Of a stretch of DNA of 64,000 nucleotides, positions 1 through 64,000 are shown in pieces. How positions within the stretch are numbered: position 1 is the stretch's first letter; every line of letters starts with the position of its first letter. This DNA comes from Closterium sp. NIES-65 (taxonomy: Eukaryota; Streptophyta; Zygnematophyceae; Desmidiales; Closteriaceae), in NCBI GenBank assembly GCA_948144175.1, contig CANXME010002467.1, positions 1-64,000 of the forward strand, written 5' to 3'. The notes beneath the pieces were generated by a model. The model saw nothing but the letters and a program-made list of their open reading frames with translations. It was not told where the DNA came from and did not search any database. The position numbers were made by a program, and so were the translations under genes.

Positions 1-45
1 CTCTCCGTACTCCCTCTCCGTACTCCCTCTCCGTACTCCCCTTTC
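1..45. repeat. 13-bp tandem repeat
   Basis: The window opens with about three and a half copies of a 13-bp unit containing CCGTACTCCCTCT; CCGTAC recurs at 5, 18 and 31. It lies in pyrimidine-rich DNA that looks like intron sequence of the Tm-1-like gene. No function is suggested. Confidence 0.8.
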
Positions 46-451
46 CCTGTCCTCCCGACCTGCTTCTCTAAGATCGAGCAGAGACCGTGGTGTTATGGTT
101 TTGAGACGTCGCAAAGCAGAGATGGAGGGGTTATGCTGAGCAGCAGCACATGCCCTGTCAACCTACCAACTCCACCGAGCCATCTCAGCTCAGCCCATCC
201 TGATTGCCCCACTTTCCGTCCACCCTGCTCACCTTCCCTGCCCACGGCCTGTATTCACAGCTTCGTGGGAGTCGCTTCAAGCATTTCCCCCACTCCTTCG
301 TCCTCTCTCCCCCACTTTTCAAGCGGTTCTGGGCAGCACACCAACAGAGGAAGCGGACATTGTAGTGGGCGGCACCATGCCGTGCCAGCTCACCACATTC
401 CTGAGAGTCACATCAGCCACGCCCCTCTCTTCCCACTACTCCCCCTCCCAG

Positions 452-658
452 GCTGTGCTGGACATCACAACAACAGAGGTGGCGGATTTCATAGTGGGCG
501 GCACCATGCCGTGCCTGCCCACCAGGTTTGATGCCGCCATCCACAGGAAGGTTCCTCTCGTGCTCAGCCTGGGGGCGCTCGACATGGTCAACTTCGGAGA
601 AGCTTCCTCCGTGCCCAAGGAGTTTGACGGGCGCACCCTCCACGTGCACAACCCGCAG
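452..658 (+). CDS. Tm-1-like exon: UPF0261 middle part
   Basis: The exon encodes 69 in-frame codons, starting AVLDITTTEVADFIVGG and ending GRTLHVHNPQ. The acceptor is a pyrimidine-rich CCCTCCCAG ending at 451 and the donor is CAG|GTGTGA at 658/659. The stretch PLVLSLGALDMVNFGE matches the conserved core of UPF0261 proteins, an uncharacterised family that forms the N-terminal domain of Tm-1. A partial copy of its first half lies just upstream (330-420). Phase is 0 at both ends, which fits the next exon at 1141. Confidence 0.8.
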
Positions 659-738
659 GTGTGATTGTGGGGGGATGCGCAGGGAGAAGGGAGATATTGC
701 CAAGGAGTTCTATCAATGTGGCTTTTGAGTCGACTCAG

Positions 739-971
739 GAGTTTGACGGGCGCACCTTGCACATGCACAATCCACAGGTATGATTGTGAGGGGACTCTCA
801 AGGAGCGGTTCGTGATTCCGAGGGAATGTTGTGTGGGTGATGCAGTTGGGTACTAAGAGGTATGGGTGAGGGGTGGTGTGGTGGGAAGAGGTTGGTGATT
901 GTGAGGGAATACTGTCAAACATAGTACAGGGGCGCACCACGCACGTGCACAACCCCCAGGTATGATTGTGA
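739..971 (+). repeat. Two partial copies of an exon end with splice donors
   Basis: At 739-778 a copy of the end of the preceding exon reads EFDGRTLHMHNPQ in the original frame and is followed by GTATGATTG. At 932-960 a shorter, more diverged copy (GRTTHVHNPQ) is again followed by GTATGATTG. Both keep the exon-intron junction, so the duplicated piece includes the donor and the first bases of the intron. They lie inside the intron between 658 and 1141. Confidence 0.75.
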
Positions 972-1140
972 GGTGAGATGCAGGCTAGCTAAGGGAGATG
1001 ATCAAAGAACGTGATGATTGTGCTTCGTGTTTCATTGTAAGCCAAGTGTCTCTGGAGCGCGTGGCAAGTATCTGTGCACTCTCTCCCGCTCCCCTCTCCT
1101 GCATCCCTCTCCCCCCTCCTCCCACTCACCAACCCCCCAG

Positions 1141-1356
1141 GTCACCCTCATGCGCACAACGGCCGACGAGAACCGTCGGATCGCGCAGTTCATTGCGGGC
1201 AAGATGAACCAATCAGAGGCGCTCGTGACACTACTAATACCTGAGGGGGGCCTGTCCGCTCTAGACGCCCCAGGCATGGCCTTTTGGGACCCTGCTGCTG
1301 ACGCTGCTCTGTTCGAAGAGCTGGAGAAGCAAGTGGTGCAGACGGATAGCAGGAAG
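1141..1356 (+). CDS. Tm-1-like exon: UPF0261 C-terminal part
   Basis: The exon has 72 codons, from [17 protein letters not shown] to QVVQTDSRK, with acceptor CCCCCCAG at 1140 and donor AAG|GTGGGT at 1356/1357. The segment [19 protein letters not shown] is the diagnostic UPF0261 motif (usually ...SALDAPG.PFYDPEAD). Length and phase fit the neighbouring exons. Its second half is repeated immediately downstream. Confidence 0.85.
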
Positions 1357-1419
1357 GTGGGTAGAGGGTTGATGGGGGTGAAAGAGATAGAGTGCGGTAC
1401 ACATGAGTGCAATGGAGTG

Positions 1420-1530
1420 GGTGGGCTGTCGGCCCTAGACGCCCCGGGCGTGGCCTTCTGGGACCCTGCTGCTGACGCTGCTCTGTTCGAGGAGCTGGAG
1501 AAGCAAGTGGTGCAGACAGACAGCAGGAAG
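1420..1530 (+). repeat. Duplicate of the second half of the preceding exon
   Basis: The segment encodes [20 protein letters not shown] through QVVQTDSRK with only a few changes from 1246-1356, and keeps a donor, AAG|GTGGGTAAG, at 1530/1531. I see no good acceptor directly upstream, so it is either a dead copy or lies in an intron. Confidence 0.8.
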
Positions 1531-1764
1531 GTGGGTAAGGTGAAGGGTGTGAGGGATGGAATGTGGTGCAGTGTGGTTCTGTTTGTGGGCTCTGTGGCTG
1601 ATGCTGGTCTGTTTGGGAGTCTTGAGCAAGAGGTGTTGCTGATGGCAAGTGGGCAATGGGTGGTGTGTGCTGTGAGTGACCTCAACCTCTCACTCACTCT
1701 ATCTCTCTCCCTCTCCCACTCCTTCTCCCACCTGTTACTCCCTCCCGCTCCCTCTCCCTCGTAG

Positions 1765-2283
1765 ATCATTCGCCTGCCCCACCACATCAACGACCCTGCC
1801 TTCGCTGCTGCCCTCGTCAATGCTCTCCTGCCCCTCCTCCCATCCACCCAGCCCCACTCACCTCCTCCTCCTTCCCTTCCCACTGCTTCTACCGCTGACC
1901 CCTCTGCTCCCGCCACTACTCCCCCACCCGCTGAACCAACCACCATCACAACCACCTCCACCTCTCCATCCCCTTCCGCACCCCTCCCCACCACTCTCAA
2001 CCCACCCCCTGCTTTCGACCTCAGCCCGATCCCCTGGCTGGTCGACCGCCGCACCGCCATCCTGGACTCCCTGCGGTTCCAAGTGGCGGCAGGGAGGGCG
2101 ATCATAGGGGGCGGGGCGGGCACGGGGATAAGCGCCAAGTGCGAGGAGATGGGGGGCGTGGACCTCATTGTGATCTACAACTCGGGCCGCTTCCGCATGG
2201 CTGGCAGGGGGTCGCTGGCGGGGCTGCTGCCGTTTGCCGATGCCAATGCTGTGGTGGAGGACATGGCTAAAGAGGTTCTCCCG
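1765..2283 (+). CDS. Tm-1-like exon: end of UPF0261, linker, start of TIM barrel
   Basis: The exon has 173 codons open throughout. The acceptor is CCTCGTAG at 1764 and the donor CCG|GTGAGT at 2283/2284. It begins [21 protein letters not shown] (end of UPF0261), runs through about 75 residues rich in Pro, Ser and Thr, and then enters the TIM-barrel domain at [14 protein letters not shown], with [17 protein letters not shown] and [15 protein letters not shown]. The linker is long and of low complexity compared with the short linker usual in plant Tm-1 proteins. Confidence 0.85.
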
Positions 2284-2336
2284 GTGAGTGTGATTGCGGT
2301 GAGCAGCGGCATCTGATGGTATTTAGAGGTCCTGCT

Positions 2337-2577
2337 GGTGAGTGCGACAGCATTGCGAGGAGATGGGAGTGCAGAACTTCCCCACAGTCGGCCTCGTCCC
2401 CACAGTCGGCCTCGTCCCCACAGTCGGCCTCTTCCCCACAGTCGGCCTCGCCCCCACAGTCGGCCTCTTCCCCACAGTCGGCCTCTTCCCCACAGTCGGC
2501 CTCTTCCCCACAGTCGGCCTCTTCCCCACAGTCGGCCTCTACGACAGCTCTTTCCGGACCAACCTAGAGGAGACCGC
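2337..2577 (+). repeat. Mosaic exon fragment with nine 18-bp repeats (FPTVGL)n
   Basis: The fragment joins GCGAGGAGATGG, which is also found in the exon at 1765-2283, to a copy of the following exon. In that copy the stretch encoding [13 protein letters not shown] is expanded. Nine 18-bp units (2378-2539) each encode (F/V/A)PTVGL in the original frame, followed by [12 protein letters not shown]. The single-unit version is in the exon starting at 2694. It is a minisatellite born from coding sequence. Confidence 0.85.
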
Positions 2578-2693
2578 CCCTTCTCTTCCTAAACTCTCAC
2601 CCCCCTCCCCTCCCCTTCTCTCTCCCCTTCTCCCCCCCCTCCCCCCACCCCCACCCCCACGCCCCCACCTCCACCTCCCGCCACTCCCCCCAG

Positions 2694-3115
2694 GTAATCA
2701 AGTCAGTGCCAGTGCTAGCAGGCGTGTGCGCCACGGACCCCTTCCGCCAGATGCCTCTCTTCCTGCGCCGCCTCGCCGCCCTCGGCTTCGCGGGCGTCCA
2801 AAACTTCCCCACAGTGGGCCTCTACGATGGCTCTTTCCGCACCAACCTAGAGGAGACCAACATGGGGTACCCGCTGGAAGTCTCCATGATTAAAACGGCT
2901 AGTCTCCTGGGTTTCCTCACGACGCCGTATGCGTTCAACGAGGAGGAGGCGCGGAGCATGGCGGGCGCGGGGGCGGATGTGGTGGTGGCGCACATGGGGC
3001 TGACGGCAGCGGGCAGCATAGGGGCGAGAAACGGTGTGCTCTTTGGAGGAGGCGGTGGGGGCGAGTGCAGCGCATGGCTGAACGCTGCTAGAGGGGGTCA
3101 AATCCCAACGTCCTA
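2694..3115 (+). CDS. Tm-1-like exon: TIM barrel, frameshifted
   Basis: The acceptor CCCCCCAG ends at 2693. The frame reads [67 protein letters not shown]. This is the second half of the TIM-barrel domain, with the conserved GVCATDPF and QNFPTVG motifs. At the AAA run 3029-3031 there is one base too many: the family sequence continues in the next frame (TVCSLEEAV), whereas this frame runs into a stop at 3114. The copy at 3211-3370 carries the same extra base. Confidence 0.8.
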
Positions 3116-3210
3116 GTGCTGTGCCATGGTGGTGAGTGGTGCTGTGCGGTGGGGTGACTGGTGAAGTAACTGGGAATGAGTGGGATTTCAACGTGGGGAT
3201 GGGATGGGAT

Positions 3211-3370
3211 GGGGGGCGGATGTGGTGGTGGCGCACGTGGGGCTGACGGCAGCGGGCAGCATAGGGGCGAGAAACGGTGTGCTCTTTGGAGGAGGCGGTG
3301 GGGCGATTGCAGCGCATGGCTGATGCTGCTAGAGGGGTCAACCCCAACGGCCTAGTGCTGTGCCATGGCG
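3211..3370 (+). pseudogene. Second copy of the TIM-barrel exon end
   Basis: This partial copy of 2970-3110 begins at the Ala-Asp-Val-Val-Val-Ala-His region. After the shared extra A at 3272-3274 it reads SLEEAVGRLQRMADAA and ends GLVLCHG|G with donor GCG|GTGAGT at 3370/3371. That donor is in phase with the acceptor at 3732, not with the one at 3576. Confidence 0.7.
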
Positions 3371-3576
3371 GTGAGTGCTGCTGTGCGTGCGGCAACTGGG
3401 GGGATAACTGGGGAATGAACGGGCTATCAACGTGGGGGGTGGTAATCCTCCCACCCACCTTGACCTCCCTCCACCTTCCTCCCACCTTGACCACACTCCA
3501 CCTTCCTCCCGCCTTCCTTCGCGTGTTCTTGTTCATGCCACTTAGTGTGCTCCTGCCATCTCCTGCACCCCACCAG

Positions 3577-3645
3577 GTCACCATCAGTGGTCCAGAGGAG
3601 GCGAGGTATGTTCTGCAGAACACGCGGAGGGCGCACGGCTTCTAG
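3577..3645 (+). pseudogene. Last Tm-1-like exon, copy 1, with premature stop
   Basis: The acceptor CCACCAG ends at 3576. The reading SGPEEARYVLQNTRRAHGF matches the family's C-terminal GPISSPEEA...HGFYGASSMER region. The next codon is TAG (3643-3645) where the family has Tyr. The start of this copy is also out of phase by one base with the donor at 3370. Confidence 0.75.
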
Positions 3646-3732
3646 GGCGCGTCCAGCATGGAGGCCCGTCCCTCATCCCTTTCCACACTTGCTTCTCTTG
3701 CCCCTAGCCAATCCCTGTATGTACCCCGCCAG

Positions 3733-3902
3733 GTCCCATCAGTGGGCCACAGGAAGCGCGGTACAATTCTGCAGAACACGCGGGGCGTTGCACGGCTTCT
3801 ACGGCGCGTCCAGCATGGAACGGCTGCCCGTGGAAACTGCAAGTCACGGAGAACCTCAAGTGCATACAAGGCCAATTCGCTTGTCTTCCTAAGCCGTGTG
3901 TA
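3733..3902 (+). pseudogene. Last Tm-1-like exon, copy 2, with two small insertions
   Basis: The acceptor GCCAG ends at 3732 and the start (PISGPQEARY) is in phase with the donor at 3370. After Tyr one extra base shifts the frame, and a second extra base in GTTGCAC shifts it again before the family sequence HGFYGASSMERLPVETA, which is readable only in the shifted frame. A stop codon follows at about 3900. Confidence 0.7.
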
Positions 3903-3928
3903 AGGAGAGATCCTTCTGATACACCTCA

Positions 3929-4023
3929 AAAGCGCGTCCAGCATGGATGGGGCGCCTGCCTTGTGGAAACTGCCATCACTGACAACAGGCATACAAGGCC
4001 CATTCGCCTCGCCTGCCTTCTTA
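3929..4023 (+). pseudogene. Last Tm-1-like exon, copy 3, fragment
   Basis: This fragment starts at GCGTCCAGCATGGA and continues with recognisable but diverged remains of the same C-terminal sequence. It is the most decayed copy. The next 150 bases, up to element O, hold nothing I recognise. Confidence 0.6.
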
Positions 4024-4174
4024 GGTCGTTAAGACCCAGGGGACAATTTTGGAGACGTCTCAAGTATTGGAGCCTTGCAAGCATAGGTACTAGTTGGGAT
4101 ATGGGCGACTAGTTTGGATTGGTATCACTCAACAATACAATGTACTAGTTTGTGTGTTGATGTACCGTATTTAC

Positions 4175-4317
4175 TGTCAGAATACTAGGCAGAAGTTTAG
4201 AACAGAAAAGAGGGCTTTGGACTGGCAGCAGCAGGATACATATAGGAAACCCTAAATTGGGTTGTACTCGCTATAGAGTACCCCACTGCAGGCTAGACAA
4301 ATATTAACATTCTGACA
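4175..4317 (-). repeat. 3' LTR of element O
   Basis: It begins TGTCAGAATACTAGG on the plus strand and ends ATTCTGACA. It matches 5377-5510 apart from a short deletion and scattered substitutions. It contains GTTGTACTCGCTATAGAG, a diverged form of the family's conserved LTR core. Confidence 0.85.
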
Positions 4318-4924
4318 CACAACCCCATAGCCAAAGTGGGGTGTAATCAGCACAATAAGTAGGCAGAACAATAGTTCACAATGATAAGCAAAGTTAGAGG
4401 CTATCACAGAGGGCAAGTGAGGAGGAGAGACTGTGGGGGCGAGAAGACGGGAGGGCGACGGCTGAAGCTGCAGACACACTGGCAACAGGAGCGGCGCGCA
4501 CTGTGGCTACCGGCGGACTGCAGGAGTAACAGGCTCCGCGGCTAAGACGAGCGGCAGGAGCAACGGACCCACGGGCGACAGGCGCAGCAGGCTCTCTGGG
4601 CTACCAGCGGCAGAGCCCCGAACTACAGGCGCTGCGGACGACAAGACGGCTGCCTCCACTTCAACCTCCCCCAGCTGTCCACACCCATTTCATACACCCC
4701 CTGCTGTTCCCCTACCACTGCGCACGACGCCACCCCTTAGTACCACTCCGACGGCTCCCACAGCACCACACCCCCCTCAACGGCAGCTGCAGCAGTGAGA
4801 GACAGAGGAGGAGGAGGAGCAGGGGACGGAGCACACAGACCCCCAAGACTCGCCACCCCCAAACCCTAACACAGGCAACACGGGGGCAGGAGTGTGGGCA
4901 GCAGCGGGTAGCGGGCGAGCGAAG

Positions 4925-5265
4925 CGGGCCGGCGCGCTGGTCCCTAGGGCGCCTCGACGGGCGACAGTAGGGGGCGACGCGCGGGCCCCCGGGGCGCCAC
5001 GACGGGCGACGGGAGGGGGCGACCGCAGGCCCCCGGGGGCGCCTCAACGGGTGACGGGAGGGGGCGACGCGCGGACCCCCGGGGCGCCACGACGGGCGAC
5101 GGGAGGGGGGGGCAACGCGCGGGCCCCTAGGGCGCAGCGGCGGGCGACAGGAGGGGGGGAGCGACGCGCAGGCCCCCAGGGCGCCACGACGGGCGACGGG
5201 AGGGGACAGCACGCGGGCCCCCGGGGCGCCACGACGGGCAGCGATCCCGCCGCGCTCTTCCCGGG
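4925..5265 (-). repeat. GC-rich minisatellite leader of element O
   Basis: The plus strand shows repeated blocks of GGCGCCACGACGGGCGACGG and variants about 45-60 bases apart. It occupies the place where full-length family members have their repetitive leader between primer-binding site and gag. Long open frames across it are compositional and I do not call them genes. Confidence 0.75.
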
Positions 5266-5376
5266 GCGCGCGGCGGGCAGGAAACCGCCACGCGTGACAG
5301 GTAGGCCAGCAGCAGAAGCATAGGGTGGGCCCACCCACAGGATCGACCAGGGAGGGTCGACTTGCTCTGATAGCAA

Positions 5377-5510
5377 TGTCAGAATACTAGGCAGAAGTTT
5401 AGAGAAGAAAAGAGGGCTTTGGACTAGCAGCAGCAGGATACATATAGGAAACACCTAAATTGTGTTGTACTCGCTGTAGCTGCAGGCTAGACAAATACAA
5501 CATTCTGTCA
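5377..5510 (-). repeat. 5' LTR of element O
   Basis: Starts TGTCAGAATACTAGG and ends ATTCTGTCA, followed directly by the TTTAC target duplication. The adjoining 5361-5376, read on the minus strand, is a degenerate TGGTATCAGAGC-type primer-binding site. Confidence 0.85.
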
Positions 5511-5595
5511 TTTACCTGGCTAATGGACCCCCCAAATTTATAGACCCTCGGGTCGTTAAATAGGGAGGGGGTCTAATGTTATCACCACTTTCATA

Positions 5596-5728
5596 TGTCA
5601 AGATAGCAAGCATGGATGATGGCAGTGAATGAAATGTGGGTACAAGTACTAATCCTAACTTCGGGTTGTACCCCATATGAGCTACCCCACTATAGCCTAG
5701 ACAGAACTAACACATATATAGTTTGACA
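5596..5728 (-). repeat. 3' LTR of element M
   Basis: Begins TGTCAAGATAGCAAGC on the plus strand and ends ATAGTTTGACA at 5728. The following CACCCCCATACGCAAAGTGG is, on the minus strand, the family's purine-rich ...TATGGGGGTGTG tract that primes plus-strand DNA synthesis. Confidence 0.85.
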
Positions 5729-5989
5729 CACCCCCATACGCAAAGTGGGGGAGAACAAGGGGCCACAAGACCAGTCAAGAAAGCAAAGCAAGCTCGAGGT
5801 GGATCACAACGTCACGACACACTCGAGCACAAGCAAAGGGCCACAAGGCCAGTTCACATGCAGAGGTATATATGCAACAACAACAGTACAGTGATCACTA
5901 CCTAGCAAGAGCAAGCATGCAAGTATATATATATATATCACAGTACAATCGAAGTCACTAAGTGAGCAAGTGAGACGAAACAGGCACAA

Positions 5990-7349
5990 GGCCTAACATA
6001 GTACAAAAGCGCTGATGATCACCAGACGGAAATGCCTTGGCCCGAGTGGCCACGTGAGCAAGACGAAGCTGACCACGCTGCTGCAACTCTCAAGCCAGGA
6101 AGTAACGCAGAGCGATGTGCTTCGTTCTGTGCTCCAGTCTGTGCTCCTGACACAAGGCAATGGCGGCCTTCTTGTCTACATACAGAACTGGACGAGAACG
6201 AGGCCGCTATCCCAAGTCGGTCAGCAGGTAGGTGAGCCAGCGTAACTCCTGCGCAGCCATGGCTGTGGCGTAGATCTCAGCCTCACAACTTGAGCTGAGA
6301 ACAGAAGACGAGCGGGTAGACCGCCAAGAAACAGAGCCGCAGCCAAGGCTGAAAGTGTAACCCTGTCACGACCGCTGCGTAGCCAGGTCGTCAACCCAAG
6401 AAGCGTCTCAGTGTCCAGTGAGGACAACGGAGCTCCGCCCTCCAAGCACAAGCCCCATGCCCGATGTACTGCACAAGTAGTGCAGTACCCTCTTTGCAGC
6501 ATCCATGTGCACCTTTCGGTGCCGACCAGGAGCCACGTAGCGAGCCAAAAGGCCAAGAGGGTACGCGAGGTCAAGACGAGTGCAGGTCATCAGGTACATG
6601 AGGCCCACTAGCTCTGGGTACGGGCCACTCGGCTCTACGGACTCGTCCGAGCGTGGAGCTGAGAGCGAGTGACCAGTAGCCAGAGGAGTGGACAGTGGCG
6701 AGGACCAAGTGAAGCCGAAGTGCTGAAGGACCTGCCGCACCATGTGTGACTGAGTCAGGGTGATGGTGCGGCGTGCTCTGCCCTGGGTGATCTGCAAGCC
6801 AAGGTAAGTGCGCAGCTCACCCAGGTGTGCACGTGTGTCTCTTCTGCAGCTCCGACTGCACAAGGGCGAGAGCCTCAGTACACGAGGATGTAGAACGGCG
6901 GCAATGAAGTGTCGGTGCGTAGAAACAACGACGGGTCAGCAGTGGAAGGGGCAAACCCAAGAGCTGCAAGTGTCATCCTCAGTGTGTCATGCCGCTCACG
7001 AGGCGCCTGATGGAGACCGTAGACTGGCCGACGGTGGCTCCACTGGGTACTAGGAGGGAACGACCCAGTGAAGGCAAGGTGGGCGGCGCAGCCAAATCTC
7101 CTCGTGCAGACTGCCCTGTAAGAACGCAGTGCTGAAGTCCATAGAGTGAAGCTCATAGTCACACTGAGCGGCAACGTGCAGCAGCACCCGAAGAGTGGTC
7201 ATCTTCGGGGTCGGGGAGAAGGTCTGGAAGAAGTCAACTCCCTGTCGCTAACTGAAGCCTCGTGCAACGTAACGAGCCTTGAAGACATGCGGGGAACCCG
7301 GCGGTCGCTTCATCCTGAAAATCCACATGCCATCGACGATGTTCGCCCC
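5990..7349 (-). pseudogene. Element M reverse transcriptase / RNase H, broken
   Basis: Read on the minus strand, this encodes the second part of a copia reverse transcriptase and its RNase H (TGSFPPSTQWSHRRPVYGL, TDTSLPPFYILVY, YLGLQITQGRARRTITLTQS, MYLMTCTRLDLAYPLGLLA, CSTSGMGLVLGG). The sequence is spread over three frames with several frameshifts and stops, one of them just at the YVDD site. Neighbour P carries a longer readable version. The upstream part of the same gene lies beyond gypsy G at 22808 and further right. Confidence 0.85.
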
Positions 7350-7730
7350 TGTCACCGAATATGCACGGTTGTGCATATAAGGTGCCAGTTAGATTGAGGT
7401 GTAGTTCTGGTGTGGTTCGGGTGTAGTAATGATGTGTATGAATATTCGAAGGTAGGTAGTTGGGGAACCAGGGAAGTTGACGCGAGGTTGGTAGGAGAGC
7501 ACCAAGGGTGAAATCCACGCGACCAATGTGATTGAACCAACCCAGGCTCGAGCCGCACATTGAGAAATGCATGGTTCGAGCCCAGGCCAGGTAAAGTCAC
7601 TCGCTCACACAGCCCTGATGCTTTCCGGTTGCTATCCTTTCGTATAGTGGACTATTGTTGCCTCAGGTGTGCAGACAGGTGGCAGACCACTCAGGGAGGA
7701 CCCTTGAGGTGAGAGTTACATAACTTTTAT
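7350..7730 (+). repeat. 5' terminal repeat (Y) of gypsy G
   Basis: Starts TGTCACCGAATATGCACGG and matches 22340-22720 through ACATAACTTTTAT, with about five substitutions. A TATA-like CATATAAGG lies at 7374-7382. The segment CTTTCCGGTTGCTAT at 7621-7635 is the exact reverse complement of 7729-7743, just after the repeat. Confidence 0.9.
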
Positions 7731-7743
7731 AGCAACCGGAAAG
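7729..7743 (+). promoter_or_regulatory. Putative self-complementary primer-binding site of gypsy G
   Basis: ATAGCAACCGGAAAG abuts the end of the 5' terminal repeat, where a tRNA primer-binding site (usually TGG...) is expected. It is a perfect 15-nt reverse complement of 7621-7635 in the repeat. No TGG-type site is nearby, and the gag ATG follows only 15 bases later. In Tf1-type chromoviruses the RNA 5' end folds back on such a site and primes reverse transcription. The role here is inferred. Confidence 0.6.
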
Positions 7744-7758
7744 GGTGCGTGTGCAAGC

Positions 7759-8542
7759 ATGGATGTGTACGAGCTGCGTTATGGCAGGAACTATGGTCGC
7801 CGTGAGGATGATCGCTCACGGCGCGAACGCTCACGTGAGCGCGGGCGGTCGTTGGAGAGGTCACCGCGGAGGCCTGAGCGCTCGCCGCGGAGGCCGGCCT
7901 TTCGCGCAGATCTGGTCCCTCTTGCGCCAGATCGCCGAGGAGAAGGTGCAGAGCGAGAAGGAAGAGGCGGATCCGAGTCCGTCAGGATGGGAAGTGACCC
8001 GTGGCGGACGGATGCGCGCCACGGAGCTGGTGGCGATCATGGACATCGCCAGGACATGGGAGCGTATCGCTCGCCGGAAGAGGGTTACCGCCGTCGCGAA
8101 GATCGGAGTCGCGTGCATGGCCTGGAGGAATTTTTCTCTGGTCGGCAAGGAGACCTCGATGTTGACGGAGAGGACGAGGCCGACACGGCGAATAAGGCGC
8201 AGGAAATGAATCGCGAAGGCGAGGCGAAGGGCGATGACGAAGCCCAAGAAGAAGGCGCAGGCGAGCATCGCGAAATGCCCGCTGGAGTCAAGGAGGCCGA
8301 TCCGACGCAGGCGGGCGCGGCGGTGGAGCCAAGCGCGGCGAAAGCGGACGGGACGAATGGTGCGCGGAACCAGCCGCGTGGCGAAGAGAAGAACGACGGC
8401 GGGAGGCGTAGCAGTGGCCCGCGCTCATCGAATCCCCGTCAGCACCGTGACGAGAAACGCGGAGGCGAGGGGCGCGTGTCCGATTTGCGGCAGCACCGTG
8501 ACGTGGGGCACGGCGACGGCGCGCTCGCATCAGGCCAGGGAC
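7759..8542 (+). CDS. Gypsy G gag, RS-rich N-terminal part (interrupted by copia A)
   Basis: The ATG at 7759 is the first after the terminal repeat. The protein begins MDVYELRYGRNYGRREDDR and is dominated by Arg/Ser/Asp/Glu motifs (RRERSRERGRSLERSPRRP), resembling the RS domains of SR splicing factors. It continues through acidic and basic charged stretches until copia A interrupts it after 8542. The sequence resumes at 15923 with further RSPDPR-type repeats. Such a domain is not part of the standard gypsy capsid. It could bind RNA or chromatin, but nothing in the sequence decides this. Confidence 0.7.
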
Positions 8543-9552
8543 TGTCAACGGGAGCGTTGTAAGGCCCCGTCCTCGCTTGGGCGGAGCCAACCTTGTGGTC
8601 GGATGTGCGAGGGTTGCAGCCGACCTGCAGCAGTGGGCACGGTGACCACTGCAAGGGCGCCGAGCAGGAGGACGCCGCCCTGGAGGCCTGGTTGGCGTCC
8701 CGGACGCCTGGACGGCGTCCTGGGAAGCTGGACGCCGAGCTGGGCGTCGCCACGACCACCCGGACGTCTGGTCGACGTCGTGGGCGTCTGCACAGCGTCC
8801 GGGGGTCCGGACGCCGACTTGGGCGTCGGGTCCTGACACCGACCTGGGTGCCTAGTCGGCGTCCTGGGAGGAGAGACGTCGACGTGGGGGTTCGGAAGGC
8901 GTCCTGGGCACCTGGACGCCGGACTGGGGACGCCGGGCATGCGTGGCCGGCTACGGACTGCGTGAGCCGACCAGGCGTGGTTGCCCGGTCGATCGGGATA
9001 CCCGGGCGACGTGCGCGAGTGTCGCCAGGGTAGAGACTACGAGGCCAACCTCGGGGGTGGTATCCCGAGGTCGACGTGGCTGGTGGGCACAGTCGCTGGC
9101 GTGGAGTCTGCCAGGCGTCTGCGTTGCGCACATGACAGGGAAGTGCGCACCAACCAGCTGCGCACAAATGCGAAGCAGGTGCACCGTTGTCCTGCGGGTG
9201 CAACGCTGTGCAGCCGACTTGGTGCAGCACAAGCACACCGTGGACTTGCAACGTTGGCGAACCGCTACTCTGCAACGCTGGAGCGGTGCGAGCACTGCTG
9301 CGCTGGAGCGCGGTCGACCGTGCTGCGCTGGAGGTCGACCAGCAGCCTAGCTAGTACTTATGTAGTCTGTGATGCCAATGTTGTTGCCATCATTGTTGTC
9401 ATGTTTTCCTAGTGAAACTCTTGCCAATTCCCCCCTGTGAACCAGCAAGAAGCGTGAACACAAGGAAACGACTAAGTGAACGAACGCAGAGATCACACGA
9501 GCACACGTGCCTAGCCCATAGCCTAGCTCCCGTTGCTGTAGTTATCTCCGCA
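8543..9552 (+). repeat. 5' LTR of copia A
   Basis: The 1010-bp direct repeat is nearly identical to 14914-15922 (a few substitutions and one 1-bp indel seen by eye). Its middle is built of short GGACGCC/GGCGTC-type motifs. The last 200 bases resemble the LTR of copia B. Confidence 0.93.
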
Positions 9553-9675
9553 TGGTGCGGTGAGCGTGGACGACACCGCGACGTAGTTCAGTCTAGCCGA
9601 CTTAGCACATACCGATCGTGTTTGTAGACCGGCAGCCGTGCAGTCACTAGCGTGTGCGTAGGCGACGCCGAGGTG

Positions 9676-11254
9676 ATGGACACCCTGGAGGGACGGCTGG
9701 AGGATGCGAGGAGAAGCCATGCGGCCCAGGAGTATGGGGCGATACCGTGGGCAGTCGTCGAAGCCAGACTCCGCTCCGTTTGGGCGGCGGAGCACCCCCC
9801 TTCTCGACCTGCCTCTCCTCGACCGGTGAACAACGACGGTGGCGTCGATGTGGGCGTCAACGCCGGTGGAGGTCAGGTCGGCAAGCAGTGTGGGAGGCAC
9901 GTCGAGGCACCGAGGTGTGATACACGCCGGTGAAGTCGGCGGCGTTCAGACGCGAGGGGTGCAGTCGTCGACGGCTGCAGGCTCTTCACAGGGTGACGTC
10001 GGAGGTCGACGGAGTGGGTTGTCGCCGATGTCGGCGTCCCAGGTGACGGCAGGTAGGATTGCACCGAGCTACGGCTACTTCAAGTTTACGCCGGACAGGA
10101 TCTTGGTCACCCCTCCGCTAGTTGGTCGACCCGACATACTCACCTGGAAGGAAGCCATCGAGCCCCAGCTGGAGATGGCCGGGCTGATCGGCTTCGCCCG
10201 AGGGACCGTGGCGACGCCGGGGGAGCACCACCCCGACTTGCGTGCGGAGTTTCGCGCCGTGCAGCTGTTGACCTTCACGGTCATCTCGCGGTGCTGCTCG
10301 CCGGGCGTGCAGATCGCCTTGAAGTGGTGCCGCGAGTACATCGACGCCGTCCACCGGGCGTGGCACTTCATCGAGTCGACGTACCAGGTCACCGACGACC
10401 TGTTCATCGCCCAGCTGGAGGAACAGCTGACGCACCTGCGTATGGGTGACGAGGAGACAGCGAGTGACTACTGCAACCGAGCCCGGCGAATTCTCGCCAC
10501 TATCAGGATGGCCGGCGCGCAGTACTCCACGGCGTCGTACATCACCCATGTCATGCAGGGTCTCTCTAGCAGCTACAACCTGCTGAAGTGGCTGTCTATG
10601 GCGCCGAGCACAAGGGCGACGCTCAACGAGGACAACCTGACCTCGTATATCCTGCAGGACGAGGCGATGCAGGAGGCTGAGCGGTCGCAGGAGCTCTTGG
10701 CGCAGGCGAACTTGGTCACCTCAGCGAAGCAAGGAGGCCCACCGGGACAGCGCGGGCAGTCTGGCGGTGGTGGTAGCAGTGGCTGGAAGCCGGCCAAGGA
10801 GGTCGACAAGAGGAAGTCGACCAAGGACAGCGGTCGTGGAGGTGGAGGTCGACGTCGGGAGTGCTGGCTGTGCGGCGTCCCCGACCATCTCTCCTTCGAG
10901 TGTCCCAACCGCAGTGACTCCGATGACGACGATGCTAAGGGAGGCCGTGGGAGGTCTGGCAGCCGTCGTCCTCGTCGTGGAGGAAACCAGCCGCGCAAGG
11001 AGAAGCAGTCGACCAAGACATCGACTTTGGCGAAGGATGCCGACTCCCTTGCTGGCAGCAAGGGGCGAGACGACAAGACGGCGTCGTGCTCGCTGGTCGG
11101 CGTCGTGGAGCCGACCATCTCTCTGGCACTGGAGGCCGGAGAGGACTTCCAGGCGGTGGCGGCAGCTGTGCAGGCGAACCCGGCGGTGGTCCTGCTCGAC
11201 AGCGGTTGCTCCCACCACCTGATGGGGACGAAGGAAGCCTTCGTTGACTTGTAG
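9676..11254 (+). pseudogene. Copia A gag-protease, frameshifted
   Basis: The frame starts at ATG 9676 (MDTLEGRLEDARRSH, matching B at 58708). One extra base near 9886 shifts it, after which it is open to the TAG at 11252. It contains a copia capsid (YGYFKFTPDRI, WHFIESTYQVTDDLFIAQLEEQ, LRMGDEETASDYCNRARRIL), a zinc knuckle (CWLCGVPDHLSFEC: CX2CX4HX4C) and an aspartic protease site (VVLLDSGCSHHLMG). Copy B lacks the extra base. Confidence 0.9.
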
Positions 11255-12778
11255 CCGAGCGGCGTCAACAGGCATGTGCGCGGCTTCAATGGGGCGCTCC
11301 AGGATGTCCAGGGCCGCGGCACCGTCGCTCTGCAAGGAGAGGCCGGGAAGGAGGTGCTCATCCCCGACGTGTTGTACGTCCCGGGTGTGCGAGCCAGCCT
11401 GCTGTCGGCCGGCCAGCTGAAGGAGCATGGCGTGAAGCTACAGGAGGACGGAGACGGCATGCTGCTCGTCTCGGCAGCAGGGGAGGTGCTCGGGCGGGCG
11501 ACGTACTCTGGGCGAGTCCTCTGCACCGACCTGCGTCCATGCACGACGACGTCAGCGTCAACCACACTGGAGGTGGTGGCTCTGCGGGCAATCGTCTCGA
11601 AGATGAAGTCGACGTCGGACCGGATGCATGCAAGGCTTGCGCATGTCGGCATGGACACCATACGGAGCTCGGCGAAGAACGAGGTCGCCATTGGGCTGGA
11701 CCTCAAGTCGGCGACGGACGCCGACTCCCCGTGTGTCTCGTGCGTCGGCGGGAAACTGGCGTGGCACACCTTCCCCGACCACGGCTCCGACGCCGACGAC
11801 GTGCTGGCCGTTGTGCACATCGACCTGTGCAGGCCGTTTCGCGTGGCTGCCAAGGATGGCAGCCTGTACTTCTTGCTGCTGAAGGACCGCAAGACCCGCT
11901 ACGTGTGGGTGAAGCCGGTTGCCAAGAAGTCAGATGCGTTGCAAGCGTTCGTGTAGTGGCTGGCGGTGGCAGACGAAGAAGTCGGTGTTGATGCTGCGCT
12001 CAGACCGGGGAGGGGAGTTCCTCGGCAAGTAGTTCACCGACTTCGTGAACGGAAAGGGGATCGTCCGCGACCTGACCTGCCCATACACCCCGCAGCAGAA
12101 CGGCATGGCGGAGCGGGAGATGAGGACGGTGGTGGAGTCGGTGCGGACAATGCTGCTGCACATGGGTGTGCAGCACCACTGGTGGCACCTCGCTCTGCGG
12201 CAGGCCGTCTGGGTCCGCAACTGCCTTGAGAGGTCGACGCTGCCGCCGGGGACGACGCCGTACCAGCTGCTGACCGGGAAGAAGCCTGACTTGTCGCAGG
12301 CGCGGGTGTGGGGCTGCATGGCGCAGTTCCTTGTCCCTGAGCAGCAGCGTGGTGGGAAGCTGAAGCCGAAGGCCAGGTGGGCCCTGCACCTCGGCGTGTC
12401 GGCGGCGAGCAAGGGCTGGGAGCTCCTCGACGTCAACACCGACCGAGTGGTCACCACGTCGGACGTGGTGTTTTACGAGGAGATGTCGCTGGCCGAGTGG
12501 AAGACGGACCATGGGCCGGTGTCCGGCCGCTCGCCGTCCACCTCGCCCTCGAACACCTCGTCAGCGACGCTGCCGCTGCTTGCCGAGGTTGGTGAGCTTG
12601 CTACCGAGGACGTTGAGGACGTCCACACCCCTACCCCTCACCCTCTGACCCCTGCCCCTCCCCTCGTGACCGACCTGCGTGGGCTGACCTCGGTGTCGGC
12701 CTCCGGCGATGAGGGGAGTCGTGGGACGCCGCCTTTGGCACCGGCCAAGTGCATCGCCGGTGGCCGACGTGACGAGCG
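11255..12778 (+). pseudogene. Copia A integrase, with nonsense codons
   Basis: Encodes the end of protease (VLYVPGVRASLLSAGQL) and a copia integrase: the zinc-binding HHCC region with HARLAHVGMDTI and CVSCVGGKL, DLCRPF as the first catalytic Asp region, LRSDRGGEFLGK as the second, and PQQNGMAEREM containing the Glu. Stops occur at 11954-11956 (TAG), 12030-12032 (TAG) and 12779-12781 (TGA) where copy B has CAG, CAG and CAA. A short deletion near 11965 also shifts the frame relative to B. Confidence 0.9.
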
Positions 12779-14784
12779 GTGAATCGACGTGGGATTACAG
12801 TCGACAGGGGAGGAGCAGGTCGAGGAGCAGCAGCCGACAGGGAGCAAGCTGCCGTGAAGCCGACCACGGAGCTGTCGGCGACCGGGCCGTCGACAGGGGA
12901 GCCGACCACAGGGGAGAAGTCGGCTGGGAAGCCGACCACAGTGGAGCAGTCGGCTGGAACGCCGGCTGAGGAGCAGCAGGACGCCGAGGGCGATGACGAC
13001 AGCGACGATGGAGGGGATGCCGAGGAAGCCCAGCCGGGACCACGGCGTTCAGGCCGACTTCGTAGGCCGCCTGACTTCTTCGTCTCCGCTGCCTTCACCA
13101 CGGTGTATGACGTGGACGATGACGACAACCTGCTGTACGATGACACCGAGGATGATGAGGAGTTTTCGGAGCTCGACCCCGACATGCTAGCCGACCCCGA
13201 GCACCGTTGGGACATCTCGACGATGACGGTGAAGGAGGCGTTGGCGAGCTGGAAGGGCCCGGCGGTGAAGGCCGCCATGGAGGAGGAGATTCGCAGCCTC
13301 ATCAACATGGGCACTTGGGAGCTGGTCGAACGCTCGTCGGGGGTGAACGTCATGAAGAACCGGTGAGTGTTGACGACGAAGTACCACATCGACGACACCG
13401 TCGAGCGAGAGAAGGCGAGGCTGGTCGTAAAGGGCTTCACACAGGTGTACGGCAACGACTACGACGAGACGTTACGTTGAGGATCTTCCTCAGCATCGTC
13501 GCTGTCCTCAACCTCAACCTGATGCAGCTCGACATGAAGAACGCCTTCCTGCAGAGCAAGCTCGATCGGGTGCTGTACATGTCCCAGCCGGACTACTTCA
13601 ACGATGGAACCGGCCGGGTGTGTAAGCTGCTGAAGAGCCTGTACGGGCTGAAGCAGTCGCCGCTGTTGTGGTACTTGGCGCTCAACGATGTGCTGGTCGG
13701 CGCCGGATGGAAGAAGAGCCACTTTGACGAGGCTCTTTAATTCAAGGTCGGCGAGGGTGGAGTAGCCTGCTGGGTGCTGGTCTACGTCGACGACCTGCTT
13801 GCCGCCAGCAGCAGCGCCGCGATGCTGAAGGAGCTGCTGGAAGCCGCCTTCGAGCTGCGCGAGATCTCGCCGGTGCAGAAGTACCTCGGGCTGGAGATCG
13901 TGCGCGACAGGTCGGCGGGGAAGATGTGGCTGCACCAGCAGGGCTACGCCGACAAGCTGCGGAGGTGCTTCATCGACGAGGAGGAGACCGGGCGCACTAC
14001 GAAGATGCCAGTCTCGGTCGGCGCCTACGTCGAGCTCACCTTCGAAAACGAGGAGGCGCAGGAACGGCAGGAGGAGGAGTACCGGCAGAAGGTCGGCTCG
14101 CTGCAGTTCGCGGCGACGACGACGAGGCCGGACATCGCCTTCGCCTGCAGCAATCTGGGGAGCGGCCTCACGGTGAGGAGCGACCAGCACTGACGCGAGG
14201 TCGACCGCTGCCTCGCCTACCTCGCCAACACACGTGACACTGCCCTGGAGTTCGGCGGTGGACCTGAGTCACTGGAGTTGGTCGGCTACGTGGACGCCGA
14301 CGACGCCGGTGACAAGCAGAACAGGACGAGCACGAGCAGCTACGTGTTCGTCTACGGAGGGGCTGTAGTCTCCTGGTCGAGCCAGCGCATCAAGTGCGCG
14401 ACGTTGTCGTCAACTGAGTCGGAGTACGTGGCGGCCAGTGAAGCTGGCAAGGAGTGACGCCGCCTTCGTTTCCTTCTTGCAGAATTCCGGCAGCTGGACG
14501 CCGGGAAGCCGACTGTCCTGCGCGTGGACAACAAGTCGGCCATCACGGTCGCCGAGGGCATGGGGTTGACGGGCAACCTCAAGCACATGGAGCGGCGACA
14601 GGCCTGGTTGCAGCACATGGTGAAGCGCGGGAAGTTCTCGCTGCAGTACATCCCAACCGCTGAGCAGCCGGCCGATTTCCTGACGAAGGGGCTGCACTAT
14701 CCGGCCTTCAACCGGTGCTCCGTCGCAATTGGTCAGGTGCGCTTGGCCGACGTGAGTGACGGCGACAACGACGTGCAGCAGTAG
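12779..14784 (+). pseudogene. Copia A reverse transcriptase / RNase H, broken
   Basis: Copia reverse transcriptase with LDMKNAFLQSKLDRVLYM, SLYGLKQSPLLWYLALND, an intact YVDDLLAASSS catalytic site near 13783, and RNase H with VDNKSAITVAEGMG and ADFLTKGLHYP. A deletion at about 13475 removes the bases between DYDET and the next motif and shifts the frame. Stops at 13366 (TGA for TGG), 13738 (TAA), 14191 (TGA for TGG) and 14455 (TGA) match sense codons in copy B. Confidence 0.9.
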
Positions 14785-14913
14785 GTGCCATGCCCTCTTG
14801 CATGGCTGGTGCGGTGACCAGCGTGCTGTGTGTTGGGTGCACGCCGACGGGCTATTCTTGGAGCTGTACTGCCGTGTGGGCTAGGGGGCCCAAGCGTGAA
14901 CGCGGCAGGGGAG

Positions 14914-15922
14914 TGTCAACGGGAGCGTTGTAAGGCCCCGTCCTCGCTTGGGCGGAGCCAACCTTGTGGTCGGATGTGCGAGGGTTGCAGCCGACCTGCA
15001 GCAGTGGGCACAGGGGCCACTGCAAGGGCGCCGAGCAGGAGGACGCCGCCCTGGAGGCCTGGTTGGCGTCCCGGACGCCTGGACGGCGTCCTGGGAAGTT
15101 GGACGCCGAGCTGGGCGTTGCCACGACCACCCGGACGTCTGGTCGACGTCGTGGGCGTCTGCACGGCGTCCGGGGGTCCGGACGCCGACCTGGGCGTCGG
15201 GTCCTGACACCGACCTGGGTGCCTAGTCGGCGTCCTGGGAGGAGGGATGTCGACCTGGGGGTTCGGAAGGCGTCCTGGGCACCTGGACGCCGGACTGGGG
15301 ACGCCGGGCATGCGTGGCCGGCTACGGACTGCGTGAGCCGACCAGCCGTGGTTGCCCGGTCGATTGGGATACCCGGGCGACGTGCGCGAGTGTCGCCAGG
15401 GTAGAGACTACGAGGCCAACCTCGGGGGTGGTATCCCGAGGTCGACGTGGCTGGTGGGCACAGTCGCTGGCGTGGAGTCTGCCAGGCGTCTGCGTTGCGC
15501 ACATGACAGGGAAGTGCGCACCAACCAGCTGCGCACACCTACGAAGAAGGTGCACCGTTGTCCTGCGGGTGCAACGTTGTGCAGCCGACTTGGTGCAGCA
15601 CAAGCACACCGTGGACTTGCAACGTTGGCGAACCGCTACTCTGCAACGCTGGAGCGGTGCGAGCACTGCTGCGCTGGAGCGCGGTCGACCGTGCTGCGCT
15701 GGAGGTCGACCAGCAGCCTAGCTAGTACTGATGTAGTCTGTGATGCCAATGTTGTTGCCATCATTGTTGTCATGTTTTCCTAGTGAAACTCTTGCCAATT
15801 CCCCCTGTGAACCAGCAAGAAGCGTGAACACAAGGAAACGACTAAGTGAACGAACGCAGAGATCACACGAGCACACGTGCCTAGCCCGTAGCCTAGCTCC
15901 CGTTGCTGCAGTTATCTCCGCA
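14914..15922 (+). repeat. 3' LTR of copia A
   Basis: Direct repeat of 8543-9552, preceded by the purine tract GGCAGGGGAG and followed directly by gypsy G sequence (GCGACAGCATCGCG). Confidence 0.93.
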
Positions 15923-17466
15923 GCGACAGCATCGCGATGGGGGACACGCTGGCGGCGCGCGCTCGCCAGATCCGTGGCCGCAGCGTGACGAGAGGCGCGA
16001 AGGCGGCTACCGCTCGCCTGATCCGCGGCCGCTGCATGAGGATAGGCGCGGAAGCAGTTACCGCTCGCCAGATCCGCGGCAGCGCCGTGACGGAGAACGC
16101 GGAGGCAGTGCGCACTCGCCAGACCCGCAGAGGTATCACGGCGGGAGGAGCAAGGGGGGGCTCGCGCTCACCAGATCCGCATCACTATCATGATGGGCGA
16201 CGCGAAGGTGGCTATCGCTTGCCTGACACACGACGGTACCATGGAGGGAGGTGGGGAGGCGAGGCGAGCTCGCCAGATTGGCGTCAGCGACACGAGGAAA
16301 GCCGGGGAGGCAGATACCGCTCGCCGTCGCGGCAGCGGAGCAGGGATGGAAGGCACGGCGGTGGGTCTCGCTCGCCTGGGCGGTATCGGCAGCGTGACGA
16401 AAGACGTGCCGGTGAAGGAGGATAGGATCAACACGGTAGCAGAGTGGGAGGCAGCGGGCTGATGCACAGCCTGGAGCGAGCCAGAGAGGCAAGGGAGGGG
16501 ATACTGCGGGCGAGAGAGAGGGGAGCATCTGGCAGATCAGCAGGCGGGCCGAGTGAGGCTTGGGGAGAAGGAAGGGGAAACACGGCGATGGTCACGAGAG
16601 TGGAAGTGCCAGCACGCTTCTCAGGGGACCAGCGTCTGGGGCCCACACTGAAGAATTATCTGATGCAAGTGGGCAATGTGCGGTACAGATGCGAGAGGAG
16701 CGGCATGGATGCAGTAGACTTCTTTCTGAGTCTGCCAAACACGCTGGAAGGGGAGGCAGAGACACTGTATAGGATGAAGATGGATGAGCCACTGGAGAGG
16801 GCAGGTAGGTATGGGGAGGACCCAACAGAAGAATTCCTGAGGCGGCTGAAGCGGCAGTTCCCAGGCCATACCACAGAGAAGATTAGGGAGTTCCAAGATT
16901 TCAGGAAGGGGCGGGGCGAGTCGCTACTCACCTACTACAACCGGCTGGTCAACCTGGCGGAGGATGTGACTTGCGCAGACATGGGCCTGCTCGTGAGCAA
17001 GTTCCTGGACGGGCTGGAGAGCACTTTAGGGAGCGGGCTGCGGATGAAAGTGTACGAGATGGGGGCTGACGCCACACTAGAGGAGGTGTTTGAGATGGCA
17101 GAGAAGATGGAGCTGGCACAGAGGAAGTATGAGGCATACAGGCCTCGAGCAGCAGAACGAGGCAGGGGGCCTACGTGGGCTGCAGCCATGATACCGGAAG
17201 AGAGGGACAGGGCTGCAGGAAGAGGGGAGACCAGGCCTGACACGCGGACGTGCCAAGGTGCGGGCAGCCGGGACACTTACGCAGAGACTGCAAGAACTGT
17301 GACTCCTGTGGCAAACCAGGGCATCGGCGACGGGAGTGCCCAACAGCGCCAAAGTGTGAAATCTGTGGGAAGGGAGGGCATGCAGCGAAAGAATGTTACC
17401 AACGAGAGGGAGCAGCGAAAAAAGACGCCAGAAGACCTGGAAAGGCAGATTAGCAGGTTACAAGCC
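15923..17466 (+). CDS. Gypsy G gag: RS repeats, capsid, zinc knuckles
   Basis: After copia A the RS-like repeats continue to about 16430 (RSPDPRPLHEDRRG, HSPDPQRYHGG; the frame is not constant there). From 16444 a capsid-like protein follows: EVPARFSGDQRLGPTLKNYL, LSLPNTLEGEAETLYRMK, EFLRRLKRQFPGHTTEKI, LTYYNRLVNLAEDVTCADM, a retrotransposon gag helical fold. Three CCHC zinc knuckles follow at 17250-17400 but in another frame. The original frame returns for a coiled-coil-like segment (EDLERQISRLQA) and stops at TAG 17467, after which pol continues in the same frame. Confidence 0.8.
17250..17405 (+). CDS. Three CCHC zinc knuckles of gypsy G gag, out of frame
   Basis: In the third forward frame the sequence reads CGQPGHLRRDC, CDSCGKPGHRRREC and CEICGKGGHAAKEC. 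The last two are perfect CX2CX4HX4C knuckles; the first lacks only its leading Cys, which lies in frame 1 just upstream. Such knuckles bind retroelement RNA during packaging. Flanking gag and pol are in frame 1, so one base was lost near 17256 and one gained in the A run at about 17417-17422. Confidence 0.85.
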
Positions 17467-17469
17467 TAG

Positions 17470-19404
17470 TTGCAGGCAATGGGACCACGATGCGAAGCAG
17501 AAGCGGGGATGTACGCTAAGGAAGAAAAGGAAGAAGATGTAGAGCAGGATGAGGAAGCCGCGTTCATGAGCTGGGCAGGAAGAGCAGAGGACGAGATGGA
17601 ACACGAGGAGCAGCCAGCCTATATGGCATGGAGAGGAAGGGAGGAAATGGGGCTGCGCAGTGGAGGAAAGGATGCACGGAAGGAGCAGGTGAGAAAGGAA
17701 AGGGAGAGGGGACAGAAACCGGAAGAGAAGGAAGAGAGATGTACAACAGCACGGCACCCCCAGGAGAGGTTGGCTTGCCAGACTTCCGTGCTGTTGATCC
17801 AAGGTGGCGCGTTGTCTGTAGAAGGGGAGAAGGCCAAGACGGCTATTATAGATACTGGCGCGCAGAGCGTGATACTAGGGAAGGGGATGGCCGAGAAGCT
17901 GGGACTGTGGGCACCGGACAGGCATGTGGTGAAGGGGATGCTGGTGATGACGGCAGAGGGAGGAGAATCAAAGTGGAAGCCATGTACAAGGACTCCAATA
18001 GAACTGACGGTGCTAAAGGGGGAGAAACACGAAACGCCGGTTAGGATGAGGTGCGGGATCTCAGAATCTGAAGACTTTGACGTCCTGGTGGGCACGGAAA
18101 TGATTTTTGCATTGGGCATGACCATCTGCTTTTGGAAGGAGACAGTGGAGTTCAGGACCAGGTGGTGGAGGAAGGGTGAGCCACTAGGACAGCTGCCTGT
18201 GCAGTTTGTCAGGACGGAGCCAAAAAGGGCTTACAGGGCAGATCTGAAGGAGGTGACAGCGAAACAAGGGGCACAGGAGAGCACGACAGGCAATGAACAG
18301 GGTAGAGAGCCCAGGATGCGCTTCATGGACGAGCCTAGCCAACACACCGATTGGCAGCAACCCATCCGGCTAGTGGAACTGTTCGGAGGAATAGTGACGG
18401 GACTGGCAGCAGTGGTGCGGAATGGGATTGCAGTGAAGGAGTGGATTTACGTGGAGAAGGCAGCAGAAGTGAGAAAAATGGCGGAGCATCATATGTGGGA
18501 GGTGCACAGGGAGTTCCCGGAACTGTTGAAGGGAGAGGTGATCAAGGCAGCAATGGGCAGAGGAGTGAATGACGTAAGGACCATTACGGAAGCTGAGGTG
18601 GCAAGCTGGGGGCACGTGGACCTGTTGGTGGCCGGGTGGGAATGCCAAGGGGTATCATGGGCAGGGAAGGGCAAGGATGAGCAAGACCCAAGGACCCAAC
18701 TGATGGAGGATCTGTTCAGAATCATGGAATCGGTGCAGGCAAGGCAGGGCAGACTAGCTTACCTGCTAGAGCACTTGGACCTGGAAGGGGATGTAAGAGA
18801 ACCAGTGAGACTGGTCGGGGAGAGAGTAACCAAGCAGGTGGGTAAGGGGGTGAGCAGTGACGCGGCGCGGATGGGAGCATACGCGCACCGGCTCAGGATG
18901 TACTGGCAGAATGTAGTGCCAGTGGAAGAACTGCAGAAGCAGATAGAAGGGGTGCAGAGAGCAGGGGGGCGGAAGTTGAGCGACATACTGGAGCTAGGAA
19001 GAACACCAGCACCAGTGAGTAAGAGGAGCTATAGTAGACACTATTCATGCAACCAGGTGGGGCAGGAGAGGTCAGCACTACCTACGCTGGTGTCTTATGA
19101 GGGGGCAGCAGGATATCGGATGGACGGGAAGCAGCCAGGCCCAGGATTAGTGCTCGACCACAGGAAGGGACGGTGGGAGGAGCCCACGGCCTTGGAGAGG
19201 GAGCTTGCCATGGGGTACAAGGAGAACGCGACAGCAGCACCTAGCGTGAGTGAACAGGAATGGAGGCGGGCAATGGGGAATGCAATGGATGGGTACATGC
19301 TGAGGTGGTTGGTGCAGCGGATGTGGAGAGAGACAGTGCTGCACTGGGGACTGAAAGAGGGAGAAAACACAGTGCCGACAGTTAGGCAAGGGGCGTGGGC
19401 CTGC
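17470..19404 (+). CDS. Gypsy G pol part 1: aspartic protease + cytosine-5 DNA methyltransferase
   Basis: This part has 645 codons in frame with gag and with the rest of pol. Residue numbers count from 17470. The aspartic protease has its catalytic site at IIDTGAQSVI (D128). It is followed by a C5-cytosine methyltransferase: motif I LVELFGGIVTGL (301-312, SAM binding), motif II WIYVEKAAEVRK, motif IV DLLVAGWECQGVSW (catalytic Cys392), motif VI YLLEHL (Glu434), motif VIII AYAHRLRMYWQN (His473-Arg474-x-Arg476), and motifs IX-X ending RRAMGNAMDGYM (598-609). The family transfers a methyl group from SAM to cytosine C5 in DNA. The domain lies between protease and reverse transcriptase, where gypsy elements normally have nothing. 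Motif IV has Glu-Cys instead of Pro-Cys, so activity is uncertain. A TAG at 19405 ends the segment. Confidence 0.88.
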
Positions 19405-19407
19405 TAG

Positions 19408-20841
19408 CAGAAACAGGAGCCAGAGTGGATGATAGGTGAGAGCATGAGCGAAGAAGGGAGGGCAGCAATGCGGGCACTATTGGCCAAGCACAGGAAGGGC
19501 TTTGCCTTCACCCTGCGGGAGTTGGGGAAGTGCAAGATCAAGGAGATGGCCTTGAAGCTGAATAGTGATGAGCCGGTGTACCACCGCAGGAGGAAGATGC
19601 CACCAGGAGATGAGGCGATCAGCAGGGAAAAGATAAAGGAGTTGCTGGAAGCCGGACTGATTAGGAGGTCGGAGTCCGAGTGTGCCACCCCGACCGTGGT
19701 GGCAGCCCGAAAGGACTTGACAGGCGAGGTGCTGAGCAGAAGGATGTGCGGGGATTACAGGGATCTTAACAAAATCACAGTGCCAGATAGATACCCCATG
19801 CCGATGGCAGAAGAGCTCTTTGACAAGTTGGCTGACGGGGTGTTCTTCACAACGCTGGACCTGCGACAGGGGTTCAATCAAATCAAGATCAGAGAGGAGG
19901 ACGTGAAGAAAACGGCCTTCCACGGGCCGGATGGGCTGTACGAGTGGCTGTATATGCCCTTCGGTCTGAGGAACGCCTCGGCAGTGTTCCAGAGAGTTAT
20001 GGACGCGGTGCTGCGGGGAATAGAACACGCGGCGTGCTATATTGATGATGTCGTGATCTTCAGCTTGACCGAGCAGTAGCACCTGGAGGATGTGGAGAAG
20101 ACACTAACGGCCATAGAAGGGGCAGGGCTCACTTGCCATCCGAACAAATGCAAGTGGGGGGAGCGGACAGTGCAGTACCTGGGGTACGAGGTCACAGGGG
20201 GGCAGATTGGGATCCTGCAAGCAAAGGTGCAAGTGCTGGACAGGCTAAGGGAACCACGAGACAAATCAGGACTGCGTGCGGTCTTGGGCTTCCTCAGCTA
20301 CTACAGGCGCTTCGTGCCAAACTTCAGTAAGCGAGCGACGGTGCTGAATGGGATGCTGCGCGAAGACAAGGCATGGGAGTGGGGAGAGAAGTAGAGAGAA
20401 GCGCTACAAGACCTCATGACAGCCGTAAAGACAGTGACAGTGCTGCGGCTGCCAGCAGCAGACCAGCCCTTCATCTTGTACACCGACTGGAGCAGCCAAG
20501 GGATGGGGGCAATACTGTGCCAGGAGGTGGAGGGAGTGGAGAAGGTGGTGGCCTACGCCAGCAGGAGATGCAACCCAGCGGAAGCCCAGTACAGCTCATA
20601 CATCGGGGAGGGGCTGGCGGCAGTGTGGGCGGTCGGGCATTTCCGGGTATACCTGCAGGGCCGAGAATTCACCCTAGTCACTGATCATCAGCCCCTCACA
20701 TGGCTGATGACCACACCAGGGCTAACAGGGAGGAACGCGAGGTGGGCAGTGAAGTTGCAGGAATATGATTTCAAGATTAGGCACAGGCCGAGGAAGACGC
20801 TGCAGCACGTCGATGGTCTCTCCCGCAACCCACCGCCGCTG
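19408..20841 (+). CDS. Gypsy G pol part 2: reverse transcriptase + RNase H (two in-frame stops)
   Basis: Same frame as the methyltransferase. The reverse transcriptase shows RRRKMPPGDEAISREKIKEL, CGDYRDLNKITVPDRYPMP, FFTTLDLRQGFNQIKI, YMPFGLRNASAVFQ and the catalytic YIDD at 20038-20049. After TAG 20077 the thumb region continues (CHPNKCKWGERTVQYLG, FLSYYRRFVPNFS). After TAG 20392 comes RNase H (LYTDWSSQGMGAILCQ, TLVTDHQPLTWLM, DGLSRNPPPL). All Ty3/gypsy landmarks are intact and no indel is visible; only the two TAG codons break the frame. It ends at TAA 20842. Confidence 0.9.
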
Positions 20842-20844
20842 TAA

Positions 20845-22245
20845 GCGGGACAGATAACACCGGGGACGGAGGAGACAGAGCCGGAGCCAGCGCAAACCTT
20901 GATCTTGCTGGCATGAGAGGTGGAGCAGGTCGGTGCAAAAGGGAATCAGGGGCCAGCTGACATCTGGCAGGATGCAAAGGCAATGGAATGGGTGAAGGGA
21001 GAAACCGAAGAAGACGAGACGATATCAGAAAGGGTGAGGGCACGAGGGCACCACTACAGGTGGTATCAGCAGCAGCTGCAGATCAAGACGGAGGATGGCT
21101 GGAAGCTGGTGCCAGCGCCTAAGGACCGTGAAGTAGTGATCAAGGAAGTGCACACTAAGCTGGGACACTTCGGGCACGAGAGGACCGTGCAGCTGCTAAA
21201 GACGGGCTGGTGGTGGGAAGGGATGCGCAGGCAGGTGAAGGAGTGGGTGGAGGGGTGCGAGGCCTGTCAGAGGAGCAAAGAAAACTTGACACAGGCCAAA
21301 GCAGAGCTGCACTCACTACCAATCTGCGGGCTGGGGTTCCGATGGTCCCTAGACCTTGCAGGAGAGCTGCCGCTGAGCAGGAGCGGGAATCAGTACATAG
21401 TGTTCATGGTGGAACATGTGAGCAAGTGGCTGGAGGTGAGAGCCATCCCTAGCAAGAGCACGAGGCATATTGCAGCAGCCTTCAAGGCACAGGTAGTGTG
21501 TCGGTTTGGAGCATGCAGTGAGGTGCTCACAGACCAGGGAACGGAGTTCCAAGGGGAGTTCAAGAAGCTGCTGGAGGAGTCTGGCATCACGCACCGGAAG
21601 ACCTCCCGGTACCACCCGCAGAGTGACAGGCTGACCGAGCGAGCAGTGCAGACCTTCAAGCGAGGACTGCGGGCCTACGGGGAGCAGAGGAAGAGGGATT
21701 GGGATGATGAGTTGGACTGGATCGCAGCGGGGTACAGGTTTGGGAAGCAGGCAGCGCTGAAGGATCATTCCCCGTATAGCCTGCTCTTTGGACGAGAGCC
21801 CATTCTGCCAGTGGGGGCACCACGGGTACTGACAGACACAGTGGCAGCGGGCACGATCAAGAACTGGGTAGCCCTGTCAGAGGTGAGAGCGCGCTACCTG
21901 CGCTACATGATGCCAGCCGCCTTGGAGAATCTGCAAACCGCACAGCTGCGAGATGCCAGGAGATACGAACAGCGACAACGCAAGGGCGAAGGAAAAATGG
22001 CGAGGGGCGTCTGGGAAGGGCACGAAGTTTATTTGAAGAGAGCGAAGCAGGATACTCTAGACGTGGGGTTGGGGACAGTGCGCTGGAAAGTCAAGGAGGT
22101 GCGCCCATCTGGGGTGCTGGTCTTGGAGAACGACAAAGGAGCGTTGTTGAGGGAGCATCAGACGAACACAGGCGTGATCAGAGGGACCGGGCCTCAGCGT
22201 ACTGGTCCTGTGACCCGCGCTCGAGATGCTCAAGCACGGGCATAG
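20845..22245 (+). CDS. Gypsy G pol part 3: integrase
   Basis: Still in the pol frame, with one TGA at 20914 in the tether to RNase H. The zinc-binding HHCC region is HTKLGHFGHERTVQLL...CEACQRSK. The catalytic core has WSLDLAGELPLS (first Asp), LTDQGTEFQGEF (second Asp) and YHPQSDRLTERAVQ (Glu). The C-terminal part has VYLKRAKQDTLDVG and GVLVLENDKGALL; I do not recognise a chromodomain. The protein ends at TAG 22243-22245, 9 codons after the RTGPVTRARDA tail. A purine tract (GGAGGGGGCAGAGAG) follows at once. Confidence 0.9.
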
Positions 22246-22254
22246 GAGGGGGCA

Positions 22255-22337
22255 GAGAGTGGCTGAGGCAGCAGAAGGAACAGAGAAGAAGAGAATCTGA
22301 ATGCAGGCAGATGATGAGCAGAGCTATTCCTCCGACA
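22255..22337 (+). repeat. X: repeat preceding the 3' terminal repeat of gypsy G
   Basis: GAGAGTGGCTGAGGCAGCAG ... CTCCGACA, directly after the purine tract and separated by two bases (GC) from the TGTCACC start of the terminal repeat. It is repeated after the terminal repeat at 22722-22807 with four substitutions and one extra AAG. Confidence 0.9.
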
Positions 22338-22339
22338 GC

Positions 22340-22720
22340 TGTCACCAAATATGCACGGTTGTGCATATAAGGTGCCAATTAGATTGAGGTGTAGTTCTGG
22401 TGTGGTTCGGGTGTAGTAATGATGTGTATGAATATTCGAAGGTAGGTAGTTGGGGAACCAGGGAAGTTGACGTGAGGTTGGTAGGAGAGCACCAAGGGTG
22501 AAATCCACGCGACCAATGTGATTGAACCAACCCAGGCTCGAGCCGCACATTGAGAAATGCACGGTTCGAGCCCAGGCCAGGTAAAGTCACTCGCTCACAC
22601 AGCCCTGATGCTTTCCGGTTGCTATCCTTTCGTATAGTGGACTATTGTTGCCTCAGGTGTGCAGACAGGTGGCACACCACTCAGGGAGGACCCTTGAGGT
22701 GAGAGTTACATAACTTTTAT
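22340..22720 (+). repeat. 3' terminal repeat (Y) of gypsy G
   Basis: Direct repeat of 7350-7730, about five substitutions in 381 bp. It is embedded between X and X'. Confidence 0.9.
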
Positions 22721-22721
22721 T

Positions 22722-22807
22722 GAGAGTGGCTGAGGCAGCAGAAGGAACTGAGAAGAAGAAGAGAATCTGAATGCAGGCAGATGATGAGCAGAGCTGTTTC
22801 TCCAACA
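22722..22807 (+). repeat. X': second copy, forming the right end of gypsy G
   Basis: Copy of 22255-22337 ending TTTCTCCAACA. The next bases, CCCCAGGAGGGGG, are the continuation of element M, so CA at 22807 is the right terminus of the insertion and pairs with TG at 7350. Confidence 0.88.
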
Positions 22808-25800
22808 CCCCAGGAGGGGGAACCTCATCAACGTAAGTGCCTGTGGACTTCCAGAATGCCATCTCTACGTCCATGGTTGTCTGCCACTGAGAGGAGTAGG
22901 GACCTGCGATCGCCTCAGCGTAAGAACGCGTAGTCGGGATGTCTGGTGCATCCGGGTCTCCCTCAGGGGCAAGCACCATGGCTATGAGATGAGGCGCAGC
23001 GGCTGCAAGACACTCAAAGTCCTCCTGCCTGTCCTCAAGGACGTCCCTGCCAAGAGCACACTCACCCCCGACGGACGGAGGACAGACAGACTCAAACTCA
23101 GCAACAAGACTAGCAGCGTAGTCTATACGACAGGCAGCAGCAAAGTCAACAAGCTCAGAGACTAAGGCAGACGCAGCAGCAGACTCAAACGACGGGTCAG
23201 TGACAACAGTGGTGAGCAGACGCGTGACAGCAGGGTGAGCAGCACGAACCAAGTCAGACTCAGGGTCCTGAACGTCAGGCAGAGAAGACGCAGGAGGAGA
23301 TGGTAGGGGAACACGCTGTGGAACAGAGGAATGACGAAGTGCCATAGCATGCGTGCCAGGGACAGGAGGCGGACGCTCACAAGGAACACGACGACTAGCG
23401 CGACGCACACGAACAGGCGAGGCAGGACGAGACGCAGGCTCACAACGCTCCGTAAGCGAGTCTGTCTGCTCAGTGTAAGGAGAAGGAGCAGGCAGTGGTG
23501 CGCCGGGCTGTAACGGGAGGCCAGTAGAAGATGGGAGGCTAAGAACCTGGTGAAGCACGGAGTCAGGCGGTGGAAGAGACGACGGTGACGGCAGAGCGAA
23601 AAACAGTCGCGACGGTGCAGTGCCACCAGTACTAGTAGCTCTAGCGCCTCCAGCAGCTCTAGAACCTCCAGCTCCAGTGCCTCCAGCAGCAGCACCTCGA
23701 GCTCCATTGACTCCAGCAGCAGCACCTCCAGCTCCAGCGCCTCTAGCAGCTCCAGAACCTCCAGCTCCATCGACTCCAGCAACAGTACCTCTAGCTCCAG
23801 CGCCTCCAGCAGCTCCAGAACCTCTAGCTCCAGCGCCACCCAGTAGCAGCACCCCCAGAACCGGCACCTCCAACCTCAAGGTCCCCAACTCCAGGGTCGA
23901 CAGGACCAGCGCCAGGGCCTCCAGCAGCAGCACCCCCAGAACCGTCACCCCCAGCTCCAGGGTCTCCAACGCCAGAGTCGACAGCACCAGCTCCAAGGCC
24001 TCCAGCCCCAGTACCTCCAGCAGCAGCACCCCCAGAGCCGACACCTCTAGCTCCAGGAGCAGCACCAGTCCCGGCAGCTCTAGTACCTCTAGTACGAGCA
24101 CCTCCAGGACCAGAGACACCAGCACTCCCAACACCTCCACGACAAGTAGCTCCAGCAGCACGACTCCTCAGGCGGGTACGCAACGCAAGCCACTCTCGGG
24201 CCTGCTGTGATGAGATAGGCTCACGTCGTGAAACGAGACCCAGAGAAACGCAAGCAGACTCAGCACCCTTAGGCTCCGCACCCCCCGGCACCTCACAGAC
24301 GGGCTCAGCACCCCCAGAATCCGCTCTCCCCAGCACCTCACGCGCAGGCTCAACACCCCCAGAAGCAGCACCCCCAGCAGCACCTCCCGCAGCAGCACCT
24401 GAGTCGTTAGTGACCTCCACAGGCTCAGCCAAGGGGGGCGGGTCTACCTGAGACACACCTGAAGGAGCAAGACCTTGAGGGGGGAGGGGGTCTACCGGAG
24501 GGGGACCTCGAGTGAGGAAAAGCGGCGGGGGAGGGAGAGGGGCAGTGCGGTAGGGGAAGAGACGGTAGAAAGGTGATGGGTGCGGTAGGGGAAGAGACGG
24601 AAGAGACCGACTCGTCAAAGGTGACGTCCTGAGAGGGGAAGACACGGCGCGAGGTGGGGTGGTAAAACTGCCAGCCAGGCGCGTTAGGGACAAAGCCGAG
24701 GAAGACGCAAGGAATGGTGCGGGAGGAGAGCTTGTCCGCGGACGTATCGTGGACAAGGGCACGAGCACCCCCCACCCCGAAAACGCGACGCATCGCCAAC
24801 CTCCCCCGTCCAACGCAGTGTAGGCGAGGTCTCCGACAAGGAGACACGTGGCCAGAGGTTGAGTTGCTGCGCGGCGTACCGGACCGCTAACGGCCACAGA
24901 AAATGGTGAGCCGCCGCATGAATCAAGGAGGTACGAGCGACCTCCATGACTAAGCCAATGCGGCGCTCAGCAACCCAACTTTTCTATGGTGAGCCCGGAA
25001 GCGTGAACGACTGCTCGATGCCCTCCCCCTGGCAGAAGGCCCGCAAGAGGTCGGAGGTGAACTCACCACCTTTGTCAGAGTGCAGACGTAGGACAGGAAG
25101 GTCCTGGCGGAACCTGTGGCGGAGCCGAAGACGAACTGCTTGGATCCAAGGGATCAGGACAGCAAGGACCTCACCCTTGGTGCGCAAGGGGAAGACTGTG
25201 GTGTACCGCAAATAGTCGTCGACAACCAGCAGAAAGTACCGCTCACCGCCTTGTCCACGAGCACGGGCTGGGCCCCACACGTCCGGGTGGAGGCTCTGCA
25301 AAGGAGCCTTTGTCGGGGGAAACGAGGAGTGAGGAGCGGCGTGCTGCCGCCCCTCGACGCAAGGAAGGCAGGGCAGCACAGGTGAGGCAGGGAGGGGAGG
25401 GAGAGACTTGGGAAGACCAGACACAAGGAGGCGACGGTGCATGCCACGTAGACGTGGCAAGGAGGGATGACCTAGGTGGTGGTGCCAGAGAAGAGTCTGG
25501 TGCGACAAGGAGCGAGAATCACAAGGGGAGGCTACCTGACCTGACGCAGACACCTGACTAGTTGCAGCTACCTGAGGAGGCGGAGTCTTCAGTGTGTAAA
25601 GACTCGACCCTGGCCGACGGGTAAACGTGGCCAGGTGGCGGCCGGTCTGGGAGCACGTACAAATCGGCACACGCTGCCGGCCAGGGGTGAAGGTGTGAAC
25701 CTCCGCATCCTGGAGGACAGCGGTGCTCACCAAGTTTGTAGAGAACGAGGGGAGGTGGAAGCCTATCAGTGAGCCAGACGGAACCGCCGGGCACGGAAGC

Positions 25801-26510
25801 ATAGTGGTGGACCGTGCAAGAAGTGGGCCCCCTCAAGGGTCAGCCAGAGAGACTGCAACAGGTGCAGGGAGTGGTGTGAGTGCAGTACTGTAACAGAAGA
25901 AGCAGCGGGAAGCACCTGAGTCAAGCGTAAAGGTGTGCACGGCCTCAGCAGGCGCAGTACCTGAGAGAGCAGACTCGCTTGCACCTAAGGCAGCAGCCTC
26001 ACTAGGACCTAGAGCAGCTACCTCTATACCGGGGTCGTACCGCACACACAGGTGACAGTCACTCTTAGCACCACCAGGCAAAGCAGACATGGCAGTAAGG
26101 ATGGCGTCATAGTCTAAAGCAAAGACAGCAACGCCCGACCTAAGCAGCTCAAGCCAGGGGGGGATCTCAGCCTCGTCGCCAAGCTCTATGCGCCAGGCGT
26201 CAGTCAAATAGGCGAAGCAGCGGGACTGTGCGTGACCAGGTGTCCCACAGGTCTCACCAGCTCGACGACCTGTGCGAATGATGTACGGGCAGCGACCCGG
26301 ACTCGGAGACGGCCCACGCTGGTAAAGCCACTCACGAAGCTGCCGCGGCGTAAGGGTCGGACGCCGTCGTAGCTGCATCTGGCCACCGCCAAACACTCCG
26401 CACCAAACAACGTCACAGTGTCTGCTACTACAGCCGCCATCACTCCCACTGCTGCCACCACCGCCGTCACCACTCCCATCCGTACGACAAAGTGAAGTCA
26501 TGGCGGGCAA
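22808..26510 (-). pseudogene. Element M gag remnant, protease, integrase and linker, broken
   Basis: Read leftward from 26501, a Gly/Ser-rich start is followed by a Cys/His motif (GRCPYIIRTGRRAGETCGTPGH), the protease site TLDSGASRCFF near 25925, and an integrase with HHHLGHPSLPRLRG, CLPCVEGRQ, DVWGPARARG, LHSDKGGEFTSDLL. Frameshifts separate this from the post-integrase segment (SFSGWG..., VFLGFVPNAPGWQFYHPTSRR) and from the Gly/Ala/Glu-rich linker that leads to the reverse transcriptase start (ALAAEAIAGPYSSQWQTTMD-like) at 22808-23000. The capsid domain present in P, Q and R is absent. Confidence 0.85.
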
Positions 26511-26689
26511 TCTAGGAGGAGCGCGACCTCTAGGGCAGTATGGAGTGAAGGCAGTAGCACGAGTAGCAGCAGCAGCAGTAAGAGCAGCAGGGCGGCGCGC
26601 GGCCAGAGCAGGGCGGCGCGCGGCAGGCAGTAGCTCCTATGGCCTTTTTTCGAATTATTATTATTGTTTTAATTCAATTTTGGGTTTAG

Positions 26690-27540
26690 CAGGGCGCTGG
26701 CGCAGGGCAGGGCGCTGGCGCAAGGCAGGGCCCTGGCGCAGGGCAGGGCGCGGGCGCAGGGCAGGGCACTGGCGTAGGGCAGGGCGCTGGCGCAGGGCAG
26801 GGCGCCAGCGCATGCAGGGCAGGGCGCTGGCGCAGGCTGCAGCAGTACGTGACGCGAGGGGCAGCCGCTCGCGACGCGTGGGCTGCCTTAGGGCGCGACG
26901 CATGGGCTGCAGCAGAGCGCGACGCGCGGGGCAGCAGCGCGCGACGCGCGGGCTGCCGTAGGGCGCGACGCGCAAGACAGCAACGCGTGTGTAGGGCAGG
27001 GCGCAGGCGCAAGGTAGGGCGCTGGCGTAGGGCAGGGCGCTGGCGCAGGGCAGAGCACTGGCGCAGGGCAGGGCGCTGGCGCAGGGCGGGATGCTGGCGT
27101 AGGGCAGGGCGCTGGCGTAGGGCAGGGCGCTGGTGCAGGGCAGGGCGCTGGCGCAGGGCAGGGCGCCGGCGTAGGGCAGGGCGCCGGCGCAGGGCAGGGC
27201 GCTGGCGCAGGGGAGGGCGCTGGCGCAGGGGAGGGCGCTGGCTCAGGGCAGGGCGCCGGCGTAGGGCAGGGCGCTGGCGCAGGGCAGGGTGCTGGCGTAG
27301 GGCAGGGCGCCGGTGCAGGGCAGGGCGCTGGCGCAGGGCAGGGCGCCGGCGCAGGGCAGGGCGCCGGCGCAGGGCAGGGCTCCGGCGCAGGGCAGGGCGC
27401 TGGCGCAGGGCAGGGCGCCGGCGCAGGGCAGGGCGCTGGCGCAGGGCAAAGCGCCGGCGCAGGGCAGGGCGCCGGCGCAGGGCAGGGCGCTGGCGCAGGG
27501 CAGGGCGCTGGCGCAGGGCAGGGCATGCGCGAGGCAGCGC
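26690..27540 (-). repeat. 18-bp minisatellite leader of element M
   Basis: Dozens of tandem copies of GCGCTGGCGCAGGGCAGG with single-base variants (CGCCGGCGTAGGG and similar) run from 26690 to 26840 and from 27000 to 27530, with a GCGACGCG-type block between. On the minus strand it lies between the primer-binding site (27627) and the coding region. The long open frames across it (RAGRWRRAG- or PAPAPC-type) are products of the repeat. Confidence 0.92.
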
Positions 27541-27640
27541 GACGCAAGGTGGTGGGGTAACGCGGTAACCGCAGTCGGAAGCTAAGTATGGTGGGCCCGG
27601 AAAAAAAAAACGGCCCTACGGTCCTACTGCTCTAAAACCA

Positions 27641-27764
27641 TGTCAAGATAGCAAGCATGGATGATGGCATTGAATGAAATGTGGGTACAAGTACTAACCC
27701 TAACTTCGGGTTGTACCCCATATGAGCTACCCCACTATAGCCTACACAGAACTAACACATATAA
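27641..27764 (-). repeat. 5' LTR of element M, cut by element N
   Basis: Matches 5596-5719 (TGTCAAGATAGCAAGCATGG ... CTAACACATATA). The last ten or so bases of the LTR are missing because the LTR of element N starts at 27765. Confidence 0.88.
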
Positions 27765-28209
27765 TGTTGGGCTGAGAAAAGCCCTTAGGATCTTTGCAGG
27801 ACTAAACTGTGAGTAGAATAATGTAATAGCGGAAGCGTTTAATGAGAAGTTTGTGAACCACCTTGCACTGGTATGTGAGGGCAAAGTAGATTGATTAAAA
27901 CAAAGAGATAAAACCTTATATAAGAGTACAAGGGAATATGAAGGGTTATAACTAATAACTGTTTTGCTGTTGCTATTGCGGTTCGATACGGTGATGACTC
28001 GGGCAACTGCTCAATAGCGAGTCAGTTGTTTGTCCTTGCTGTCGCGCTGTTTTTGTCAGGTCAAAGGTCGCTGACCTTTGACTTTCGCGTAACCTCCAGC
28101 AGTTGTTCAACCTCCGAGGGTTGACTCGCTGATGCTTCGATATGTTTAGCTTCGCTTCTGACTCGGTGTTTCGACACGACAGAGGCGCTCAAATTACTTG
28201 TTTCCAACA
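27765..28209 (-). repeat. 3' LTR of element N
   Basis: 445 bp with inverted ends TGTTGG and CCAACA. On the minus strand the adjoining 28210-28225 reads AAAAGCGAAGGGGAG, the polypurine tract. It sits inside the LTR of element M. Confidence 0.8.
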
Positions 28210-28249
28210 CTCCCCTTCGCTTTTGGAGTGTCGCTGCTGATGATGTGGC

Positions 28250-29574
28250 TCTGTCCAGTCAGCAGCATGCAGTACTCAAACTTCTTCTTTCCGAGTTTCT
28301 AGGTCAAGTAATCAGCTGCCATCTCGGACGTGGGGCAGTAGGACAATTCGAGTCTCCCCTTCTCAATCTCGTCCTTCACGAAGAAATATCGCAGGGCGAT
28401 ATGTTTCGTCCTATTCACGAATCCATTTTTGTTGGCTATGCGAATTGCCGACTGGTTGTCGCAGAACAGGGAGAAGCTGGGTAACTGAGCCATCTTTGCC
28501 TCCTCCAGAACTTCGCGGAGGTACAGTTCTTCCTTGGTGGCTGAGCAGAGTGCGATATATTCTGCTTCAGCTGAAGAGAGGGCGATTAACTCTTGCTTGC
28601 TTGACTACCACGAGATGGGCACGATAGGTTCGAAGAGATAGATGTAGCCGGTGCGCGAGCGTCTGTTGTCGGAGTCGCCAGCGTGATTGGCGTCGACATA
28701 GCCGATTAACTTAGGTGGCGAGGTTCCGTTCTTGTGATAGGTCAGGCCGATCGTCGGAGTGCTAACGAGGTAGTGAAGAGCGCGGTCGAGTTCCGCCATG
28801 TGTTCTGCTTCAGGTTTCTTGAGGTAGGTCGCGAGCTGACTTGCGGAGTACGATAGATCCGGACGGCAGGTGACAAACGCGAAGAGGAGGCACCCCAAAT
28901 TTTTCTAGTAGTCGCGTATGTCTGCGGGCTTGAGTAGAGCGGAACTTTCCTTGTGATTTCCTGCGGTCTAGCGGTAAGGCGTGGAGATGGTGATCGGGGT
29001 GAGTCCGAAGCGTTTGGCGATAGTGTCGGCATATTTCGCGGCGTTGAGGTAGATCGCGCCTTCTTCTTCCTGGATGTTGAGGCCGAGATACTGCGTGACG
29101 GTGGACGAGACCGTAAGCGTGAGATCCTTCTGTAGCTCCCCTTCGAACCAGGTTGTGACGTTGTCGGTCGAGCCGATGTAGAGCAAATCGTCCACGTAGA
29201 CGATCAGTAGGATGTAGTCGGTGCCCTTTGTGAGCCGATACATGCCTTGGTCGTGAGGTAGTTGGCGGAATCCAATGCGAATGAGTCGTGCGTGCAGATA
29301 CTGCTGCCACAACCTTGGAGCTTGTTTGATGCCGTGCAGGGATTTTAGCAGCTGACAAACTTGGTTAGGCTCTCCGTGGGAGCCGTGTGGCAGTTCGACG
29401 AAGTTTCGTCGTCAACAGGTGCGTAGAGGAATGCGTTGGCGACGTCGATTTGCCGCGGTTTCTTCTTCTTCATGGCGGCGATCGCAAGGAGAATTCGTAG
29501 TGAGGTGTGTCGGCTGACCAGGGCGAATGTCTCGGTGAAGTCGCGTCCGTGCTCTTGGTGGAAGCTGCGTACGA
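28250..29574 (-). pseudogene. Element N reverse transcriptase (second half) and RNase H
   Basis: Minus-strand reading: FRQLPHDQGMYRLTKG, YILLIVYVDDLLYIGSTDN (intact YVDD), YLGLNIQEEEGAIYLN, then the RNase H domain with LSYSASQLATYLKKP, YVDANHAGDSDNRRSRTG, FCDNQSAIRIANKN and NRTKHIALRYFFVKDEIEKG. Frameshifts occur near 28900 and 29300. The first part of the domain lies right of element P at 38114 onwards, with AR-W-V codons split by the insertion. Confidence 0.85.
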
Positions 29575-29579
29575 CCCAA

Positions 29580-29713
29580 TGTCAGAACATTATAGCTTAC
29601 TTATTTGTGTAGGCTATAGTGGGGTATCCCATAGGGGGTACAACCCAACTAGGGTTTCCTATTTGTACTCACTTCGTTCATAGTCATTCCATTCTCTCGT
29701 TCTAACTTTCTCA
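29580..29713 (+). repeat. 5' LTR of copia P
   Basis: TGTCAGAACATTATAGC ... CTAACTTTCTCA, 134 bp, identical to 37980-38113. It contains the family core GGGGTATCCCATAGGGGG. The primer-binding site TGGTATCAAGCAGG adjoins at 29714. Confidence 0.95.
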
Positions 29714-29781
29714 TGGTATCAAGCAGGTTCCCCCGTGGGAACTGTGCTTAGGGCCCACCACATCGAACCTTTTTTTTTTCT

Positions 29782-29801
29782 GCCCGGAGCGCGCTCCGGG
29801 C
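29782..29801 (+). promoter_or_regulatory. Perfect 20-nt palindrome in the P leader
   Basis: GCCCGGAGCGCGCTCCGGGC is fully self-complementary and lies about 55 bases after the primer-binding site, behind a run of T. Copies R and Q have different GC palindromes at the same place. It could be an RNA dimerisation or packaging hairpin; that role is inferred from position only. Confidence 0.5.
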
Positions 29802-29829
29802 CCTTGCTCTTACTTTTTTTTCGATCTGC

Positions 29830-30715
29830 CCTAACGGCCCGAGCGCCGCCTTAGCGCGCCGCCCGCCCTAGCAGCCCGAGCGCCGCCTTAGCGCCCGCGC
29901 CCCGCTGCCCGCCCTCGCGCCCTAGCGCCCTAGCGCCCGCGCGCTGCCCGCCCTAGCGCCCTAGCGCCCTCGCGACCCGCTCCCCGCCCTAGCGCCCGCG
30001 CGCTGCCCAGAGCCGCCCGTGCGCCACCCAAAGCCGCCCGTGCGCTAGCCGCCCGACGCGCCAGCCGCCCGACGCCCGCTAGCCGCCCGACGCCCACTAG
30101 ACGCCCGACACCCGCTAGCCGCACGGCGCCCGCTAGCCGCCCGTCGCCTGCGCGCCGCCCGACGCCCGCTAGCCGCCCGTGGGCCGCCCGTGCGTCGCCC
30201 TCAGCAGCCCGACGCGCCGCCCGTGCAGCCGCCCGTACAGCCGCCCGTGCAGCCGCCCGTGAACCGCTCGTGCAGCCGCCAGTGCTGCCGCCCGTGCAGC
30301 CGCCCGTGCTGCCGCCCGACGCGCCACCTGTGCAGCCGCCCGTGAGCCGCCCGTGCAGCCGCCCGTGCTGCCGCCCGACGCGCCACCCGTGCAGCCGCCC
30401 GTGAGCCGCCCGTGCACCGCCCGTGCAACCGCGCGTGCAGCCGCCCGTGCAGCCGCCCGTGCAGCAGCCCAACGAGCCGCCCGTGAGCCGCCCCAGCCGC
30501 CCGTGAGCCGCCCGCGAGCCGCCCGTGAGCCGCCCGCCACGACGCCCGCGCCGCCCGTGAGCCCCAGCGTCACCCGAGCCGCACGAGCCGCCCGAGCAGC
30601 AGAGCCGCCCGAGCCGCCCGTGCCGCTGCGTGCCCGAGCCGCCCGAGCCGTCCGAGCCGCCCGAGCCGCCCGAGCCGCCCGAGCCGCCCGAGCCGTCTGA
30701 GGTGCCGAGCTCCTG
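29830..30715 (+). repeat. GC-rich minisatellite leader of copia P
   Basis: Blocks of CCCTAGCGCCC, then GCCCGACGCCCGCTAGCC, then GTGCAGCCGCCC and finally GAGCCGCCC tandem repeats run from the palindrome to just before the gag ATG (30827). Open frames on both strands are low-complexity Ala/Arg/Pro or Gly/Ala/Arg and are not called as genes. Confidence 0.9.
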
Positions 30716-30826
30716 CTCCTGTGGGGCTGCTACTGCTCCTGGGCCGGCGGAGTTGCTGTGCTGCTGTGTTGCTGTGCTACTGAGCGACCCGACCCTTCCT
30801 GTCCGGTGAGACTGTCAGCTGCTATC

Positions 30827-32962
30827 ATGGCCACCCCTAGTGTCCTGGCTTTTGACGCTGAGGGTCGCGCCATTGACTTTGTGGTCTGGGTCGACGACCT
30901 GCAGCTGTACTTGCTTTGCGATACGGTAGATGAAGTTTCTATCTTTGACTTTGTCTCTGGCGCTGTCCCTGCCCCTCCTGCAGATGCTGACCCCACTGTG
31001 CGCTCCAAGTGGGCCTCACGCGATGCTACTGCACGTCTTGCTGTGCGTCGCCACCTCCCTTCCTCCGAGCGTGCACACTTTAGTCAGTGCAAGACCGCTC
31101 AGGCCTTGTACAACGCTGTAGTTGCGCGCTACTCCTCCCCTTCCTCTGCTACACTGAGCCGCCTCATGCTACCGTACCTCTTCCGTGACCTTGCTGCCTT
31201 TCCCACAGACGCTGACCTCTTTACCCACCTCCGCGCTAGTGACACTCGCTACCGAGCTGCGCTTCCTGCTGACTTCTGAGCCGCAAACCCCCCTCCCATG
31301 TACATCACCCTCTACTTTCTCGTCACTCGTCTCCCGGAGTCCCTTCGTGTAGTTAGGGACCAGTTCCTCTCTGTCTGTCCCACCACCCTCACTGTCGACC
31401 TCCTCGAGAAGTCCCTACTAGCGGCCGAGAAGATCATAGTCGCTGTAGGGGCCTCTCGTGGTGACCCTCGCACCCCCATCTTTGAGGGGTGTTCTCCTTC
31501 CCCCCTGTTACCCTCTGTCGCCTCTGCTGCTGCGGCCGACCTCGTTGGTTTAGAGTCGGTCGGTACGGCGTCTGCCCCCAGCGGCAGGCGCCGCTCTGGC
31601 AGGGGCAAGGGGGGCAAGGGAGCGGGTGGAGCTAGCGGGGGCGGTGGCGGGGGAGGTGGGGGCGGCGGGGGGAGTGGGGGTGGCGGTGGGGGTGGTGGCG
31701 GGAGTGGAGGTGCTAGTGGCGGCAGTGGAGGCGGAGGTGGCGGCAGAGGTGGTGGCGGAGGTGGCGGTGGGAGCGGCGGGGGCGAGGATGGCGGTGGCGG
31801 CGGTGGCGGCGGAGGCGGGGGTGGCGGTGGTGGAGGTGGTCGGAGTGGCTCGTCCCAGCGGAGCAGCACTGGGGGTGGTCAGCGCCAGCAGCAACAGCAG
31901 CAGCAGCGCTCTCGCGACGTCCCCGCCCCTCAGCAGCTCCGTGAGTGGTACTCGCAGCATCAGCGTGGTGGGGCGTTTGGTCCCTGCACCTACGTCCTTC
32001 GTACCGGCGACCGCGTGGGTGAGCAGTGTGGGGGCGCCCACACCGCCCGCCGCTGCTTTAGCCGCCTGACAGACGCTTGGCGCCAGCAGTTTCCGGAGGC
32101 CTCTGAGATCCCCCACTGGGGAGAGCTGTCTAGGGCTGGTGTAGCTATTTTTGATCTTGACTTTGATGCTATCCTTGCTGCCATGTATGCTGTGACTGTT
32201 AGTGATGAGGGTGACTGTTACCGGTGTTTCCCGCCCGACCCAGGCATTGGTACTGCTGCTCTAGGTGCCAGCGAGGCTTCTGCTCTAGGTGCCAGTGCGT
32301 CTGTGCTCTCAGGTACTAGTGAGGCTGCTCTCTCAGGTGCTAGTGAGTCTGCGCTCTCAGGTACTGCGTCGACTTCGGCCTCCCACACCTTCACCCTTGA
32401 CTCTGGAGCATCTCGCTCCTTCTTTCGGGACTGCACCACGCTCACGCCACTTAGTCGGCCTGTTGCGGTGTCCCTGGCTGACCCCTCTGGGGGTCCTGTC
32501 CTGTCTCGCTTCTCCACAGTCCTCCCATGTCCGGCGGCTCCCTCTGGCACCCTGTCTGGTCTCTACCTCCCCTTGTTCTCTACGAACTTGGTGAGTGGTG
32601 CTGACCTACAGGATGTGGGAGTCCACCAGTTCACCCCTGCTCGTCAACGAGTGACGCACTGCACAGAGGCTAGCACAGGTCGTCACCTGGCTACGTTTAC
32701 ACGTCAGCCAGGGTCGAGCCTGTACACACTGACCACTGCTTCTCCTCCAGTTTCTGAGTCTGGTAGGGTCCCTTCGTCAGGTCAGGTGTTTGCTGCAGCG
32801 TCCAGGTCTGGTCCTGAGTCTGCCCCCTGTTCGTGTCGTCGCCTGTCTCACGAGACTCTCCTCTGGCACCACCGCCTGGGTCACCCCTCTCTGCTTCGCC
32901 TCAGAGGCATGGCCTCCCGTCTTCTTGTGTCTGGTCTTCCCCGGTCCCTCCCTCCCCTTCCT
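30827..32962 (+). pseudogene. Copia P gag-protease-integrase start (TGA at 31277)
   Basis: The gag ATG is at 30827 (MATPSVLAFDAEGRAIDF). The capsid runs to DTRYRAALPADF, where TGA at 31277 replaces the Arg codon of copy R; the same frame continues to TAG 32963. It holds a capsid helical region, a poly-Gly stretch of about 80 residues (31620-31850), a Gln run, a Cys/His motif (GPCTYVLRTGDRVGEQCGGAH), the protease site TLDSGASRSFF (near 32400) and the HHCC start of integrase (WHHRLGHPSLLRLRGM). The TAG lies in a codon that is CAG in the duplicated copy at 33943. Confidence 0.9.
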
Positions 32963-34358
32963 TAGGGCCCTGGCCCTGCCTGTGTCCCCTGTGTCGAGGG
33001 GCGCCAGCGTGCTGCCCCTCACTCCTCCCAGTTTCCTCCGACAGAGGCTCCGTTGCAGACGCTTCACATGGACGTGTGGGGCCCTGCCCGCGTCCGTGGA
33101 GTCGGTCACGAGCGCTACTTCCTGTTGGTGGTTGACGACTACTCGCGTTACACCACAGTCTTCCCCTTGCGCAGCAAGGGTGATGTCACTGAGGTGCTGA
33201 TCGGCTGGATCCGCGCAGCTCGTCTCCAGCTCAGGCAGAGCTTTGGCTCGGACTTTCCTGTGTTGCGTCTGCACTCGGACAGAGGCGGAGAGTTCTCTTC
33301 TGGCCTTCTGCGTGCCTACTGTTGTGCGCGAGGCATCCGTCAGACCTTGACGCTTCCGGACTCACTGCAGCGAAATGGGACTCTGGAGCATCTCGCTCCT
33401 TCTTTCGGGACCGCACCACGCTCACGCCACTTAGTCGGCCTGTTGCGGTGTCCCTGGCTGACCCCTCTGGGGGTCCTGTCCTGTCTCGCTTCTCCACAGT
33501 CCTCCCGTGTCCGGCGGCTCCCTCTGGCACCCTGTCTGGTCTCTACCTCCCCTCGTTCTCAACGAACCTGGTGAGTGGTGCTGACCTACAGGATGTGGGA
33601 GTCCACCAGTTCACCCCTGCTCGTCAGCGAGTGACGCACTGCACAGAGGCTAGCACAGGTCGTCACCTGGCTACGTTTACACGTCAGCCAGGGTCGAGCC
33701 TGTACACATTGACCACTGCTTCTCCTCCAGTTTCTGAGTCTGGTAGGGTCCCTTCGTCAGGTCAGGTGTTTGCTGCAGCATCCAGGTCTGGTCCTGAGTC
33801 TGCCCTCTGTTCGTGTCGTCGCCTGTCTCACGAGACTCTCCTCTGGCACCACCGCCTGGGTCACCCCTCTCTGCTTCGGCTCAGAGGCATGGCCTCCCGT
33901 CTTCTTGTGTCTGGTCTCCCCCGGTCCCTCCCTCCCCTTCCTCAGGGCCCTGGCCCTGCCTGTGTCCCCTTTGTCGAGGGGCGCCAGCGTGCTGCCCCTC
34001 ACTCCTCCCTGTTTCCTCCGACAGAGGCTCCGTTGCAGATGCTTCACATGGACGTGTGGGGCCCTGCCCGCGTCCGTGGACTTGGTCACGAGCGCTACTT
34101 CCTGTTGGTGGTTGACGACTACTCGCGTTATTAGTCTTCCCCTTGCGCAGCAAGGGTGATGTCACTGAGGTGCTGATCGACTGGATCCGCGCAGCTCGTC
34201 TCCAGCTCAGGCAGAGCTTTGGCTCGGACTTTCCTGTGTTGCGTCTGCACTCGGACAGAGGCGGAGAGTTCTCTTCTGGCCTTCTGCGTGCCTACTGTCG
34301 TGCGCGAGGCATCCGTCAGACTTTCATGCTTCCGGACTCACCGCAGCAAAATGGGATT
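32399..34358 (+). repeat. 980-bp tandem duplication of the protease-integrase region in P
   Basis: The segment 32399-33378 (from GACTCTGGAGCATCTCGC to GCAGCGAAATGG) is followed at 33379 by a second copy with the same start, offset exactly 980 bp. The joint shares only GA. The copies differ at roughly 25 positions by eye, and the length is not a multiple of three, so the second copy is in another frame. It duplicates the protease site, the HHCC region and most of the integrase core. Confidence 0.93.
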
Positions 34359-36393
34359 GCAGAGCGCCGCATTGGCATGGTCATGGACGTCGCTCGTACG
34401 TCTATGATGCATGCGGCTGCCCCCCATTTTCTGTGGCCGTTTGCGGTCAGGTACGCGGCGCATCAGATCAACCTTCACCCCAGGGTCTCCAGGCCGGAGA
34501 CCTCCCCAGCCCTGCTGTGGACGGGGAAGGTTGGCGATGCGTCGGCGTTCCGGGTCTGGGGATCTCGGGCGTTTGTCCGCGACTTGTCTGCGGACAAGCT
34601 GTCCCCTCGCGCTGCTCCCTGCGTCTTCCTGGGGTTCCCCCCCGACGCCCCTGGGTGGCAGTTCTACCACCCCACCTCTCGACGTGTTCTGTCCTCCCAG
34701 GACGTCACGTTCGACGAGTCCGTACCCTACTACCGCCTCTTCCCCTACCGCACTTCGTCCCTCCCCCCGCCCCCGCTCTTCTTGGTACCAGGTCCCCCCC
34801 CGGTAGCCCCCCTTCCCCCTCAGGGTCCTGCCCCTTCAGGTGTGTCCCAGGTAGACGTGGTCGAGCCTTTCGAGGTCACTGGTGACTCTGGTGCTGCTGT
34901 GGGTGCTGAGCCTGGGGGTGCTGTGCCTGGGGGTGCTGAGTCTCGGGGTGCTGAGCCTGGGGGTGCTGAGTCTGGGGGTGCTGAGCCTGGGGGTGCTGAG
35001 TCTGGGGGTGCTGAGCCTGGGGGTGCTGAGCCTGCGGGTGCTGGGCCTGGGGGTGCTGAGCCTGGGGGTGCTGAGCCTGGGGGTGCTGAGCCTGGGGGTG
35101 CTGAGCCTGGAGGTGCTCCGCCTGGAGGTGCTTTGCCTGAGGGTTCGTCGCCTGGAGGTTCTCCGGGTGCTTCGTCTCGCCGAGAGCCACTCTCCCCGCA
35201 GGAGCTGCGTGAGTGGTTTGCCCGGTGCTGGAGGCGTGCTGCTGGTACTGGAGGTTCTTCGGCTGCTGAGGGTGCTGCTGCCGCGTGTCCTGGAGGTGCT
35301 CGTGCAGTGAGTACTGGAGCTGCTGGGCTTGCGGGTTCTACTGGAGCTGGTGCTGCTGGGCGTGTTGGCGCTGAGACTACTACTGGCGGTCCGGCTGGCA
35401 GTGCTGCTGGAGTTTCTGGAGCTACTGGAGGTGCTGTTGGAGGTGCTGCTGGAGAGGGTACTCCTGCTGGGGGTACTGGTGCTGTCCCTGCTGTTTCTGG
35501 CGTCGCCTCGCGGCCCAGACCGTACTTCGTTCCCCTTCTGCAGCAGGTTCTTGGTCTTTCACCTTCTCCTGGTCCTCCTCCTCCTCCCTTAGAGGGTCCC
35601 CAGCCTGTCCAGTCACAGTCACAGCTCCAGCCTGCCTCCCCTTTGCCTGCTCCTTCTCCCTACGCTGGTCCGACTGGAGGTCTTACTGAGCGTCGTGAGC
35701 CTGCGTCTCGTCCTGCGTCGCCTGTTCGTACTGCACGCACTAGTGGTCGCGGTTCGCGTCAGCGTCCTCCTCCTGTCCCTGATGTCTCTGCGTCCGTCCA
35801 CTGCTCCTCTGCGTGCCCCTTTGCCTTCTCCTCCTGCTTCCTCTCTTCCTGCTCTTGCCGACCCGGAGTCGGACTCTCTTCGTGCTGCCAGTCCTCTTGT
35901 CACGCGTCTCCTTGCTACTGCTGTCACTGACCCTTCTTTCGAGTCTTCTGCTGCATCTGCCCTTGTCACTGAGCTTGTCGACTTTGCTGCGCGTTGTCTT
36001 CTAGACTACGCTGCTAGTCTTGTCGCTGAGTCTGAGTCTGTCTGTCCTCCGTCCGTCGGGGGTGAGTGTGCCCTTGGCACGGACGTCCTTGAGGACAGGC
36101 AGGAGGCGTTCCAGTGTCTAGCCGCCGCTTCACCTCATCTCGCGTCTGTACTGCTCGCCCCTGAGGGAGACCCGGATGCACTAGACATCCCGACTCCGCG
36201 CTCTTACGCGGAGGCGATAGAGGGTCCCTACTCCTCTCAGTGGCAGGCAGCTATGGATGCAGAGATGGCTTCCTGGAAGTCCACAGGCACCTACGTTGAC
36301 GCTGTTCCCCCTCCTGGGGCGAACATAGTCAGTGGCATGTGGATCTTCAGGGTGAAGCGGCCGCCGGGTTCTCCGCCTGTCTTCAAGGCGCGT
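34143..36393 (+). pseudogene. Copia P integrase end, linker and start of reverse transcriptase
   Basis: The frame resumes after the indel at 34128-34136 with LHSDRGGEFSSGLL and PQQNGIAERRIGMV (catalytic Asp and Glu of integrase), then the GKVGDASAFRVWGSRAF and VFLGFPPDAPGWQFYHP region. A linker with (EPGGA)-type repeats (34905-35140) and Ala/Gly-rich stretches follows. Near 35770 the frame shifts; the new frame continues with the start of the reverse transcriptase (EGPYSSQWQAAMDAEMASWK, MWIFRVKRPPGSPPVFKAR) to TAG 36394, where copy R has TAC. Confidence 0.9.
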
Positions 36394-36396
36394 TAG

Positions 36397-37767
36397 GTGG
36401 CTCGTGGCTTCAGTCAGCGGCAGGGAGTTGACTACTTTCAGACCTTCTCCCCCACCCCGAAGATGACCACTCTTCGGGTACTGCTGCACGTTGCTGCTCA
36501 CCGTGACTACGAGCTCCACTCTCTCGACTTCAGCACTGCTTTCTTGCAGGGCAGCCTGCACGAGGAGATCTGGCTGCGTCGCCCACCTGGCTTCACTGGG
36601 TCTTTCCCTCCTGGTACCCAGTGGAGTCTCCGGCGTCAAGTCTACGGTCTCCGCCAGGCGCCACGTGAGTGGCACGACACACTGAGGACTACGCTGGCGG
36701 CACTTGGGTTTGCTCCTTCTACTGCCGACCCGTCGCTATTTCTGCGCACCGACACCTCTCTGCCGCCGTTCTACATCCTCGTGTACGTCGACGCCTTGGT
36801 CTTTGCCAGTGCTGACACTGCTGGACTCGCCTACGTGAAGTCCGAGCTGCAGAAGAGACACACGTGCACTGACCTGGGTGAACTGCGCAGCTACCTTGGC
36901 TTGCAGATCACCCGGGACAGAGCACGCCGCACCATTACCTTGACTCAGTCACACATGGTGCAGCAGGTCCTTCAGCGCTTCGGCTTCACGTACTCCTCGC
37001 CTCAGGCCACTCCTCTGCCTACTCGCCACTCGCTCTCAGCTCTGCCTTCGGATGAGTCCGTAGAGTCGAGTGGTCCGTATGCAGAGCTTGTTGGCTGCCT
37101 CATGTACCTGATGACCTGTACACGACCTGACCTTGCATACCCTCTTAGCATTCTCGCACGCTATGTTGCTCCTGGGAGACACCGACCAGAGCACATGGCT
37201 GCAGCGAAGAGGGTGTTGCGCTACTTGTGCAGTACGTCGGGCATGGGGCTAGTGCTTGGAGGGCGCAGTCCAGTGGTCCTCACTGGGCACGCGGACGCTT
37301 CTTGGGCTGACGACCAGGCTACGCAGCGGTCGTCACAGGGTTACACCTTCAGTCTTGGTTCCGGCTCTGTTTCGTGGCGGGCTACCCGCTCGTCTTCTGT
37401 TCTCGGCTCCAGTTGTGAGGCTGAGATCTACGCCGGGGCTATGGCTGCTGAGGAGCTTCGCTGGCTCACCTACCTGCTGACCGACCTTGGAGAGCCGCCT
37501 CGTTCTCCTCCAGTCTTGTACGTAGACAACAAGGCCATGCTGGCCTTGTGTCGAGAGCAGCGACTGGAGCACAGGACGAAGCACATTGCTCTCCGCTACT
37601 TTCTTGCTCGTGAGCTACAGCAGCGTGGACAGTTGCGACTTGCGTACGTGGCCTCTAAGGCCAACACTGCTGATGTCTTCACTAAGGCACTTGCGCCTTG
37701 TGATCATCAGCGTTGCTGCACGCAGCTGGGGCTTGTGCCTGTCTTGCCTCCCTTGCTCACTTCTTGA
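36397..37767 (+). CDS. Copia P reverse transcriptase / RNase H with mutated catalytic site
   Basis: Open for 456 codons: ARGFSQRQGVDYFQTFSP, LHSLDFSTAFLQGSLHEEIW, VYGLRQAPREWHDTL, then YVDALVFASADT at 36784-36795, where the conserved YVDD has its second Asp replaced by Ala (GCC). RNase H follows with GHADASWADDQATQRSSQG, SSCEAEIYAGAMAAEELRW, YVDNKAMLALCREQ and ANTADVFTKAL. Loss of that Asp removes a metal ligand needed for polymerisation, so the enzyme should be inactive. Confidence 0.93.
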   Translation: MARGFSQRQGVDYFQTFSPTPKMTTLRVLLHVAAHRDYELHSLDFSTAFLQGSLHEEIWLRRPPGFTGSFPPGTQWSLRRQVYGLRQAPREWHDTLRTTLAALGFAPSTADPSLFLRTDTSLPPFYILVYVDALVFASADTAGLAYVKSELQKRHTCTDLGELRSYLGLQITRDRARRTITLTQSHMVQQVLQRFGFTYSSPQATPLPTRHSLSALPSDESVESSGPYAELVGCLMYLMTCTRPDLAYPLSILARYVAPGRHRPEHMAAAKRVLRYLCSTSGMGLVLGGRSPVVLTGHADASWADDQATQRSSQGYTFSLGSGSVSWRATRSSSVLGSSCEAEIYAGAMAAEELRWLTYLLTDLGEPPRSPPVLYVDNKAMLALCREQRLEHRTKHIALRYFLARELQQRGQLRLAYVASKANTADVFTKALAPCDHQRCCTQLGLVPVLPPLLTS

Positions 37768-37979
37768 CCTTACTTGTACCTTGACCTATATATACTCTTG
37801 TTCTTGCTTGCTTGACTCTTGTATATCTCTATATATGATCTTGCATGTGAACTGGCCTTGTGGCCCTTGAACTTGTGCTTTGAATGTGTGGTGACTTTGT
37901 GATGCACCCTGAGCTTTGCTTTGCTTTGCTTGACTGGTCTTGTGACCCCTTGTTCTCCCCCACTTTGCCTATGGGGGTG

Positions 37980-38113
37980 TGTCAGAACATTATAGCTTAC
38001 TTATTTGTGTAGGCTATAGTGGGGTATCCCATAGGGGGTACAACCCAACTAGGGTTTCCTATTTGTACTCACTTCGTTCATAGTCATTCCATTCTCTCGT
38101 TCTAACTTTCTCA
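37980..38113 (+). repeat. 3' LTR of copia P
   Basis: Identical to 29580-29713 and followed by the CCCAA target duplication. Confidence 0.95.
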
Positions 38114-39278
38114 CCCAACGCGCCTTAAAGTTGTCGATGGTTCCGTCTGCCTTTGTCTTCACACGGACGACCCATTTCCCGGTGAGTACTGTCTTGTTTC
38201 ATTCCATGCCGATGGGAACGACTTTCCAGGTGTTGCGTTCCTCCAGTGCTTTCAGTTCCCTGTCCATGGCTTCACGCATTTTTTCCCTATGCTCCCCCCC
38301 CAGAGCCTGTGGCAGGCTCCTCTAGCGGGGGAGTGTTGTGTCCGCGGGATAAGTTGCTTCGACACCTGGTTCTGGGTCAGGTATGAATTTGGGCCCTATG
38401 CGTTATGCTTCGTTGGTGTTGACTTCTACAGGTGTAACGTAATTGTTGTCGGCGAAGTGGTAAAATACTTCGGCGTTGGCGCTTTCGCAAGGTTCTTCGT
38501 CATCCATTGGGACGTCGACGGAGCAGTAAGGGAGAGGTCCGGCTTCCTCCGAGGCTTCATCCACGTTCTGCTCATCCCAGTTAGCTTCGTCTGCTGCCGA
38601 GGCGAAGGCTCGGTCACCTCGGAAGCCACCTGTGGGGTCCCGATCTTCTTCCAGGTTGGCAAGGTACGTTGGAAGGGTGAGTCGTTCGTAGAAAATGACA
38701 TCACGTGCTGCTACTGTGTCCTTGGAGTGGACGTCGAAAATTTCTCATGCGTTGTAATTTCTTTCGATGCCCAGGTGTAGCCCCCATTGTGCGCGTTGGG
38801 AGAATCGGCCGGCTCGTACAGATGGGGGGCGGTACTATACCATGCAGCCGAAAACTCTTAACATTTTTGTGCTGCCCTGTTTTCCTGTCCACAGCAGGTG
38901 CGGTGATGCGTTGTTCGGGAGCGATGATGACGAGAGCAAGTTGTGGAGCATGACAGCGTGGTCCATTGCTTCGGGCCATTGGTGGTTGGGTAGCCGCATG
39001 CGACGTAGCAGCTTGCGCATGGTGTTCTGAAGAGTTCTGTTCATCCTTTCTGCTACGCCTTGCTGCTGGTGAGCGTAGGGAAGAGAGATGAGCCTCTTGA
39101 TCCCTCTTTCTGCCAAGTATTGCTTGAACCTCTGTGAGGTGTATTCTCCTCCGTCTGACTGGAAGCTTTTTAGTTTTACGCAAGATTCTCGTTCTGCTTC
39201 TGGGAGCCAAGCGACGAAAGCCTCGAAGGCCATGTCCTTGCTCGGTAGGTTGAGGTGCCAAACGTAACGCGTGGCGGC
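38114..39278 (-). pseudogene. Element N integrase, linker and start of reverse transcriptase
   Basis: Minus-strand reading from 39278: TRYVWHLNLPSKDMAFEAFV, FQSDGGEYTSQRFKQYL (second catalytic Asp), HQQQGVAERMNRTLQNTMR (Glu) and HLLWTGKQGSTKMLRVFGC, the C-terminal two thirds of a copia integrase. Then a charged linker, then KWVVRVKTKADGTIDNFKARWV, the start of the reverse transcriptase, split here by element P. The HHCC region would lie beyond the break at 39279. Confidence 0.85.
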
Positions 39279-39405
39279 TGTCAGAACATTATAGCTTATA
39301 CATTTGTGTAGGCTGTAGTGGGGTAGCCCATAAGAGATACAACCCAATTAGGGTTAGTACTTGTACCCAACTCTTTCATAGTTCAATCATTCTCGTTTCT
39401 CATCA
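39279..39405 (+). repeat. 5' LTR of copia S
   Basis: 127 bp, family core GGGGTAGCCCATAAGAG. It differs from the P LTR by many substitutions and small indels. TGGTATCGAGCAGG adjoins at 39406. Confidence 0.88.
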
Positions 39406-39519
39406 TGGTATCGAGCAGGTTCCCGAGTGGGAATGCTGCCTAGGGCCCACCACGATTTTTTTTTCCCCTGCCCGGAGCGCGCTTCACTCCTACCCGAGTA
39501 GTGCTTCGTGTGCCTTACC

Positions 39520-40335
39520 TACCCTCGAGCCGCCCTTAGTGGCCCCCCCTTTGGCCGCCCTTACGGCCCCTCGCACCGCCTTCTACGGCCCCTCGCGCCG
39601 CCCTTACGGCCCCGCCTAGGCCCCTCCGCGGCCCCGTGTGGCCCCTTCGGCCCCTTCGCGGCCTCGCCTAGGCCCCTCCGCGGCCCCGTCTGGCCCCTTA
39701 CGACCACTTATGGCCCCGCCTAAGCCCCTCCGCGGCCCCGTCTGGCCCCTTACGGCCCCGCCTAGGCCCCTTACGGCCCCTTCGCGGCCTCGCCTAGGCC
39801 CCTCCGCGGCCCCGTCTGGCCCCTTACGGCCCCTTACGGTCCCGCCTAGGCCCCTTACGGCCCCTCCGCGGCCCCGCCTAAGCCCCTCCGTGGCCCCGTC
39901 TGGCCTCTTACAGCCCCTTCACGGCCCTGTCTAGGCCCCTTGCGGCCCCGCCAAGGCCCCTCTTGCGGCCCCGTCTAGGCCCCTCCGCGGCCCCGTCTGG
40001 CCCCGCTACAGCCCCGTCTAGCCCCTTTACGGCCCCGTTTAGGCCCCTCTACGGCCCCGTCGCCACCTGCGGCCCTGTCGCCACCTGCGGCCCCGCCGCC
40101 ACCTGCGGCCCCGCCGCCACCTGCGGCCCCGCCGCCACCTGCCGCCCCGCCGCCACCTGCGGCCCCCGCCGCCACCTGCGGCCCCGCCGCCACCTGTGGC
40201 CCCGCCGCCACCTGCGGCCCCGCCGCCACCTGCGGCCCCGCCGCCACCTGCGGCCCCGTCGCCACCTCGGCCCCGCCGCCACCTGTTGCCCCGCCGCCAC
40301 CTGCGCCCCCCCCCCCCCCCCCCCCCCCCCCCAAG
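39520..40335 (+). repeat. Minisatellite leader and 27-C run of copia S
   Basis: GGCCCCGTCTAGGCCCCTCCGC-type units fill 39530-40060, and CCGCCGCCACCTGCGGCC units fill 40060-40300. A pure run of 27 C follows at 40306-40332. It then passes into CGAGCCGCC repeats up to about 40540. No gene is called here. Confidence 0.9.
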
Positions 40336-40620
40336 TCACCCGTCGCCCTACCCTAGCGGCCGAGCAGCACAGCAGCCGAGCCGCCAACCTACCGAGCAGC
40401 CGAGCCGCCTCGCAGCCGAGCCGCCTCGCAGCCCAACAACCGAGCCGCCCTGCCGCCCTGCCGCCGAGCCGCCCAGCAGCCGAGCCGCCCTGCAGCCGAG
40501 CCGCCCTGCCGCCGAGCCACCGAGCCGCCCTACTGTCTAGCAGCTGCTGTCTCTACCGGTGCTCCCCGGCCCCCCCTTCCTCGGACTGGTGAGCTCACTT
40601 CCTCCTAGGCCACTGCAGTC

Positions 40621-40721
40621 ATGGCTACCCCCAGTGTCCTCACTTTTGATGCTGAGGGCCGTGCCGTTGACTTTGAGGTCTGGGTCGATGACCTCCAGCT
40701 GTTTCTTCAGTGTGATAGGGC
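40621..40721 (+). pseudogene. Copia S gag, first 34 codons
   Basis: MATPSVLTFDAEGRAVDFEV..., the same gag start as P, Q and R, running to LQCDRA. The next codon in the relatives is Asp; here the gypsy T LTR begins with TGTGAGAGTACG. Confidence 0.88.
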
Positions 40722-40836
40722 TGTGAGAGTACGTCGGCTTATGCTTCTTATTCATGCTTGCTATTATTTCCTTACGCTATTCCTAGCTTACGATTATTTT
40801 CTACATGCATGAATTGCTTGATTTCCTAGGTTCGTT

Positions 40837-40973
40837 TGTGAAACAAGGAAAACAGGAATGAATGAACTATGAATGAAGGCAGTACAAATATGAAACCCTA
40901 ACTGGGTTGTACCCCCTATGGGATACCCCACTACAGCCTACACAATAGTATAAGCTATAGATATGTTCTGACA
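40837..40973 (-). repeat. 3' LTR of copia Q
   Basis: Plus strand TGTGAAACAAGG ... ATATGTTCTGACA. It differs from 47276-47412 only at position 9 of the repeat. ACACCCCCATAGGCAAAGTGG beyond it is the family polypurine tract on the minus strand. Confidence 0.95.
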
Positions 40974-41184
40974 CACCCCCATAGGCAAAGTGGGGGAGAA
41001 CAAGGGGTCACAAGACCAGTCAAGCAAAGCAAAGCAAAGCAAGCTCAGGGTGGATCACAAAGTCACCACACAGTCCGAGCACAAGAGCAGGGCCAGAGGC
41101 CAGTTCACATGCACGAGTACAGACATATATATATAAAACTAGACAAGCAAGAGCAGGTATATATATGTCACAGTACAAGTAAAG

Positions 41185-43233
41185 TCAAGAGAAGAGCAAG
41201 TGAGGCAAGACAGGCACAAGACCCAGCTGGGTGCAGAAGCGCTGATGGTCACAAGGCGCGAGTGCCTTGGTGAACACATCAGCAGTGTTGGCCTCAGAGG
41301 CCACGTACGCAAGCCGCAACTGTCCACGCTGCTGTAGCTCACGAGCAAGGAAGTAGCAGAGAGCAATGTGCTTCGTTCTGTGCTCCAAGCGCTGCTCTCG
41401 ACACAAGGCCAGCATGGCCTTGTTGTCTACGTACAGCACTGGAGGAGAACGAGGCGGCTCTCCAAGGTCAGTCAGCAGGTAGGTGAGCCAGCGAAGCTCC
41501 TGTGCAGCCATGGCCCCGGCGTAGATCTCAGCCTCACAACTGGAGCCGAGAACCGAAGACGAGCGAGTAGACCGCCACGAGACAGAGCCGGAACCAAGGC
41601 TGAAGGTGTAACCCTGTGACGACCGCTGCGTAGCCTGGTCATCAGCCCAAGACGCGTCCGCGTGGCCTGTAAGGACCACTGGACTCCGCCCTCCAAGCAC
41701 TAGCCCCATGCCCAACGTACTGCACAGGTAGCGCAATACCCTCTTCGCTGCAGCCATGTGCTCTGGTCGGTGTCTCCCAGGAGCAACATAGCGTGCAAGA
41801 ATGCTCAGAGGGTATGCAAGGTCAGGTCGTGTGCAGGTCATCAGGTACATGAGGCAGCCAACCAGCTCTGCATACGGACCACTCGACTCTACGGACTCAT
41901 CCGAAGGCAGAGCTGAGAGTGAGTGGCGAGTAGGCAGAGGAGTGGCCTGAGGCGAGGAGTACGTGAAGCCGAAGCGCTGAAGGACCTGCTGCACCATGTG
42001 TGACTGAGTCAGGGTAATGGTGCGGCGTGCTCTGTCCCGAGTGATCTGCAAGCCAAGGTAGCTGCGCAGTTCACCCAGGTCTGTGCACGTGTGTCTCTTC
42101 AGCAGCTCGGACTTCACGTAGGCGAGTCCAGCAGTGTCCGCTGTGGCAAAGACCAAGTCGTCGACGTCGAACGGCGGCAGTGAAGTGTCGGTGCGCTGAA
42201 ACAGCGACGGGTGAGCAGTAGAAGGAGCAAACCCAAGAGCCGCAAGCGTAGTCCTCAGTGTGTCGTGCCACTCACGCGGTGCCTGGCGGAGACCGTAGAC
42301 TGGCCGTCGGAGGCTCCACTGGGTGCCAGGAGGGAAAGTCCCAGTGAAGCCAGGCGGACTGCGCACCCAGATCTCCTCGTGCAGGCTACCCTGCAGGAAC
42401 GCAGTGCTGAAGTCGAGAGAGTGAAGCTCGTAGTCGCGCTGAGCAGCTATGTGCAGCAGCACCCGAAGAGTGGTCATCTTCGGGGTGGGAGAGAAGGTCT
42501 GAAAGTAGTCAGCTCCCTGCCGCTGACTAAAGCCACGAGCGACGTACCGCGCCTTGAAGACAGGTGGAGAGCCCGGCGGTCGCTTCACCCTGAAGATCCA
42601 CATGCCACTGACGATGTTCGCCCCAGGAGGGGGAACAGCGTCAACGTAGGTGCCTGTGGACTTCCAGGAAGCCATCTCTGCATCCATAGCTGCCTGCCAC
42701 TGAGAGGAGTAGGGACCCTCTACGGCCTCCGCGTAAGAACGCGGAGTCGGGATGTCTAGTGCATCCGGGTCTCCCTCAGGGGCAAGCAGTACAGACGCGA
42801 GATGAGGTGAAGCAGCTGCTAGGCACTGTAACTCCTCCTGCCTGTCCTCTAGGACGTCCGTGCCAAGAGCACACTCACCCCCGACGGACGGAGGACAGAC
42901 AGACGCAGACTCAGCAACAAGACGAGCAGCGTAGTCGAGACGACAGCGAGCAGCAAAGTCGACGAGCTCAGCGACTAGAGCAGACGCAGCAGTGGACTCA
43001 AAAGAGGGGTCAGTGACGACAGTAGCAAGCAGACGCGTGACAGTAGGACTGGCAGCACGAAGAGAGTCCGACTCAGTGTCGGCAAGCGCAGGAAGAGAGG
43101 ACTCAGGAGGAGAAGGCAAAGGGGCACGCAGGGGAGCAGTGGACGGACGCAAAGACATCCGGTGCGTGCCAGGGACAGGAGGAGGACGCTGACGCGAACT
43201 GCAACCACTAGCGCGAGCAGCATGAACAGGCAA
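41185..43233 (-). CDS. Copia Q reverse transcriptase / RNase H with altered active site
   Basis: Open for 682 codons on the minus strand. The linker end (ALADTESDSLRAASPTVTRL) leads into the reverse transcriptase (MWIFRVKRPPGSPPVFKAR, LHSLDFSTAFLQGSLHEEIW, VYGLRQAPREWHDTL). At about 42157-42175 the relatives read PPFYILVYVDDLVF but Q reads PPFDVDDLVF: four codons are lost and Tyr of YVDD is replaced by Asp. RNase H is complete (HADASWADDQATQRSSQG, SSCEAEIYAGAMAAQELRW, VDNKAMLALCREQ). Confidence 0.93.
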   Translation of the reverse strand: MPVHAARASGCSSRQRPPPVPGTHRMSLRPSTAPLRAPLPSPPESSLPALADTESDSLRAASPTVTRLLATVVTDPSFESTAASALVAELVDFAARCRLDYAARLVAESASVCPPSVGGECALGTDVLEDRQEELQCLAAASPHLASVLLAPEGDPDALDIPTPRSYAEAVEGPYSSQWQAAMDAEMASWKSTGTYVDAVPPPGANIVSGMWIFRVKRPPGSPPVFKARYVARGFSQRQGADYFQTFSPTPKMTTLRVLLHIAAQRDYELHSLDFSTAFLQGSLHEEIWVRSPPGFTGTFPPGTQWSLRRPVYGLRQAPREWHDTLRTTLAALGFAPSTAHPSLFQRTDTSLPPFDVDDLVFATADTAGLAYVKSELLKRHTCTDLGELRSYLGLQITRDRARRTITLTQSHMVQQVLQRFGFTYSSPQATPLPTRHSLSALPSDESVESSGPYAELVGCLMYLMTCTRPDLAYPLSILARYVAPGRHRPEHMAAAKRVLRYLCSTLGMGLVLGGRSPVVLTGHADASWADDQATQRSSQGYTFSLGSGSVSWRSTRSSSVLGSSCEAEIYAGAMAAQELRWLTYLLTDLGEPPRSPPVLYVDNKAMLALCREQRLEHRTKHIALCYFLARELQQRGQLRLAYVASEANTADVFTKALAPCDHQRFCTQLGLVPVLPHLLFS

Positions 43234-43332
43234 CGCGGGACGAGACGCAGGCTCACGACGCTCAGCAAGACCTCCAGTAGGACCAGTGTAAGGAGAGGGA
43301 GCAGGCAGTGGAGAGGAAGGCTCCAGCAGAGA

Positions 43333-45700
43333 CTACGACTGGACAGGCGGTGGACCCTCTACTGGAGGAGAAAGACCAAGAACCTGCTGCAGGAGCGGAA
43401 CAAAGTACGGCCGAGGCCGCGCGACAGCTCCAGACGCAGCAGGGACAGCACCAGCACCCTCAGCGACAGCGCCAGCGCCACCCACACCTCCAGCGACAGG
43501 ACCAACAGCAGTAGGCTCAGCACCAACTCCCTCAGCAGCTCCAGCTCCAGGAGGACCCGCAGGTCCAGCAGCTCCGGGACCGGCAGCACCCGCACCCTCG
43601 ACGGTCGAAGAAGCTCCAGCTCCAGCTCCAGCAGTACCTCCAGACTCAGCAGCACGCCTCCAGCGGCGAGCGAACCACTCGCGCAGCTCGTGTGGAGAGA
43701 GGGGCTCCCGGCGAGACGTAGGAGCAGGAGAAACCCCAGGCGCAGCAGCTCCAGACGCAGCACCCCCAGGCTCAGCAGCTCCCGACCCAGCACCCCCAGA
43801 CCCAGCACCTCCAGGCACAGCACCCCCCGGCTCAGCACCCCCAGGCTCCGCACCCTCCGCAGTAGCACCCTCAGGCCCAGTACCCCCAGCAGTAGCACCC
43901 CCAGGCTCAGCACCCTCGCGCACAGTACCCCCAGAGTCAGCACCCCCAGGCTCAGCACCCGCAGCAGCACCAGAGTCACCAGTAACCTCGACCGGGTCAA
44001 CGGCGTCTACCTGGGACACACCTGAGGGGGCAGGAACCTGAGGGGGGAGGGGGTCTACCGGGGGAGGAACCGGCACAAGGAAGTCCGGGGGAGGGGGGAG
44101 GGAAGGAGTGCGGTAGGGGAAGAGACGGTAGAAGGGGACTGACTCGTCGAACGTGACGTCCTGGGAGGACAGAACACGATGAGAGGAGGGGTGGTAAAAC
44201 TGCCACCCTGGGGCGTCAGTGGGGAAGCCAAGGAAGACACAGGGAGCGGCACGAGGGGACAGCTTGTCCGCAGACAGGTCGCGGACAAACGCCCGAGATC
44301 CCCAGACACGGAACACAGACGCATCGCCAACCTTCCCCGTCCACAGCAGGGCTGGGGACATCGCAGGCCGAGAGACCCAGGGGTGAAGGTTGAGCTGATG
44401 CGCCGCGTACCTCACAGCAAACGGCCACAGAAAATGGGGGGCAGCCGCATGCATCATGGACGTACGAGCGACATCCATGACCATGCCAATGCGGCGCTCA
44501 GCAATCCCATTTTGCTGTGGTGAGTCCGGAAGCGTGAAGGACTGGCGGATGCCCCGCGCACAACAGTAGGCACGCAGAAGGCCAGAGGAGAACTCTCCGC
44601 CTCTGTCCGAGTGCAGACGCAGAACAGGAAAGTCCGAGCCGAAGCTCTTCCTGAGCTGGAGACGAGCTGCGCGGATCCAGTCGATCAGCACCTCAGTGAC
44701 CGCGCCCTTGCTGCGCAAGGGGAGGACTGTGGTGTAACGCGAGTAGTCGTCAACCACCAACAGGAAGTAGCGCTCGTAATCCTGTCCACGGACGGGGGCC
44801 GGGCCCCACACATCCATGTGAAGCGTCTGCAGGGGAGCCTCTGTCGGGGGGAAGTGGGAGGAGTGAGGAGTGGCCCGGAGGCGACCCTCGACACAGGGGA
44901 CACGGGAAGGTCCTGGCCCGGAGGGGAGAGGAGGGAGAGACTGGGGAAGACCAGAGACAAGGACACGGGAAGCCATGCTCCGAAGACGGGGCAAGGAGGG
45001 GTTGCCAAGACGGTGGTGCCACAGGAGAGTCTCGTGAGACAGGAGGCGACAAGAACAGGGAGCAGACTCAGGACCTGACCGGGACGCAGCAGCAAGCACC
45101 TGACCCGACGCAGCCACCTGACCAGACGCAGGGACAGGAGGAGACTTAACGGTCAGGGTGTAGAGACTCGACCCCGGCCGACGCGAGAACGTGGCCAGGT
45201 GTCGGCCTGTGCGTGCCTCCGTGCAGTGGGTCACCCGCTGACTCGCAGGAGTGAACTGGTGAACCCCCACATCCTGCAGGTCCGCTCCACTCACCAAGTT
45301 CGTAGAGAACGAGGGAAGGTACAGACCCGACAGGGTGCCCGAAGGGGCAGCCGGACACGGGAGGACAGTGGAGAAGTGAGACAGGACAGGACCCCCAGAG
45401 GGGTCAGCAAGGGAGACCGCAACCGGCCGGCCGAGCGGCGTAAGGGTAGTGCGGTCTCGAAAGAAGGAGCGAGAAGCCCCGGAGTCAAGTGTGAAAGTGA
45501 GGGAGGACGAGGACGACGCAGTACCTGAGAGCGCAGTCTCACCAGTACCTGAGAGTACAGACGCACTGGCACCTAGAGCAGCAGCCTCACAAGCACCTAG
45601 CGCAGCAGTACCAATGCCCGGGTCGGGCTGGAAACACCGGTAACCCTCATTCTCCTCACTATAATCCACAGCATACATTGCAGCAAGGACCGCCTCCACC
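43333..45700 (-). CDS. Copia Q protease, integrase and linker
   Basis: On the minus strand: AAMYAVDYSEENEGYRCFQPD, protease TLDSGASRSFFRDRTTL, HHRLGNPSLPRLRSM and CVEGRLRAT (HHCC region), HMDVWGPAPVRG (Asp), LHSDRGGEFSSG (Asp), PQQNGIAERRIGMV (Glu), VFLGFPTDAPGWQFYHP. A linker of (EPGGA)-like and Gly/Ala-rich repeats follows. It ends at TAG 43335-43333, in frame with the reverse transcriptase block. The order protease-integrase-RT defines copia. Confidence 0.92.
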
Positions 45701-46654
45701 TCCGCCGCTGCCTCCACCACCACCGCTAGCACCACCACCACCGTCTCCGCCGCTGCTGCCACCACCACCACCACCACCCCCGCCACTAGTCCCGCCACCA
45801 CCCCCACTCCCTCCGCCGCCACTGCCGCCACCGCCACCGCCCCCTCCAGCTCCACCCGCGCCCTTGCCCCCCTTGCCCTTGCTAGAGCGACGTCTCCCAC
45901 TAGGGGTAGACGCCGCGCCGACCGACTCAAGACCAAGCAGGTCGGCAGCAGCAGCAGAGGCAACAGAGGGCAGCAAGGGGGAAGGAGAGCACCCCTCAAA
46001 GACGGGGGTGCGAGGGTCACCACGAGAAGCACCTACAGTGACTATGCTCTTCTCCGCTGCGAGGAGGGCCTTCTCGAGGAGGTCGACAGTGAGGGTGGTG
46101 GGACAGACAGCGAGAAAGTGGTCCCTGACGACGCGAAGGGAGTCAGGGAGGCGCGCGACTACGTAGTAGAGAGCGATGTACATGGGGGGGGGGTTCTTAG
46201 CGCAGAACTCAGCAGGAAGGGCGGCGCGGTAGCGAGTGTCACTAGTGCGGAGGTGCGTAATGAGGTCAGTAACAGTGGGAAAGGCAGAGAGGTCAGGAAA
46301 GAGGTAGGGAAGCATGAGACGGCTCAGTGCAGCAGTGGCAGGGGAGGAGTAGCGCGCAACTACAGCGTCGTACAAGGTCTGAGCACTCTTGTACTGGCTA
46401 AAGTGCGCACGCTCAGAGGTAGTGAGGTGGCGACGCACAGCAAGACGTGCAGCAGCATCGCGGGTGGCCCACTGAGAGCGGACAGAGGGATCAGCATCAG
46501 CAGCAGGAGCAGGAGAGGCGCCAGAGGTGAGGTCAAAGAGAGAAAGGTCGTCTGCCCTGTCGCACTGTAAGAACAGCTGCAGGTCGTCCAACCAGACCTC
46601 AATATCAATGGCGCGACCCTCAGCGTCGAAAGCTAGGACACTAGGGGTAGCCAT
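45659..46654 (-). CDS. Copia Q gag
   Basis: The ATG at 46654 reads MATPSVLAFDAEGRAIDI. The capsid (ARLAVRRHLTTSERAHFSQYK, RLMLPYLFPDLSAFPT, NPPPMYIALYYVVARLPDSL) is followed by a poly-Gly stretch with Ser. The frame then leaves the family sequence: the Gln run and the Cys/His motif present in P and R are missing, and protease continues in another frame. A deletion inside the Gly repeats explains both. Confidence 0.9.
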   Translation of the reverse strand: MATPSVLAFDAEGRAIDIEVWLDDLQLFLQCDRADDLSLFDLTSGASPAPAADADPSVRSQWATRDAAARLAVRRHLTTSERAHFSQYKSAQTLYDAVVARYSSPATAALSRLMLPYLFPDLSAFPTVTDLITHLRTSDTRYRAALPAEFCAKNPPPMYIALYYVVARLPDSLRVVRDHFLAVCPTTLTVDLLEKALLAAEKSIVTVGASRGDPRTPVFEGCSPSPLLPSVASAAAADLLGLESVGAASTPSGRRRSSKGKGGKGAGGAGGGGGGGGSGGGGSGGGGGTSGGGGGGGGGSSGGDGGGGASGGGGGSGGGGGGPCCNVCCGL

Positions 46655-46734
46655 GGTGACGACAGCGACGCAGTGCAAGCAGTAGGGAAAGAGCTCGCAG
46701 TGTCAGTGGGACTGTGCTCACCAGGCAGGGCAGG

Positions 46735-47275
46735 TCGTGCAGCTCTGCAGAAAGGCGGCTCAGCGATCGGGCGGCTCGGGTGAACAGCGGCTCGGCTCCC
46801 GGGCGGCTCGGTGGCTGGGCGGCTCGGGCGCAGGGCGGCTCGGCTCCCGGGCGGCTCGGCGGCAGGGCGGCTCGGCTCCCGGGCGGCTCGGCGGCAGGGC
46901 GGCTCGGGTCCCGGGCGGCTCGGCGTTGGGCGACTCGGCTCCCGGGCGGTTCGGCTGCTGGGGCGGCTCGACCGGGAGATGCAGGGCCGCGTAAGAGGCG
47001 GCGGCGGGGCCGCGGCAGTAGAGGCGGGGCCGCGTCAGGGGAGGCGGCGGGGCCGCGTCAGGGGAGGCGGCGGGGCCGCGTCAGGGGAGGCGGCGGGGCC
47101 GCGTCAAGCAGGCGGCGGGGCCGCGATCAGGAGAGGTGGCGGGGCCGCGTCTGAGGGACAGCGGGGCCGCGAGGGAAAAGGCGACCCGAGGGGTCGCTAA
47201 AAAAAGGCGCGCCTCGGGGCGCGCTTCTTTGGGCCCTAAAAAAAACGGTCCTAAGGCAGGACCCGCTCTATACCA
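46735..47275 (-). repeat. Minisatellite leader and primer-binding site of copia Q
   Basis: Plus-strand units GGCGGCTCGGCTCCCGGGC (46760-46970) and GGGGAGGCGGCGGGGCCGCGTCA (47010-47110) are repeated in tandem. Nearer the LTR come two A runs around GCGCGCCTCGGGGCGCGC, a GC hairpin at the same place as in P and R. 47262-47275 is the primer-binding site on the minus strand. Confidence 0.9.
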
Positions 47276-47412
47276 TGTGAAACTAGGAAAACAGGAATGA
47301 ATGAACTATGAATGAAGGCAGTACAAATATGAAACCCTAACTGGGTTGTACCCCCTATGGGATACCCCACTACAGCCTACACAATAGTATAAGCTATAGA
47401 TATGTTCTGACA
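47276..47412 (-). repeat. 5' LTR of copia Q
   Basis: 137 bp, TGTGAAACTAGG ... ATATGTTCTGACA, followed by TSD TCGTT. Confidence 0.95.
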
Positions 47413-47417
47413 TCGTT

Positions 47418-47690
47418 GCTATACTATAGTTATTATAGTTATGGGCACCGAACCAGGTTACGTGCACCGAACTCAAGGTATGCGGTCGCCACCGAATTGC
47501 TTTCTACCGAGTTCGGGAAGGTTCTGTTCGGGACGCTTCGCGACCCTCAGAACATTCGCGTAACACCTGGGTTACCTGCCTTGTGTCGAGCCTATATATA
47601 GCCTCATGTTGTACCCAGGTGATCATTCAATTCAAACTCTCTTTTCTGAGCTCGATCCTAGATCCTCACACTTGGTAATCAGAGCGGGTT
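47418..47690 (+). promoter_or_regulatory. Right part of gypsy T 5' LTR, TATA box and primer-binding site
   Basis: Continuation of the LTR begun at 40722. CTATATATAG at 47592 is a good TATA box, about 80 bases before the CTCACA end at 47670. TGGTAATCAGAGCGGGTT (47673-47690) resembles the plant initiator-Met tRNA primer-binding site with one inserted A. From 47691 to 48099 I see an untranslated leader and nothing else. Confidence 0.75.
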
Positions 47691-48099
47691 TACACGCGAG
47701 GTCTTCAACCGCTTAGTTCCGGCCTTTAAAAACCGCGGGGGCGACGACAAAAGCGCCGATACGGGTATGTAAAACCAGTTCCGTGCAATTTTTCTAAGTC
47801 CCCCTCGATTCGGTTTTCGAACACCCCTCAGATTTACTGGTGGAAAGGTTGGAGTTTCAACCGTTCGATCGAGTTTCATCTCAACGGCCCAGAGAATTTC
47901 GCCCAAAATTTTTGGAATTTGGAGCGTCGGATCGATTTTCTCCTCAACGGCCGAGATCGGACGCAAATTTCGCCTAAGGGAGATTTATGCAACCTACAGA
48001 ATTCGCGCTCGTCGATTCTACAGTCAATTGACTCGCAGTAAGTCGACCAGCACCTAGAATTCGATTATTTTCGTCGCGCATCTTCCTGTAAATCACCAA

Positions 48100-49056
48100 A
48101 TGGAGGGCCAAGGCGACAACTACGCGACCACGAGCGACGTCGTGAGCCTCCGCACCGACATGGAGCAGACGCAGGCGACGCTTCGTCGACTCGAGGCTTT
48201 TTTAACAAGCCACCCGGCGCTCGCCACGACAGCAGCAGCGACTGCAACCACTACAGCACCGACAATTCCAGCAGCAGTGGCGACACCTATATTTCACGGC
48301 CCAATGGCACCACCAACGCCGAACCTCGAAGCAGCACGACCGAGGCTCCCGGAAGCGTTCGATCCAAGCGCAAAGGGATCCGACGTCCGGCGTTTCGTGG
48401 CAATCCTCGAGATCTACTTCGAGGCCATTGGCTGTTCGACCCCGACATACGACGCAACACGAATCCGGCTCGCAGCAACACTGTTACGCGGACCAGCACT
48501 CGAGTGGATCTACAACACTGACGTGGCCCGCGGGGAGAAAACGTGGCAGCAGTTTCGGGCAGAATTTATCGGGCGTTTCGAACCGGTTAATACTACCTAT
48601 ATGGCGCGGCAACAAATTCATCGGCACAAGCAGTGCGGTAGTGTAGCGCAGTACACGCAGCAGATGGAGCTCTTGTTCACCCGCATCCCCGACCTGACCG
48701 AAGGCGAAAAAATCGCGGCATACACAGAAGGGTTAAAATTGGGGGTTCAGCGGCAGGTGATCGTGTCAAATCACGAAAGCTACAAGGACATCGTGCGTGC
48801 AGCCGAGCGTTACGACGCGCTGACCTGAAGTCAACCCGAAACACGACGTTTCACGCCGAACCGTACATTCGGCACGGAGCGATCGGCACCCCCCACGTTC
48901 GCCGAACCGATGGATATCGACAAATTCGACGCGAAGCGGCAGCCGACCAAATGCGAATTTTGCGGCGCAGCAGGGCATCAGATTTTGTCGTGCTACAAGT
49001 TGAAGAAAGTACGTGCGATCATGCAGGACGGTAACAGTGGAGCACCCCCGAAGTAA
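48100..49056 (+). CDS. Gypsy T gag with CCHC knuckle (one in-frame TGA)
   Basis: The ATG at 48100 reads MEGQGDNYATTSDVVSLRTD. A coiled-coil-like N-terminus is followed by an Ala/Thr/Pro stretch, then a Ty3/gypsy capsid (FDPSAKGSDVRRFVAILEIY, LAATLLRGPALEWIYNTDV, TWQQFRAEFIGRFEPVN, YTQQMELLFTRIPDLTEGEK). TGA at 48826-48828 interrupts the frame. Beyond it the same frame holds EPMDIDKF and CEFCGAAGHQILSC (CX2CX4HX4C) and ends at TAA 49054-49056. The segment 49057-49188, up to copia R, is gag-pol spacer. Confidence 0.88.
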
Positions 49057-49188
49057 AAAAACGGGAATCGCCAGTAGCCGCGGATCGAACTGGCGATCGC
49101 GTAAAGATCCGAAAAGGGAAAAAGGGCGACGACGTGGCGACTTCGGAGCGGGCGAAAAAAGGAGAAAATGATGGCGCGAATATAAAAC

Positions 49189-49320
49189 TGTCAGAACATA
49201 TAGCTTACTCATTTCTGTAGGCTATAGTGGGGTATCCCATAGGGGGTACAACCCAATTAGGGTTTCCTATTTGTACCCACTTCATTTCATAGTCATTCAC
49301 TTCTCGTTCGTACTTTCTCA
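49189..49320 (+). repeat. 5' LTR of copia R
   Basis: TGTCAGAACATATAGC ... CGTACTTTCTCA, family core GGGGTATCCCATAGGGGG. The primer-binding site adjoins at 49321. Confidence 0.92.
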
Positions 49321-49370
49321 TGGAATCAGAGCAGGTCCCTTCCTAGGGCCTGTTCCTAGGGCCCACCGAA

Positions 49371-49388
49371 GCGCGCCCCGAGGCGCGC
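49371..49388 (+). promoter_or_regulatory. GC hairpin in the R leader
   Basis: GCGCGCC-CCGA-GGCGCGC forms a 7-bp perfect stem with a four-base loop about 50 bases after the primer-binding site, before a T run. Its position corresponds to the 20-nt palindrome of P. Function is inferred only. Confidence 0.5.
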
Positions 49389-49429
49389 ATTTTTTTTAGC
49401 GACCCTCCGAGTCGCCCCTCCCGTCGTGC

Positions 49430-50455
49430 TCCCGCTTAGGCCCCTCGTCGGCCCCCGCTTAGGCCCCTCGTCGGCCCCCCGCTTAGGCCCCTCGTCGGCC
49501 CCGCTTAGGCCCCTCGTCGGCCCCGCTTAGGCCCCTCGTCGGCCCCTGCTTAGGCCCCTCGTCGGCCCCGCGTACCCCTCGTCGGCCCCGCGTAGGCCCC
49601 GCGTACCCCTCGTCGGCCCCGCGTACCCCTCGTCGGCCCCGCGTAGGCCCCGCGTACCCCTCGTCGGCCCCACGTAGGCCCCGCGTAGGCCCCGCGTACC
49701 CCTCGTCGGCCCCGCGTAGGCCCCGCGTACCCCTCGTCGGCCCCGCGTACCCCTCGTCGACCCCGCGTACCCCTCGTCGGCCCCGCGTAGGCCCCGCCCA
49801 GGCCCCGTCTCGGCCCCGTGTCGGCCCCGCGTAGGCTCCGTCGGCCCCGCTTAGGCCCCTCTTCGGCCCCGCGTCGGCCCCACCTACGCCCTGTCGGCCC
49901 CGCGCTGGCCCCGCTTAGGCCCGCCACCGGCCCCTGCTACAGCCCGCCGCGTCGGCCCCGCCTACAGCCCGCCGGCCCGCCTAGGCCCCACTTCGGCCCC
50001 TCGTCGGCCCCACTACAGCCCGCACCGGCCCCTGCTACAGCCCGCCACCGGCCCTCCTACAGCCGCCACCGGCCCCTACTACAGCCCGCCGCCGGCCCTG
50101 CTACAGCCCGCCACCGGCCCTGCTACAGCCGCCACCGGCCCCTGCTACAGCCCGCCACCGGCCCTGCTACAGCCCGCCACCGGCCCTGCTACAGCCGCCA
50201 CCGGCCCCTGCTACAGCCCGCCGCCGGCCCTGCTACAGCCCGCCGCCGGCCCTGCTACAGCCCGCCACCGGCCCTGCTACAGCCCACCACCGGCCCTGCT
50301 GCAGCCCGCCGTGCTGCACGTGAGCAGCCCCAACAGCCCGCACCACCCGTGAGCCCCTACGCCACCCGGGCCGCGCGAGCCGCCCGAGCCGCCCGAGCCG
50401 CCCGAGCCGCCCGAGCCGCCCGAGCCGCCCGAGCCGCCTGAGCCACGCGAGCCAC
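49430..50455 (+). repeat. Minisatellite leader of copia R
   Basis: GCTTAGGCCCCTCGTCGGCC units (49430-49560), GCGTACCCCTCGTCGGCCCC units (49560-49800), CTGCTACAGCCCGCCACCGG units (50030-50310) and GAGCCGCCC units (50370-50440). Same place but different unit sequence from P, Q, S, M and O. Confidence 0.92.
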
Positions 50456-50545
50456 CTGAGGAGCCGTGCTGCTGTCCCTGAGCTGTATTCCTCTGCTGCT
50501 GACCTACCCGACTCTTCCAGCCCGGTGAGACTTTCAGCTGCTGCC

Positions 50546-53500
50546 ATGGCCACCCCCAATGTTCTTACTTTTGACGCTGAGGGGAGGGCCATTGACTTTG
50601 CCGTCTGGATTGAAGACCTGCAGCTGTACTTACTGTGTGATGCGATAGATGAGGTCTCTCTCTTTGACTTTGTCTCTGGAGCTGTCCCTGCCCCGCCTGC
50701 TGATGCTGACTCTGCCGTTCGCTCCAAGTGGGCGACCCGCGATGCTGCTGCACGTCTTGCTGTGCGTCGCCACCTCCCTTCCTCTGAGCGTGCCCACTTT
50801 AGTCAGTGCAAGACCGCTCAGGCCTTGTACGACGCTGTAGTTGCACGCTACTCCTCCCCTTCCTCCGCTACCCTTAGCCGCCTCATGCTACCGTTTCTCT
50901 TCCCTGACCTCGCTTCCTTTCCCACTGTCGCTGACCTCGTTACCCACCTCCGCGCTAGTGACGCTCGCTACCGCGCTGCCCTTCCTGCTGAGTTCCGCGC
51001 CGCAAACCCTCCTCCCATGTATATCACTCTCTACTTTCTCGTCACCCGTCTTCCTGAGTCCCTTCGTGTCGTTAGGGACCAGTTTCTCTCTGTCTGTCCC
51101 ACCACCCTCACTATCAACCTCCTTGAGGAGTCCCTGCTAGCGGCTGAGAAGAGTATAGTCACTGTAGGGGCCTCTAGGGGTGACCCTCGCACCCCCATCT
51201 TTGAGGGGTGTTCTCCTTCCCCCCTGCTGCCCTCTGTCGCCTCTGCTGCTACGGCCGACCTCGCTGGTTTTGAGTCGGTCGGTGCGGCGTCTGCCCCCAG
51301 CGGCAGACGCCGCTCTGGCAAGGGCAAGGGGGGCAAGGGAGCGGGTGGATCTAGAGGAGGCAGTGGCGGAGGAGGTGGGGGTGGCGGGGGGAGTGGGGGT
51401 GGCGGTGGAGGTGGTGGCGGGAGTGGGGGTACCGGTGGAGGAGGTGGAGGCGGAGGTGGCGGCGGAGGCGGCAGCGGAGGAGGCGGGGGCGAGGGTACCG
51501 GTGGGGGCGGTGGCGGTGGAGACGGGGGTGGCGGTGGAGGCGGGAGTGGCGGAGGCGGCGGGGGTCGGAGTGGCTCGTCCCAGCGGAGCAGCTCTGGGGG
51601 TGGTCAGCGCCAGCAGCAGCAGCAGCAGCAGCAGCGGTCTCGCACCGTCCCCGCCCCTCAGCAGCTCCGTGAGTGGTACTTGCAGCGTCAGCGTGGTGGT
51701 GCGTTTGGTCCCTGCCCCTACGTTCTTTGCACCGGCGACCGTGCGGGGGAGAGGTGTGGAGGCACCCACACAGCCCGCCGCTGCTTTGGCCGCCTGACCG
51801 ACGCCTGGCGTCAGCAGTTTCCGGAGGCCGCTGAGATCCCCCGCTGGGGAGAGCTGTCTAGGGCTGGTGTAGCCATTTATGATCTTGACTTTGATGCTCT
51901 TCTCTCTGCTATGTATGCTGTGAGTGGTAGTGATGAGGATGACTGTTACCGGTGTTTCCCGCCCGACCCGGGCATTGGTACTGCCGCGTCAGGTACTAGT
52001 GAGGCTGCTGCTCTAGGTGCCAGTGCGTCTGTGCTCTCAGGTGCTGGTGAGTCTGCCCTCTCAGGTACTGTGTCGGCTTCGGCCTCTCACACCTTCACCC
52101 TTGACTCTGGAGCGTCTCGCTCCTTCTTTAGGGACCGCACCACTCTCACGCCGCTGAGTCGGCCGGTTGCGGTGTCCCTGGCTGACCCCTCTGGGGGGCC
52201 TGTCCTGTCTCGCTTCTCCACTGTCCTCCCGTGTCCGGCGGCCCCCTCTGGCACCCTGACTGGTCTCTACCTCCCCTCGTTCTCGACGAACTTGGTGAGT
52301 GGTGCTGACCTCCAGGATGCGGGTGTCCACCAGTTCACCCCTGCTCGTCAGCGGGTGACTCACTGCACTGAGGCGGATACAGGTCGCCACCTGGCTACGT
52401 TCACACGTCGGCCAGGGTCGAGCCTGTACACACTGACCACTGCTTCTCCTCCAGGTACTACGTCTGGTAGGGTCCCTTCGTCTGGTCAGGTGTTTGCTGC
52501 AGCGTCCAGGTCCGGTCCTGAGTCTGCCCCCTGCTCGTGTCGTCGTCTGTCTCACGAGACCCTCCTCTGGCACCACCGCCTTGGCCACCCCTCTCTGCTT
52601 CGGCTCAGAGGCATGGCCTCGCGAGTCCTTGTGTCTGGTCTTCCCCGGTCCCTCCCTCCCTTTCCTCCGGGCCTTGGCCCTGCCTGTGTCCCCTGTGTCG
52701 AGGGGCGCCAGCGTGCTGCCCCTCACTCCTCCCAGTTTCCTCCGACAGAGGCCCCGTTGCAGACGCTTCACATGGACGTGTGGGGCCCAGCCTGCGTCCG
52801 TGGACAGGGTCAAGAGCGCTACTTCCTGCTGGTGGTTGACGACTACTCGCGTTACACCACAGTCTTCCCCTTGCGCAGCAAGGGTGAGGTCACTGAGGTG
52901 TTGATCGACTGGATCCGCGCAGCTCGTCTCCAGCTTCGGAGGAGCTTTGGCTCTGACTTTCCTGTTTTGCGTCTGCACTCGGACAGAGGCGGAGAGTTCT
53001 CCTCTGGCCTCCTAAGTGCCTACTGTCGTGCGCGAGGCATTCGTCAGACCTTCACGCTTCCGGACTCACCACAGCAGAATGGGATTGCTGAGCGCCGCAT
53101 TGGCATGGTCATGGACGTCGCTCGTACGTCCATGATGCATGCGGCTGCCCCCCATTTTCTGTGGCCGTTTGCGGTCAGGTACGCCGCGCATCAGATCAAC
53201 CTTCACCCCCGGGTCTCTCGACCTACAATGTCCCCAGTCTTGATGTGGACGGGGAAGGTTGGCGATGCGTCGGCGTTCCGGGTCTGGGGATCTCGGGCGT
53301 TTGTCCGCGACTTGTCTGCGGACAAGCTGTCCCCTCGCGCTGCTCCCTGCGTCTTCCTGGGGTTCCCCCCCGACGCCCCTGGGTGGCAGTTCTACCACCC
53401 CACCTCTCGACGTGTTCTGTCCTCCCAGGACGTCACGTTCGACGAGTCGGTACCCTACTACCGCCTCTTCCCCTACCGCACTCTGTCCCTCCCCCCACCC

Positions 53501-56142
53501 CCGCTCTTCTTGGTACCAGGTCCCCCCCCGGTAGTCCCCCTCCCCCCTCAGGGTCCTGCCCCTTCAGGTGTGTCCCAGGTAGACGCGGTCGAGCGTGTCG
53601 AGGTCACTGGGGACTCTGGTGCTGCTGCTGGAGCTGAGCCTGGGGGTGCGGAGTCTGGGGGTGCTGAGCCTGGGGGTGCTGAGCCTGGGGGTGCTGAGCC
53701 TGGGGGTGCTGAGCCTGGGGGTGCTGAGCCTGGGGGTGCTGAGCCTGGGGGTGCTGTGCCTGGGGGTGCTGAGCCTGGGGGTGCTGAGCCTGGGGGTACT
53801 ATGCCTGGGGGTGCTGAGCCTGGGGGTGCTTCGTCTCGCCGGGAGCCACTCTCCCCACCGGAGCTGCGTGAGTGGTTTGCCAGGCGCTGGAGGCGTGCTG
53901 CTGGTTCTGGTGGTTCTTCGGCTGCAGAGGGTACTGCTGTCGCGCGTCCCGACGGTGCTCGTCCTTTGGGTGTTGGAGCTGCTGGGTCTGAGAGTTCTCC
54001 TGGAGCTGGTACTGCTGAGGGTGTTGTCGCTGAGCCTGCCGCTGGCGGTCCGCCTGCGGGTGCTCCTGGTGCTGCTTCTGGGGCCTCTGGTGGTGCTGCT
54101 GGAGGTGCTGCTGGAGTGGGTGCTCCGGGCGGGGCTGCTGGCGCTGTTCCAGCTGTTTCTAGCGTCGCCGCGCGGCCCCGACCGTACTTCGTTCCGCTCC
54201 TTCAGCACGTTCTTGGTCTTACACCTTCTCCTCCTCCCGTAGAGGCTCCGCAGCCTGTCCAGTCACAGCCACAGCTACAGCCTGCCTCCCCTTTGCCTGC
54301 TCCTTCGCCCTACGCTGGTCCGACTGGAGGTCTTACTGAGCGTCGTGAGCCTGCGTCTCGTCCTGCGTCGCCTGTTCGTCCTGCGCGCGCTAGTGGTCGC
54401 GGTTCGCGTCAACGTCCTCCTCCTGTCCCTGGCACGCACCGGATGTCGCTGCGTCCGTCCACTGCTCCTCTACGTGCCCCTTTGCCTTCTCCTCCTGCTT
54501 CCTCTCTTCCTGCTCTTGCCGACCCGGAGTCGGACTCTCTTCGTGCTGCCAGTCCTACTGTCACGCGTCTCCTTGCTACTGCTGTCACTGACCCTTCCTT
54601 CGAGTCGTCTGCTGCGTCTGCCCTTGTCACTGAGCTTGTCGACTTTGCTGCGCGCTGTCGTCTCGACTACGCTGCTCGTCTTGTCACTGAGTCTGAGTCC
54701 GCCTGTCCTCCGTCCGTCGGGGGTGAGTGTGCCCTTGGCACGGACGTCCTTGAGGACAGGCAGGAGGAGTTCCAGTGTCTGGCTGCCGCTTCACCTCGTC
54801 TCGCGTCTGTACTGCTAGCCCCTGAGGGAGACCCGGATGCACCAGACATCCCGACTCCGCGCTCTTACGCGGAGGCGATAGAGGGTCCCTACTCCTCTCA
54901 GTGGCAGGCAGCTATGGATGCAGAGATGGCTTCCTGGAAGTCCACAGGCACCTACGTTGACGCTGTTCCCCCTCCTGGGGCGAACATCGTCAGTGGCATG
55001 TGGATTTTCAGGGTGAAGCGGCCGCCGGGTTCTCCGCCTGTCTTCAAGGCGCGCTACGTGGCTCGTGGCTTCAGTCAGCGGCAGGGGGTTGACTACTTCC
55101 AGACCTTCTCCCCCACCCCGAAGATGACCACTCTTCGGGTTCTGCTGCACGTTGCTGCTCACCGTGACTACGAGCTGCACTCTCTCGACTTCAGCACAGC
55201 TTTCTTGCAGGGCAGCCTGCACGAGGAGATCTGGCTGCGCCGCCCACCTGGCTTCACTGGGTCTTTCCCTCCTGGTACCCTGTGGAGTCTCCGGCGTCCA
55301 GTCTACGGTCTCAGCCAGGCGCCACGTGAGTGGCACGACACACTGAGGACTACGCTCGCGGCACTTGGGTTTGCTCCTTCTACTGCCGACCCGTCGCTGT
55401 TTCTGCGCACTGACACCTCTCTGCCGCCGTTCTACATCCTCGTGTACGTCGATGACTTGGTCTTTTCCACAGCTGACACTGCTGGACTCGCCTACGTGAA
55501 GTCTGAGCTGCAGAAGAGACACACGTGCACTGACCTGGGTGAACTGCGCAGCTACCTTGGCTTGCAGATCACCCGGGATAGAGCACGCCGCACCATTACC
55601 CTGACTCAGTCACACATGGTGCAGCAGGTCCTTCAGCGCTTCGGCTTCATGTACTCCTCGCCTCAGGCCACTCCTCTGCCTACTCGCCACTCACTCTCAG
55701 CTCTGCCTTTGGATGAGTCCGTAGAGTCGAGTGGCCCGTACCCAGAGCTTGTTGGCTGCCTCATGTACCTGATGACCTGCACACGACCTGACCTCGCATA
55801 CCCTCTTAGCATTCTAGCACGCTTTGTTGCTCCTGGGAGACACCGACCAGAGCACATGGCTGCAGCGAAGAGGGTGTTGCGCTACTTGTGCAGTACGTCG
55901 GGCATGGGGCTAGTGCTTGGAGGGCGCAGTCCAGTGGTCCTCACTGGGCACGCAGACGCTTCTTGGGCTGACGACCAGGCTACGCAGCGGTCGTCACAGG
56001 GTTACTCCTTCAGCCTTAGTTCCGGCTCTGTCTCGTGGCGGGCTACCCGCTCGTCTTCTGTTCTCGGCTCCAGTTGTGAGGCTGAGATCTACGCTGGGGC
56101 TATGGCTGCACAGGAGTTACGCTGGCTCACCTACCTGCTGAC
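50546..56142 (+). CDS. Copia R gag-pol polyprotein, uninterrupted
   Basis: One frame of about 1865 codons from MATPNVLTFDAEGRAIDF. The capsid ends near residue 250; a poly-Gly region spans about 268-342; a Gln run and a Cys/His motif (GPCPYVLCTGDRAGERCGGTH) lie near 387-413. The protease Asp is at 520 (TLDSGASRSFF). The integrase catalytic residues are D744, D813 and E849, spaced D-D35-E, with CVPCVEG for zinc binding. The linker has (EPGGA) repeats (53630-53835). The reverse transcriptase has intact YVDD at 1634-1637, and RNase H is cut after [12 protein letters not shown]. It is the only copy here whose whole coding region is free of stops. The frame happens to run on into gypsy T to 56455. 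Confidence 0.95.
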
Positions 56143-57477
56143 GAAAAATATCGCTTCTCGTGGTTTTCAAGCCTTTGAAAAATTCAGGGGAGAACTAGAG
56201 GCCAAGAAAAGGCCTTTAGAAGTCATTCAGGTACCTGCAAATATGGGCAAAGTATTACGGAGCATAGAGAAGGGTCGTGCGTTCCGTGGTGTTAATATTC
56301 TCTCCCCGCAGCAGAGTGTTAAGGCTCCCCGTTGCCCACAGGTGAAGCCTACACAGCTGCAAAGGCTTAGAGGAAAATTCCAGGCTCAGGAGAAGATATA
56401 CAAGCCTCGGAAAAATCCTCCTACCCCCCAGGTGAAGTTGGAAAGTGCTGAGTAGGGTATAGGAAACAGGGAAGGTATCCATTTTACTGTACCCTATGAT
56501 CCTATTAATGAGACCCTCTTTGGCTACTCAGCGCAGCAGAAACCACTACTCCTCGAGGTGTTATGCAATGGGCGACGCCTCCAGGCACTGGTGGACAGCG
56601 GTGCATCTCACTCGGTGTGTGACCGCGGAGCATTGGAGAAAATTGGAGAGAAGGCGGAGGAGACCCAATTTTCAGCAACCATGGTGGACGGTACGAAGCT
56701 TCCTATCCACGGCGAAGCATCACTGCAGCTGCATATCGGTGCGTTAAGGTGGAAACCGAAGCTGCCAGTCACCAACATCAAAGGGTTAGATTTTATCTTG
56801 GGGCGAGATTTCCTGAAGCGGTTCAACCCTGAGATCGATTGGGTCAACAGCAAGGTGTGCATCTACAACAACGGGAAACGGATAGCACTGCGAAGCTGGA
56901 CGGATACAGGGGACGTACCTGAAACGACACTGGCACGGTTCGAACGGACGGTGAACGAGAGTAACACGGGTTACCTAGCACTGGTTATGGCAGTAGTAGA
57001 GGAGGAGAAGCTGAGTTCGGAGCTACCTGCAGCAGTGAAGGAGGTCTTGGAGCAGTATAAGGATATAATGCCCGACGACCTACCTGCAGGCGTACCCCCT
57101 GCACGCACCCACGAACACGAGATCGTGGAGGAACCAGGTGCGAAACCCGTCTCACGTGCACCATACCGACTGAGTCCGACCGAACTGACAGATATGAAGA
57201 AACAGATCGAGTATCTACTGGACAGACAACTGATCCGACCCTCCACCTCTACCTACGGCGCACCAGTTCTCTTCACACCAAAACCAGACGGCAGTTTACG
57301 GATGTGCATTGACTACCGTGCACTGAACAAACAGACGGTAAAAAACAAATACCCCATACCGCGCATCGACGACTTACTGGACCAACTGCGTGGTGCAACA
57401 GTCTTCTCGAAGCTGGACCTACGGTCGGGTTATTGGCAGATCAAGATGGCAGACAACTCGCTCCACAAGACGGCGTT
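56143..57477 (+). CDS. Gypsy T protease and reverse transcriptase (first half)
   Basis: In one frame with a single TAG at 56453: a basic spacer ([20 protein letters not shown]), then protease ([19 protein letters not shown], near 56590), a flap-like segment and [20 protein letters not shown]. After a linker comes the Ty3/gypsy reverse transcriptase: [55 protein letters not shown] and HKTAF, where copia B cuts in before YMPFGL and YVDD. Intron-less, as expected for a retroelement. Confidence 0.9.
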
Positions 57478-58584
57478 TGTCAACGGGAGTTGGGTATTGG
57501 CCCCGTCCTCGCTTGGGCGGAACCGACTTCGTGGTCGGGTGTGAGGGGAGCAGCCGACCTGCAGCAATGGGTGAGCTGGTCGATGAGAGGGTCGACCTGC
57601 ACGGGGGACCACTGTACGGGCGCCGACTTCAGGGTGGCGCCGACTTCAGGGAGGTCGACTTGGGAGTCGACGTGCGGAGGACGTCAACTTGGTGACGTCA
57701 ACTTGGCGAAGCCGACTTCGGCGGTCGGCTAATGAACTGCTGGTCGACCTGTTAGTGGTCGACTGGACCTGGTGGTCGACGAAGGAGGGGCCGACGTCGA
57801 TCTCGACTCAGGACGCCGAGTAGTTGGGCGTCGAGTAGCGGGGCGTCAACTTTGTGACGCCAGCTTTGGGTGGCCGACGTGGGTTGTCGGCCGACGACTG
57901 TGCTGGTCGACGCGGAGCTGGTCGACCAGAGGGGACGTCGACCTGGAGGAGGTCGACATGGAGGTGGTCGTCGACTTGGGAGGTCGACGGGCACGTACGG
58001 GAGTTGCTGGTCGACGTGTTGCCTGGTCGACCAGGTTACCTGGGTGACGAAGTGCTGCGGAGGAGTGCGACGGTCGCCCAGGCAAAGTTGGCGAACCCGA
58101 CCTCGGTGGTGGTATCCCGAGGTCGCCGTGGCGGATCAGAGGCAGTCGTCAGCTCGAGGTTGACGTGGTGTGTGCGTTGTGCAGGTGACGAGACTCTGCA
58201 CGCCAATCATCTGCGCACAACTGCGAAGCAGGGTGCACTGCTGTCCTGCGTGAGCAACGCTGTCACGCCGTCAACCTGCGATGTTGGCACGCCGTCGACC
58301 TTGCCTTGCTGGAGCGCGGTCGACCAAGTCGTGCTGGAACGCGGTCGACCAAGCTGCGCTGGCAGTTGGCCGACCTGAATGCTTGCTCTGATGTAGTCTT
58401 GCTGTGCCAACTTCCTTGTATCATTGATCTGAACTTTTCCTAGTGAAACTCTTGCAAATTCTCCCCGTGAACTAGCAAGGAGTGTGAACACAAGGAAACG
58501 ACTAAGGACTAACGAACGCAGAGATCACACGAGCACACGTGCCTAGCCCATAGTCTATCTCCCAATGCAGCAGTTATCTCCGCA
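57478..58584 (+). repeat. 5' LTR of copia B, GTCGAC-rich
   Basis: The first 20 and last 200 or so bases resemble the LTR of copia A. The middle 700 bases are instead packed with GGTCGAC, CCGACTT and GACGTCG motifs, whereas A has GGACGCC/GGCGTC motifs. It inserted in the reverse transcriptase of gypsy T. Confidence 0.93.
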
Positions 58585-58707
58585 TGGTGCGGTGAGCGTG
58601 GACGACACTGCGACGTAGTTCAGTGTAGCCGACTTAGCACATACCGATCGTGTTCGTAGATCGGCAGCCGTGTAGTCACTAGCGTGCGCGTAGGCGACGC
58701 CGAGGTG

Positions 58708-59817
58708 ATGGACACCCTGGAGGGACGACTGGAGGATGCGAGGAGACGCCATGAGGCCCAGGAGTATGGGGCGATACCCTGGGTCGTCGTCGAAGCCGGA
58801 CTCCGCTCCGTGTGGGCGGCGGAGCACCCCCCTTCTCGACCTGCCTCTCCTCGACGGGTGAAAAACGACGGCGGCGTCGACATGGGTGTCAACGCCGGTG
58901 GAGGTCAGGTCGGCAGCAGTGCGGGAGGCACGTCGAGGCACCGAGGTGTGATACACGCCGGTGAAGTCGGCGGCGTTCAGACGCGAGGGGTGCAGTCGTC
59001 GGCGGCTGCAGGCTCCTCGCAGGGCGACGTCGGAGGACGACAAAGCGGATTGTCGCCGATGTCAGCGTCCCAGGTGACGGCAGGCGGGATTGCACCGAGC
59101 TACGGCTACTTCAAGTTTACGCCGGACAGGATCTCGGTCACCCCTCCGCTGGTCGGTCGACCCGACATTCTCACCTGGAAGGAAGCCTTCGAGCCCCAGC
59201 TGGAGATGGCCGGGCTGATCGGCTTCGCCCGAGGAACCGTGGCAACGCTGGGGGAGCACCACCCCGACTTGCGGGCGGAGTTTTGCGCCGTCCAACTGTT
59301 GACCTTCACGGTCATCTCGCGGTGCTGCTCGCCGGGCGTGCAGATCGCCTTGAAGTGGTGCCGGGAGTACATCGATGCCGGCCACCGGGCATGGCACTTC
59401 ATTGAGTCAACGTACCAGGTCACCGACGACCTGTTCATCGCCCAGCTGGAGGGACAGCTGACGCACCTGCGTATGGGTGACGAGGAGACAGCGACCGACT
59501 ACTGCAACCGGGCACGGCGAATTCTCGCCACCATCAGGATGGCCGGCGCGCAGTACTCCACGACGTCGTACATCACCCATGTCATGCAGGGTCTCTCTAG
59601 CAGCTACAAACTGCTGAAGCGGCTGTCTATGGCGCCGAGCACAAGGGCGACGCTCAACGAGGACAACCTGACCTCGTATATCCTGCAGGACGAGGCGATG
59701 CAGGAGGTTGAGCGGTCGCAGGAGCTCTTGGCGCAGACGAACTTGGTCACCTCAGCGAAGCAAGGAGGCCCACCGGGACAGCGCGGGCAGTCTGGCGGTG
59801 GTAGCAGCAGTGGCTAG
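58708..59817 (+). CDS. Copia B gag, ending at a premature TAG
   Basis: The ATG at 58708 reads MDTLEGRLEDARRRH; 369 codons are open. It contains the same capsid as A (YGYFKFTPDRI, WHFIESTYQVTDDLFIAQLEGQ, LRMGDEETATDYCNRARRIL) without the frameshift of A. TAG at 59815 replaces the TGG of A before the zinc knuckle CWLCGDPDHLSFEC, which is readable just downstream. The protease is absent from this copy. Confidence 0.92.
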   Translation: MDTLEGRLEDARRRHEAQEYGAIPWVVVEAGLRSVWAAEHPPSRPASPRRVKNDGGVDMGVNAGGGQVGSSAGGTSRHRGVIHAGEVGGVQTRGVQSSAAAGSSQGDVGGRQSGLSPMSASQVTAGGIAPSYGYFKFTPDRISVTPPLVGRPDILTWKEAFEPQLEMAGLIGFARGTVATLGEHHPDLRAEFCAVQLLTFTVISRCCSPGVQIALKWCREYIDAGHRAWHFIESTYQVTDDLFIAQLEGQLTHLRMGDEETATDYCNRARRILATIRMAGAQYSTTSYITHVMQGLSSSYKLLKRLSMAPSTRATLNEDNLTSYILQDEAMQEVERSQELLAQTNLVTSAKQGGPPGQRGQSGGGSSSG

Positions 59818-60057
59818 AAGCCGGCCAAGGAGGTTGACAAGAGGAAGTCGACCAAGGACAGCAGTCGTGGAGGTGGAGGTCAACGTCGGGAATGCTGGCT
59901 GTGCGGCGATCCCGACCATCTCTCCTTCGAGTGTCCCAACCACAGCGACTCCGATGATGACGATGCTAAGGGAGGCCGTGGGAGGTCTGGCAGCCGTCGT
60001 CCTCGTCGTGGAGGAAACCAGCCGCGCAAGGAGAAGCAGTCGACCAAGACATCGACT

Positions 60058-61378
60058 TCGGTGGGCGACGTACTCTGGGCGAGTCCTCTGCACCAACCTG
60101 CGTCCCTGCGCGACGAGGTCGACGCCGCCCACGACAGAGGTTGTGGCTCTGCGGGCGATCGTCTCGAAGACGAAGTTGACGCCTGACCGGATGCATGCGA
60201 GGCTTGTGCACGTTGGCATGGACACCATACGGAGCTCGGCGAAGAATGAGGTCGCCATTGGGCTGGATCTCAAGTCGGCGACGGACGCCGACTCCCCGTG
60301 TGTCTCGTGCGTCGGTGGGAAACTGGCGCGGCACACATTCCCCGACCAAGGCTCCGACGCCGACGACGTGCTGGCCGTCGTGCACATCGACCTGTGCGGG
60401 CCGTTCCGCGTGACTGCCAAGGATGGCAGCCTGTACTTCTTGCTGCTGAAGGACCGCAAGACCCGCTACGTGTGGGTGAAGCCGGTCGCCAAGAAGTCAG
60501 ATGCGTTGCAGGCGTTCGTACAGTGGCTGGCGGTGGCTGAGCGGCAGACGAAGAAGTCGGTGTTGATGCTGCGCTCAGACCGGGGAGGGGAGTTCCTCGG
60601 GAAGCAGTTCACCGACTTCGTGAACGGCAAGGGGATCGTCCACGACCTGACCTGCCCATACACCCCGCAGCAGAACGGCATGGCGGAGCGGGAGATGAGG
60701 ACGGTGGTGGAGTCGGTGCGGACAATGCTGCTGCACATGGGTGTGCAACACCACTGGTGGCACCTCGCTCTACGGCAGGCCGTCTGGGTCCGCAACTGCC
60801 TTGAGAGGTCGACGCTGCCGCCGGGGACGACGCCGTACCAGCTGTTGACTAGGAAGAAGCCCGACTTGTCGCTGGCGCGGGTGTGGGGCTGCATGGCGCA
60901 GTTCCTTGTCCCTGAGCAGCAGCGTGGTGGGAAGCTGAAGCCGAAGGCCAAGTGGGGCCTGCACCTTGGCGTGTCGGCGGCGAGCAAGGGCTGGGAGCTC
61001 CTCGACGTCGACACCGATCGAGTGGTCACCACGTCGGACGTGGTGTTTTACGAGGAGATGTCGCTGGCCGAGTGGAAGACGGACCATGGGCCGGTGTCCG
61101 GCCGCCCGCAGTCCACTCCGCCCTCTGACACCTCGTCAGCAACGCTGCCGCTGCTTGCCGAAGTCGGCGAGCTTGCTACTGAGGACGTCGAAGACGTCCG
61201 CACCCCTACCCCTCCACCTCTGACTCCTGCCCCTCCCCTCGTGGCCGATCTGCGTGGGCTGACCTCGGTGTCGGCCTCCGGCGATGAGGGGAGTCGTGGG
61301 ATGCCGCCTTCGGTGCCGGCCAAGTGCATCGCCGGTGGCCGACGTGACGAGCGGCAAATCGACGTGGGATTGCAGTAG
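60058..61378 (+). CDS. Copia B integrase
   Basis: After the deletion joint at about 60058 the frame reads RVLCTNLRPC, then HARLVHVGMDTI and CVSCVGGKL (HHCC), HIDLCGPFRV (Asp), LRSDRGGEFLGK (Asp), PQQNGMAEREM (Glu), VWGCMAQFLVPEQ and VVFYEEMSLAEWK. It ends at TAG 61376, where A has TCG, in frame with the reverse transcriptase block. No other stop interrupts it. Confidence 0.92.
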
Positions 61379-61429
61379 ACAGGGTAGGAGAAGGTCGAGG
61401 AGCAGCAGCCGACAAGGGAGCAGGCTGAC

Positions 61430-63391
61430 GTGAAGCCGACCACGGAGCAATCGGCAACCGGGCTGTCGGCAAGGGAGCCGACCACAGGGGAGAAGTCGGT
61501 TGGGAAGCCGACCACAGTGGAGCAGCCGGTTGGAACGCCGGCTGAGGAACAGCAGGACGTTGAGGGCAGCATTAACAGCGACGATGGAGGGGATGCCGAG
61601 GAGGCCCAGGCGGGACCACGGCGTTCAGGCCGACTTCGGAGGCCGCCTGACTTCTTCGTCCCCGCTGCCTTCACCACGGTGTATGACGTGGACGATGACG
61701 ACGACCTGCTGTACGACGACGCCGAGGATGATGAGGAGTTTCCGGAGCTCGACCCCGACATGCTAGCCGACCCCGAGCACCGTTGGGACATTTCGACGAT
61801 GACGGTGAAGGAAGCGTTGGCGAGCTGGAAGGGCCCGGCGGTGAAGGCCGCCATGGAGGAGGAGATTCGCAGCCTCATCAACATGGGCACTTGGGAGCCG
61901 GTCGAACGCCCGCCGGGAGTGAACGTCATGAAGAACCGGTGGGTGTTGACGACGAAATACCACATCGACGACACCGTCGAGCGAGAGAAGGCGAGGCTGG
62001 TCGTGAAGGGCTTCACACAGGTGTACGGCGCTGACTACGACGAGACGTTTGCGCCGGTGAGCAGCTACGTCACGTTGAGGATCTTCCTCAGCATCGTCGC
62101 TGTCCTCAACCTCAACCTGATGCAGCTCGACATGAAGAACGCCTTCCTGCAGAGCAAGCTCGATCGGGTGCTGTACATGTCCCAGCCGGACTACTTCAAC
62201 GATGGAACAGGCCGGGTGTGTAAGCTGCTAAAGAGCATGTACGGGCTGAAGCAGTCGCTGCTGTTGTGGTACTTGGCGCTCAACGATGTGCTGGTCGGCG
62301 CCGGGTGGAAGAAGAGCCAGGTCGACGAGGCTCTTTACTTCAAAGTCGGCGAGGGTGGAGTGGCCTGCTGGGTGCTGGTCTACGTCAACGACCTGCTCGC
62401 CGCCAGCAGCAGCGCCGCGATGCTGAGGGAGCTGAAGGAGCTGCTGGAAGCCGCCTTCGAGCTGCGCAAGATCTCGCCGGTGCAGAAGTACCTCGGGCTG
62501 GAGATCGTGCGCGACAGGTCGGCGGGGAAGCTGTGGCTGCACCAGCAGGGCTACGCCGACAAGCTGCGTAGGCGCTTCCTCGACGAGGAGCAGACCGAGC
62601 GCACCCCGAAGACGCCGGTCTCGGTCGGTGCCTACGCCGAGCTCACCTTCGATGACGAGGAGGCGCAGGAACGGCAGGAGGAGGAGTACCGGCAGAAGGT
62701 CGGCTCGCTGCAGTTCGCGGCGACGACGAAGAGGCCGGACGTCGCCTTTGCCTGCAGCAAGCTGGGGAGCGGCCTCACGGTGAGGAGCGACCAGCACTGG
62801 CGCGAGGTCGACCGCTGCCTTGCCTACCTCGCCAACACACGTGACACCGCCCTGGAGTTCGGCGGTGGACTTGAGTCGCTGGAGCTGGTCGTCTACGTGG
62901 ACGCCGACGACACCGGTGACAAGCAGAACAGAACGAGCACGAGCGGCTACGTGTTCGTCTACGGAGGGGCTGCAGTCTCCTGGTCGAGCCAGCGCATCAA
63001 GTGCGCGACGCTGTCGTCGACCGAGTCGGAGTACGTGGCAGCCACTGAAGCTGGCAAGGAGGGACGCCGCCTTCGCTTCCTCCTTGCAGAGTTCCGGCAA
63101 CTGGACGCCGGGAAGCCGACTGTCCTGCGCGTGGACAACAAGTCGGCCATCACGGTCGCCGAGGGCATGGGGTTGACGGGCAACCTCAAGCACATGGAGC
63201 GGCGACAGGCCTGGCTGCAGCACATGGTGAAGCGCGGGAAGTTCTCGCTGCAGTACATCCCGACCGCTGAGCAGCCGGCCGACTTCCTGACGAAGGCGCT
63301 GCACTATCCGGCCTTCAACCGGTGCTCCGTCGCAATCGGCCAAGTGCGCCTGGCAGACGTGGGCGACGGCAACAACGACGTGCAGCAGTAG
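61430..63391 (+). CDS. Copia B reverse transcriptase / RNase H with YVND
   Basis: 653 codons open. An acidic linker (DVDDDDDLLYDDAEDDEEF) precedes the reverse transcriptase (NRWVLTTKYHIDDTVEREKA, FAPVSSYVTLRIFLSIVAV, LDMKNAFLQSKLDRVLYM, MYGLKQSLLLWYLALND). The catalytic motif at 62381-62392 is YVND, the first Asp of YVDD changed to Asn (GAC to AAC). RNase H is complete: VVYVDADDTGDKQNRTSTSG, LSSTESEYVAATEAGKEG, VDNKSAITVAEGMG, ADFLTKALHYP. It ends at TAG 63389, 128 bases before the 3' LTR. Confidence 0.93.
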   Translation: MKPTTEQSATGLSAREPTTGEKSVGKPTTVEQPVGTPAEEQQDVEGSINSDDGGDAEEAQAGPRRSGRLRRPPDFFVPAAFTTVYDVDDDDDLLYDDAEDDEEFPELDPDMLADPEHRWDISTMTVKEALASWKGPAVKAAMEEEIRSLINMGTWEPVERPPGVNVMKNRWVLTTKYHIDDTVEREKARLVVKGFTQVYGADYDETFAPVSSYVTLRIFLSIVAVLNLNLMQLDMKNAFLQSKLDRVLYMSQPDYFNDGTGRVCKLLKSMYGLKQSLLLWYLALNDVLVGAGWKKSQVDEALYFKVGEGGVACWVLVYVNDLLAASSSAAMLRELKELLEAAFELRKISPVQKYLGLEIVRDRSAGKLWLHQQGYADKLRRRFLDEEQTERTPKTPVSVGAYAELTFDDEEAQERQEEEYRQKVGSLQFAATTKRPDVAFACSKLGSGLTVRSDQHWREVDRCLAYLANTRDTALEFGGGLESLELVVYVDADDTGDKQNRTSTSGYVFVYGGAAVSWSSQRIKCATLSSTESEYVAATEAGKEGRRLRFLLAEFRQLDAGKPTVLRVDNKSAITVAEGMGLTGNLKHMERRQAWLQHMVKRGKFSLQYIPTAEQPADFLTKALHYPAFNRCSVAIGQVRLADVGDGNNDVQQ

Positions 63392-63519
63392 GTGCCATGC
63401 CCTTTTGCATGGCTGGTGCAGTGGACGACGTGCTATGTGTTGGGTGCACGTCGACGAGCTAGTCTCCGAGCTGTATTGCCGTGTGGGCTGGGTGCCCAAG
63501 CGTGAACGCGGCAGGGGAG

Positions 63520-64000
63520 TGTCACCGGGAGTTGGGTATTGGCCCCGTCCTCGCTTGGACGGAACCGACTTCGTGGTCGGGTGTGAGGGGAGCAGCCGAC
63601 CTGCAGCAATGGGTGAGCTGGTCGATGAGAGGGTCGACCTGCACGAGGGACCACTGTACGGGCGCCGACTTCAGGGTGGCGCCGACTTCAGGGAGGTCGA
63701 CTTGGGAGTCGACCTGCGGAGGACGTCAACTTGGTGACGTCAACTTGGCGAAGCCGACTTCGGCGGTCGGCTAATGAACTGCTGGTCGACCTGTTAGTGG
63801 TCGACTGGACCTGGTGGTCGACGAAGGAGGGGCCGACGTCGACCTCGACTTAGGACGCCGAGTAGTTGGGCGTCGAGTAGCGGGGCGTCAACTTTGTGAC
63901 GCCAGCTTTGGGTGGCCGACGTGGGTTGTCGGCCGACGACTGTGCTGGTCGACGCGGAGCTGGTCGACCAGAGGGGACGTCGACCTGGAGGAGGTCGACA
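63520..64000 (+). repeat. 3' LTR of copia B, cut by window edge
   Basis: Begins TGTCACCGGGAGTTGG and follows the 5' LTR base for base apart from about six substitutions. Confidence 0.93.

Follow-up and report, generated by a model that had tools for sequence, protein, structure and literature searches.

A degenerate copy of a Ty3/gypsy retrotransposon family in Closterium sp. NIES-65 with a Dnmt3-type cytosine-5 methyltransferase between protease and reverse transcriptase

The 64,000-nucleotide stretch of Closterium sp. NIES-65 DNA that we analyzed (the window) contains a Ty3/gypsy element that carries a C5-methyltransferase (DNMT) and is inserted in a copia element. Self-comparison of the window showed that a copia pol (5651-7349 and 22808-23498) is split by an insertion at 7350-22807 with CCCC duplicated, and that the split pol is homologous to 40894-42624 and 42621-43311, the homologue overlapping by the same 4 bases. 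The insertion has the repeat order A-coding-B-A-B (Table 1). It is the middle level of a three-level nest at 5595-27763, i.e., an outer copia, the DNMT gypsy and an inner copia. The outer copia has terminal repeats at 5595-5718 and 27640-27763 (97.6%), with a long array of an 18-bp repeat (26653-27631) close to its end, and more copia is present at 29580-64000, with repeat pairs at 29580/37980 (100%), 40837/47276 (99.3%) and 57478/63520 (98.8%).

Table 1. Features of the DNMT gypsy and its insertion site (positions in the window; empty strand cells, no strand given)
Feature	Positions	Strand	Basis or remark
Left target-site duplication CCCC	7346..7349		right copy 22808-22811
5' repeat A1, starts TGTCACC	7350..7730	+	98.69% identity to A2
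Predicted transcript 5' end, complementary to primer-binding site (self-priming)	7621..7635	+	15-nt exact complement
Primer-binding site, self-priming (predicted)	7729..7743	+	complementarity to 7621..7635
gag N-terminal part, open, interrupted by nested copia	7759..8542	+	no stop
Nested copia, not part of DNMT gypsy	8543..15922		LTR pair 8538-9552 / 14909-15922, 98.0% identical
Remaining gag, disrupted	15928..17466	+	frameshift near 16156, stop at 16423
Aspartic protease (DTGA), frame aa 110-260	17797..18249	+	gag-asp_proteas 1.3e-4, under its curated cut-off
Dnmt3-type C5-methyltransferase, frame aa 290-625	18337..19344	+	profile matches; Cys392 codon 18643, Glu434 codon 18769
Reverse transcriptase, broken by stop at 20077	19408..20391	+	RVT_1 1.3e-20
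RNase H region, broken by stop at 20842	20395..20913	+	assigned by position between RT and IN
Integrase, H2C2 + DDE core	20917..22242	+	Integrase_H2C2 1.9e-18, rve 1.7e-11
Polypurine-like tract AGGAGGGGGCA, directly 5' of B1	22244..22254	+	same 11 bases in 13/13 rows
Repeat B1, ends ACA; then GC (22338-22339)	22255..22337	+	repeat comparison
Repeat A2	22340..22720	+	self-comparison
Repeat B2, ends ACA	22722..22807	+	single extra base 22721 separates A2 and B2
Right target-site duplication CCCC	22808..22811		left copy 7346..7349

The order protease-RT-RNase H-integrase, the DDE integrase, the TG..CA ends and the short, 4-bp target duplication place this insertion in Ty3/gypsy, as originally predicted. 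Its rve integrase and 4-bp duplications set it apart from DIRS elements, which have a tyrosine recombinase and no target duplication. The gag start codon is the ATG at 7759, the N-terminal part of gag matches the gag of sister copy L117 at 87% over residues 1-259, and pol ends at 22243; the Closterium relative P0044 has RT_RNaseH at the position that corresponds to the RNase H region of the window. No CCHC pattern is left in the pol frame of the window copy, which has stops at 17467, 19405, 20392 and 20914 in addition to the disruptions listed in Table 1, and this copy itself looks inactive. A first terminal-repeat search (10-30 kb, at least 80 nt) returned only low-complexity families, since A1, at 7350, lies beyond the nested copia; we rejected the view that the element has no terminal repeats once A1 and A2 had been recovered by the self-comparison.

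The methyltransferase domain predicted between protease and RT is confirmed by significant profile matches, with PF00145 reaching 25.4 bits against a cut-off of 22 and the PDB profile of DNMT3A reaching 1.5e-27, versus 1.3e-11 for the best DRM and 3e-8 for HhaI. We class the domain as nearest to Dnmt3 on this comparison, i.e., relative to DNMT3A, DRM and HhaI, a set with no streptophyte host Dnmt3 in it. The motifs occur in the order I, IV, VI, VIII, X, with the Cys, Glu and Arg-x-Arg in place, and not in the DRM-type rearrangement. Across 21 copies of the same genome (the window and 20 others), the nucleophile Cys, both motif VIII Arg residues and the motif X Gly-Asn are retained in 21/21 and the motif VI Glu in 20/21. 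Pro-Cys is expected in motif IV of C5-methyltransferases, and the DNMT3A row of our alignment reads SPCND there; all 21 copies instead have Glu-Cys-Gln. The domain thus shares fold and motif order with DNMT3A and DNMT3B, but differs from them in motif IV (ECQ versus PCN), in its low identity (approximately 20% in structural alignment), in a C-terminal stretch unmatched by DNMT3A and, presumably, in having neither PWWP nor ADD. Dnmt3 enzymes are de novo methyltransferases. That the element is a Dnmt3-bearing gypsy we regard as close to certain.

The domain is not confined to the window copy. Searching with the methyltransferase domain itself gave at least 68 scored matches in the same genome, the window included (3494 first-look candidates), and all 68 matches listed have the domain in the same frame after the protease, covering residues 1-645 in 67 cases and 2-645 in one; the original prediction had named absence of the domain from the other copies as evidence against it. 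The 67 listed matches other than the window are 88-95% identical to it. Copies with an intact frame, which the original prediction had proposed to look for, are also present: 55 of the 68 listed matches are stop-free over the stretch, 18 of these in frames of at least 2389 aa. These 18 scored sisters, stop-free in protease and methyltransferase, led us to reject the idea that the stops of the window copy are overcome, whether by a suppressor code or by programmed readthrough. Inspection of nine fetched copies showed a single frame of 2389-2491 aa in six, each with two or three zinc knuckles, and in several sisters one open frame of about 2,400-2,490 aa spans gag (zinc knuckles), protease, the Dnmt3-type enzyme, RT, RNase H and integrase. 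The 68 matches are not a count of insertions, because some are duplicates or alleles: 4 of 20 fetched copies share flanks with another of the 20. L108/L109, L110/L112, L111/L113 and L117/L122 are pairs that lie on different contigs with matching or almost matching flanks, which suggests that the assembly contains both haplotypes or large duplications.

Comparison of eight long-frame copies gave median Ka/Ks values of 0.081 for the methyltransferase (0.068-0.104), 0.044 for protease, 0.047 for RT-RNase H and 0.048 for integrase (up to 0.226), using 22 of 28 pairs, the others lying outside Ks 0.03-1.2. With 16 copies, the medians were 0.097 for the methyltransferase (95 of 120 pairs, range 0.068-0.928) and 0.033 for protease (100 of 120 pairs). 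The window methyltransferase differs from its nearest sisters by Ka of about 0.030 and Ks of 0.028-0.037, i.e., there has been no constraint since the split, and this near equality of Ka and Ks is the pattern of a dead copy; these nearest sisters (L108, L110, L111) have few mutual differences and are also unconstrained. The long-term pattern is purifying, and the recent changes look neutral. In 5 of 11 copies, the A pair shows no difference in any compared column, and this, together with the 68 scored copies, shows a recent spread of the family.

The DNMT region retrieved 39 proteins (best 8000 candidates scored), every one of them named Closterium, under six strain names, and in many of these strain proteins the DNMT is followed by RT. 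A search with the DNMT of NIES-68 found 33 proteins, 21 from Closterium and 12 others, and a further homology search brought up 23 proteins from Closterium and a single unnamed one from ENA. Matches outside Closterium include Klebsormidium nitens, Marchantia polymorpha, a EukProt protein, metagenome elements and P0062, a metagenome protein with the DNMT at its start, then RT and, by eye, an apparent tyrosine recombinase, perhaps a DIRS-type DNMT element. The K. nitens protein KFL_013780020 (P0049) has a gag zinc knuckle, protease and DNMT in the same order, with the DNMT 39% identical to that of NIES-68, in a record that ends after the DNMT, the RT part being absent. In M. polymorpha MARPO_0020s0163 (P0051; DNMT 34%), Pfam detects the DNMT only, and gag-like zinc knuckles and a DSGAQ protease-like motif are recognizable by eye; the protein aligns with the gag-protease-DNMT part of L081, a gypsy from a crust metagenome, at 29% over 1109 columns, most of its length. 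This suggests that MARPO_0020s0163 is a land-plant member of the element or a gene derived from one, and our literature search found no paper on this gene.

The L081 element (contig CADCWO010000201.1) encodes gag-protease-DNMT, then RT-RNase H-integrase, and a C-terminal PHD finger; its RT matches Ty3 at 2.7e-77, and no B-A-B repeats were found within the examined part of the contig. Its DNMT frame stops at an in-frame TAG before RT. The contig is filed under a cyanobacterial (Synechococcales) MAG, in which it is probably eukaryotic contamination. Having the DNMT after the protease together with a PHD finger, L081 links the Closterium layout with a second one, in which RT comes first. P0048, P0050 and P0055 have the DNMT between RNase H and integrase and a C-terminal PHD finger; in P0053 and P0054 the DNMT follows RT and the models end before the integrase; and the model of P0056 starts inside the DNMT, which precedes the integrase, with a PHD finger among its precomputed domains. 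Five of these six proteins have Glu-Cys-Gln in motif IV, and P0053 has Pro-Cys-Gln. PF00145 is above its cut-off in P0050 and P0053 and below it in P0055, and the DNMT of P0048 has no Pfam match at 0.01 and scores 240 bits with our own profile.

These RT-first elements are separate from Closterium in both the DNMT and the RT tree (96/87 and 96/96), with two of the RT-first rows in the RT tree being long branches that meet. The DNMT tree, which is partly open, has no usable root and has very long rows for DNMT3A and P0062, groups Marchantia with L081 and P0065 (94/98) and K. nitens with two metagenome proteins (100/99), and places the Closterium rows in several groups whose union is unsupported. 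In the RT tree, which has no good root, L081 joins the distant outgroup Ty3 (89/87). A single capture shared with Klebsormidium is as probable to us as separate ones. A viral or bacterial origin was rejected on present evidence: relatives in IMG/VR reach only 20-32% identity (best 80 of 239 loci), and in GTDB 7 loci were recovered, of which six are at 23-26% and the seventh, at 42%, is the probably eukaryotic gypsy contig L081.

The arrangement of the repeats bears on how these elements integrate. The 20 fetched copies include one tandem (L118 and L119) and three copies without a resolved end (L116, L121, L124); merging the tandem and four flank-sharing pairs and dropping these three left 13 insertions, the window included. 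All 13 insertions, with both ends resolved, begin with TG at A, end with CA at B and have an exact 4-bp duplication. The order A-coding-B-A-B, a DIRS-like order, is present in the window and in 11 of the 20 fetched copies (among them L119, as the tandem end), and A-coding-B in 6 of the 20, with L116, L118 and L124 cut or ambiguous at their ends; three of the 13 insertions (L108, L110, L111) have A-coding-B only. Solo A|B was found at 14 loci that represent nine insertions, eight with an exact 4-bp duplication and one with 3 of 4 bases. Both the solo A|B and the A-coding-B forms could result from recombination of A1 with A2 or of B1 with B2. In the L118-L119 tandem (G000 C1923), A-coding-B-A-coding-B-A-B runs head to tail inside one GGAG target duplication, and both units are stop-free in protease and methyltransferase.

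With a polypurine tract directly before B1 and a primer site directly after A1, the LTR expected from reverse transcription is B-GC-A. The B|GC|A junction is identical in 14 of 15 rows, the exception being L143. Of 23 insertions, only four (L114, L119, L121, L123) have a clean A|B junction. The remaining 19 are changed there, by one to three added bases, short deletions, polypurine bases left in place (L116) or a longer insert (L137). Even in a single subfamily (window, L128, L129, L131, L142), in which A agrees at 96-98%, the junction has one to three extra bases that are different in each. We consider it fairly probable that end-joined cDNA is the substrate of integration.

The alternative is that A-coding-B-A-B represents inherited, DIRS-like split repeats that are copied from RNA. 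The order is that of the split direct repeats of DIRS, as described in the consulted sections of PMC8969392, and of KnitGypsy (PMC5890265, in part). In addition, the other permutation, A|B-A-coding-B, is expected from a randomly cut two-LTR circle, and was found in none of 14 insertions (window and fetched copies). Scoring of 40 of 270 candidates, which overlap the earlier copies, gave 20 single 5' rows, with B before A in none, the sole row with B-A being the known tandem. This absence counts against a freely cut circle, and a nick left at the polypurine tract is our speculative explanation for it. Inherited repeats are nevertheless unlikely, since A|B varies within a subfamily nearly uniform in A, since L116 retains polypurine bases at the junction, and since a DDE integrase is combined with a 4-bp duplication, whereas DIRS elements are described as having no duplications (PMC8969392, same sections).

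Integration of end-joined cDNA would be preceded by self-priming. The site that follows A1 has its complement some 271 bases inside A, and this self-complementarity is exact over 15-16 nt in 10 of 11 copies despite sequence variants, with 9 nt in L117. The window stretch folds into a hairpin with a z of -2.55, one of 200 shuffles folding equally well. Priming of the Tf1 type requires that the transcript begin with a stretch complementary to the primer-binding site, and such a start is predicted here. Self-primed gypsy elements are known, i.e., Tf1/sushi and Tcn1, whose primer-binding site is likewise complementary to the element's own RNA and which, in the portion of PMC6317226 available to us, are described with no mention of a methyltransferase.

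Together, the explanation that we lean towards, with a little more confidence than doubt, is that the window copy is a decayed member of a Ty3/gypsy family, high in copy number and active in recent times, that integrates self-primed, end-joined cDNA and whose enzyme methylates that cDNA. The protease would release the methyltransferase inside the particle, where the RNA would self-prime by folding its 5' end onto the site adjoining repeat A. RT would then make cDNA with B-GC-A as the true LTR, from polypurine tract to primer site, and both cDNA ends would be joined in each cycle. The integrase would cut inside the LTR, at ACA-GC-TGT, giving A-coding-B-A-B and the 4-bp duplications, and the enzyme may methylate the double-stranded cDNA, probably at CG, before or during nuclear entry. 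On sequence features, we see the chances as balanced that the open copies encode an active enzyme whose target is the cDNA of the element itself.

The repeats carry a possible record of methylation. Transitions between repeat pairs (11 A, 12 B) occurred at 9/388 CG, 3/451 CHG and 7/1765 CHH sites, alongside 13 transversions (CG versus CHH, p 0.0006); the window copy accounts for 9 of the 19 transitions, and without it the counts are CG 5, CHG 0 and CHH 5. This CG bias suggests that the copies probably become CG-methylated. The four copia LTR pairs of the window gave CG 6/316, CHG 6/226 and CHH 5/519 (CG versus CHH, p 0.35), and the CG rate does not differ between element and copia (p 0.80), so the CG signature is not specific and does not point to the element's own enzyme. 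The same data bear on the possibility that the methyltransferase targets the host or sister copies and not its own cDNA, and damps expression or copy number, sparing the host. The de novo character of Dnmt3 enzymes and the CG-biased transitions in the copies are both consistent with such a role. Host benefit is also offered as one option in the sections seen of PMC5890265. We hold this to be a minority view, given the recent spread of the family (at least 68 scored copies, A pairs identical in 5 of 11) and the similar CG rate of the copia LTR pairs.

A further alternative starts from motif IV: with Glu for Pro, the domain may have lost methyltransferase activity and be retained for nucleic-acid binding or for a structural role in the polyprotein. 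ECQ in 21/21 copies favors this, as does the Klebsormidium gypsy enzyme, which gave no methylation in yeast, a result termed inconclusive in the portion of PMC5890265 consulted, though P0049, if the same enzyme, has PCQ. The catalytic residues retained across the 21 copies, and the Pro-Cys-Gln retained in the Klebsormidium, Marchantia and crust relatives, make loss of activity rather improbable. Finally, that the domain is a pseudogene of a host Dnmt3 or entered a single gypsy copy by chance, which would fit the stops of the window copy, is effectively ruled out by the 68 listed genomic matches with the domain in the same frame after the protease and by the proteins of six Closterium strains, many with RT following.

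The preferred reading, i.e., self-primed, end-joined cDNA methylated by its own enzyme, can be extended to a broader proposal that we put forward tentatively, as possible rather than probable. A DDE-integrase gypsy lineage with its own de novo methyltransferase would integrate end-joined, probably circular cDNA, cut at the internal ACA-GC-TGT, and not the linear cDNA of RT; methylases would be captured by elements whose double-stranded cDNA persists in circular form (KnitGypsy, the Closterium family, and DIRS elements bearing adenine or cytosine methylases), the marks protecting or licensing the intermediate; and the lineage would include streptophyte algae as well as one land plant or more, and in a sister lineage the DNMT would occupy a second position in pol.

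The 2018 report of such an element rested on one charophyte. The same kind now proves to be abundant, and subject to purifying selection, in Zygnematophyceae, which are the closest algal relatives of land plants (PMC9915684, in part). The combination of a DNMT with gag-like and protease-like parts in the Marchantia protein suggests that the kind reached land plants, from which methylase-bearing transposons are said to be absent in the consulted part of PMC6338049. The many open, closely similar copies make the role of a retroelement DNA methyltransferase testable, with methylation readable on cDNA and young insertions, and the variable A|B junctions document, at the sequence level, that a gypsy element integrates by an unusual route.

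No methyltransferase retroelement in Closterium is named in the titles listed from the open-licence literature that we searched. A 2025 survey mentions streptophyte and dinoflagellate retrotransposon DNMT3s under the names Copia and DIRS, citing the 2018 work, and the word Closterium is absent from its main text as available (PMC12344493). Section 5 of this survey says LTR Copia for the streptophyte element, and the cited 2018 paper says Gypsy. The retroelements with C5-methyltransferases in Symbiodinium, given as copia for Symbiodinium in the original prediction, are LINE and DIRS in the sections seen of PMC5890265. SymbioDIRS-Dnmt3 resembles the Closterium element in its A-coding-B-A-B repeats, and two SymbioDIRS enzymes methylated CG in yeast; SymbioDIRS-Dnmt3 and SymbioLINE-Dnmt differ from it in having a tyrosine recombinase or a LINE endonuclease, where the Closterium element has a DDE integrase (PMC5890265).

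The precedent in a Klebsormidium gypsy that the original prediction cited does exist: the consulted part of PMC5890265 describes a Dnmt3 in the Pol ORF of KnitGypsy-Dnmt3 of K. nitens, with Ka/Ks under 0.2 and purifying selection, with repeats as in DIRS, and with fewer copies than the Symbiodinium elements. We infer that P0049 is KnitGypsy. The position after the protease, which the original prediction had thought might be new, has a forerunner, since P0049 has the order gag, protease, DNMT and a Dnmt3 in a gypsy Pol ORF had already been reported (PMC5890265). The two elements differ in class, Closterium belonging to Zygnematophyceae, and in motif IV (Glu-Cys-Gln versus Pro-Cys-Gln in P0049), and the target duplications, self-priming and junction variation of the Closterium element are not described for KnitGypsy in the sections of PMC5890265 consulted. 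They share a Dnmt3 inside an intronless gypsy pol frame, conserved key residues, and gypsy domains combined with DIRS-like A-coding-B-A-B repeats, and in view of that earlier report (PMC5890265, in part) the Closterium element belongs to the same kind as KnitGypsy.
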